Source of the DNA: a virus
Virus record (IMG/VR): IMGVR_UViG_3300048589_001631
Coordinates: 1 to 32,011 of that record
Length of the DNA stretch: 32,011 bases
Strand: one strand, 5' to 3'
In this document: positions 1 to 32,011 of the stretch, piece by piece
How positions within the stretch are numbered: the first letter of the stretch is position 1
Layout of the letters: each line of letters opens with the position of its first letter
Made by a program: the position numbers and the translations under genes
Notes under the pieces: model-generated
Database searches by the model: none
What the model was told of the DNA's origin: nothing
Seen by the model: the letters and a program-made list of their open reading frames with translations, nothing else

Positions 1-171
1 ATGAAGCGAAGGATGCAGTGCCCAAAGTGCGGGAAACGGGCATTTGATATAGAGCCTTTGCCGCGGGAACAAGTTGAGGTGGAATTGAAATGTCCCAACT
101 GCCACAAGCTTGTAAGAATACCCTGTGTCAAGGAATTGTGTTTGGACGATGGAAAAGGTGGCGGCGGTTGA
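1..171 (+). CDS. Small zinc-ribbon protein (Com-like)
   Basis: The 56-residue reading frame starts at the first base of the window, so its ribosome binding site is not visible and a slightly earlier start cannot be excluded. It carries two Cys-x2-Cys pairs, CPKC near residue 7 and CPNC near residue 31, which is a rubredoxin-type zinc ribbon. A charged linker lies between them and the tail is glycine-rich. Small proteins of this shape occur at the start of early operons in many prophages; the Mu Com translational activator is the best-known relative in form. Nucleic acid binding is inferred. The partner is unknown. Confidence 0.6.
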   Translation: MKRRMQCPKCGKRAFDIEPLPREQVEVELKCPNCHKLVRIPCVKELCLDDGKGGGG

Positions 172-245
172 AAATTACGCCGTAACGTAGAAAACGGAAT
201 ATAGAAACATACCGAGCAACGGAGCCGAGCGCGAGCTACCAAATG

Positions 246-290
246 GCCGGATGACCACGAAACGAAAGTTTTGCAGCCATCCGGCTTTTT
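246..290 (+). terminator. Rho-independent terminator or attenuator ahead of the sigma-like gene
   Basis: GCCGGATG (246-253) pairs perfectly with CATCCGGC (278-285) and is followed by five T residues. The loop is 24 bases. The structure lies between the zinc-ribbon gene and the sigma-like gene, 65 bases before the latter's start, so it either ends the upstream transcript or attenuates the downstream one. The rest of 172-354 shows no other gene. Confidence 0.6.
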
Positions 291-354
291 CTATTTCGCG
301 GTCGGTTCTTTCCATATAGTATCTCCGCCTGGCTTCCATGAAAGGAGCCACGCA

Positions 355-852
355 ATGCAAAGACTCGTAAAAACAGGCAAAAAAAGTCGTACTTCCTACA
401 TCTACTACGACGAAAACGGCAACAAGCTCATGGAGCTGTTCCCTGATGAAAACGGCGTTACCGAAGCAGATATCGAACGACTCCACGCAATAGACGATGC
501 CGAAGTTGATGAGCAGCGCCGTTACGAATACCGCGTCTCTGAGCATCTGGATACCTACCGCGACGGCAATGGCGAGGAAGCGGGCGATCGCAACAAGCGC
601 CTTGCTGATAACCGGTATGATCCGGAAGCCGTACTAATTGCTCAAGAGGATGACGCAGCCTATGCAGAAACGCTGTTTAGGCTCACTGAGGCCATGAGCG
701 GCCTGCAGCCCCAGCAGCGTGAGCTTTTCGAGAAGGTTTACATTCAGCGCCGCAGCTATACTTCCATCTCTGCAGAGGAGGGTGTGACTGAGGCCGCGAT
801 CCGGAATCGCCTGAAAAAGATACACGAAAAACTTAAAAAAATCCTCTGTTAA
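355..852 (+). CDS. Sigma-70-like / helix-turn-helix phage regulator
   Basis: This 165-residue protein has an acidic middle and a C-terminal sigma region 4-like segment (about residues 115-163). The pattern is a helix around LQPQQRELFEKVY, a short turn, then a recognition helix near GVTEAAIRNRLKKI. This arrangement is common in clostridial phage and conjugative-element proteins called sigma factors, but no region 2 is evident, so it may be a DNA-binding regulator rather than a true sigma factor. The start at 355 is supported by AAAGGAG at 341-347. The gene ends in an A7 run just before its stop codon, which is discussed as a finding. Confidence 0.65.
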   Translation: MQRLVKTGKKSRTSYIYYDENGNKLMELFPDENGVTEADIERLHAIDDAEVDEQRRYEYRVSEHLDTYRDGNGEEAGDRNKRLADNRYDPEAVLIAQEDDAAYAETLFRLTEAMSGLQPQQRELFEKVYIQRRSYTSISAEEGVTEAAIRNRLKKIHEKLKKILC

Positions 853-929
853 GGGGGGTTCGAAAAGGCCCATTTTTTCGCATATCGCTAAGGGGAAGAA
901 AAACACCCCTCGGAAAGGAGGACGAAGAA

Positions 930-1139
930 ATGGGCCTGAAACACAAAGTTACCATCAACGTAGCAAAATCCGGCGGAATCCGTAATCCCGTGCTGAAGGG
1001 CGGTTCAGGCAGATTCCGCAGCAGGCTCTTGAGTCTGCTGTTCGGCGAGAAGGTCAGCGTCATCGTAATCACACCAGGCGATTCGGTGGAAACGGTGGAG
1101 ATCAAGGAGATTCAGGAAGGAAGCACAGGGAAGGAGTAA
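930..1139 (+). CDS. Small basic phage protein, unknown function
   Basis: This 69-residue protein has a strong ribosome binding site (AAAGGAGG near 913-920) nine bases before the ATG. The N-terminal half is basic (several K and R, glycine-rich) and the C-terminal half is acidic with a short beta-rich stretch. I do not recognise a domain. It sits between the sigma-like gene and another small gene, is co-directional with both, and is probably part of the same early transcript. Nothing suggests an enzyme. Confidence 0.6.
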   Translation: MGLKHKVTINVAKSGGIRNPVLKGGSGRFRSRLLSLLFGEKVSVIVITPGDSVETVEIKEIQEGSTGKE

Positions 1140-1145
1140 AAGCAA

Positions 1146-1457
1146 ATGGACAAAACGAACGATATGGCTCTCACGATCGAAGAGTTGCGCAGCGCCGTAG
1201 CCACTATTAACGACGTAGCAAACCGGATGGTCAGGGTGTTTGGCAGCGAAGTGTTTGCTGAAGATGCACCTGCGGTCAAGCCCGCCATGAAGTTGGAGGA
1301 GGTAAGGGCCGTTCTCGCGGAAAAGTCCCGCAATGGTTACACCGCCCAGATCCACTCGTTACTTCAAAAGTACGGAGCTGACAGGCTTTCGCAGCTCGAC
1401 CCATCGAAATATGCGGCTCTGATTGCAGATGCGGAGGTCTTGGGAGATGCCACCTAA
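1146..1457 (+). CDS. Small phage protein preceding the nuclease gene
   Basis: This 103-residue, mainly helical protein has a conserved-looking centre (about residues 45-75: LEEVRAVLAEKSRNGY then LLQKYGADRLSQL). That pattern recurs in early-region phage proteins which databases often label, without good reason, as an rRNA biogenesis protein rrp5. In form it resembles HTH-bearing small recombination accessory proteins, but no function is established here. Its 3' end overlaps the next gene by 11 bases, which indicates translational coupling with the RecB/Cas4-like nuclease. Confidence 0.65.
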   Translation: MDKTNDMALTIEELRSAVATINDVANRMVRVFGSEVFAEDAPAVKPAMKLEEVRAVLAEKSRNGYTAQIHSLLQKYGADRLSQLDPSKYAALIADAEVLGDAT

Positions 1458-2604
1458 TGGACACGCCATCTTATCCGCATCCTCATCCCACCGCTGGCTG
1501 CACTGCCCACCGTCTGCTCGGCTAAGTGAAAGCTATGCTGACAAATGCAGCGATTACGCCGCCGAAGGCACCGACGCCCATGCTCTCTGTGAGTTCAAGC
1601 TACGCTGCGCCTTAGGCGAGGATTTATCGCACGTCGCCGACATCAGGGACTCGCTAGCCTTCTATTCCGAAGAAATGGAAGATTGCGCCATCGGATATGC
1701 CGCCTATGTTCTCGAACGGATCGAAGCTGCAAAACAGGTCTGCACCGATCCGATCGTACTCATCGAGCAACGAGTCGACTTTTCCCGCTGGGTAGAGGGT
1801 GGCTTTGGAACGGCGGACGCGCTCATCATCGCGGATGGCAAACTCGAGATCTGCGATTACAAGCATGGGTTAGGCGTGCTCGTCCGGGCGGAGGAAAACC
1901 CGCAGCTGATGTGCTATGCACTCGGGGCATTAGAGCTTTTCGACAGTATCTACGATATCGAAACCGTCAGCATGACCATCTACCAGCCGCGCCGGGAGAA
2001 TGTCAGCACCTACGCGCTTTCCAAAGAGGATTTGTATCAGTGGGCCGTTGATGTACTAAAGCCCACCGCCGAGCTTGCGTTTGCCGGCGACGGAAATTTT
2101 CTCTGCGGCGAGTGGTGCGGATTCTGCAAGGCGAAAAACGAGTGCCGTGCGCGTGCGGAGGCAAACCTTTCTCTTGCCCAGTATGAGTTCAAGCTCCCAC
2201 CGCTCCTCACAGATGAGGATATCGAGGACATTCTTGCCAAGGTAGACGATCTCGTTGCATGGGCATCGGACATCAAGGAATACGCACTGCAGCAGGCAAT
2301 CTGCGGCAAGGAATGGAACGGCTGGAAGCTGGTTGAAGGCCGCTCTAACAGAAAGTACGTCAATGACACGGTCGTCGCCGGCGTGGTTGAGGATGTGGGC
2401 TTCGACCCATATGAACGTAAGGTGCTTGGCGTCACCGCCATGCAAAAGCTGCTCGGCAAGACTCGGTTCGACGAGCTCCTGAGCCCTTACATCGAAAAAC
2501 CGCAAGGCAAACCAACGCTTGTGCCGGAGAGCGATAAACGACCGGCGATGTCTACGGCAGCAGCCGATTTTAAAGAAAATTTAGGAGGACAATCAGATGT
2601 CTAA
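1447..2604 (+). CDS. DUF2800 protein, PD-(D/E)XK (RecB/Cas4-like) nuclease
   Basis: This 385-residue protein is a predicted DNA exonuclease of the RecB/Cas4 fold, probably used in phage replication or recombination. The PD-(D/E)XK core is visible around residues 120-150: GTADALI supplies the Asp, and LEICDYK supplies the acidic residue and the Lys. A Cys cluster follows near residues 215-235 (C-x3-C-x2-C-x5-C), as expected for the Fe-S staple in Cas4/AddB-type nucleases. Start 1447 is chosen over the upstream in-frame ATG at 1423 because GGAGGT at 1433-1438 is correctly spaced and the family usually begins close to the HAxLSASSSxRWLxCP motif. It is coupled to the preceding gene and overlaps the DUF2815 gene by 8 bases. 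Confidence 0.85.
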   Translation: MPPNGHAILSASSSHRWLHCPPSARLSESYADKCSDYAAEGTDAHALCEFKLRCALGEDLSHVADIRDSLAFYSEEMEDCAIGYAAYVLERIEAAKQVCTDPIVLIEQRVDFSRWVEGGFGTADALIIADGKLEICDYKHGLGVLVRAEENPQLMCYALGALELFDSIYDIETVSMTIYQPRRENVSTYALSKEDLYQWAVDVLKPTAELAFAGDGNFLCGEWCGFCKAKNECRARAEANLSLAQYEFKLPPLLTDEDIEDILAKVDDLVAWASDIKEYALQQAICGKEWNGWKLVEGRSNRKYVNDTVVAGVVEDVGFDPYERKVLGVTAMQKLLGKTRFDELLSPYIEKPQGKPTLVPESDKRPAMSTAAADFKENLGGQSDV

Positions 2605-3172
2605 CAACACGAACAAGGTCAACAATCCCATGAAGGTTATCACCGGCCCCGACACACGCTGGTCCTACGCCAACATCTGGGAAGCAAAAAGTATCAACGG
2701 CGGCACGCCGAAATTCTCGGTTAGCCTCATCATCCCTAAGTCCGACACCAAGACCGTCGCTAAGGTGAAAGCCGCTATTGAAGCCGCTTACATCGAGGGT
2801 GAAGCCAAGTTGAAAGGCAACGGCAAATCCGTACCGACTTTCGCCGCGATCAAAACGCCGCTGCGCGATGGTGACATCGAGCGCCCGGACGATCCCGCGT
2901 ATGTCAACGCCTACTTCATCAACGCCAACGCAACGAGCGCTCCTGGCATCGTGGATGCTGACCGCAATCCCATCCTTACCCGCTCGGAGGTGTACAGCGG
3001 CGTATATGGCAGAGCCAGCATCAGCTTTTACGCCTTCAATAGTAACGGCAACAAGGGTATCGCCTGCGGTTTGAACAACCTGCAGAAGGTGCGCGACGGT
3101 GAGCCGCTCGGTGGCAAGAACAGCGCTGAGTCCGATTTCACAACCGAAGAAGATGCGGACTTCCTGTCTTAA
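2597..3172 (+). CDS. DUF2815 protein, probable ssDNA-binding protein
   Basis: This 191-residue protein of the DUF2815 family is found in phage replication modules and generally considered a single-stranded DNA-binding protein of the T7 gp2.5 type. It has the beta-rich core (TRWSYANIWEAK, then KFSVSLIIPKSD, about residues 20-50) and ends in a strongly acidic tail (EEDADF), the usual partner-recruiting tip of ssDNA-binding proteins. AGGAGG at 2583-2588 supports the start. Its position between the RecB-like nuclease and the DNA polymerase supports a role in replication. The single-strand binding role is a family inference and was not read from a catalytic motif. Confidence 0.8.
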   Translation: MSNNTNKVNNPMKVITGPDTRWSYANIWEAKSINGGTPKFSVSLIIPKSDTKTVAKVKAAIEAAYIEGEAKLKGNGKSVPTFAAIKTPLRDGDIERPDDPAYVNAYFINANATSAPGIVDADRNPILTRSEVYSGVYGRASISFYAFNSNGNKGIACGLNNLQKVRDGEPLGGKNSAESDFTTEEDADFLS

Positions 3173-3189
3173 GAAAGGATGGCAAAAAC

Positions 3190-3363
3190 ATGTCAATGAC
3201 ATTAGTGAACATCCTTCTGGGGCTGTATGCGATTTTTTGCGGATCCCTCATAGTCTCTATGATCCAGAGCATCGTTTACAGTCGCAAGACGGCGAAGCGA
3301 GATGCGGAACGGGACGCCCGTGATAAAGAGTATCACGAGAAACGCATGCAGGAGTACAAATAA
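3190..3363 (+). CDS. Small single-pass membrane protein
   Basis: This 57-residue protein has one hydrophobic segment (about residues 4-26) followed by a very charged tail rich in K, R, E and D, typical of a single-span inner-membrane peptide with a cytoplasmic C-terminus. AAAGGATGG ahead of the ATG provides a usable ribosome binding site. It lies in the 250-base gap between the DUF2815 and polymerase genes in the same direction. I do not recognise a family. Phage early regions often carry small membrane peptides that modulate host functions, but no role can be assigned here. Confidence 0.55.
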   Translation: MSMTLVNILLGLYAIFCGSLIVSMIQSIVYSRKTAKRDAERDARDKEYHEKRMQEYK

Positions 3364-3425
3364 GAATCTGGGGTTGGCGGCAAGGAGCTTCTTTGCCGCC
3401 CACCCCACATAAAGGGTGACCAGAA

Positions 3426-5366
3426 ATGAAAACACTTTCTATCGATATTGAAACGTTCAGCAGTGCTCCTTTGCACAAATGCGGTGTCTACAAATACGCG
3501 GAAGATTCGGATTTCGAGATTTTGTTGCTCGGGTACAGCATCGACGGCGCAGAAGTGCAGGTGGTCGACCTTGCATGCGGTGAAAGGTTGCCGGATGAGA
3601 TCAGAGCCGCGCTCACGGATGAGACTGTAACGAAATGGGCATTCAATGCTAATTTTGAACGAATCTGTCTTTCCCGGTTCCTCGGAATGCCCACCGGCGA
3701 ATACCTCGACCCAATAGCATGGAGATGCTCTATGGTCTGGGCCGCCACAATGGGTCTGCCGCTTTCTCTCGAGGGCGTCGGCGTTGTACTCGGCCTCGAA
3801 AAACAGAAGCTGACCGAAGGCAAGGAACTCATCAAGTATTTCTGCCAGCCTTGCGCGCCAACGACGTCCAACGGTCAGCGCACCCGCAATTACCCGCATC
3901 ACGCGGCGGAAAAATGGACCGCGTTCAAGCGCTATAACGCCCGCGATGTGGAAACGGAGCTGTCCATTCAGGAGAAACTCGCTAATTTCCAGGTTCCGGA
4001 TAGCATCTGGGATGAATACCACCACGATCAGGAAATAAACGACCGCGGTGTTGCGATGGATATGACGCTGGTCAGACAGGCCATTCACATGGACAACCGG
4101 TCACGAGTAGAACTAATCGCCGCCATGAAAGAGATAACGGAACTGGATAACCCGAATTCAGTGCAGCAGATGAAGCTATGGCTTGCGGACAACGGGTTGG
4201 AAACGGATACGCTTGGCAAAAAATCGGTTGCAGATCTTTTGAAAACAGCACCGGAACCACTCGGGGACGCGCTTGCGCTTCGGCAACAGCTGGCCAAGTC
4301 CTCCGTCAAGAAGTACCAGGCAATGGATACCGCGGTATGTGCCGATGGTCGCGCGCGCGGAATGTTCCAATTCTTCGGAGCGAATCGGACCGGGCGGTGG
4401 GCCGGCAGACTCATTCAAATGCAAAACCTGCCTCAAAACCACCTGGAGGATTTGGAGCAAGCCCGCGGACTCGTCCGCAACGGTGACTTTGACGCGGTAA
4501 AGATGCTCTACGAAGATGTACCGGATACGCTGTCCCAGCTCATTCGCACTGCTTTTGTTCCAAGGACGGGCGCCAAGTTGATTGTGGCTGACTTCTCGGC
4601 GATTGAAGCCCGTGTCATCGCCTGGCTCGCCGGTGAGCAGTGGCGGCAGGAGGTCTTTGCCAAAGGCGATGACATTTACTGCGCCTCCGCTTCACAGATG
4701 TTCAGAGTTCCGGTTGAGAAGCATGGTGTCAACGGTCACCTGAGGCAAAAAGGCAAAATTGCGGAATTGGCGCTTGGATATGGCGGATCGGTCGGCGCGC
4801 TGAAAGCGATGGGCGCGCTGGACATGGGTCTTACGGAAGAGGAGCTCGCGCCACTTGTTGACGCGTGGCGAAAGACCAATCCCGAGATCGTGAAGTTCTG
4901 GTGGGATGTAGACCGTGCCGCTATGGATGCCGTTCGCAATAAGCACACCAACATGACGCACGGCATCACTTTTTCCTGCCAAAGCGGAATGCTGTTCATC
5001 ACACTACCTTCCGGCCGGAAGCTTGCTTACGTCAAACCGCGCATCGGCGAAAACAAATTCGGTGGAAAGTGCATCACTTACGAAGGTGTCGGCAGCACTA
5101 AGAAATGGGAGCGATTGGATAGCTACGGCCCCAAATTTGTGGAGAATATTGTGCAGGCTACAGCGCGCGACATTCTGTGCTACGCCATGCAAACGCTGCG
5201 AGAATACGCCATCGTCATGCACGTCCACGATGAGGTCGTCATCGAATCCGATCCGGACATTTCGCTGCAGGCTGTCTGCAACCAGATGGGCAGGACGCCA
5301 CCCTGGGCAAAGGACCTGCTGCTGCGCGCCGATGGTTACGAGGCGGATTTCTATAGAAAAGATTGA
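3426..5366 (+). CDS. Phage DNA polymerase, family A with 3'-5' exonuclease domain
   Basis: This 646-residue replicative polymerase starts with a DEDD exonuclease domain: the first motif is SIDIETFS at residues 5-12, and the domain runs to about 190. The polymerase domain follows. Motif A is DFSAIEARVIAW near residue 388, motif B is the KGKIAELALGYGG segment near 440, and motif C is HVHDEVVIE near 600. All three carry the expected acidic, Lys and Tyr residues, so the enzyme should be active. The length fits the phage-type polymerases that lack a 5' nuclease domain. It sits between the ssDNA-binding and primase/helicase genes. It is transcribed with its neighbours, and the 62-base gap before it contains only a leader and ribosome binding site. 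Confidence 0.93.
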   Translation: MKTLSIDIETFSSAPLHKCGVYKYAEDSDFEILLLGYSIDGAEVQVVDLACGERLPDEIRAALTDETVTKWAFNANFERICLSRFLGMPTGEYLDPIAWRCSMVWAATMGLPLSLEGVGVVLGLEKQKLTEGKELIKYFCQPCAPTTSNGQRTRNYPHHAAEKWTAFKRYNARDVETELSIQEKLANFQVPDSIWDEYHHDQEINDRGVAMDMTLVRQAIHMDNRSRVELIAAMKEITELDNPNSVQQMKLWLADNGLETDTLGKKSVADLLKTAPEPLGDALALRQQLAKSSVKKYQAMDTAVCADGRARGMFQFFGANRTGRWAGRLIQMQNLPQNHLEDLEQARGLVRNGDFDAVKMLYEDVPDTLSQLIRTAFVPRTGAKLIVADFSAIEARVIAWLAGEQWRQEVFAKGDDIYCASASQMFRVPVEKHGVNGHLRQKGKIAELALGYGGSVGALKAMGALDMGLTEEELAPLVDAWRKTNPEIVKFWWDVDRAAMDAVRNKHTNMTHGITFSCQSGMLFITLPSGRKLAYVKPRIGENKFGGKCITYEGVGSTKKWERLDSYGPKFVENIVQATARDILCYAMQTLREYAIVMHVHDEVVIESDPDISLQAVCNQMGRTPPWAKDLLLRADGYEADFYRKD

Positions 5367-5387
5367 TATTTTTCGTCAAAACAAGGG

Positions 5388-5423
5388 TGCAACATCCAGT
5401 GAATAGTAGAGGTGGGTGTTGCA
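5388..5423 (+). promoter_or_regulatory. Hairpin in the leader of the DUF4406-like gene
   Basis: TGCAACA (5388-5394) pairs with TGTTGCA (5417-5423), and flanking G and C residues extend the stem with a one-base bulge. The hairpin lies in the 83-base gap between the polymerase stop and the TTG start at 5450, just upstream of the AAAGGGGG ribosome binding site. There is no T-run, so it does not look like a terminator. A translation-control or RNA-processing role is inferred. Confidence 0.4.
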
Positions 5424-5449
5424 ACCTGTCCAGAAAGGGGGCTCGTAAA

Positions 5450-5878
5450 TTGAGCATAGATATCCGTAATGGCGAGGGCTACTATGATCCGACTGCATAT
5501 GAAGCTTTATCGCTGATAGAAAAAGAGGAAGATACACATCGTGCCTTCCGGCCGATCGTCTTCATCTGCTCTCCATATGCGGGGGATATTGAGAAGAATG
5601 TAAAAGCTGCGCATGGTTACTGCCGGTTTGCGGTGGAGATGGGATTCATCCCAATCGCGCCGCATCTGCTGTTTCCACAGTTCCTGAACGACACCGACCC
5701 CAAAGAGCGTGAGTTGGGACTTTTCTTCGGCACTGTCATCATGAGCAAATGCGCCGAAGTGTGGGTTTTCGGTGAAAAGGTCTCTGCCGGTATGGCAAAG
5801 GAAATCGAAAAAGCCGAGAAGCGCGGCATGCGAATTCGTCGCTTCAATTCAAAATGCGAGGAGGTACAAGTCAAATGA
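5450..5878 (+). CDS. DUF4406-like nucleotide-processing protein
   Basis: This 142-residue protein resembles the DUF4406/DUF7768 group, which has a nucleoside 2-deoxyribosyltransferase-like Rossmann fold. The core FICSPYAGDIEKNVKAAHGY (residues about 44-63) matches the nucleoside-binding start of that fold, followed by a conserved PHLLFPQFLND segment and VWVFGEKVSAGMAKEI near the end. The enzyme activity is not established for phage members. I chose the TTG at 5450 because AAAGGGGG at 5434-5441 is well placed and the protein then begins at the usual SIDIRNGEGYYDPTAYEAL; the frame extends upstream without a good start. It is coupled by an ATGA overlap to the AntA gene. Confidence 0.75.
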   Translation: MSIDIRNGEGYYDPTAYEALSLIEKEEDTHRAFRPIVFICSPYAGDIEKNVKAAHGYCRFAVEMGFIPIAPHLLFPQFLNDTDPKERELGLFFGTVIMSKCAEVWVFGEKVSAGMAKEIEKAEKRGMRIRRFNSKCEEVQVK

Positions 5879-6519
5879 ATGAAATGATCACCATCCAATA
5901 TGAAAGCGAAAAACCTACCGTCAGTGGACGGGAGCTTCACGCTTTGCTCGAAATAGGCTCAGAATACGCGAAATGGTTTGATAGGATGTGCGAATACGGC
6001 TTCAGCGAAGGGAAAGACTATTCGTCATTTTTGACGAATAGGTCTGACGGACTCCCAGGCAAACCAAAGACCGACCACGCGATAACCATTCCGATGGCAA
6101 AGGAACTGTGCATGCTCCAACGCACCGCCAAGGGCAAGCAATGCCGCGCTTATTTTATCAGCTGCGAGGAAGCATGGAACGCGCCGGACAAGATCATGGA
6201 GCGCGCGCTGCAGATCGCGCACCGGCGCGCAATTGAAGCGGAGCGTCGCATCTTCGGCTTACTGGAGGAAAAGGAAACGCTCGAAATCGCGCTGAACGAA
6301 TCGATCCGGTTTTTCACTGTCGCGAAATATAACGGCATGTTCAAAAAGGGATGGACTTCGGCGCAGTGCCAGTTCATGGGCAAACAGCTCTCGGCGTATT
6401 GCCGCGCGCGCGCCATACAGATTCGAAAATGTGAAACCAACGATGAGCGCTTTGGAACGGTTAATAGCTATCCCATTTCTGCCTGGGATGCTTTCATGGA
6501 GGGCTGCGAATATGCGTAA
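5875..6519 (+). CDS. AntA/AntB-type phage antirepressor
   Basis: This 214-residue protein has an N-terminal AntA/AntB domain (about residues 12-85). It includes VSGRELHALLEIGSEYAKWFDRM and the later HAITIPMAKELCMLQRT segment, the standard core of phage antirepressors. Such proteins neutralise or bypass a prophage repressor and are themselves often controlled by small RNA or competing DNA binding. A helical linker (about 100-135) leads to a C-terminal region with a probable DNA-binding fold. ATGA overlap with the upstream stop and GAGGAGG at 5858-5864 define the start. A second antirepressor-like gene lies at 9266, so this phage carries two such switches. Confidence 0.8.
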   Translation: MNEMITIQYESEKPTVSGRELHALLEIGSEYAKWFDRMCEYGFSEGKDYSSFLTNRSDGLPGKPKTDHAITIPMAKELCMLQRTAKGKQCRAYFISCEEAWNAPDKIMERALQIAHRRAIEAERRIFGLLEEKETLEIALNESIRFFTVAKYNGMFKKGWTSAQCQFMGKQLSAYCRARAIQIRKCETNDERFGTVNSYPISAWDAFMEGCEYA

Positions 6520-8845
6520 TTTGCCCGTCGCATATGGAAATAGCTGCTTTGCCAAGACTTGGCCGAATAAAACGATCACCTTTGATGAACTCTGCGTGCG
6601 GTTGGAACAGACCATCCGCACGACTGAGTCCGTGGAGGAATACCAGAAGCTGCCGAAAGCGGAGCGCGATCGCATCAAGGACAAGGGTGGTTTCGTAGGA
6701 GGTCAGCTCCGCGATAATCGCCGCAAGCGTGAGAATGTTGCCTGTCGCTCCATGCTGACGCTGGACTGCGACCATGCTGACGTCGACTTCCTTGCCCGCT
6801 TCATCTCCGGCTGCAAGTATGCCGCCTGCCTTTACACCACCCACGGGCACACACCGGAAGCGCCGCGCGTCCGCGTCATCGTACCCATGTCTCGAGACGT
6901 CACCCCGGATGAGTTCGTCGCTATCTCACGCTACTTCGCCGATGAATGGGGCATCGACCAGTTCGATGAGTGTTCGTACCGTCCGCACCAGCTCATGTAC
7001 TGGCCGACAACGCCGGCAAACGGAGAATACCTGTTTCAGCGCGTCGATGGCGATTGGCTCGACCCGGACGCCTATCTTGCGGCGCACCCGAACTGGAAAG
7101 ACTGTTCTCTGCTGCCGACCTCGTCCCGCGAGAGCGCCGTTCGTGAGGGTAGCAAAAAGCCGCAGGATGATCCGCTTGACAAGCGCGGCGTCGTAGGCGC
7201 GTTCTGCCGAACATATGGCATCGAGGCAGCGATTGCAGCATTCCTCGCTGACATATATGAGCCTTCGATTATGGAAGGTCGCTACGATTACATTCCCGCC
7301 GACAGCAGTGCGGGCGTGGTGATCTACGATGACAAGTTCGTATACAGCCATCATGCGACCGATCCCGCCTGCGGGAAGCTGCTCAACGCTTTTGATCTCG
7401 TCCGCATCCATAAATTCGCTGACGATGATGATAAAAAGTCCTTTGCCGCCATGATGGATTTTGCCAGCAAGGACGATCAGGTCAAGTTGCTTATGACGCA
7501 GGAGCGTGTAGCAAACGCGAGCCAAGAGTTTGATGAGCAAGAAGATTGGCGAAAGCAACTCAAATACATGACGCGCAGCAGCGTTCTCGAGAACAGCGTT
7601 TGGAATCTGAACCTGATTCTGAACAATGATCCTGATTTCGCAGGATTTGCGTATAACGAACTGGCAAACCGCATCCAGGTCACGGGCGAACTTCCGTGGG
7701 AAAGACCTGAAGGTAACCTTTTCTGGCGAGATGCCGACACCGCGCAGTTGAAGTCGCTCATCGACGCCCGCTATCTCCCGTTTTCCAGCCGCAACCACGA
7801 TGTTGCATTCATGAAGGCCGCCGATGACCGTCACTTTCATCCCATCCGGGATTACCTGGACGCTTTACCACCGTGGGATGGCGTGCCGCGTGTGGAGGAT
7901 TTGTTCATCACGTATCTGAAAGCCGACAACACGACGTATGTGCGCGCCGTAACAAAAAAGACCTTCGCAGCAGCGGTCGCTCGTATTTACAGGCCCGGCG
8001 TGAAGTTCGATTGCGTGCCCGTGCTGGACGGAGAACAGGGGATCGGAAAAAGCTCTATCGTGAAAGATCTGGTAACACCAGAATACTACTCCGAATCGCT
8101 CTCCCTGACCGATATGGACGATAAGTCCGGCGCGGAGAAGCTGCAAGGCTTCTGGGTGGTGGAGATCGGCGAGCTGGCCGGTATGAAGAAAGCCGACATC
8201 GAAAAAGTGAAGTCGTTCCTTTCCACCTCGGATGATAAGTATCGTCCGAGTTATGGCAGGACCGTCGAAAGTCATCCGCGGCAGTGCGTCATTATCGCCA
8301 CGGTCAACGGTGAGCGTGGGTATCTGCGCGATATCACCGGCAACCGCCGCTTCTGGATCATCAAGCTGCATCAGCAAAAACAAAAGCAGAAATGGCGTTT
8401 TGATCGGCATTTTCGCGATCAGTTCTGGGCTGAGGCAAAAGCGATCTACGAGTCAGGCGAAGCGCTGTACCTGGAGGGTGACATTCTCGAAGCTGCTGAG
8501 CAAGCGCAGCGAAGCGCCATGGAAGTCGATGAGCGCATTGGCATGGTGGAGGAGTACCTGAACACGCTATTACCCAGCAACTGGGACGGCATGGACATCT
8601 ATGCCCGGCGTGAGTTTCTGTCCAATCCGATCAGTCCGGTGATTGCTTCAGGCACCGTATCCAGAGAGTTTGTCAGCAACGCCGAAATCTGGTGTGAGTG
8701 CTTTGGAAGAAGCTTTCAGGATTTGAAGCCAACCGACAGCTACGCGATTGCGGCGCTTATGACACAGGTGCCCGGTTGGGAAAGAACCAAAACGACGCAG
8801 CGGCAGCCCATATACGGGAAGCAGCGGCTCTATATGCGAATCTGA
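6512..8845 (+). CDS. VapE-type primase-helicase (phage replication protein)
   Basis: This 777-residue protein probably primes and unwinds DNA at the phage origin. The N-terminal region has a primase-polymerase-like metal motif, LTLDCDHAD (about residues 85-95), and a linker with a YSHHATDP segment near 275. The C-terminal half is a virulence-associated E family AAA+/SF3-like ATPase: Walker A is GEQGIGKSS near residue 510, the acidic Walker B region is WVVEIGELAG near 550, and GNRRFW near 610 supplies the arginine finger. Start 6512 is preferred to the ATG at 6431 because GGAGGG at 6498-6503 is ideally spaced. It overlaps the AntA gene by 8 bases. Reading the N-terminus as a primase rests on a single motif. 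Confidence 0.88.
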   Translation: MRNLPVAYGNSCFAKTWPNKTITFDELCVRLEQTIRTTESVEEYQKLPKAERDRIKDKGGFVGGQLRDNRRKRENVACRSMLTLDCDHADVDFLARFISGCKYAACLYTTHGHTPEAPRVRVIVPMSRDVTPDEFVAISRYFADEWGIDQFDECSYRPHQLMYWPTTPANGEYLFQRVDGDWLDPDAYLAAHPNWKDCSLLPTSSRESAVREGSKKPQDDPLDKRGVVGAFCRTYGIEAAIAAFLADIYEPSIMEGRYDYIPADSSAGVVIYDDKFVYSHHATDPACGKLLNAFDLVRIHKFADDDDKKSFAAMMDFASKDDQVKLLMTQERVANASQEFDEQEDWRKQLKYMTRSSVLENSVWNLNLILNNDPDFAGFAYNELANRIQVTGELPWERPEGNLFWRDADTAQLKSLIDARYLPFSSRNHDVAFMKAADDRHFHPIRDYLDALPPWDGVPRVEDLFITYLKADNTTYVRAVTKKTFAAAVARIYRPGVKFDCVPVLDGEQGIGKSSIVKDLVTPEYYSESLSLTDMDDKSGAEKLQGFWVVEIGELAGMKKADIEKVKSFLSTSDDKYRPSYGRTVESHPRQCVIIATVNGERGYLRDITGNRRFWIIKLHQQKQKQKWRFDRHFRDQFWAEAKAIYESGEALYLEGDILEAAEQAQRSAMEVDERIGMVEEYLNTLLPSNWDGMDIYARREFLSNPISPVIASGTVSREFVSNAEIWCECFGRSFQDLKPTDSYAIAALMTQVPGWERTKTTQRQPIYGKQRLYMRI

Positions 8846-8857
8846 TGGAACGAACAA

Positions 8858-8958
8858 CCACAACTTTTTCCCTTATATTAGAAATGCCTTTTTTTACATT
8901 AAGAGAATGGGAGCCTGTACCTACACCCGCGCGTATATATATAGGGAAAAAGTTGTGG
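8858..8958. repeat. Perfect 16-bp inverted repeat between vapE and VRR-NUC genes
   Basis: CCACAACTTTTTCCCT at 8858-8873 is the exact reverse complement of AGGGAAAAAGTTGTGG at 8943-8958, with 69 bases between them. The arms border the gap between the vapE stop (8845) and the VRR-NUC start (8992), and the inner flank of the right arm is a TATATATATA tract. It is too widely spaced for an ordinary terminator and has no T-run after the right arm. A replication-origin, protein-binding or RNA-fold role is inferred. Confidence 0.7.
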
Positions 8959-8991
8959 CGTTGTGCCACTTGTACCGAAAATGGAGTGCAA

Positions 8992-9273
8992 ATGAGAGAA
9001 AAAACAATCGAGAAAAAGCTCGTCATAGCCATAAAAGACATGGGAGGCATTGCACCGAAGTTCATGAGCCCTGGTTTTGACGGTATGCCGGATCGTATCG
9101 TGCTTCTGCCTGGTGGTCGCATGGGATTTGTAGAGGTCAAGGCTCCTGGTAAGGTGCCGCGCCCTTTGCAGGAAGCGAGACATCGGATGCTGCAGCGATT
9201 AGGCTTTAAGGTCTACGTGCTTGATAGGGCTGAACAGATTATACAGATTTTGGAGGGTATTGGAAATGGATAA
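8992..9273 (+). CDS. VRR-NUC domain nuclease
   Basis: This 93-residue, single-domain protein belongs to the VRR-NUC branch of PD-(D/E)XK nucleases. The motif is complete: an early Glu (E5 in the first helix), GMPDRIVLLPGG (Asp near 36), then GFVEVKAPG (Glu and Lys near 48-50), followed by the Q of RPLQEARH. Such proteins cleave DNA junctions or flaps and sit beside SNF2 helicases in phage replication modules, as here. The frame is open far upstream, but the ATG at 8992 with GGAG at 8983-8986 gives the typical family length; the GTG at 8986 is a weaker alternative. It overlaps the next gene by 8 bases. Confidence 0.85.
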   Translation: MREKTIEKKLVIAIKDMGGIAPKFMSPGFDGMPDRIVLLPGGRMGFVEVKAPGKVPRPLQEARHRMLQRLGFKVYVLDRAEQIIQILEGIGNG

Positions 9274-9985
9274 TCAATTGATAAACCTCGGCCACACCGA
9301 AAAAGGCGGCAAAGCGGTCGTGTCAAGTCGTGACATCGCGCGGGTGTTTGAGAAGAACCATCAGCATGTTATGCGCGACATCCGCAACATCATTGAAAAC
9401 GATGCGCAATGGGGTGCGTCCAATTTTGGACAGTCCTCATACATGAATGAACAGAGTAAGTCGCAGCCCGAGTATCTTATTTCCCGCGACGGTTTCACGC
9501 TTCTGGTCATGGGATATAACGGCGAAAAGGCGATGCAGTTTAAGAAAGCGTACATCGCGGCATTCAACGAAATGGAACGCAGGCTTGCTCCTCAAAATTA
9601 CAAGGAAGCCCTGCTTGCCCTCGTGGCAGCAGAGGAGGCGCGGGAAGCCTTCGAAAGCCAGAACAAGGTGCTACAGCTCACTGCCGCCAAATATGAGGGG
9701 CAAACCGACACGGTGGGACTTTATAAAATCGGCGAGATCGCGGAGCAACTAGGGATCAGTGCCCGGCGGTTGAATGAATTTTTGAAAGACTGCCGCATCC
9801 AATATAAACCAAATGGCTCGCCGACGTGGCGGCTCTATAGCGAATACTTGAATGAAAACATCGCCCTTCCTAGGATTGTGACTCTGGAAAACGGCTATGA
9901 TTTGCCGATACTTCTGTGGACGGCGAAAGGGCGCGACTTCATCTTTGACCTTGCTGAAAGGGAGATGCCGAGATGGTACGCCTGA
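9266..9985 (+). CDS. Rha-family / KilAC-domain antirepressor
   Basis: This 239-residue protein combines an N-terminal Rha-type domain with a C-terminal KilAC (ANT) DNA-binding domain. The first runs from about 10 to 105, with SSRDIARVFEKNHQHVMRDI and the central ISRDGFTLLVMGYNGEKA. The second runs from about 150 to 235 (YKIGEIAEQLGISARRLNEFL). Family members act as phage regulators or antirepressors that influence the lysis-lysogeny decision. GGAGGG at 9252-9257 and the 8-base overlap with the nuclease gene fix the start at 9266. It overlaps the downstream helicase by 13 bases, so regulator and helicase are translationally coupled. The upstream AntA gene is unrelated in sequence. Confidence 0.85.
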   Translation: MDNQLINLGHTEKGGKAVVSSRDIARVFEKNHQHVMRDIRNIIENDAQWGASNFGQSSYMNEQSKSQPEYLISRDGFTLLVMGYNGEKAMQFKKAYIAAFNEMERRLAPQNYKEALLALVAAEEAREAFESQNKVLQLTAAKYEGQTDTVGLYKIGEIAEQLGISARRLNEFLKDCRIQYKPNGSPTWRLYSEYLNENIALPRIVTLENGYDLPILLWTAKGRDFIFDLAEREMPRWYA

Positions 9986-11346
9986 ATTTCACACCCCATA
10001 ACTACCAGACCTATGCCACGGAGTTCATCGAGAGCCACCCCATTAGCGCGATTTTCTTGAGCATGGGCTTGGGTAAGACGGTTATCACGCTAACGGCGCT
10101 GAATGACTTGTTGTTTGACAGCTTTGAGGCGCATCGCATTCTGGTGATAGCCCCGTTGCGAGTGGCACGGGAAACATGGCCGGCTGAAGCAGATAAATGG
10201 GATCATCTTCAGAACCTCATTTGCTCCGTGGCAGTCGGGACCGATGCAGAGCGCCGAGCAGCTCTAATGAAGCCCGCAGATATCTACATCATCAACCGCG
10301 AGAACGTCCAGTGGCTCATTGAGGAAAGCCAGATGCCGTTTCAGTTCGACACTGTTGTGGCTGACGAGCTGTCCTCCTTCAAGAATCATCAGGCAAAGCG
10401 ATTCCGGGCTCTGATGAAGGTGCGACCTAAGGTGAAACGCTTCATTGGCCTGACGGGTACCCCTTCTGCAAACGGCCTGATGGACTTATGGGCGGAATAT
10501 CGGCTCTTGGATATGGGTAGGCGGCTCGGTTGGTTTATCGGCCAGTACCGCACCGACTACTTTGTCCCCGATAAGCGCAACGGACAGGTGATCTTCAGCT
10601 ACAAGCCGCTGCCGGATGCCGAAAAACGGATTTACGACAAAATCGCAGATATCACGATCAGCATGAAGGCAACCGACCATCTGAACATGCCGGAACTGAT
10701 CAGCTGCGAATATGAAGTGCATCTCTCCAACGAAGAGCATCAGCGTTACAACGATTTGAAAAGCAGCCTCGTGCTACAAATTCCGGATGGTGAAATCACT
10801 GCTGCAAACGCTGCGTCGCTTTCCGGCAAATTGTGCCAGATGGCAAATGGTGCGATCTACACCGATGATGGAGATACCATTGCGATACATGACCGCAAGC
10901 TGGACGCACTGGAAGATCTGATCGAAGCGTCAAACGGAAAACCGGTGCTGGTGGCTTACTGGTTCCGGCACGATTTGGCCCGGATATCCGAGCGGCTGCA
11001 AAAGCTCCACATTCCATTTTCGCAGATCGACACTCCGGAAAGCATCCGAAAGTGGAACGCTGGCGAGCTGCCCGTGGCATTGGTGCATCCTGCCTCTGCC
11101 GGGCATGGCCTGAACCTGCAGAGCGGCGGCTCCGCGATTATCTGGTTTGGGTTGACCTGGTCCTTGGAACTTTACCAGCAGACTAACGCCCGCTTATGGC
11201 GGCAGGGCCAGAACGCCGAAACGGTTGTGGTTCAGCACATCGTTGCAAAAGGGACCATCGACGAACGAATATTGAGCGAGCTATCTGCCAAAGATCGCAC
11301 GCAGTCTGCGTTGATTGCGGCGGTGAAGGCCGAGCTGCAAATCTGA
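9973..11346 (+). CDS. SNF2-family DEAD/DEAH helicase
   Basis: This 457-residue superfamily 2 ATPase of the SNF2 type is compact compared with chromatin remodellers, as phage versions usually are. Visible motifs are I (SMGLGKT, residues about 30-36), II (DELS near 125), III (LTGTPSANGLMDLWA near 160), V (HPASAGHGLNLQ near 375) and VI (QTNARLWRQGQ near 405). It probably translocates on duplex DNA during phage replication or recombination, and its pairing with VRR-NUC is typical. The start lies inside the preceding gene, with a GAAAGGGAG site just upstream. Two in-frame alternatives further in lack a binding site. Confidence 0.9.
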   Translation: MVRLNFTPHNYQTYATEFIESHPISAIFLSMGLGKTVITLTALNDLLFDSFEAHRILVIAPLRVARETWPAEADKWDHLQNLICSVAVGTDAERRAALMKPADIYIINRENVQWLIEESQMPFQFDTVVADELSSFKNHQAKRFRALMKVRPKVKRFIGLTGTPSANGLMDLWAEYRLLDMGRRLGWFIGQYRTDYFVPDKRNGQVIFSYKPLPDAEKRIYDKIADITISMKATDHLNMPELISCEYEVHLSNEEHQRYNDLKSSLVLQIPDGEITAANAASLSGKLCQMANGAIYTDDGDTIAIHDRKLDALEDLIEASNGKPVLVAYWFRHDLARISERLQKLHIPFSQIDTPESIRKWNAGELPVALVHPASAGHGLNLQSGGSAIIWFGLTWSLELYQQTNARLWRQGQNAETVVVQHIVAKGTIDERILSELSAKDRTQSALIAAVKAELQI

Positions 11347-11415
11347 GACAAACTACGACAAACAATGACAATCCGTGCCAATCCGAGTGGACTAAATAAA
11401 TTCGGAGGTACGATT

Positions 11416-11697
11416 ATGGAACCCTATGAGAATCTTGCAAATGCCATTATTGTTCAGGCAGTCAAGGACTATCGTCAGGCGCTTCGCTTCCTGAAGCGTC
11501 ACCCTCACACGCAAGCCCTGGATACGGAGGAGGCAAGGACAGATAAACGGAAGCGGGTGCTGCGCGAAAAGATCATCAGAAAAGAAAATGAGCGAGATTC
11601 CGTTGAACGCTTCTTTCGATCCGGGTGGTTTGAGATGCTCTCCGATCTGAATGGCGAAGCACTGCTGCGCAAGGTTCGCGCAATGGAGGTGGGCTGA
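11416..11697 (+). CDS. Small helical phage protein, unknown function
   Basis: This 93-residue, mostly helical protein is rich in Arg, Lys and Glu. It begins at an ATG 8 bases after GGAGG (11404-11408); the frame is open from 11365 but has no good earlier start. A central KRKRVLREKIIRKENERDSVERF stretch (interrupted by hydrophobics) suggests a coiled or DNA-contacting helix. Its position directly before the DUF1492-type regulator, with one base between its stop and the next start, recurs in clostridial prophages. It may act with the regulator, but no function is known to me. Confidence 0.6.
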   Translation: MEPYENLANAIIVQAVKDYRQALRFLKRHPHTQALDTEEARTDKRKRVLREKIIRKENERDSVERFFRSGWFEMLSDLNGEALLRKVRAMEVG

Positions 11698-11698
11698 T

Positions 11699-12127
11699 AT
11701 GACATCCTTAGATTATCTGAGCGAAGCTTATCGGCTGGATCTTCGCATTGACAGTAAGCTGGGGCAGATTGCTTCCTTGAACGAACTGGCAGAAAAATGT
11801 TCATCGTCTATCACCGGCATGCCGCACGATCCTAGTCACAGCGTATCATCTATGGCAGATGCCGTTGCAAAGATTGTAGATCTTCAGACGGAAATCGACG
11901 GCGATATTCATCGGCTGATAGACATCAAACGTCAGATTGTTGCCGCAATCAAGGCTGTTGATAACAAGGAGTGTCAGACACTGCTTGAACTCCGCTTCCT
12001 CTGTGGACACTCTTGGGAGGAGGTTGCTGCGAAGATGGGGTACAGCATTCAGCATACGTACCGGATGCGGGACCTTGCGCTGAAGAAAATTGTACCCCGT
12101 GCAAATTGGAGAGTAAATGAGAGTTGA
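11699..12127 (+). CDS. DUF1492 / ArpU-like late transcription regulator
   Basis: This 142-residue protein starts with a helical region (about 1-90). It ends in a sigma region 4-like helix-turn-helix (about 98-135: LELRFLCGHSWEEVAAKMGYS, a turn, then HTYRMRDLALKKI). DUF1492, ArpU and RinA proteins occupy this exact place, between replication and packaging genes, and RinA is known to activate late phage genes. The last 18 coding bases are part of a direct repeat that continues into a promoter-terminator cassette (12109-12322). The regulator's stop codon thus lies next to its presumed target promoters. Late-gene control is inferred from family and position. Confidence 0.8.
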   Translation: MTSLDYLSEAYRLDLRIDSKLGQIASLNELAEKCSSSITGMPHDPSHSVSSMADAVAKIVDLQTEIDGDIHRLIDIKRQIVAAIKAVDNKECQTLLELRFLCGHSWEEVAAKMGYSIQHTYRMRDLALKKIVPRANWRVNES

Positions 12128-12151
12128 TGTTATCTTCGGATATAGTAAAAT
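12124..12151 (+). promoter_or_regulatory. Putative late promoter, copy 1
   Basis: TTGATG (12124-12129), a 16-base spacer and TAAAAT (12146-12151) form a sigma-A-like promoter with a good -10 and a degenerate -35. The -35 overlaps the stop codon of the DUF1492 gene. The weak -35 suits an activator-dependent promoter. Confidence 0.5.
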
Positions 12152-12176
12152 GGCTGTGTCGAAAGTTTAGGCGCGG

Positions 12177-12210
12177 GCCACCGAGGGAGAAATCCTGCGG
12201 TGGCTCTTCA
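12177..12210 (+). terminator. Hairpin after late promoter copy 1
   Basis: GCCACCG (12177-12183) pairs with CGGTGGC (12198-12204); AGG and CCT inside the loop can stack further. The downstream tract CTCTTCATTT is only moderately T-rich, so termination may be partial. It lies roughly 20 bases after the expected start site of copy 1. Confidence 0.5.
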
Positions 12211-12249
12211 TTTATCCGTCTGGTTCCAAAAGATGAGAGTAAATGAGAG

Positions 12250-12277
12250 TTGATGTTATCTTCAGATATAGTAGAAT
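12250..12277 (+). promoter_or_regulatory. Putative late promoter, copy 2
   Basis: TTGATG (12250-12255), a 16-base spacer and TAGAAT (12272-12277) repeat the geometry of copy 1 exactly, although the -10 differs by one base. Keeping both boxes and the spacer supports a real promoter. It would drive HNH, terminase and the late genes if transcription passes the adjoining hairpin. Confidence 0.5.
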
Positions 12278-12290
12278 GGCAGTGTAGAAA

Positions 12291-12321
12291 GCCATCGAGG
12301 AGAAATCCCCGGTGGTTTTTT
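12291..12321 (+). terminator. Terminator hairpin after late promoter copy 2
   Basis: CCATCG (12292-12297) pairs with CGGTGG (12310-12315, one G-T pair) and is followed directly by six T residues. It is a stronger terminator than copy 1 and begins within about 10 bases of the expected start site. It lies between promoter copy 2 and the HNH gene, so late transcription must read through it. Confidence 0.65.
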
Positions 12322-12340
12322 CATGCCCGGGAGGAACAGG

Positions 12341-12697
12341 ATGCCATACAAACCGAAGCGCCCGTGCTCCTACCCCGGATGTAGCAGACTGACCGACGGT
12401 AGGTTCTGCGACGAGCACAGGCAGGTTGCGGAGCATCAGTACAATCATTACCTTCGCGACCCTGACACCAACAAACGATATGGCCGCGCGTGGAAGAAGA
12501 TCCGTGCGCGGTTTTTGCTGCTGCATCCCTTATGCGAGCAGTGCCGCCTGGAGAACAGGTTAACGCCGGCGCAGGAGGTGCATCACATTGTTCCGTTGGC
12601 AAACGGTGGAACACACGACGAGCGCAACCTCATGTCGCTATGTAAGAGCTGTCATTCGAAGATCACGATCGGATGCAGCAACACGAAATATAGATGA
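12341..12697 (+). CDS. HNH endonuclease (packaging-associated)
   Basis: This 118-residue HNH nuclease has a zinc-binding CxxC near residue 63 (CEQC) paired with CKSCH near 103. The catalytic segment is VHHIVPLANGG, followed by DERNLMSLC (about 78-101), so the full H-N-H set is present. HNH proteins of this type lie next to the terminase in many HK97-like phages and are needed for genome packaging by stimulating terminase cleavage. GGGAGG at 12329-12334 selects the ATG at 12341 over the in-frame ATG at 12323. It is the first gene after the duplicated promoter-terminator cassette and begins the late operon. Confidence 0.88.
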   Translation: MPYKPKRPCSYPGCSRLTDGRFCDEHRQVAEHQYNHYLRDPDTNKRYGRAWKKIRARFLLLHPLCEQCRLENRLTPAQEVHHIVPLANGGTHDERNLMSLCKSCHSKITIGCSNTKYR

Positions 12698-12790
12698 TGC
12701 GCGCGAAACGACTTAGGCGGGGTATGTATATCTTGCGTACAATTCAATTTGGTCAACGCGGTCGGGTCGCGTACAAACTTTCGCGGTTTC

Positions 12791-12820
12791 AAGAGAGGGA
12801 ATAGCCCCTCTTATTATTTT
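12791..12820 (+). terminator. Weak terminator-like hairpin before the small terminase gene
   Basis: AAGAGAGGG (12791-12799) pairs with CCCCTCTT (12805-12812), with one bulged A and a five-base loop, then ATTATTTT. It ends just before the GGGGAGG binding site of TerS. Complete termination here would block late genes, so it is more likely a partial attenuator or an RNA-stability hairpin. The rest of the 138-base gap shows no gene. Confidence 0.35.
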
Positions 12821-12835
12821 GGGGAGGAAACGGAT

Positions 12836-13378
12836 ATGGCAAACGGTCACGGCGGGTCTCGCCCCGGTTCGGGTCAGAAGAAAAAACCGCTGGCAGATAA
12901 GATGCTCGACGGAAATCCCGGCAAGAGGAAGCTGACCGTCATAGAATTTCCGAATGCTGCTGAATTGCAGGGCGCGGAAATGCCGCAACCGCGGGAGATG
13001 TTGTCTGCCGTTCAGAAGGACGGCAAGCCGCTCGTTGCCGCAACGATCTACGAGCGGACCTGGACCTGGCTGGAACAGCGCGGATGTGCGAAGATCGTTT
13101 CCCCTCAGGTGCTCGAGCGGTATGCCATGAGCGCGGCGCGCTGGATTCAGTGTGAAATAGCGATTACAGAATACGGGTTCTTAGCAAAGCATCCGACTAC
13201 CGGAAGCGCGATCCAATCACCCTACGTAGCTATGAGCCAGAACTACATGGCACAGACAAACCGGCTCTGGTTTGAGATTTACCAGATCGTCAGAGAGAAC
13301 TGCGCCGCTGATTATTCTGGCGCGAATCCGCAGGATGACGTCATGGAACGACTGCTGTCCGCGCGCAAGGGGAAATAA
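12836..13378 (+). CDS. terS: Terminase small subunit, P27 family
   Basis: This 180-residue small terminase subunit recognises phage DNA for packaging and hands it to TerL. The N-terminus GSRPGSGQKKK (residues 5-15) with the following LDGNPGKRKL is characteristic of the P27 family, as is the central TWTWLEQRGCAKIVSPQVLERYA helix-turn segment (about 75-100). GGGGAGG at 12821-12827 supports the start at 12836, although the frame is open upstream to 12749. It lies between the HNH gene and the small downstream gene. The large subunit is unusually far away (19894) because the methyltransferase, unknown genes and the RIT element lie in between. Confidence 0.85.
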   Translation: MANGHGGSRPGSGQKKKPLADKMLDGNPGKRKLTVIEFPNAAELQGAEMPQPREMLSAVQKDGKPLVAATIYERTWTWLEQRGCAKIVSPQVLERYAMSAARWIQCEIAITEYGFLAKHPTTGSAIQSPYVAMSQNYMAQTNRLWFEIYQIVRENCAADYSGANPQDDVMERLLSARKGK

Positions 13379-13380
13379 GT

Positions 13381-13557
13381 ATGGACGAAATGCAATCGTT
13401 TCTCCACTCGCTCAAGTATCATCGGCTGACGAGCCAGCAGCGCAAGACGCTGCGCGGACAGGCACTTGCGGGAAATCTCATGGCGGCACAGGCAGGCTTG
13501 CGAAAAATAGTATCAAAAGGAGCTCAGCATGGTCATTCAAACACTGCCGGTCGATAA
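13381..13557 (+). CDS. Small phage protein between TerS and methyltransferase
   Basis: This 58-residue basic protein starts two bases after the TerS stop, with an AGGGG site in the TerS tail. Its centre, YHRLTSQQRKTLRGQALAGN then AAQAGLRKI (residues 13-45), is a recurring signature of small proteins found at this place in clostridial prophages. Its last 29 bases overlap the start of the methyltransferase gene in another frame, so translation is probably coupled. The amphipathic, Arg/Lys/Gln-rich helix suggests nucleic acid or protein contact. The function is unknown. Confidence 0.6.
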   Translation: MDEMQSFLHSLKYHRLTSQQRKTLRGQALAGNLMAAQAGLRKIVSKGAQHGHSNTAGR

Positions 13558-14767
13558 GCTAGTACCGGCTGATTACAATCCGCGCAAAGACCTCAAACCC
13601 GGTGATCCCGAATATGAGAAGCTGAAGCGATCGATTACAGAATTCGGATACGTGGAACCGGTGATCTGGAACAAGACTACCGGCCACGTTGTCGGTGGAC
13701 ACCAGCGATTAAAGGTGCTGATCGACACCGGCGTAACCGAGGTCGAATGCGTCGTCGTGGAAATGAGCGAAGAAAAAGAAAAAGCCCTCAACATCGCGCT
13801 GAACAAAATCAACGGCGAGTGGGACAAGGATAAACTGGCGCTTCTGATCTCAGATCTGCAAGGCGTGGACTTCGATGTCTCCCTGACCGGCTTTGACGCC
13901 CCTGAGTTGGATGCGCTGTTCAAAGATGCGCAGCGCGCCGATGTTCATGATGATGATTTCGATGTGGATGCAGCGCTCAAGGAACCGGCGATCACAAAGC
14001 CGGGCGACCTGTGGCTGCTCGGCAAACATCGTCTGGTGTGTGGCGATAGTACCAAGCGGGATATGTTCGACCTTCTCATGGACGGAAAGCAGGCCAACCT
14101 CGTGGTCACAGATCCCCCTTACAATGTTAACTACGAAGGTAGCGCCGGGAAGATCAAAAACGACAACATGACCGACTCCGCGTTCTATGATTTCCTGCTC
14201 GCTTCGTTTCAGAATATGGAAGCCTGCATGGCGAACGACGCATCGATCTATGTGTTCCACGCGGATACCGAGGGTCTGAACTTTCGCAAGGCGTTTTCTG
14301 AGGCGGGATTCTATCTCTCCGGCACATGTATTTGGAAGAAGCAGTCATTAGTTCTGGGGCGCAGCCCATATCAATGGCGGCATGAACCAGTTTTATTCGG
14401 TTGGAAGAAAAAGGGTCGGCACGAATGGTACGCCGACCGGAAGCAGACGACTATTTGGGAGTTTGATAAACCGAAGAAGAGCGCCGACCATCCGACCATG
14501 AAGCCCGTGGAGCTTTTAGCATATCCGATTTTGAACTCCAGCATGGCGAACTGCATCGTGCTTGACCCGTTCGGCGGCAGCGGCAGTACCCTGATCGCTT
14601 GCGAACAGACGGATCGCGTCTGCCGTATGATCGAGTTGGATGAAAAGTACTGTGATGTGATCGTTCGAAGAACCGTCGAACAGCTGAATGGTTCCGACGA
14701 CGTGTTCCTGATTCGCAACGGCGAGCGAATTCCGTACAAAGAAATAGCCGAAAACACAGATAAATAG
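13529..14767 (+). CDS. ParB-like domain fused to a DNA (N6-adenine/N4-cytosine) methyltransferase
   Basis: This 412-residue protein joins an N-terminal ParB/Srx-type domain (about 5-95) to a site-specific DNA methyltransferase (about 165-395). The first contains LVPADYNPRKD and the VGGHQRLKVL motif. The catalytic motif DPPY is near residue 193. The AdoMet-binding motif DPFGGSGST comes after it near 350, so the order is catalytic-target-AdoMet, the beta class. No partner restriction endonuclease is nearby, so it is probably an orphan enzyme protecting or marking phage DNA. AAAGGAG at 13515-13521 supports the start. Phage ParB-methyltransferase fusions are known near terminase genes. Confidence 0.9.
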   Translation: MVIQTLPVDKLVPADYNPRKDLKPGDPEYEKLKRSITEFGYVEPVIWNKTTGHVVGGHQRLKVLIDTGVTEVECVVVEMSEEKEKALNIALNKINGEWDKDKLALLISDLQGVDFDVSLTGFDAPELDALFKDAQRADVHDDDFDVDAALKEPAITKPGDLWLLGKHRLVCGDSTKRDMFDLLMDGKQANLVVTDPPYNVNYEGSAGKIKNDNMTDSAFYDFLLASFQNMEACMANDASIYVFHADTEGLNFRKAFSEAGFYLSGTCIWKKQSLVLGRSPYQWRHEPVLFGWKKKGRHEWYADRKQTTIWEFDKPKKSADHPTMKPVELLAYPILNSSMANCIVLDPFGGSGSTLIACEQTDRVCRMIELDEKYCDVIVRRTVEQLNGSDDVFLIRNGERIPYKEIAENTDK

Positions 14768-14829
14768 CTTGATACTCACACCCGCTTGATCAATGTATAT
14801 GACTACAAAAACGAAAGGATGGTAATCAT

Positions 14830-15558
14830 ATGCAGATCAAGTACAACGTTACAGGGGACAGACGAAAGGCGATGGTCGCGGTCATGCGGGACGTGCTGCA
14901 GGATACGACACGATACCTCGGCGCGCCGAGTTTCGCGTTTCAGGTAGGCAAGTACACCGTTGATAAAAACGGTACGATCACCTGCCCGAACGACGCGGAC
15001 GCGGCGCAGATCGACATGCTCGTCCGCGAACTGGCACATGACGGCTTCATTGGCGAACGGATCGGCGTGCCATTGAAGCCCGCGGAACAGCAGATCATTG
15101 AAACGCCAAGGAAGGAAATCATGACACCTACACTCGACAGCCTTGACCGGCTTTCGGTCGAGATGCCGAAGGACGACATGACGCCCACTGCAATGGAGAA
15201 CCTGCGACGGCTGGTTGCGAGCAAAGCGACGCTGCTGAAAAAGTCGCTCGGCACAAACATCCTGCCAATCACGGAGCACGCTGACCGGATAGAATTCGGA
15301 TGGTTCAGGCCGACCGACGACCAAACGGAGATCACGGCCTACTACCAACTGGTACTGGGGCTTTGCGAACTGGCGCGGACGCAGAAGCGCGCACTTGCAG
15401 CCGAGCGCCCTGTTGAAAGCGACCGTTACGCGCTACGTTGTCTGCTTCTGAGAATCGGATTTATCGGCGACGCGTTCAAGGATTCGCGTAAAGTTCTTCT
15501 GCGAAACCTCTCGGGTAGCTCTTCATATGCGAAGCAGAAGGCGGGTGGTGATGCATGA
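14830..15558 (+). CDS. Conserved phage protein of unknown function
   Basis: This 242-residue protein has an N-terminal alpha/beta part (about 1-95) that begins with MQIKYNVTG and DRRKAMVAVM. The second, mainly helical part (about 110-240) contains RIEFGWFRPTDDQTEI and AYYQLVLGLCELAR. Similar proteins are common between methyltransferase and terminase genes in clostridial prophages and are often labelled virulence protein without evidence. No catalytic motif is evident. An in-frame ATG at 15121 could produce the C-terminal part alone. A GAAAGGA site precedes the start, and the stop overlaps the DUF4314 start (ATGA). Confidence 0.7.
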   Translation: MQIKYNVTGDRRKAMVAVMRDVLQDTTRYLGAPSFAFQVGKYTVDKNGTITCPNDADAAQIDMLVRELAHDGFIGERIGVPLKPAEQQIIETPRKEIMTPTLDSLDRLSVEMPKDDMTPTAMENLRRLVASKATLLKKSLGTNILPITEHADRIEFGWFRPTDDQTEITAYYQLVLGLCELARTQKRALAAERPVESDRYALRCLLLRIGFIGDAFKDSRKVLLRNLSGSSSYAKQKAGGDA

Positions 15559-15782
15559 ACGGAATTCATCCGGAGCTGCTGAAACAGCTCAAAGAATATT
15601 ACAAGCCTGGTACGAAGGTGCGGCTGGTACACATGAACGACCCCTACACACACATTCCAGCAGGCACCATCGGGGTCGTTACTTGGGTTGATGATGCTGG
15701 TACCATTTTTGCGAAATGGAGCAACGGAAGCACCCTCGGCGTAGTTTTCAACGTGGATTATGCGGTGAAAATTATTATGTAG
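15555..15782 (+). CDS. DUF4314 protein with element-encoded C-terminus
   Basis: This 75-residue protein has the DUF4314 barrel-like core: YKPGTKVRLVHMNDP, then IPAGTIGVVTWVDDAGTIFAKWSNGSTLGVVF (residues about 15-65, with interruptions). The last ten residues, beginning at Asn66, are encoded by the left inverted repeat of the inserted RIT element. The native end, N-E-D-S-C-V-K-I followed by E-E-G-E-L-E and a stop, is stranded at 19252-19296. The replacement N-V-D-Y-A-V-K-I keeps the shared N-x-D-x-x-V-K-I pattern, so the protein is probably still functional. Its role in the phage is unknown. It starts in an ATGA overlap with the upstream gene. Confidence 0.82.
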   Translation: MNGIHPELLKQLKEYYKPGTKVRLVHMNDPYTHIPAGTIGVVTWVDDAGTIFAKWSNGSTLGVVFNVDYAVKIIM

Positions 15783-15786
15783 AGTA
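15750..15786 (+). repeat. Left terminal inverted repeat of the RIT element
   Basis: It matches the right repeat at 32 of 37 positions when inverted. In the plus direction it provides the final ten codons and stop of the DUF4314 gene. It ends in TTATGTAGAGTA (15775-15786), a motif also present at 19146-19157 and, inverted, at 19199-19210. Confidence 0.8.
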
Positions 15787-15832
15787 AACGATTAGGAAGT
15801 GTGTGTTTGACACGCACTTCCTCTAATTTACT
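15785..15832. terminator. Bidirectional hairpin between DUF4314 and the recombinase operon
   Basis: GGAAGTGTGTG (15795-15805) pairs with CACGCACTTCC (15811-15821), with one G-T pair and a five-base loop. Weaker A/T pairs extend the stem outward. It sits between two convergent genes, 12 bases after the DUF4314 stop and 22 bases after the last recombinase stop, so it can end both transcripts. It lies just inside the element. Confidence 0.6.
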
Positions 15833-15843
15833 CCGCATAATAA

Positions 15844-16869
15844 TTACAGAGATTTGCCGTACCCTTCAAGCCAAGATAGTAAATCCTTATCCTCTGTCCA
15901 GAAGGGAACCGCGCTTACATCGGGAATAAACGCAACCTTTTCTAGAGCTTTGCGCTTCATTTCCAGATTAGAACGTGCATAAATTCCAGTTGTGGCGATG
16001 TTAACATGACCAAGTATGTCACGTATGTAGACTATGTTTACGCCTGCTTCAAGCAAATGCATCGCTTTCGAATGGCGCAGAATATGGGGTGTAACTTTTT
16101 CCGGAATGGTAGGCTGTGCGTTTCGTGCAGCTGCCGCATATTTCTGCAGGATATATCCAATTCCGGATCTTGTTAGTGCCTCATGCCTATGATTAAAAAA
16201 GACAGGATGCTCGTTTGACTGCCCGTACAGTAAATTGCTCTTCTGCATGTAACTCGATAGCAGAATTGTTGTCTGTTCCATTAATGGGACAATGCGCGTT
16301 TTGTTCCCTTTACCGACCAGCTTTATCTGTGCCGGTGCCTGCAGTCTTACGGACGATACAGTGAGATCGGCTATCTCCTGCACGCGGCCACCGGTATCAT
16401 AAAGAACACAAAGCAAAGTCAGATCCCGGCGCCCTTTGCTCGTCGTTGTGTCGGGCTGTCGTAATATCAGCTCAAGGTCTTCCTTGCCAAGATATGATAC
16501 ATACTTTTCAGGAGATTTGCGATTAGGAATGTTCAGCGTCTGTTGACATAAGCTTATTAACTGTGGTTCTTCACCTTGGACATATTTGTAAAAGGAGTGT
16601 ATGGCTGCCAATCGCTGATTTATTGTCGAAGCGGAACACTTTCTTTCCGTTTCAAGCCAGTTCAGAAATGAGGTTACGGTTTCACGGTCTGCATCTTTAA
16701 ATTTGACCTGATTAGGTTCGATTCCTTTGCCCGATTTCAAGAAGGCTAAAAAAAGCCTAAAGGCATCGCAATAGGACGAAATCGTGTTAGTACTGAAGTT
16801 TCGCTGACTGGGCAGATATTCACTCAGGAAGCTACCGAGCAGCAACTGAAATTGATTATTCTTCCTCAT
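15844..16869 (-). CDS. ritC: Tyrosine recombinase, third gene of the RIT trio
   Basis: This 341-residue integrase-family recombinase has an N-terminal SAM-like core-binding domain (about 10-95, STNTISSYCDAFRLFLAFL) and a C-terminal catalytic domain. The catalytic set is visible: Arg in GGRVQE (near 167), HILRHS (near 262), LGH (near 285) and the Tyr nucleophile in TTGIYAR (near 294). It is the downstream gene of the trio and starts inside the second gene, overlapping by 14 bases. GGAGGG seven bases upstream favours the start at 16869 over the ATG at 16875. RIT members are thought to act together; how the three share strand cleavage is not known to me. Confidence 0.87.
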   Translation of the reverse strand: MRKNNQFQLLLGSFLSEYLPSQRNFSTNTISSYCDAFRLFLAFLKSGKGIEPNQVKFKDADRETVTSFLNWLETERKCSASTINQRLAAIHSFYKYVQGEEPQLISLCQQTLNIPNRKSPEKYVSYLGKEDLELILRQPDTTTSKGRRDLTLLCVLYDTGGRVQEIADLTVSSVRLQAPAQIKLVGKGNKTRIVPLMEQTTILLSSYMQKSNLLYGQSNEHPVFFNHRHEALTRSGIGYILQKYAAAARNAQPTIPEKVTPHILRHSKAMHLLEAGVNIVYIRDILGHVNIATTGIYARSNLEMKRKALEKVAFIPDVSAVPFWTEDKDLLSWLEGYGKSL

Positions 16870-17857
16870 AGACATACCCTCCGTTTGGCACGATATACCC
16901 ATAGTGCCTTTCAACGAGTTTGGTGATGTCAGGAAACACATCTGCCGTTAGCCTCAAATATTTGTTGACTGAGTTTAAGTTTACATGCCCCATATAGCTA
17001 GAAAGGACAGGAAACAATGCGTTGATTTTCTCACCGTTGTCGACCCATTTTTTCAGGCAATGAACGGCAAAAGTGTGCCTCAGATCATGGATGCGAGGAC
17101 CATCTTCATTTTTAGGTATGCCTGCGGATTTCAATATCTGGTACCACATGTACGAAACAGTTGTCATCGCATATTTCCCGCCATCGGGCGCTGCAAAGAA
17201 GATACTGGAATCATTAACATTATCAAGGACATTATTTTTGTAGGTCTGACATCGCACAGTAAGTTCTCTGCTCATAGGAGCATAACGGTCAACCTTCCCT
17301 TTGCCGCCCTTTACAGTGATTATGCCATTTTCCAAGTCAAGGTTTTCAACAGTAAGTGCAAGAGCCTCGTTGAGACGCAGCCCACATGAATACAGCACCC
17401 GGAAGAGCAATGACGCGGCATCCCTTCTGTGCGGACTGTTTGAAGGCGCGTTAAGGGCATCTGCTGCAAGAAACAGCCGCTTTATCTCATCTGCTGTGAA
17501 AATGTGTGGCACAAATTTTGAATTTGTTCGGGTACCGTCCAGATGGATCATTGTTTTCGCGCAAGGAAGATCACGGGCGATGAAATAGTTTGTAAGCTGT
17601 GTTGTAACTGTTATCCGGGCGTGCCATGTCTTAATGCTTTCATTAAACGTTCGAACGCACCACGCATCAATTAATTCCTTCGGAAGGGTGTTTGGTGCAA
17701 TATTTAGTTCCTTGCTTATTCGGTCGATCTGGAGAAGCCTATATGACTCGGATGTATATTTACGACCAAGAGCCCGCTTCTCCTCAAGGAACTGCTTCAA
17801 ATGTTCGGCTATTGGGCCTGTAAAATCAGGCATAAAAATCACATTTGACTTACGCAT
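16856..17857 (-). CDS. ritB: Tyrosine recombinase, second gene of the RIT trio
   Basis: This 333-residue recombinase has a core-binding domain (about 10-110) followed by the catalytic domain. Catalytic residues are Arg in CGLRLNEAL (near 160), HDLRHTFAVH (near 255), MGHVN (near 285) and Tyr in SVNKYLR (near 295). All key positions are filled, so it should be active. The frame is open upstream to 17989, but the start at 17857 has a GGAGGAGGT site and overlaps the first gene's stop by 8 bases, the standard coupling in RIT operons. The protein ends in a Glu-rich tail. It is more A+T-rich in codon use than the phage genes. Confidence 0.87.
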   Translation of the reverse strand: MRKSNVIFMPDFTGPIAEHLKQFLEEKRALGRKYTSESYRLLQIDRISKELNIAPNTLPKELIDAWCVRTFNESIKTWHARITVTTQLTNYFIARDLPCAKTMIHLDGTRTNSKFVPHIFTADEIKRLFLAADALNAPSNSPHRRDAASLLFRVLYSCGLRLNEALALTVENLDLENGIITVKGGKGKVDRYAPMSRELTVRCQTYKNNVLDNVNDSSIFFAAPDGGKYAMTTVSYMWYQILKSAGIPKNEDGPRIHDLRHTFAVHCLKKWVDNGEKINALFPVLSSYMGHVNLNSVNKYLRLTADVFPDITKLVERHYGYIVPNGGYVYEEE

Positions 17858-19082
17858 TGGCCAGCACCTCCTCCGGATTAAGCGCACACAGGCGGAGCTT
17901 TTCAATGTCTGCACGGAGATACCTGTTCGTGGAGGCAGGATCTGAATGTCCCAAAACTGCCGATATGGTTTCATACTCAATTCCCGCATCCATCATATGT
18001 GTTGCGAGCGAGAACCGTAATGTATGTGGACCATGAGGCTTTTCGCTCTCCACACTGATTTTTGCTATGCGTAGATATCTTTGCATCTGGTACCAGAATC
18101 GGTCTATTTTACCGAATGGTACGGTGTGTCTTACAAAAATATAAGGGCTTGGATCGTCAGGACGCCCGAATTTTAAGTAATCTATGATTGCTTTGCCAAT
18201 TTCTTCGCTAAGTGGCAACTCTTGTGGGATCCCTGTTTTTTCCTGTACGAAGTGAATGCAACATTTGGTCCAGTCAATGTTTTTAAAAGTGAGAGACAAA
18301 ATATCACCGGAACGCATTCCCAAATGTATCGCCAGCATAAAAATGGCGTAATCTCTCTTGCCTACCGATGTCCCACGCTCAATGGCATTCAGCAGGCGTG
18401 TTGTCTCTTCGATTGTCCATGTATGTGCAAGCCGTTGCTTCCTTGCTGAAACCTTGGGCACATAAACGGAAAGATCCTGTTCAGCAAACTGATTTTCATA
18501 TAAGAACAGGAGGAAGCTTCTGAGTGCATTGACTTTATCTGAGATGGTATTTAATGCGCGTACAGTCAGGAAATGCGTAAATCCTGATATCTTCTCTTTG
18601 CCAAGCGTTTTCAACTCTGATGTAGATGCTACGCCGTTTTGCTTTAAATACATCAGAAACGGTCTTATTGTCCATAGCTTGCTATCTATAGTGCTTTGCT
18701 TAAGATGACGCTCCATACAAGAAGACACGAACCTGTCAAGTACCTCCGAGTAGGATTCAAGCGATATGATGCCAATCTTTGTGGTTCGTATTAATCCGAC
18801 GTCATTCTGTAAAAGCAGAAGATAAAGCAGTGGACGAACAGTTGTGTAATGAAATTTTTTGCAGTCAGCCGAATAGATATCGTCTCCTGCTATATCAATA
18901 TTGTATTCCTCTTGTAGGAATGCCCGAGCCAAGTACCATGAGAATTCATCAATACGGTACTTTTGAGCGTAAACCTGCAGTTTCCGCCAGATAGCAACGT
19001 ATTTTCGGACGAGAGCATCGCAAAATTTTTGTTCTTTAAATGTTTTTGATGCCATAGCAACTAATTCAGATACGTTTGCCAT
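17850..19082 (-). CDS. ritA: Tyrosine recombinase, first gene of the RIT trio
   Basis: This 410-residue protein is the largest recombinase of the trio and is transcribed first. It has an extended N-terminal part (about 1-115), a core-binding domain (about 120-220) and a catalytic domain. The catalytic residues are Arg in LGMRSGD (near 270), HTLRFS (near 358; the usual His after Arg is replaced by Phe), LGH (near 380) and Tyr in NRYLR (near 390). The start at 19082 is chosen because GGGAGG lies ten bases upstream, whereas the longer frame to 19130 would start within the promoter. The operon promoter is at 19108-19135. Confidence 0.87.
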   Translation of the reverse strand: MANVSELVAMASKTFKEQKFCDALVRKYVAIWRKLQVYAQKYRIDEFSWYLARAFLQEEYNIDIAGDDIYSADCKKFHYTTVRPLLYLLLLQNDVGLIRTTKIGIISLESYSEVLDRFVSSCMERHLKQSTIDSKLWTIRPFLMYLKQNGVASTSELKTLGKEKISGFTHFLTVRALNTISDKVNALRSFLLFLYENQFAEQDLSVYVPKVSARKQRLAHTWTIEETTRLLNAIERGTSVGKRDYAIFMLAIHLGMRSGDILSLTFKNIDWTKCCIHFVQEKTGIPQELPLSEEIGKAIIDYLKFGRPDDPSPYIFVRHTVPFGKIDRFWYQMQRYLRIAKISVESEKPHGPHTLRFSLATHMMDAGIEYETISAVLGHSDPASTNRYLRADIEKLRLCALNPEEVLANA

Positions 19083-19107
19083 AATGATAGAACCTCCCGT
19101 TTTATTG

Positions 19108-19135
19108 ATAATAGGAGTATCTGTCATCATGTCAA
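19108..19135 (-). promoter_or_regulatory. Promoter of the RIT recombinase operon
   Basis: On the minus strand TTGACA (19135-19130) and TATTAT (19113-19108) are separated by 16 bases, close to the sigma-A consensus. The start site would fall about 20 bases before the first recombinase's start codon. A TTATGTAGAGTA motif shared with the element ends lies 11 bases upstream of the -35 (19146-19157), where bound recombinase could affect transcription. Confidence 0.65.
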
Positions 19136-19145
19136 CATATGCAAT

Positions 19146-19157
19146 TTATGTAGAGTA
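19146..19157 (+). repeat. Internal copy of the element-end motif
   Basis: TTATGTAGAGTA is identical to the inner end of the left terminal repeat (15775-15786) and is the reverse complement of 19199-19210. It lies between the operon promoter and the right terminal repeat and is a likely accessory recombinase-binding site. Confidence 0.55.
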
Positions 19158-19198
19158 ATTATTGAAGAAATCGAATATTAAAGCCTTTTATTGATGGC

Positions 19199-19235
19199 TA
19201 CTCTACATAACTATTTTGACCGCATAATCCTCATT
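19199..19235 (-). repeat. Right terminal inverted repeat of the RIT element
   Basis: Read on the minus strand it encodes N-E-D-Y-A-V-K-I-V-M-stop, nearly the same peptide as the left repeat on the plus strand. Of five base differences, three are silent third-position changes, one exchanges Ile and Val, and one exchanges Val and Glu. Its outermost eight bases, AATGAGGA, equal the native phage sequence at 19252-19259. Confidence 0.8.
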
Positions 19236-19259
19236 ATGTAGAGCTTTACATAATGAGGA
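19228..19259. promoter_or_regulatory. Perfect 13-6-13 palindrome at the right RIT boundary, candidate recombinase core site
   Basis: TCCTCATTATGTA (19228-19240) and TACATAATGAGGA (19247-19259) are exact reverse complements flanking the six bases GAGCTT. The left arm lies in the element's right terminal repeat, while the right arm runs into native DUF4314 coding sequence. Inverted arms around a 6-8 base core are the usual form of tyrosine recombinase crossover sites (Xer sites have 11-6-11). Confidence 0.6.
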
Positions 19260-19296
19260 CTCCTGTGTGAAGATTGAGGAGGGCGAGCTTGAGTAA
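19252..19296 (+). pseudogene. Stranded native 3' end of the DUF4314 gene
   Basis: In the frame beginning at 19252 the sequence reads N-E-D-S-C-V-K-I, then E-E-G-E-L-E and a stop at 19294-19296. The first part matches, in pattern, the element-encoded end of the DUF4314 protein at 15750-15773. It also overlaps the TTG start of the next gene, as expected of the original gene order. This remnant shows where the element entered and in which frame. Confidence 0.7.
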
Positions 19297-19741
19297 CCGA
19301 GTATTTGCCGCATATGGTGTTGGTGTGAACCGCGGTGAGATGGCGAAGCATTGCCCGACCGCAAAGCTGATCGGCACGGCGGAGCTGAAGAACTACAGAC
19401 TCGCGTTTCGCGGCAGCAGGGCCGGCGCACTGGTGACAATCGAAAAGGCGAAAGGCAGCATTGTTCCCGCGCTGCTGTGGGAGATTTCAATGCAGGATGA
19501 AGCAGCGCTCGAGCGCTGGTTCGGTGTGCCGGAACTGTATCGGAAAGCGACGATCAAAGTGCGTCGCGACGGGTCTCCGGTGGATGCGCTGATTTTCATT
19601 TTAATCAGCGGCAAACCACAGAATAAGCCCAGCGCTTACTATTACAGCACACTTCTGGAAGGGTACAGAGCGGCAGGGTTTGACGCGGACATCCTGAAAG
19701 CTGCGGTACAAGATGGCCATCCGGACATATTCGGCGCATAA
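19289..19741 (+). CDS. Gamma-glutamylcyclotransferase-like (AIG2/GGCT fold) protein
   Basis: This 150-residue protein starts with the GGCT-fold opening VFAAYGVGVNRGEMAKHCP (residues 4-22). It continues with the GTAELKNYRLAFRG segment and an acidic ALLWEIS strand. The fold normally cyclises gamma-glutamyl peptides, and phage members are common beside terminase genes with unknown substrates. The TTG at 19289 is chosen because GAGGAGG lies 7 bases upstream, and it gives the family's usual N-terminus. That ribosome binding site is inside the native DUF4314 tail, so the original coupling to DUF4314 is lost: no transcript from upstream now reaches it without crossing the RIT element. Confidence 0.78.
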   Translation: MSNRVFAAYGVGVNRGEMAKHCPTAKLIGTAELKNYRLAFRGSRAGALVTIEKAKGSIVPALLWEISMQDEAALERWFGVPELYRKATIKVRRDGSPVDALIFILISGKPQNKPSAYYYSTLLEGYRAAGFDADILKAAVQDGHPDIFGA

Positions 19742-19844
19742 ATCACCGTAACGCCGCGTCGCGCAACGTCGCCGCTACAGAGCGGTTCAAAAGGCGGATA
19801 GGGCGGTTGCCCCAACGGCGCACGATAACCAAACCAAGCCGGAC

Positions 19845-19870
19845 ACGGAGGCTCACGCGGGCCTCCGTTT
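19845..19870 (+). terminator. Rho-independent terminator before TerL
   Basis: ACGGAGGC (19845-19852) pairs perfectly with GCCTCCGT (19861-19868) around an eight-base loop, followed by TTTT. The preceding stretch, 19742-19844, is G+C-rich with short inverted fragments and no gene. Its place just ahead of the TerL ribosome binding site implies partial or regulated termination within the late operon. Confidence 0.65.
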
Positions 19871-19893
19871 TGATTTCATAGGAGGAGGCGGTG

Positions 19894-21498
19894 ATGCTAC
19901 GAAAACTGAAGAAATACACGCCGACTCCATTCAAAGCAAAGGATTCGGTGTACGACAAACAGGCTGCCGATCATGCTGTGGCATTTATCGAGTGTCTTTC
20001 GCACACCAAGGGAACTTGGGCGGGAAAGCCGTTTCTGCTCATCGATTGGCAGGAGCAGATCATCCGTGATGTGTTTGGAACACTAAAACCCAGTGGCTAC
20101 CGTCAATTTAACACAGCGTATATCGAAATACCAAAGAAGAATGGAAAATCAGAGCTTGCGGCCGCGATCGCGCTGCTCTTAACCTGCGGCGATAATGAAG
20201 AACGCGCCGAGGTGTATGGTTGCGCCGCGGACCGTCAGCAGGCCTCGATCGTGTTCGAGGTCGCCAAGGACATGGTGACCATGTGCCCGGCGCTGGCGAA
20301 GCGTGTGAAAATTCTCGCGTCGCAGAAGCGGATCGTGTACCTGCCGACCGGAAGTTACTATCAGGTGCTGAGTGCAGACGTCGCCAATAAGCACGGCTTC
20401 AATACACACGGCGTCATCTTTGATGAATTACACACCCAGCCGAACCGTCGCCTCTTTGACGTTATGACCAAGGGCAGCGGCGACGCGCGGATGCAACCAC
20501 TGTACTTCCTGATCACCACAGCCGGCGACAACACAAACTCCATCTGCTGGGAAGTGCATTCAAAAGCACAGGATATTCTGAACCGCAGAAAGACGGACCC
20601 GACGTTCTATCCTGTGATCTACGGCGCCGAGGAGAACGATTCCTGGACCGACCCGAAGGTGTGGAAGAAAGCGAATCCGTCGCTCGGCATCACGGTAGGC
20701 ATCGACAAGGTGAAAGCCGCATGTGATAGCGCGCAGCAGAATCCCGCGGAGGAGAATGCGTTTCGTCAGCTTCGTTTGAACCAGTGGGTCAAACAGTCGA
20801 TCCGCTGGATGCCGATGGACGTATGGGATAAATGCGCGTTTCCAGTTGACCCCAAGTCGCTCGAAGGACGCATTTGCTACGGCGGTCTCGATCTCTCGTC
20901 CAGCACGGATATCACGGCATTCGTGCTTGTGTTTCCGTCGCTCGATGATGACGATAAATACTTTATCCTGCCGTTCTTCTGGATCCCGGAGGATAACATC
21001 GACCTGCGCGTACGACGTGATCATGTGAACTATGATCTCTGGAAGAAGCAGGGTTTCCTGCTGACCACCGAGGGGAACGTCGTGCATTACGGGTTTATCG
21101 AAACGTTCATCGAGCAGCTCGGTATGAAATACAACATCCGCGAGATCGCGTTTGATCGCTGGGGCGCGGTGCAGATGGTGCAAAATCTCGAGGGCATGGG
21201 GTTCACGGTTGTTCCGTTCGGTCAGGGATTTAAGGATATGTCTCCGCCGACGAAGGAGCTCATGAAGCTGACGCTTGAGCAGAGGATTGCGCACGGCGGC
21301 CAGCTAGTTCTGCGCTGGATGATGGACAACATCTACATCCGCACCGATCCGGCCGGCAACATCAAGCCGGACAAAGAAAAAAGCACCGAGAAAATCGATG
21401 GCGCCGTGGCGACAATCATGGCTCTTGATAGAGCGCTACGCTGCGGCAATGACAATAATGGCTCGGTATATGACGATCGAGGCCTTTTACTGATCTGA
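19894..21498 (+). CDS. terL: Terminase large subunit
   Basis: This 534-residue packaging motor pumps DNA into the prohead and cuts the concatemer. The N-terminal ATPase has a Walker A variant, PKKNGKSE (near residue 82), and Walker B GVIFDELH (near 175). The C-terminal RNase H-like nuclease has its acidic residues in GGLDLSSS (near 332), AFDRWG (near 421) and STEKIDGAVA (near 500). The length is normal for the HK97/phage terminase family. GGAGGAGG at 19881-19888 fits the ATG at 19894 better than the adjacent GTG at 19891. It is followed by a convergent regulator gene, so late transcription must run through an opposing gene to reach the portal. Confidence 0.93.
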   Translation: MLRKLKKYTPTPFKAKDSVYDKQAADHAVAFIECLSHTKGTWAGKPFLLIDWQEQIIRDVFGTLKPSGYRQFNTAYIEIPKKNGKSELAAAIALLLTCGDNEERAEVYGCAADRQQASIVFEVAKDMVTMCPALAKRVKILASQKRIVYLPTGSYYQVLSADVANKHGFNTHGVIFDELHTQPNRRLFDVMTKGSGDARMQPLYFLITTAGDNTNSICWEVHSKAQDILNRRKTDPTFYPVIYGAEENDSWTDPKVWKKANPSLGITVGIDKVKAACDSAQQNPAEENAFRQLRLNQWVKQSIRWMPMDVWDKCAFPVDPKSLEGRICYGGLDLSSSTDITAFVLVFPSLDDDDKYFILPFFWIPEDNIDLRVRRDHVNYDLWKKQGFLLTTEGNVVHYGFIETFIEQLGMKYNIREIAFDRWGAVQMVQNLEGMGFTVVPFGQGFKDMSPPTKELMKLTLEQRIAHGGQLVLRWMMDNIYIRTDPAGNIKPDKEKSTEKIDGAVATIMALDRALRCGNDNNGSVYDDRGLLLI

Positions 21499-21504
21499 CT
21501 GTGG

Positions 21505-21837
21505 TTACTCAACAACATCCTCGGTGATTAATTTACCGGTCTTCTCATAACGCAGACCTTCCTTGGAATCGAGTAGTCTCTCACCGAAGACATATTCACC
21601 GTGGAAAAAATCGGAGATGTTCATATCCAGCGCCTCAATGACGCGGCAAGCTACCTGGAACGAGGCTGTTTGAATATCGCGATCCCCGCTTTCAAAACGC
21701 TGATAACTTTGCAGCGGGATCTTTGCTTTCTCTGCTACCTGCATCTGCGTCAAACCGAGAATGACTCGGCGCTCACGCAAAACTCCATCGTTCTTCAGAT
21801 GAGCAACTTGAAAACCGTCGAGACTGAAATTTTCCAT
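21505..21837 (-). CDS. XRE-family helix-turn-helix regulator
   Basis: This 110-residue protein has a central XRE/Cro-CI helix-turn-helix (about residues 22-78). It shows the LRERRVILGLTQMQVAEKAKIPLQSYQRFESGDRDI pattern, interrupted by ordinary turns, and the SYQRFE recognition helix. It has a short N-terminal arm and a C-terminal FHGEYVFG region. It runs opposite to all phage genes and ends six bases from the TerL stop. Its promoter contains two palindromic operators, so autoregulation is likely. The ATG at 21837 is favoured by GGGGGTG upstream; a TTG start at 21852 is less likely. It may be an inserted control cassette or phage immunity factor rather than the main repressor. Confidence 0.82.
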   Translation of the reverse strand: MENFSLDGFQVAHLKNDGVLRERRVILGLTQMQVAEKAKIPLQSYQRFESGDRDIQTASFQVACRVIEALDMNISDFFHGEYVFGERLLDSKEGLRYEKTGKLITEDVVE

Positions 21838-21858
21838 ATAGAACACCCCCAAATTAAA

Positions 21859-21909
21859 TTACATCCAGTTGGATGTAAAAAGATTACATCCAACTGGATG
21901 TAATGTCAA
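21859..21909 (-). promoter_or_regulatory. Promoter with paired palindromic operators for the XRE gene
   Basis: On the minus strand TTGACA (21909-21904) and TAATCT (21886-21881) are 17 bases apart. Two 20-bp sites each carry TTACATCCA and TGGATGTAA around a two-base centre. One (21884-21903) fills the promoter spacer, and the other (21859-21878) covers the expected start site. Their centres (GT and AC) are complementary, so the whole 45-base block is itself a palindrome. A dimeric XRE protein bound here would block its own transcription. Confidence 0.8.
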
Positions 21910-21918
21910 GAGACAGAA

Positions 21919-21939
21919 CAGCCAAATGGCTGCTTTTTT
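21919..21939 (+). terminator. Short terminator hairpin before the portal gene
   Basis: CAGCC (21919-21923) pairs with GGCTG (21928-21932) around four bases, followed by C and six T residues (21934-21939). It lies 16 bases before the portal start. Like the hairpins at 12291 and 19845, it would limit late transcription unless the polymerase is modified or the stem is too short to act. Confidence 0.5.
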
Positions 21940-21955
21940 AAGGGAGCAAGTGCTG

Positions 21956-23281
21956 ATGAACATATTTTCCGGTATTTTCAAAGCGCGGGATAAGCCCGCC
22001 AACATTACAGCAGGCAGCCGCTACAGCTTTTTCTTTGGTGGAACTTCGAGCGGGAAGCCGGTGAATGAAACGACCGCCATGCAGATGACGGCGGTGTACT
22101 CCTGCGTGAGAATCCTGTCCGAAACCGTCGCGGGGCTACCACTGAACGTTTACAAATACAATGACAGCGGCGGCAAAGAAAAAGCGTTTAAGCACCCGCT
22201 CTACCGGCTGCTGCACGATGAACCAAACCCCGAAATGACGAGCTTTGCGTTTCGGGAAACACTCATGAGCCACCTGCTTCTGTGGGGCAATGCCTACGCG
22301 CAGATCATCCGAAATGCCAGAGGCGAAGTGGTCGCACTCTACCCGCTCATGCCGAACAAAATGACAGTCGACCGTGATCAGAACGGCCGGCTTTTTTATT
22401 TGTATCAGCGCGGGTCGGAGGATCCCAACACGCTCGGTTCGGATAGCCGCGTCTACCTAGCGTCAACAGACGTGCTGCACATCCCTGGACTCGGCTTCGA
22501 CGGCCTGATCGGCTACAGCCCAATCGCCATGGCGAAGAACGCCATCGGATTGGCGATTGCCACCGAAGAGTACGGCGCGAAGTTCTTTGCCAACGGCGCG
22601 GCTCCCGCGGGGGTATTAGAGCATCCCGGTACGATCAAGGACCCGATACGGGTTAAGGAAAGCTGGAATGCGGCGTATCAGGGGAGCTCTAACGCGCATA
22701 AGATAGCAGTTCTCGAAGAGGGAATGAAGTATACCGCGATCGGTATCGCGCCGGAGCAGGCGCAGTTTCTGGAGACGCGGAAATTTCAGATCAATGAAAT
22801 TGCGCGCATCTTTCGCGTGCCGCCGCACATGCTGGCGGACTTGGAGAAATCGTCGTTCAGCAATATCGAGCAGCAGTCACTTGAATATGTGAAGTACACT
22901 CTCGATCCCTGGGTCGTGCGCTGGGAACAGAGCATGTGCCGGGCGTTATTCAGCGAGAGCGAAAAACCAACGTACTTCATCCGGTTCAATGTCGACGGTC
23001 TTCTTCGCGGAGATTACGCCTCTCGCATGAGCGGGTATGCCACTGCGCGTCAGAACGGCTGGATGAGCACGAACGACATCCGCGAGCTGGAAAACCTCGA
23101 TCGCATCGCGCCAGAGCTCGGCGGGGACCTTTACCTCATTAACGGAGCGATGATGCTCCTCGGTTCCCCACAGCAAAAAATAGTCGCTTCGGAAGCGAAT
23201 CCGGCGAACAACGGGTCGAGCACAAAAATGCCGCGCAAGAACGAGAGGCAGAAAACAAACAGACAGGAGGATTCTTCTTGA
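21956..23281 (+). CDS. Portal protein, HK97 family
   Basis: This 441-residue portal forms the ring through which DNA enters the head. Family signatures are AMQMTAVYSCVRILSETVAGLPL (residues about 40-62), the ETLMSHLLLWGNAYAQI segment near 105, and the RIFRVPPHMLADLEKSSFSNIEQQSLEY stem-region motif (about 285-312, continuous in the protein). The length is typical. The start at 21956 has AGGGAG ten bases upstream; the frame is open from 21869 but would begin within the XRE operator. The C-terminal tail is Lys/Arg/Asn-rich. The stop overlaps the TTG start of the protease gene. Confidence 0.92.
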   Translation: MNIFSGIFKARDKPANITAGSRYSFFFGGTSSGKPVNETTAMQMTAVYSCVRILSETVAGLPLNVYKYNDSGGKEKAFKHPLYRLLHDEPNPEMTSFAFRETLMSHLLLWGNAYAQIIRNARGEVVALYPLMPNKMTVDRDQNGRLFYLYQRGSEDPNTLGSDSRVYLASTDVLHIPGLGFDGLIGYSPIAMAKNAIGLAIATEEYGAKFFANGAAPAGVLEHPGTIKDPIRVKESWNAAYQGSSNAHKIAVLEEGMKYTAIGIAPEQAQFLETRKFQINEIARIFRVPPHMLADLEKSSFSNIEQQSLEYVKYTLDPWVVRWEQSMCRALFSESEKPTYFIRFNVDGLLRGDYASRMSGYATARQNGWMSTNDIRELENLDRIAPELGGDLYLINGAMMLLGSPQQKIVASEANPANNGSSTKMPRKNERQKTNRQEDSS

Positions 23282-23706
23282 AACGACAATTCTGGAACTG
23301 GGTGCGAAACGAAGATAACACTCGCACCTTAACCATCGACGGCGTAATTGCTGAGGAGAGCTGGTTTGATGACGATGTTACTCCGAAACTTTTCAGAGAA
23401 CAGCTGAACGCAGGTCAGGGTGACATCGTGATCTACGTCAATAGCCCGGGCGGCGATTGCGTCGCCGCGAGCCAAATCTACACCATGCTAATCGAGTATA
23501 AAGGTAACGTCACCGTCAAGATCGACGGCATTGCGGCAAGCGCGGCATCGGTCATTGCCATGGCTGGCACAGAGGTACTCATGGCACCGACGAGCTTGCT
23601 CATGATCCATAATCCATTAACAGTTGCGATCGGCGACACGGAGGAAATGCAGAAGGCAATCGCCATGCTGGATGAGGTGAAAGAAAGCATCATTACGGCA
23701 TATGAG
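23278..23706 (+). CDS. ClpP-like prohead protease, exon 1
   Basis: The first 143 codons encode a ClpP/S49-type head maturation protease of HK97-like phages. IVIYVNSPGGD (about 57-67) forms the oxyanion strand, ASAASVIAMAG (about 87-97) holds the nucleophilic Ser, and LLMIHNP (about 110-116) the catalytic His. It starts with TTG at 23278, supported by AGGAGG at 23264-23269, and overlaps the portal stop. The coding sequence is interrupted after TAT GAG by the group II intron, and exon 2 resumes at 26176 with TTG AAA ACG. Unspliced mRNA would add eleven foreign residues and stop at 23742, leaving a protein without the catalytic Asp. Confidence 0.88.
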
Positions 23707-23971
23707 GTGCGCCCAGATAGGGTCTTGTTAAAAGTGAACTAAGGTATCACACCGCACGATAATGCGGTAATCCACCTGCCTAACCGAAAGGCGAAAGCTG
23801 GCACGGGAACAGAGCACGGCAGGAAAGCGGTAAGTTGTTCAAAGGCAATCGAACACGACTGAACCGCGAGGATAAGCAGATATGAGGATAAAACTGGATT
23901 TGTTGAATGTGAGTTCCCAATTCTCCCTGCTGTGGAGTAAAGGAAAGTGCCTGAAACCTTTATCACAAGTC

Positions 23972-23998
23972 TTATTGCGTAAGCTCATAGCGCAATAA
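23972..23998 (+). ncRNA. EBS1 stem-loop of intron domain I
   Basis: TTATTGCG (23972-23979) pairs with CGCAATAA (23991-23998), presenting an 11-base loop that contains CTCATA. This sequence is complementary to the last six bases of exon 1 over all six positions. The match identifies the 5' splice site and the recognised target. Confidence 0.75.
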
Positions 23999-24257
23999 AT
24001 TATCGCAACTTGTGAAATGTACCGGAGAACCGGTGCTAACGGAACAAAAGCATATCCGACAATCTGCACACCTATTAACAAAGCTAACTGGGGATACCCT
24101 AAACGGAAACGCCGCAAGGCTATGACATTGAGTGTCTGAAAATTCCGCAAGGGTACGGAGCGTTCGTAGTAGTCAAGGACGGTAACGCCGTCATAATGGC
24201 AAAGGAACGCAGTTGTTGTGTACTAAAATAAATGTTGATTAGGGAGGAAACCCTCAA

Positions 24258-26105
24258 ATGCAACCAACAACGGATATTTTAGAAAGAATCCGAAATAACT
24301 CTGGCAAGAACAAAGAAGAAGTGTTCACCAAACTGTTCCGCTATCTGTTGCGTCCTGACCTCTACTATGAAGCGTATAAAAACTTGTACGCCAATAACGG
24401 AGCTGCAACAAAAGGTGTAAATGATGACACGGCTGACGGTTTTAGCAAAGCGAAGATTGAGAACATCATAAAGTCGCTTACGGAAGAAACTTTTCAGCCA
24501 ACGCCTGTAAGGCGAACCTACATTGAGAAAAAGAACAACCCAAGCAAGAAACGTCCGCTCGGAATACCCACATTTACGGACAAACTTGTGCAAGAGGTTC
24601 TGCGAATGGTACTTGACGCCGTATATGAACCAGTCTTTCTGGACTGTTCTCACGGTTTTCGACCCAACAAAAGCTGTCACACAGCTTTGACATCGCTCAA
24701 AAAAGAGTTTAACGGCGCAAGATGGTTTGTTGAGGGCGACATTAAAGGTTGCTTTGATAATATCGATCACGCCGTTCTCGTGGGTTTGCTAAACAACAAA
24801 GTCAAGGACGCTCGGCTGATAAAACTGATTTACAAATTTCTGAAAGCGGGGTATGTGGAGGATTGGCAATATCACAAGACGTACAGCGGTACGCCGCAGG
24901 GTGGGATAATCTCGCCTTTGCTTGCCAACATCTACCTGCACGAACTGGATAAGTTTGTAATGAAACTTAAAGCTGATTTTGACAGACCCGCAACGCAAGA
25001 CCACACTACCGAATACAATCGATTGCAACGCTGGCGCGCTCGTATCAAACCCCGAATTACTATGGCAGAGGGCGAAGAAAGAGCGGCTCTGATTGCACAA
25101 TCACAGGCGTGGCGAAAACAACTGCTGGAAACGCCTTGCAAATCTCAAACGGATAAGAAAATGAAGTATATCCGTTATGCGGATGATTTTCTCATCGCCG
25201 TAAATGGGAATCGTGAGGACTGCGTAGAAATAAAGCGCAAACTTTCTGAGTTTACTAGTATTACCCTAAAAATGGAACTCAGCGAAGAAAAAACGCTTAT
25301 CACGCACAGCAATGAATGCGCGCGTTTTCTCGGTTATGATGTTCGTGTTCGGCGTGACGGGAAAATCAAACACGGAGCGGCGGGAAATAAGAAAAAACGA
25401 ACGCTTAACAACAACACCGAATTGTCAATACCCCTTGAAGATAAAATCCATAAGTTCCTGTTTTCAAAGGGTGTGGTGGAACAAAAAGCGGACGGAACAC
25501 TATTCCCAATCGCAAGACCTTCTTTGTTCAGACAAACAGACTTTGAAATCGTTTCAACCTTTAACGCCGAATTGCGGGGAATATGCAACTATTATTCTTT
25601 GGCGGGCAATTTCAGCAAGTTGAATTTCTTTGCCTATCTTATGGAATACAGTTGTTTGAAAACCATGGCCGGCAAGCACAAAAGCACTATTTCCCAAATT
25701 GTCAGTCAACATCAGGACGGTAAAGGGAACTGGGGCATTCCCTATCAAACAAAAAACGGGGAGAAGCGATTATACTTTGCAGATTACACCGAAGCCAAAA
25801 AGGTGCGTAGCGCATGCGATTTTATCACGAACGCCGCTCTGATGAACGGCAGCACGCGAAACACCTTTGAACAACGGTTAAATGCAAATGTCTGTGAATT
25901 ATGTGGCAACATCGAAAGTGACCATTATGAAATTCATCACGTCCACAAGATGAAAGACCTCAAAGGTAAAGAGCCATGGGAACGTGCAATGATAGCCAAA
26001 CGGCGAAAAACATTAGTGGTATGCCGAGATTGTCACAAAAAGATACATCGTCAGAGTTGTAAAGACCAAACAACAATGGAGAGCCGTATACTCCGAGAGG
26101 GGTAA
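24258..26105 (+). CDS. ltrA: Group II intron reverse transcriptase/maturase/endonuclease
   Basis: This 615-residue intron-encoded protein has RT blocks from about residue 75. RPLGIPTFTDKLVQEVLRMVL is near 95, FVEGDIKGCFDNIDH near 157, GTPQGGIISPLLANIYLHELD near 210, and the catalytic YADD in IRYADDFLIAV near 302. A maturase (X) domain follows at about 400-490. The C-terminal HNH endonuclease has CELCG near 545, EIHHVHKMKDLKGK near 555 and CRDCHKKIH near 593, all with intact zinc ligands. AGGGAGG at 24241-24247 supports the start. The protein helps the intron splice and cuts target DNA for retrohoming. Full length and unbroken motifs suggest a functional, probably recent insertion. Confidence 0.94.
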   Translation: MQPTTDILERIRNNSGKNKEEVFTKLFRYLLRPDLYYEAYKNLYANNGAATKGVNDDTADGFSKAKIENIIKSLTEETFQPTPVRRTYIEKKNNPSKKRPLGIPTFTDKLVQEVLRMVLDAVYEPVFLDCSHGFRPNKSCHTALTSLKKEFNGARWFVEGDIKGCFDNIDHAVLVGLLNNKVKDARLIKLIYKFLKAGYVEDWQYHKTYSGTPQGGIISPLLANIYLHELDKFVMKLKADFDRPATQDHTTEYNRLQRWRARIKPRITMAEGEERAALIAQSQAWRKQLLETPCKSQTDKKMKYIRYADDFLIAVNGNREDCVEIKRKLSEFTSITLKMELSEEKTLITHSNECARFLGYDVRVRRDGKIKHGAAGNKKKRTLNNNTELSIPLEDKIHKFLFSKGVVEQKADGTLFPIARPSLFRQTDFEIVSTFNAELRGICNYYSLAGNFSKLNFFAYLMEYSCLKTMAGKHKSTISQIVSQHQDGKGNWGIPYQTKNGEKRLYFADYTEAKKVRSACDFITNAALMNGSTRNTFEQRLNANVCELCGNIESDHYEIHHVHKMKDLKGKEPWERAMIAKRRKTLVVCRDCHKKIHRQSCKDQTTMESRILREG

Positions 26106-26175
26106 GTACGGTTTGGGGAGAGGGTGAAGCAAACCTGCCGCTGAAAGGCGGCAAGGCGGCTTTTCCCTACTCTAC
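26081..26175 (+). ncRNA. Group II intron domains V and VI
   Basis: Domain V spans about 26081-26113: a GAGCCGTA arm, a CGAGAG loop and a TACGGTT arm. It contains the catalytic AGC triad. Domain VI follows (about 26117-26170), with the G+C-rich CTGCCG/CGGCAG stem and a bulged A expected in the AAGGCGG segment as branch point. Its 5' edge overlaps the end of the maturase gene, as in other introns of this class. Confidence 0.8.
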
Positions 26176-26436
26176 TTGAAAACGGGCATGTCGCGCGCGA
26201 AGCTTGCGCACCTCATGGACGCAGAAACGTGGATGAACGCGCAGAAAGCGATCGAGCTCGGATTCGCGGACGGTATCCTGACGCGCGAAACGAGTGTGCC
26301 GGATGGCATTGCAATCAACAGCTACCAGTTCAGCCGCCGGGCGGTGACGAATTCGCTCTTGAGCAAGCTACCGAAAACCGAACCGAAATTTCCCGCAGAG
26401 CCGCTTTTACAGCGGCTCAATCTTTTGAAGAAATAA
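26176..26436 (+). CDS. ClpP-like prohead protease, exon 2
   Basis: The last 86 codons of the protease continue exon 1 directly after intron removal. The segment GMSRAKLAHLMDAETWMNAQKAIELGFADGI, present in the spliced protein at about residues 147-177, is the conserved end of the ClpP fold. The Asp of LMDAETW is the likely third catalytic residue. The final 50 residues (SYQF through LNLLKK) are a variable, basic extension often found in phage versions. Joined to exon 1 the product is 229 residues. As an isolated frame it begins with TTG but has no ribosome binding site, so it is not expected to be made alone. Confidence 0.88.
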   Translation: MKTGMSRAKLAHLMDAETWMNAQKAIELGFADGILTRETSVPDGIAINSYQFSRRAVTNSLLSKLPKTEPKFPAEPLLQRLNLLKK

Positions 26437-26448
26437 GGAGAAAAACAC

Positions 26449-27648
26449 ATGAATCAGATTCAAGAACTCCGCGAAAAGCGTGCAAAAGCGTGGGACGCGG
26501 CAAAAGCATTTCTCGACACCAAGCGCGGCACCGATGGCCTTCTCGCCGCCGAGGACGTAGCGACCTACGAAAAGATGGAATCCGACGTCGTCAACCTCGG
26601 CAAAGAGATCGACCGGCTGGAGCGGCAGGTTGCGCTGGATGCGGTACTCAACAAACCCACTGCCGATCCGCTGACGAGCAAGCCGGCGCAACCCGCCGCA
26701 GACCAGAAAACGGGTCGTGCGTCCGACGCTTACAAAAAGGCGTTCTGGAACGCGATCCGCTCGAAGAATCCGAGACCTGAGATCCTGAACTCTCTGGTCG
26801 AAGGCACCGACAGCGAGGGCGGCTATCTCGTGCCGGACGAGTTCGAAAAGACACTAGTGCAGAAGTTGACAGCTGCGAATGTGCTGCGTCCGCTCTGCCA
26901 TGTGATCCAGACCAGCTTTGGCGATCGGAAAATCCCTGTAGTCGCGTCAAAAGGCACCGCCGACTGGGTCGACGAAGAGGGCACCTACCCGCTCTCGGAC
27001 GATACCTTTTCGCAGGTCGTTCTCGGTGCGTACAAGCTCGCGACCATGATCAAGGTCTCCGAGGAATTGCTCTCCGACAGTGTCTTCGACATCGAAGGGT
27101 ATGTGTCCGAGCAGTTCGGCAAACGCATCGGTGATAAAGAAGAGGACGCGTTCCTCACCGGCAATGGTGTGAGTAAGCCCATCGGTATTCTCCACACGAC
27201 CGGCGGCGCGGAAGTCGGCGTCACCACGGCGGGTGCTTCGGCGATCACGGGTGACGAGCTGATCGACCTCGTATACTCGCTCCGCGCACCCTACCGCAAG
27301 AGCGCGGTGTTCGTGCTCAACGACACGACCGTGAAGCTGCTCAGAAAGCTAAAGGACGGCGATGGTCAGTACCTCTGGCGTCCGGGCATCACGGAAAACG
27401 CGCCGGATACCATCCTCGGTCACCGCATCGTGACCAGCGAGTTCATGCCATCTGTCGCGGCGGGGAACAAGTCCATCGCGTTCGGCGACTTCTCCTACTA
27501 CTGGATCGCCGACCGTCAGGGTCGCACGTTCAAACGCCTGAATGAGCTGTACGCCACCACCGGTCAGATCGGCTTCCTCGCTTCTCAGCGGCTTGACGGC
27601 AAGCTCATTCTGCCGGAAGCGATCAAGGTCCTGCAGCAGAAGGCGTAA
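26449..27648 (+). CDS. Major capsid protein, HK97 family
   Basis: This 399-residue capsid precursor has a helical, charged N-terminal delta/scaffold domain (about 1-105: QIQELREKRAKAWDAAK, GKEIDRLERQV) that the adjacent protease would remove. The HK97 shell domain begins near 112 with EGTDSEGGYLVPDEFEKTLV. Typical later blocks are WVDEEGTYPLSD, LLSDSVFDIEGYV, TGNGVSKPIGIL near 245, and the C-terminal RQGRTFKRLNELYATTGQIGF segment. AAGGAG eight bases before the ATG supports the start. The high G+C, biased codon use of this gene fits strong expression. Confidence 0.94.
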   Translation: MNQIQELREKRAKAWDAAKAFLDTKRGTDGLLAAEDVATYEKMESDVVNLGKEIDRLERQVALDAVLNKPTADPLTSKPAQPAADQKTGRASDAYKKAFWNAIRSKNPRPEILNSLVEGTDSEGGYLVPDEFEKTLVQKLTAANVLRPLCHVIQTSFGDRKIPVVASKGTADWVDEEGTYPLSDDTFSQVVLGAYKLATMIKVSEELLSDSVFDIEGYVSEQFGKRIGDKEEDAFLTGNGVSKPIGILHTTGGAEVGVTTAGASAITGDELIDLVYSLRAPYRKSAVFVLNDTTVKLLRKLKDGDGQYLWRPGITENAPDTILGHRIVTSEFMPSVAAGNKSIAFGDFSYYWIADRQGRTFKRLNELYATTGQIGFLASQRLDGKLILPEAIKVLQQKA

Positions 27649-27659
27649 CGGGGGTAAAT

Positions 27660-27956
27660 ATGGAAATCATTGAAACCCCGGCTGGCGACGTGACCCGCAA
27701 CTGCAAGAACTATCTCACCGACGGCGGAGATCGGCTGGTGATTGGCGGTACTCTGGAGGTTTTGGATACCGCCACCGTCACCGGTTTGCAATCAGGATAT
27801 GCATCGACGGATCAGGCCGGCAGCGTCTATCAGTCTTCAAATCAGGCGGAAAGTGCCGCAACGACCATCGCCGATCTCAAGAGCGATTTCAACGCCCTTC
27901 TCCTTAAGCTGAAGGACGCCGGAATCATGGCCGCGGATGAAGTGGGTTCGTCCTGA
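27660..27956 (+). CDS. Head fibre-like small structural protein
   Basis: This 98-residue protein lies directly after the capsid gene, a place often taken by head decoration or fibre proteins. It has an Asn/Asp/Gly-rich beta part (about 15-50) and a helical end, SAATTIADLKSDFNALLLKLKDAGIM (about 63-88). That end resembles the C-terminal coiled segment of head fibre proteins in Firmicutes phages, many of which are much longer. CGGGGG serves as the ribosome binding site. The identification rests on position and the C-terminal pattern, so it is tentative. Confidence 0.6.
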   Translation: MEIIETPAGDVTRNCKNYLTDGGDRLVIGGTLEVLDTATVTGLQSGYASTDQAGSVYQSSNQAESAATTIADLKSDFNALLLKLKDAGIMAADEVGSS

Positions 27957-27958
27957 AG

Positions 27959-28270
27959 ATGATCACGCTACTGGATAAAGTCAAGGCGAACCTGATCCTC
28001 GAACATGATGCCGATGATGAACTACTCCAGCGGCTGATCGATGCCGCCGTCGCATATGCGGAGAGCTACCAGCATCTGACTGCCGGAACCTACGAAGCAG
28101 CGGCTATGCCGCCGACGACCGAGCAGGCTGTGATCATGCTCGCTTCCCATCTCTACGAGAGTCGGGATGGTAGCACGGGCGGATTCTTCGCGGACAATGT
28201 GCAGGCGGGTCAGCAGACGTGGGCTGTTGTAAACACACTTTTGCGTTTAGATCGGGATTGGAAAATATAA
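27959..28270 (+). CDS. Head-tail connector protein (HK97 gp6-like)
   Basis: This 103-residue helical protein has the gp6-type opening TLLDKVKANLILEHDADDELLQRLIDAAVAYAESY (read here in parts, residues 3-37) and a final helix with VIMLASHLYESRD (about 58-70). Such proteins form the ring beneath the portal that closes the filled head. It begins two bases after the previous stop and ends one base before the next start. The length is typical. Confidence 0.82.
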   Translation: MITLLDKVKANLILEHDADDELLQRLIDAAVAYAESYQHLTAGTYEAAAMPPTTEQAVIMLASHLYESRDGSTGGFFADNVQAGQQTWAVVNTLLRLDRDWKI

Positions 28271-28271
28271 C

Positions 28272-28604
28272 ATGAGCTTCGGTAAAATGAGCACGTTTAT
28301 TTCCATTGCGGAAGTGGTGGTTACCAAGGACGCTGAAGGGTTCGCGACAAAGACGGACAATATTCTCGCTTCCGTCCACGTCTATCGGGAAGGGCGGCAT
28401 GGTTCTCAGAAATGGGTCAACCGTGCCGCCTTTTCAGAGGCAACAGATCTGTTCAGGCTTCGCGTCATCCCTGGCCTGACTGTAACCACAGCGCATGTGA
28501 TCCTTTGCGGGGATGATCGTTTCGAAATCACATCCGTCGAGGATGTGAAGGGCAGAAAGATGTATCTGGAGATTTTGGGGAAAAGGGTGATGGCGGATGG
28601 GTAA
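28272..28604 (+). CDS. Head-tail adaptor / head closure protein (SPP1 gp16-like)
   Basis: This 110-residue beta-barrel protein belongs to the phage head-tail joining family. The order of strands is characteristic: ISIAEVVVTKDAEGF, then VYREGRHGSQKWVNRAAF, RLRVIPG and ICGDDRFEITSVEDV-like strands ending in YLEILGKRV. It plugs the connector so that DNA does not leak before the tail attaches. It overlaps the following gene by 8 bases, which indicates coupling. The assignment rests on overall pattern and gene order. Confidence 0.82.
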   Translation: MSFGKMSTFISIAEVVVTKDAEGFATKTDNILASVHVYREGRHGSQKWVNRAAFSEATDLFRLRVIPGLTVTTAHVILCGDDRFEITSVEDVKGRKMYLEILGKRVMADG

Positions 28605-29025
28605 GGTGAAAATCGAAATGCCCACACAATGGCTTGACACGATCGCAGGTATGGGAAATGCGCTCGACGCGGCGATCCCAAAAGCGCTGGAGGCAGGCGG
28701 CAAGGTTGTGCTGGAAAAGATGAAATCTAACCTGCGCTCTGCGATCGGACGAGGCACAAAATATAAATCGCGGTCGACCGGCAAGCTCGCCGCTTCGCTC
28801 GGCGTGTCTCCCGCTAAGCTGAACCGCGAGAACAACCTCGACGTGAAGGTTGGCTTTTCCGAAAACCGCGGCGATGTTAGTAACGCAATACTCGCCAATT
28901 TATTGGAATACGGAAAGCATGGCCAAACGCCGAAACCGTTTCTGAAGCAGACCAAATCCTCGAGCCGGAAGCCGTGCATCGAAGAGATGCAGCGCATATT
29001 GAAAGAGGAGCTGAATCTGCCATGA
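28597..29025 (+). CDS. HK97 gp10-family tail completion protein
   Basis: This 142-residue protein with basic patches has the HK97-gp10-like arrangement: an N-terminal helix (about 10-50, KALEAGGKVVLEKMKSNL), then SRSTGKLAASLGVSPAK, a VKVGFSENRG strand and a LLEYGKHGQTPKPFLKQT segment near 105. The GxxxPKPFL-type loop is a good family mark. It acts at the tail terminator or neck. ATGA overlap couples it to the next gene. Confidence 0.85.
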   Translation: MGKVKIEMPTQWLDTIAGMGNALDAAIPKALEAGGKVVLEKMKSNLRSAIGRGTKYKSRSTGKLAASLGVSPAKLNRENNLDVKVGFSENRGDVSNAILANLLEYGKHGQTPKPFLKQTKSSSRKPCIEEMQRILKEELNLP

Positions 29026-29366
29026 GCATGCTGCAAGAACTGAATACGATCGTTGAGAGCGCTGGACTTCCTGTAGAAACCGGCGTTTTCTCGAAGGCTG
29101 CGCCTGCAGAGTACGTCGTGATTACGCCGATATCGGAGCATTTTGAGCTGTTTGCGGATAATACGCCGGGTATGAACATCGAAGAGGCGCGGATTTCACT
29201 CTTTTCGAAGGGCAACTATGGTCCGAAAAAGGATATGCTCGTGCGCATGCTTCTGTCGGCAGGCTTTCTGGTGACGGAACGGCGGTATGGCGGATATGAA
29301 CAGGAGACGAGTTACCACCTTTATACCATTGATGTAGCACATGAATATGAACAGGAGGCGCTTTAA
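29022..29366 (+). CDS. Tail terminator/neck protein (small tail protein)
   Basis: This 114-residue alpha/beta protein lies between the gp10-like and tail tube genes, the standard place for a tail terminator (gp11/DUF3168-like). It opens with a helix (MLQELNTIVESAGLP), followed by YVVITPISEHFELFADN and a repeated strand pattern ending in TSYHLYTIDVAHEYE. The ATG at 29022 overlaps the preceding TGA; the frame is open further upstream but has no binding site. Sequence evidence alone is modest, and gene order carries the assignment. Confidence 0.72.
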   Translation: MSMLQELNTIVESAGLPVETGVFSKAAPAEYVVITPISEHFELFADNTPGMNIEEARISLFSKGNYGPKKDMLVRMLLSAGFLVTERRYGGYEQETSYHLYTIDVAHEYEQEAL

Positions 29367-29957
29367 ATGGCAACAATTGGCCTAGATAAATTGTATTACG
29401 CGAAGATTACTGAGGGCACAAACGGCGATGAGACTTACGCTGCACCCGTTTCACTTGCCAAGGCGATGTCCGCGGAGTTAAAGATCGATATCAACGAAGC
29501 GACGCTCTACGCCGACGATGGTGCCGCCGAGGTGGTGAAGGAGTTCAAGAGCGGTACGCTGACGCTGGGCATTGACAACATCGGCGCGGCGGTCGCTAGT
29601 GATCTGACGGGGTCGCAGATCGACGACAACAAAGTTCTGATCTCCCAGAGCGAGAATGGCGGCCAACCGGTCGCAATCGGTTTCCGCGCGAAGAAGAGTA
29701 ACGGCAGATTCCGATACTTCTGGCTCTACCGCGTCGTGTTCGGCATCCCCGCGACGAACCTGCAGACCAAAGGCGACAATATCACGTTCTCGACTCCGTC
29801 GATTGAGGGAACAATCATCCGTCGCAACAAGCTGGATGGTCAGGGAAAGCACCCTTGGAAGGCTGAGGTCAACGAGGATGATACCAGCGTGCCGGCAGCG
29901 ACGATCACGGGTTGGTACACACAGGTTTACGAACCGACATTTGCGGTGGAGGGTTAA
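29367..29957 (+). CDS. Major tail tube protein, phi13 family
   Basis: This 196-residue protein has the phi13-type tail tube pattern: an opening IGLDKLYYAKIT, then AKAMSAELKIDINEATLYADDGAAE (about 32-56), FKSGTLTLGIDNI and YFWLYRVVFGIP (about 118-130). It polymerises into the flexible tail tube. It starts directly after the upstream stop, with AGGAGG inside that gene. Its presence with the frameshifted chaperone marks a siphovirus tail module. Confidence 0.88.
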   Translation: MATIGLDKLYYAKITEGTNGDETYAAPVSLAKAMSAELKIDINEATLYADDGAAEVVKEFKSGTLTLGIDNIGAAVASDLTGSQIDDNKVLISQSENGGQPVAIGFRAKKSNGRFRYFWLYRVVFGIPATNLQTKGDNITFSTPSIEGTIIRRNKLDGQGKHPWKAEVNEDDTSVPAATITGWYTQVYEPTFAVEG

Positions 29958-29960
29958 CAA

Positions 29961-30374
29961 ATGGAAAACGACAGAGGCGCGATGATCCAGATCGGCAATC
30001 GGGAGTATGAAATGCTCCTGACCACCCGCGCGACGAAAGAGATCGCGAAGCGCTACGGCGGGTTAGAGCATCTGGGCGATAAGCTCATGAAGGCGGAGAA
30101 CTTCGAGCTGGCGCTGGATGAGGTGGTGTGGCTGATCACGCTGCTTGCCAATCAGAGCACGCTTGTGCATAACCTGCTCGAGCCGGACGATAAACGCGAG
30201 CTTTTAACCGAGGAAGCGGTCGAACTGCTCACCACACCGCTGGATCTCTCCAGCTATAAGACCGCGATCATGGAAGCGATGGTTAAGGGAACGGCGCGTC
30301 ATGTCGAGAGCGAGGAGGAGTCCTTAAAAAACGCGCCAGTCGGGCAAGTGACGAAGAGCTGTTTGCCCGACTGA
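29961..30374 (+). CDS. Tail assembly chaperone G (zero-frame product)
   Basis: The 137-residue, mostly helical protein (IQIGNREYEMLLTTRATKEIAKRYGG at about 9-34, with an acidic second half) is a gpG-like tail assembly chaperone that coats the tape measure protein during tail assembly. Near its end lie the slippery site at 30326-30332 and a stem-loop whose 3' arm contains the zero-frame stop at 30372-30374. Most ribosomes should make this short form and some the extended GT form. Its normal partner, the tape measure protein, is absent from this locus. Confidence 0.82.
   Translation: MENDRGAMIQIGNREYEMLLTTRATKEIAKRYGGLEHLGDKLMKAENFELALDEVVWLITLLANQSTLVHNLLEPDDKRELLTEEAVELLTTPLDLSSYKTAIMEAMVKGTARHVESEEESLKNAPVGQVTKSCLPD
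30326..30373 (+). promoter_or_regulatory. Programmed -1 ribosomal frameshift signal
   Basis: The heptamer A AAA AAC (30326-30332) is in the correct phase (TTA AAA AAC in the zero frame). Four bases later CAGTCGGGCAA (30337-30347) pairs perfectly with TTGCCCGACTG (30363-30373) around a 15-base loop. The zero-frame stop begins within the stem's 3' arm. All three parts of a canonical signal are present. Confidence 0.9.
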
Positions 30375-30535
30375 TCTTTTATGGGGTGACCCTGTTGGGG
30401 CGCCCGGAGCGCGAGGTTTGGCTCATGCCGCTTGGCGCACTTCTTGATCAGTGGGAAGCATACCGGCAGTTTCATGGAATCGCCCACGTGAAAACAGAGT
30501 ATTCTATAGAAGATGTTTTGCCATCGTTCCTGTAG
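30332..30535 (+). CDS. Frameshift extension T of the tail assembly chaperone (GT product)
   Basis: Reading in the -1 frame after AAAAAAC gives 67 further residues (stop at 30533-30535), including ELFARLIFYGVTLLGRPERE and VWLMPLGALLDQWEAYRQF. This is the usual T-domain pattern of clostridial phage GT chaperones, which contacts the tail tube protein. The fusion would be 191 residues. No ribosome binding site or start precedes this stretch, so frameshifting is the expected route of expression. It is the last phage coding sequence in the window. Confidence 0.8.
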   Translation, partial: RASRASDEELFARLIFYGVTLLGRPEREVWLMPLGALLDQWEAYRQFHGIAHVKTEYSIEDVLPSFL

Positions 30536-30661
30536 AAACAGCTTGCTTGAGCATGTTGACACAAACATATGATTTTGCTTTCAATTGTATCCGCTCAGCG
30601 TATATGGTAAACTTGCTCTATCTTACGTTATGGCGTTTATAAAAAGGAATAGGAGTACGAA
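30536..30661 (+). other. Junction between prophage and chromosomal-like gene
   Basis: This 126-base, A+T-richer stretch separates the GT chaperone from the diguanylate cyclase. It holds no gene. TTTCAA and TATGGT about 18 bases apart could be a weak promoter for the next gene, and GGAATAGGAG near 30645-30654 is its ribosome binding site. No repeat resembling an attachment site was found. Confidence 0.5.
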
Positions 30662-32011
30662 ATGAAGCGTTTACGGAACACGTTTCTTAGTTTGTCGATT
30701 CGCATGATTGGGTTCGGACTGCTCATTGGTATCGTATTTCCGTTCTTCATGATCCTGCTTGGTGTACCAAAAACAATCGCGTTCAGCGGATTGTTCATTT
30801 CATGCTGTGTTGCCGCAGGTGTGCTCGTCGGGTTCGTGAACATTCTGATTTCTCGCGTTACGGTAAAGAACAAGTTAACTGTACTGACGACGAAAATGCG
30901 GGATGTGAAGAATTCAATCATATTGGTTTCCGAAAACGGTAGGATCGACGAATGCAGCGCAGAGCATTGCAGCATTCCTGTCGATACGGATGATGAATTT
31001 GGGGAGAGTGCGCAGGCCTTCGATGAACTGATCGAATCGTTTGAAAACTCGCTTCGCATGCTCGATGAAATTAAAACATACACGGCCGCCTTTTCCAGTC
31101 AGTTGGACTTGCACGCGCTCGCAGAATACGCATTGGATCGCGTGATGAGTGGTACCGGAGCAGATGCTGGCGCAATTTTGATTGAGAATGAAGGCGAGAT
31201 TATTGTACTGCGTTCCTTCGGCATACAAGATGCGAAGGAAACAGCGACAGATCCTCATGTTTTAAGGGCTTTTTCAAAAGGCGATACCATTGCCATCAAA
31301 TATCCCGCGGAGATTATTGTGGAAAGCACACTGACGCGATTTCATCCAAATGAAGTCATCATAGAGCCGGTGAAGTTTAAGAACGTTCCCTTGGGTGTAA
31401 TCCTTTTAGCAAAAGCCTCTCCATTCATTGCAGAGAACCTTAAACAGCTGGCTATTTTCACTCAAAGCCTCGCTGTTGCGCTGCATAATGCGCTGGAGCA
31501 TGAGCAGCTGCAGAAGCTCGCGGCGCTTGATCCGTTGACGGGTATTTTGAATCGTCGATTTGGCATGATCCGACTGCGCGAGGAATACTCACGGTCTGTG
31601 CGGCGCAGCGTGCCGCTTGCAGTGCTGATGTTTGATATCGATCATTTCAAGCAAGTGAACGATACATATGGCCATGTTGTCGGAGACCGGGTTTTGAAGA
31701 ATATCACGAACTCGATTCGTCAAGGCATTCGGGAAGGCGACATTTTATTGCGCTATGGCGGAGAGGAGTTCATGGTCATACTACCTGGCGCATCGAAGAA
31801 CGATGCATTTACGATTGCAGAACGTGTACGTCATATCGTTCGGGAAAGCAAGACATCATTTGGCGAGAATCAGATTGGTGTAACAATCAGCGTCGGCCTT
31901 GACTCCATGCCGGAAACCACGATCAGCAACGAACAGGAGTTGATTACGAACGCCGATGAAGCGCTATACCGTTCGAAGAACTCGGGCAGGGATAAAGTTA
32001 CGATCCATTAA
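30662..32011 (+). CDS. Membrane-anchored GAF-GGDEF diguanylate cyclase
   Basis: This 449-residue enzyme makes cyclic di-GMP from two GTP. Two transmembrane segments (about 13-35 and 40-63) precede a HAMP-like linker. A GAF-like sensory domain follows (about 140-280, with DLHALAEYALDRVMS and AGAILIENEG). The catalytic GGDEF domain runs from about 290 to 445: DPLTGILNRR opens it, FDIDHFKQVNDTYGH binds metal, and the active site is GGEEF near 366. The RxxD inhibitory site is present as REGD, five residues before GGEEF, so product inhibition is likely. It is complete, ending at the last base of the window. It has its own leader and is unlikely to belong to the phage. Confidence 0.9.
   Translation: MKRLRNTFLSLSIRMIGFGLLIGIVFPFFMILLGVPKTIAFSGLFISCCVAAGVLVGFVNILISRVTVKNKLTVLTTKMRDVKNSIILVSENGRIDECSAEHCSIPVDTDDEFGESAQAFDELIESFENSLRMLDEIKTYTAAFSSQLDLHALAEYALDRVMSGTGADAGAILIENEGEIIVLRSFGIQDAKETATDPHVLRAFSKGDTIAIKYPAEIIVESTLTRFHPNEVIIEPVKFKNVPLGVILLAKASPFIAENLKQLAIFTQSLAVALHNALEHEQLQKLAALDPLTGILNRRFGMIRLREEYSRSVRRSVPLAVLMFDIDHFKQVNDTYGHVVGDRVLKNITNSIRQGIREGDILLRYGGEEFMVILPGASKNDAFTIAERVRHIVRESKTSFGENQIGVTISVGLDSMPETTISNEQELITNADEALYRSKNSGRDKVTIH

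Follow-up and report, generated by a model that had tools for sequence, protein, structure and literature searches.

What does a promoter gain from a terminator placed directly behind it? The question is raised by a phage locus in which a promoter-like sequence and a terminator-like hairpin follow one another, twice, at the entrance to the late genes. The window, meaning the whole stretch of 32,011 nt that was analysed, is viral and corresponds to positions 1-32,011 of the IMG/VR record IMGVR_UViG_3300048589_001631. From left to right it carried genes for a VapE-like protein, a nuclease, an antirepressor, a helicase, a small ORF and a regulator, and then the two cassettes (12109-12321). Downstream were the genes for an HNH endonuclease and the terminase small subunit (TerS), followed by TerL, portal and capsid, which confirmed the position ahead of HNH and TerS given in an earlier note on this DNA. 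The order helicase, small ORF, regulator, cassette, HNH, TerS agreed with the gene order of PHROG 36 (RinA-type) regulators. The genes that frame the cassettes were as follows.

11699-12127, plus strand: late transcription regulator, 142 aa, PHROG 36 (RinA-type; phrog_36, E 2e-23)
about 12330-12336, plus strand: ribosome-binding site of the HNH gene
12341-12697, plus strand: HNH endonuclease gene, the first gene of the late operon (PF01844, 2e-14; phrog_144)
12836-13378, plus strand: TerS gene (PF05119, phrog_83; start chosen by its ribosome-binding site)

Other elements were found further into the window. Three tyrosine recombinase genes in succession on the minus strand (15844-19130), resembling a recombinase-in-trio element, split the late operon, with methyltransferase/amidoligase-like genes on one side and TerL on the other. 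A group II intron with an RT/maturase and an HNH domain (about 23750-26175) lay between the ClpP-type protease gene and the major capsid gene, and a group II intron was the sole match in an Rfam search of the whole window. Two more terminator-like hairpins on the plus strand were located within the late operon (15795-15821 and 19845-19868, the second just 5' of TerL), and late transcription must pass both of them unless other promoters exist.

The near-identical duplication reported earlier at 12109-12322 was real. A 57-nt promoter block was present twice (12109-12165 and 12235-12291), with 93% identity and a start-to-start distance of 126 nt, and a hairpin followed each copy. The elements of the two cassettes were assigned as follows.

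12109-12128, plus strand: candidate regulator-binding direct repeats, copy 1 (GAGAGT at 12109 and 12119; from sequence, the 10-bp periodicity over 93 cassettes and recognition-helix covariation)
12146-12151, plus strand: -10 element, copy 1, TAAAAT (start site estimated near 12158)
12175-12214, plus strand: terminator-like hairpin, copy 1, stem-loop 12175-12206, weak U-tract included (fold z; model R1, 38.9 bits)
12235-12254, plus strand: candidate regulator-binding direct repeats, copy 2 (GAGAGT at 12235 and 12245; from sequence)
12272-12277, plus strand: -10 element, copy 2, TAGAAT (start site estimated near 12284)
12289-12321, plus strand: terminator-like hairpin, copy 2, stem-loop 12289-12318, TTTTTT included (fold z; model R1, 35.8 bits)

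The repeats of copy 1 overlapped the final codons of the regulator gene. Promoter-like matches in the cassette region numbered six against 1.2 expected. TTGATG-16-TAAAAT was located at 12124-12151 in copy 1 and TTGATG-16-TAGAAT at 12250-12277 in copy 2. The hairpin directly behind each promoter copy was borne out by folding against shuffled sequences (z of -3.7 to -4.6 for copy 1 and -4.2 to -5.2 for copy 2), and its terminator-like character is a prediction. The covariance model R1 scored the two hairpins at 38.9 and 35.8 bits and the next-best match in the window at 13.6 bits, both window hairpins being among the family hairpins on which R1 was trained. The U-tract of copy 1 (TTCATTTA) was weak and stood behind a strong stem; that of copy 2 was TTTTTT. 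A simple terminator scan of the window flagged neither cassette hairpin, and a scan for a stem of at least 6 bp with a T-rich tail detected both. With the estimated starts, a promoter followed by a terminator would give short RNAs of about 56 nt (copy 1) and 38 nt (copy 2).

The difference CCACCG/CCATCG against CGGTGG had been read as compensated. It is in fact a one-sided change that gives a U-G wobble; genuine two-sided changes occur between phages and not between these segments of the window copies. The two window hairpins matched different relatives, copy 1 that of locus L012 and copy 2 that of locus L054, which suggests exchange between phages. Since the two copies bear different hairpins, an assembly artefact was ruled out as the source of the duplication. 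Similar tandem cassettes were found in L026/L157, L071/L072 and L093, so tandem copies exist in at least four lineages.

The earlier note had proposed looking for the cassette behind such regulator genes in other prophages. Relatives of the regulator were collected from viral and genome contigs, giving 194 loci with the gene, of which 146 were unique and 100 non-redundant (<92% identity). A hairpin was called terminator-like if it had a stem of at least 6 bp, a dG of -14 or lower and a T-rich tail and lay no more than 150 nt past the regulator stop codon. Such a hairpin was found in 93 of the 100 non-redundant loci. Of 500 dinucleotide shuffles, 2 had one, and of 611 other ORF ends taken from these loci, 20 did. 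In the aligned hairpins 92.8% of the cells were paired while the sequence drifted; selection by foldability inflates this paired fraction, yet it does not explain the 93 of 100 loci. Two-sided changes were present at 9 of 12 hairpin pairs in some sequences, and the covariation score was 0.629 against 0.338 in shuffled alignments and at most 0.23 with slid partners. R1 matched in 93/100 loci and, over the 557 kb searched, gave one weak forward match away from the late cassettes; a few reverse-strand matches were the same hairpins read backwards. Many of the loops were GNRA tetraloops with an A-U closing pair. Sequence comparison thus indicates a genuine layout of promoter and then terminator beside the late regulator, one that is deeply conserved and structurally constrained. 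As a separate observation, TTATGCCC stood directly 3' of the U-tract in many of the 93 cassettes, despite widely differing promoters and regulators.

The promoters were compared in 93 cassettes anchored on the -10 element. The TTGATG-16-TARAAT motif and its spacing were present in both window copies as the earlier note described, whereas TTGATG as a true conserved -35 was rejected, since the match to TTGACA at 16-18 nt over the 93 cassettes equalled that of shuffled sequences (2.53 vs. 2.53). The 45 nt upstream instead contained direct repeats with a period of 10 bp (z = 22; z = 10.5 at the 20-bp lag). A typical cassette had three half-sites, the last one at the -35 position. The clade of the window had two GAGAGT half-sites 10 bp apart, and TTGATG begins on the last base of the second. 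In most relatives the repeats spanned about -56 to -31 from the estimated start, that is, at and upstream of the -35 position and not between -35 and -10. Because these promoters have no -35, initiation itself looks regulator-dependent, unlike that at the constitutive pR'.

The distance from the end of the -10 element to the first G-C pair of the hairpin had a median of 21 nt. With a start site assumed 7 nt past the -10 element, the stem would begin about 14 nt into the RNA. A leader this short cannot accommodate a competing antiterminator stem or a riboswitch-like alternative fold, and riboswitch-type attenuation was rejected for this reason. A second -10-like hexamer occurred between the -10 element and the hairpin in 66 of the 93 cassettes, compared with 28 in shuffled sequences (maximum 38 in 500 shuffles), and its position peaked 7-8 nt behind the -10 element. 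This pause-like element is suggestive in the family and no stronger, as the related sequences are not independent and a good match was absent from both window copies.

The adjoining gene had been called a DUF1492 regulator. Close relatives of the protein exceeded the gathering cut-off of Pfam DUF1492 (PF07374) with 22.8-23.7 bits, but the window protein itself reached 19.5 bits, under the cut-off of 21.5. The RinA subfamily TIGR01636 gave no match to the regulator at E <= 5. A search of the relatives of this class with TIGR01637 (ArpU) returned none above the cut-off, and the few weak matches that were checked had no cassette. The AlphaFold2 model of the regulator (pLDDT 84.8) showed a long helical hairpin at the N-terminus and, at the C-terminus, an HTH that superposed on sigma region 4 with an rmsd of 1.2-2 A over about 50 residues (Foldseek E >= 0.07, weak). 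Among the matches listed, those of Foldseek to the C-terminal domain were to sigma region 4 (none at E <= 0.001) and those of VIA-align to the N-terminal hairpin were to generic long helices; Q21 was absent from these listings, which does not speak against a Q-like fold. The regulator alignment, used as a profile against solved structures, found no meaningful match.

The half-sites changed together with the recognition helix. GAGAG went with QH or QY (25 loci), GTCAC/GACAC mostly with RH or RY (31 loci), TACAG with DN or EN (10 loci) and GATAC with HH (4 loci). The partial Mantel correlation was 0.567 with the N-terminal domain controlled, and none of 1000 permutations was as high. This covariation beyond relatedness is the best evidence that the regulator binds the repeats. 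Most likely, then, the regulator recognises the direct repeats spaced by 10 bp, which would replace the -35 element.

In eight loci the R1 hairpin was far from the regulator (329-1796 nt), with other sequence in between. This sequence included toxin-antitoxin-like or abortive-infection-like genes or a small zinc-ribbon gene in several of them, and in all eight the repeats, the -10 element and the hairpin were found together immediately 5' of the late genes. Accessory sequence, some of it toxin-antitoxin-like or abortive-infection-like, has repeatedly been inserted between the regulator and the late cassette (L053, L108, L118, L179 and L200). Four loci (L111, L120, L233 and L246) had two promoter copies: the first, ahead of an inserted small gene, had no hairpin, and the second, ahead of the late genes, had one. 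The first copies imply that promoter activity is independent of the terminator, and the restriction of the hairpin to the copy before the late genes implies that it belongs to the promoter of the late operon. Past position 2905 of L111, one regulator was accompanied by two cassettes with unlike half-sites, GAGAGT before the inserted gene and GACAC before the late operon. This mismatch is possibly a leftover of recombination.

Here, we propose that the cassette is a gated entry to the late operon of packaging and morphogenesis genes, at which the regulator starts transcription and polymerase modified by it conditionally reads through the terminator; we give this reading an even chance. In the first step, strongly supported by the sequence comparison, the sigma-region-4-like HTH on the tandem half-sites would substitute for the -35 element, and RNA polymerase would start at the -10 element. 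In the second, which the predicted structure supports, the conserved intrinsic terminator would fold about 14 nt past the start, so that early read-through and basal starts would stop as RNAs of about 40-60 nt and the late genes would stay silent. In the third, we infer that in the late phase a polymerase started with the regulator bound would pass the terminator. The simplest route would be that the regulator, or a host factor recruited by it, rides the young elongation complex in the manner of Q, AlpA and GafZ. As the leader has no room for an alternative fold, the terminator is most likely passed through a modification of the polymerase. In the window phage, the tandem copy would repeat the same gate. 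Two or three hairpins in series, as in several phages, are hard to square with strong late expression unless they are passed. Conditional read-through would explain why strong hairpins persist, why they occur in series and why a -10-like element is present. Several points speak against it. The repeats are at and upstream of the -35 position, as would be expected of the site of a plain activator; neither window copy has a good -10-like pause element, terminator strength is a prediction and the U-tract is weak in copy 1; the known RinA and Ltr proteins have been described as activators (PMC13123087); the first promoter copies in the four loci named above have no hairpin; and genes behind further hairpins could use internal promoters.

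Some of these points favour a second explanation, a serious one that we nevertheless lean against, in which the regulator activates initiation only, as RinA and Ltr do, with no antitermination. The hairpin would then be the terminator of the early operon and a roadblock to stray transcription, leaky or outcompeted under strong activation, and it would sit behind the promoter because the repeats overlap the 3' end of the regulator gene. This is simpler than conditional read-through, transcription of the regulator gene inevitably reaches the hairpin, and activation by Ltr of phi13 has been demonstrated (PMC13123087). The repeats at the -35 position of promoters without a -35, and the hairpin-less copies before inserted genes, also agree with it. 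It fits less well with the eight loci in which there is ample room and the hairpin is still behind the late promoter, for which common descent may account. Moreover, tandem and triple hairpins would throttle the late operon, and the -10-like element at a fixed place is left unexplained.

It is improbable that the hairpin serves to stabilise the 5' end of the late mRNA, or of a processed leader, instead of acting as a terminator. Its place at the extreme 5' end of the late mRNA and its GNRA-like loops would suit that role, but a stabiliser does not need the T-rich tail that follows the stem in at least 93/100 loci. The earlier note raised a short abundant RNA; that the cassette exists to make such an RNA, of about 40-60 nt and with a regulatory role, is more improbable still: a promoter and a terminator with nothing coding between them and estimates of 56 and 38 nt are what it would predict, and yet the stem drifts in sequence while pairing is kept, and the copies with hairpins precede late genes, so that a role in cis fits better than one in trans. 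There is next to no chance that the conserved stretch is a mere recombination boundary between phage modules or a packaging signal of the cos or pac type: the window hairpins resemble different relatives (L054 and L012), so modules recombine here, and packaging genes follow, but alignment and covariation found RNA pairing and the T tail kept under selection rather than the DNA letters, a promoter on the same strand lies at a narrow distance, and PHROG 36 relatives carry unrelated hairpin sequences.

The layout extended to the wider PHROG 36 family. By profile, its members included RinA of phi11 (1.9e-38) and the regulators of SAP33, Lactobacillus PLE2, Faecalibacterium Taranis and the Gardnerella AB1 and Terrisporobacter phages. 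In the leaders of phi11, SAP33, PLE2, Taranis and Gardnerella AB1, a -10-like region and then a terminator-like hairpin preceded the next gene, which was HNH or terS in four of the five. Terminator-like hairpins were also present in the terS leaders of SpT5, StB27 and phiSP44-1, and the GenBank record of a phi11 relative annotates a putative rho-independent terminator in the terS leader. R1 did not match the leaders of phi11, TP901-1 and SAP2, so the RinA hairpins are alike in kind and not in sequence. At the Alt promoter of TP901-1 there was no strong terminator-like hairpin close behind; weaker ones were nearer terS. Between regulator and terS, hairpins stood in series in phages of S. hominis and S. 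pseudintermedius, with two in L380 (95-927) and three or more in L381 (241-950). The cabRNA (PMC10686824) was rejected as an element of the cassette, since it arises within terS-terL and not in the leader.

Late control in Gram-positive phages is currently described as plain activation by RinA/Ltr. That a terminator-like hairpin follows almost all of the promoters of this kind examined, the phi11 promoter included, points to a step missing from this picture. The switch recurred in nearly all the related phages compared, and this suggests a regulator that must start transcription and also carry polymerase past a stop signal. As a tentative generalisation, which falls somewhat short of an even chance, the PHROG 36 late regulators of Firmicute and some actinobacterial phages might all be promoter-loaded antiterminators besides activators, a Gram-positive counterpart of Q that was missed because assays measured only activation. 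The correspondence between half-site and recognition helix also makes the DNA-binding code of a large family of regulators readable. In the literature searched, to which two founding papers on these regulators did not belong, a terminator behind the late promoters of RinA/Ltr was nowhere described; an earlier notice may exist. The paper on phi13 Ltr deals with activation only, and the words terminator and antitermination are absent from it (PMC13123087).

Among known systems, the RinA/Ltr regulators (RinA of phi11 and 80alpha, Ltr of phi13 and Alt of TP901-1) share with the window regulator the gene position, the repeats upstream of the -10 element and the late operon downstream, and RinA of phi11 also shares PHROG 36 and a terS leader with a terminator-like hairpin. 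The window regulator differs from them in its diverged sequence, below the DUF1492 cut-off and without a TIGR01636 match. A useful precedent is AlpA of Pseudomonas, which was shown to act by antitermination and not by activation and whose promoter is followed by an intrinsic terminator (PMC7969949), and in the Caulobacter GTA the promoter regulated by GafYZ is followed by one or more intrinsic terminators, the HTH of GafZ being sigma-like (PMC11150451). The cassette resembles both in its regulated promoter and predicted terminator, and GafZ in the sigma-like HTH. However, their binding elements lie between -35 and -10 and their hosts are different, and the likeness is not claimed as homology.

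The Q protein of phage 21 has a sigma-region-4-like DNA-binding domain, and at lambdoid Q-dependent late promoters the initially transcribed region contains a -10-like pause signal (PMC6606751). Q of phage 21 or lambda and the cassette have in common a late promoter with a terminator (predicted in the cassette) behind it, an HTH like sigma region 4 (predicted in the window regulator), a direct-repeat site and perhaps, in most relatives of the cassette, a -10-like element early in the transcribed region. The analogy with lambda pR'-tR' drawn in the earlier note therefore held for a late promoter followed by a predicted terminator and failed for the binding site, since the cassette has no -35 of its own and its repeats, 10 bp apart, are at and upstream of that position and not between -35 and -10. 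The window regulator is also unlike Q in its predicted long N-terminal helical hairpin, and the window copies have no pause-like element. As the site of the binding element and the absent -35 do not fit the Q module, the system was assigned to the PHROG 36 regulators. By analogy, the cassette may nevertheless function as a gated late promoter, much as in Q-type systems.

Follow-up and report, generated by a model that had tools for sequence, protein, structure and literature searches.

The 32-base palindrome TCCTCATTATGTA-GAGCTT-TACATAATGAGGA at 19228-19259 of the window (the whole stretch of 32,011 nucleotides analysed here, a virus contig with an identical stretch in one other virus record, 100% over 12836-25738) is one end of an approximately 3.5 kb RIT ("recombinase in trio") element situated inside a phage DUF4314 gene, and appears to represent the spare half of the RIT attachment site. 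Very probably, RIT palindromes derive from the joint of a circular form that would carry two crossover cores. The geometry of the palindrome, its presence at one end only, its switching of sides together with the orientation of the spacer, and the restoration of target genes are all seen in the sequence. The element itself occupies 15758-19253 (3496 bp), plus one 6-mer, and its parts and flanks are as follows.

15555-15751, plus strand: 5' part of the interrupted DUF4314 gene, left flank (Pfam DUF4314 on the flank-joined protein; alignment past the joint with three uninterrupted homologues)
15752-15757, plus strand: bare crossover 6-mer on the left, CGTGGA, probably native to the target
15758-15786, plus strand: left terminal inverted repeat, in which two motifs of recombinase type stand in direct orientation, TTATGCGGTG-N7-TTATGTAGAGTA; its in-frame translation closes the DUF4314 gene with DYAVKIIM*
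15827-15845, no strand: subterminal inverted motif copy, ritC side (sequence match)
15844-16941, minus strand: ritC, tyrosine recombinase (Pfam Phage_integrase, 1.6e-30)
16856-17989, minus strand: ritB, tyrosine recombinase, open frame overlapping both neighbours (Pfam Phage_integrase, 1.5e-23)
17850-19130, minus strand: ritA, tyrosine recombinase (Pfam Phage_integrase, 9.8e-26; family-invariant catalytic residues)
19146-19157, no strand: subterminal inverted motif copy, ritA side (sequence match)
19199-19227, minus strand: right terminal inverted repeat (inverted match to the left repeat)
19228-19233, plus strand: inner 6-mer TCCTCA, predicted unused second crossover site of the circle (family comparison)
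19234-19253, no strand: 20-bp palindromic spacer TTATGTAGAGCTTTACATAA, two inverted predicted binding half-sites, the last element bases (family comparison)
19254-19259, plus strand: crossover 6-mer TGAGGA on the outer side, where the element meets the phage gene (family comparison)
19260-19296, plus strand: 3' part of the interrupted DUF4314 gene, reading SCVKIEEGELE* once joined to the left flank through one 6-mer

The accessible text of PMC3414803 gives the hallmarks of RIT elements as three overlapping recombinases, a length of ~3.5 kb and terminal repeats. The window element contains three adjacent, overlapping tyrosine recombinase genes running in the same direction and belonging to distinct A-B-C types, each of which is matched in the trios of its relatives. 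Its terminal repeat measures 32 bp counted from GGATTATG or 29 bp counted from the motif, and both this and the element length lie within the RIT range (about 3.5 kb, with repeats of about 28-34 bp); furthermore, the palindrome overlaps the terminal repeat. The catalytic residues R, K, HxxR, H/W and Y are intact: R273, K298, H369, R372, H395 and Y404 of RitA are invariant in 11 sequences, and HDLRH..Y of RitB and HILRH..Y of RitC were read straight from the translations without alignment. The element is present in a single copy in its own virus record, and near-identical RIT relatives are multi-copy and multi-site.

Both 13-base arms of the palindrome are exact, and the unit spans the right boundary of the element, as the first-pass annotation had described. 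Pairing across all 32 bases holds at 15/16 positions; an equally good best palindrome was obtained in 0/2000 shuffles of the right end of the window (p floor 0.0005), and 7/12000 shuffled ends, pooled from all the ends examined, scored at least 13/16. With up to two mismatches allowed, the 13-base arm has no second occurrence in the whole window. The natural partition of the palindrome is 6-20-6 and not 13-6-13, namely TCCTCA, then TTATGTAGAG.CTTTACATAA, then TGAGGA, and this 6-20-6 unit directly adjoins the terminal inverted repeat at 19199-19227, the mirror copy of which is located at 15758-15786.

Joined through one 6-mer, the interrupted phage gene reads ...GSTLGVVFN(V/E)DSCVKIEEGELE*. The flank-joined protein matches Pfam DUF4314 with 95 bits, covering the profile to its last position, and aligns past the joint with all three uninterrupted phage homologues, which end ...GEDRCEKIE, ...GEDSCKIIEE and ...GIDRILKI. 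The empty site is predicted to be TTCAA-[CGTGGA or TGAGGA]-CTCCTG, and CGTGGA is probably the native target 6-mer because the outer and the inner right-hand copies are both TGAGGA (the inner one in reverse complement). In the inserted state, the gene ends with DYAVKIIM*, encoded by the element repeat, in close imitation of the lost end. This repeat-coded end (DYAVKI) was considered as the native DUF4314 terminus and rejected: the joined protein scores slightly higher (95.0 vs 90.9 bits), and the Cys two residues after the conserved Asp in 2/3 homologues corresponds to DSC in the joined protein. An initial model of an 11-bp direct repeat (ATTATGTAGAG at both ends) was likewise discarded; the repeated half-site motif explains it, and in other RITs the repeat start lies further out. 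Exact patterns for the circle joint of the window element and for an empty copy of its own target each gave 0 hits in viral_contigs.

For comparison, RitA relatives were collected from faecal phage records, plasmids, 391 genomes of one class (20 matched at E<=1e-25) and 398 genomes of its phylum (42 matched at E<=1e-60). A script found 93 A-B-C pairings; the upstream region of each was aligned with the reverse complement of the downstream region, and the best 32-bp palindrome was scored per end, with a threshold of at least 13/16 pairs. From the 91 scored pairings, 26 without a resolved repeat and 9 without one flank were dropped, leaving 56 insertions; some of the 26 are false second pairings, and four of the 26 (L020, L047, L073, L137) show a one-sided palindrome.

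Across this set the layout follows one rule. The terminal repeat in most elements contains two direct TTATGNNNAG-form motifs ~7 bp apart, with a third, inverted copy further inside, and at one end only the repeat is followed by a 6-mer, a 20-bp palindrome consisting of two inverted copies of the TTATGNNNAG-type motif, and a second 6-mer. The palindrome is present at exactly one end in 45/56 insertions (25 on the ritA side, 20 on the ritC side), equivalent to 37 distinct elements at 90% identity, at both ends in 1 and at neither in 10; the 6-mer beside the repeat begins at the same motif position every time. Of the ten insertions below threshold, most show a palindrome in decayed form at one of their ends; L166 is masked, neither end of L148 has a palindrome, and L120, first scored as lacking one, has perfect palindromes at both ends. 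The same 6-20-6 rule is observed in the plasmid RITs of A. vitis pTi, Rhodococcus and pHG1 (the last outside the 56), and a Sphingobium RIT carries a decayed form of the unit. Copies whose right end lacks the palindrome, which the first-pass annotation would have counted against its own reading, do exist; they do not serve as such a test because the palindrome sits at the other end in about half of the copies.

It could be supposed that the palindrome is a pre-existing phage hairpin (terminator, operator or target) beside which the element happened to insert, given its potential to fold and its position, with phage coding sequence on either side. However, the same 6-20-6 unit accompanies RITs in many unrelated genes, the flanks joined without the palindrome restore the DUF4314 frame with its conserved residues, and the 22-base palindrome core matches only the identical virus in viral_contigs, leaving this origin with practically no probability.

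In the two-core explanation, the transposition intermediate would be a circle, the joint of which would consist of the ritC-end repeat, a 6-mer (c1), the 20-bp palindromic spacer, a second 6-mer (c2) and the ritA-end repeat. Either 6-mer would sit between inverted TTATGNNNAG-type half-sites, one in the spacer and one in the terminal repeat, so that the joint would hold two complete, equivalent tyrosine-recombinase core sites arranged head to head. Integration would swap only one circle core with the target 6-mer: use of c1 would place the spacer on the ritA side, the case in the window, and use of c2 would place it on the ritC side. Simultaneously, the opposite end would be left bare, and the unused core would persist as a silent copy within the palindrome. 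Circle and target 6-mers might differ, and both would then survive, one per end, as coupling sequences. The physical circle and the cut site of each recombinase are predictions from this geometry. The accessible text of PMC8138268 describes two core-binding domains in sequence in RitA; in our view, such an arrangement would be well matched to a site with two cores.

In six genomes (those labelled G are single assemblies), near-identical copies (99-100%) carry the palindrome at opposite ends of the element. Since the spacer would lie between the circle ends and the circle could open at either 6-mer, oppositely sided copies should carry identical spacers when written from the C-end to the A-end. 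In this orientation, the spacers are 20/20 identical in G323, G622, G595, G481 and G508, with 16-18/20 if one is flipped; the sixth genome, G711, gives a tie (18 vs 18 of 20). The flanking 6-mers, unlike the 20-bp spacer, differ between ends or copies. These copies show directly what the first-pass annotation had proposed, that on insertion the spacer goes to one side, and they agree with its view that a circle joint would place both terminal repeats head to head around the palindrome.

The same copies bear on two other readings. The palindrome could be fixed in the inserted DNA and the element body could later flip in place, by exchange of the bare with the inner core, a formal possibility because the two are mutually inverted. 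Such an inversion keeps the spacer as read from outside to inside, but the observed spacers are reverse complements in 5/6 opposite-sided sets, with one tie, so that in-place flipping is very improbable. Slightly less credible still is the placement of the crossover, and of a varying coupling sequence, at the central GAGCTT of a simple head-to-head joint, as the first-pass annotation had it. GAGCTT is indeed the 6-base centre of a perfect 13-6-13 palindrome, and tyrosine recombinase overlaps are often 6-8 bp, a length that it fits. Nevertheless, the whole spacer, including this centre, is identical between copies in 5/6 genomes and the flanking 6-mers vary; a central exchange would divide the palindrome between the ends, but the entire 20-bp unit is found on one end; and joining through the outer 6-mer, not GAGCTT, restores the target genes. 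The crossover is instead assigned to the outer 6-mers, CGTGGA at 15752-15757 and TGAGGA at 19254-19259, and the eight outer bases said to be common to the element end and the target reduce to a shared target word of 6 bases.

On these comparisons, coupling-sequence behaviour is seen in the hexamers and not in the central GAGCTT. In the 45 insertions, the bare-end 6-mer agrees with the inner 6-mer at a mean of 5.18/6 positions; with the reverse complement the mean is 0.98/6. The three 6-mers are identical in 22 insertions; the outer equals the inner and the bare differs in 7, the bare equals the inner and the outer differs in 3, the outer equals the bare against the inner in 6, and all three differ in 7, the last group needing earlier exchange rounds or mutation. 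In G595, one circle with c1=ACCCCC (C side) and c2=TCCACC (A side), inserting into targets that were both GCCGCC, explains two insertions, with 6/6 observed 6-mers located where the two-core model places them. Tn916-type elements exchange non-identical 6-mers between circle and target, in the manner proposed here for RIT, but they have a single joint spacer, no palindromic double core, and conjugation genes.

Read in frame, the variable 6-mers show 9, 13 and 38 mismatches at codon positions 1, 2 and 3 (60 in total), and 33 synonymous versus 16 non-synonymous codon changes over 18 insertions, in a tally that counts the 6-mer set shared by L114 and L115 twice and includes the doubtful short frames of L066, L068 and L128. 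Such a third-position bias fits the acquisition of 6-mers from earlier homologous targets. The native 6-mer of L056 could not be fixed from its relatives, as GCAGTT of the homologues also equals the inner 6-mer, and a search for an empty copy of the L114 target in 25 family genomes matched only the flanks of L114 itself.

The same attachment architecture might also be served by a circle that is copied out with a strand bias, the route suggested for SE (strand-biased circularizing integrative elements), with the donor copy staying in place. Near-identical copies (four in G622 and two each in G595, G481 and G544) suggest a gain in copy number, and SE elements and Tn554 likewise move 6-bp footprints according to the accessible text of PMC10214605. 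On the other side, 6-mers matching the inner one occur at either end (7 outer=inner, 3 bare=inner), an SE-like strand bias is not evident, and copy-out and cut-out followed by re-entry from a sister molecule are inseparable by sequence alone. We regard the copy-out route, in which the donor would keep its copy, as a tentative, less favoured possibility.

Evidence from the target genes also supports the two-core attachment site. Joining the flanks through a single 6-mer restores the open reading frames. Twenty joined targets, picked from the 45 for readable frames, were run against Pfam, and in 18/20 a domain spans the joint, in several without any gap: IstB in 5, transposase cores (rve, IS66, Mutator type) in 6, RVT_1 in 4, and Phage_integrase, C5 DNA methylase and TetR in 1 each; the joined targets of L145 and L150 gave no Pfam hit. 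Mobile-element genes make up 16/18 of the targets with a hit, a share that should not be read as an unbiased rate, given the selection for readable frames. In the IstB and Mutator matches, protein and profile have the same length across the joint, and therefore the empty site contains exactly one 6-mer.

The insertion points coincide with conserved codons, including the IstB P-loop, the IstB DE motif and the reverse transcriptase PQGG. One element was found in two targets, at IIDEIGY of an IstB gene (L067) and at IIDEFGY of a NUDIX-like gene (L047, named from frame reading and not from Pfam); the latter gene is uninterrupted, collinear and gap-free at the joint in three relatives. Across the pooled target sites, no shared arm consensus was found. 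It seems likely, with rather less assurance than for the joint itself, that all RIT elements use a two-core palindromic circle joint through either core, that lineages are addressed to catalytic-motif codons of other mobile elements, and that the spare 6-mer is a fossil of an earlier target; the motifs addressed may be IstB Walker A or B, transposase core motifs and the group II intron reverse transcriptase PQGG.

In four elements, the two flanks are copies of a single target gene in inverted orientation; three of these (L018, L021, L120) have the palindrome at both ends, and L133 is bare at both. Such symmetric ends are expected under the two-core model, in which the palindrome would keep a constant side relative to the target word, so that two right halves should yield two palindromes and two left halves none. 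Recombination between two oppositely placed copies would apparently generate these symmetric forms, which apparently make RITs rearrangement hot spots. L146, in which ritC precedes ritA, was considered as an excised circle and rejected: its joint holds a transposase fragment, and therefore two neighbouring RITs are present. In the reverse complement (about 1260-1550), these are two different RITs in the same rve-type transposase gene, one close to a DNG-type motif and the other close to a SPESKG motif. In addition, L018, L019, L020 and L021 are RIT trios on short contigs from four faecal virus records from Mexico, so that RITs recur in phage fractions.

The RIT on pHG1 of Cupriavidus necator resembles the window element in its three overlapping tyrosine recombinases, ~3.5 kb length, terminal inverted repeats and palindrome, as given in the accessible text of PMC3414803, and both the pHG1 and A. 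vitis pTi copies contain the same 6-20-6 unit in the present analysis; however, the window element is carried by a phage, and identity between its RitA and that of pHG1 is only ~30%. SE elements and Tn554 share with RIT several tyrosine recombinases, imperfect terminal repeats and a moved 6-bp footprint (PMC10214605, accessible part). The SE joint is repeat-6bp-repeat with one crossover, whereas the RIT joint proposed here is repeat-6-20-6-repeat with two, leaving 32 bp between the repeats. Moreover, the Tn554/SE gene set of two recombinases and a TnpC/Srap-type gene is absent from the window, which has three recombinases, and among large ORFs no other lies on the coding strand of the element. 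GInts similarly have three integrase-type genes, a circular form and attL/attR chimeras, but differ by an essential fourth gene, ginD, and cargo, and the accessible text of PMC5385486 does not describe a 20-bp palindrome; the window element has neither a ginABCD operon with an essential fourth gene nor cargo.

The 2012 paper noted the palindrome as an 'overlapping palindromic sequence' unlike usual recombinase sites, and its accessible text offers no explanation of it and calls the need for three recombinases hard to understand (PMC3414803). RIT elements are widespread; in Table 1 of the 2023 comparison, target specificity, empty site and movement mode of RIT are listed as not tested (PMC10214605, accessible part). 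The two-core joint and the target rule do not appear in the accessible portions of PMC3414803, PMC10214605, PMC2864759, PMC8138268 and PMC5385486, and literature searches yielded no other account; a partial earlier description is possible. A two-core joint gives exact predictions of the circle joint sequence, the spacer-receiving side and the coupling bases, and allows RIT ends to be defined to the base for annotation. If this is true, the presence of two cores would offer a division of labour to the three recombinases. The targets further suggest that RITs are parasites of the most conserved codons of other mobile elements, phage genes included.

Several other features were observed in the window. 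A group II intron occupies 23742-26175 (Rfam RF00029 at 26079-26175), with an ORF at 24258-26105 carrying RVT_1, maturase and HNH domains; a ClpP-type protease frame (23278-23742) precedes it and seems to resume at 26176, so that here, too, a phage gene would be split by a mobile element, the second in the window. At 21858-21904, in the interval separating the portal gene from an HTH_3 gene on the minus strand (21505-21852), there is a pair of almost perfect 20-bp palindromes (TTACATCCAGTTGGATGTAA and its mirror image), at most about 7 bp apart, which look like repressor operators. A 57-bp direct repeat, 93% identical, is located at 12109-12165 and 12235-12291 between two small ORFs. Finally, the ORF at the contig end (30662-32011) encodes what we take to be a diguanylate cyclase, judging from the GGEEF motif in its translation, which is unusual beside phage genes and possibly represents host DNA or a phage-carried gene.
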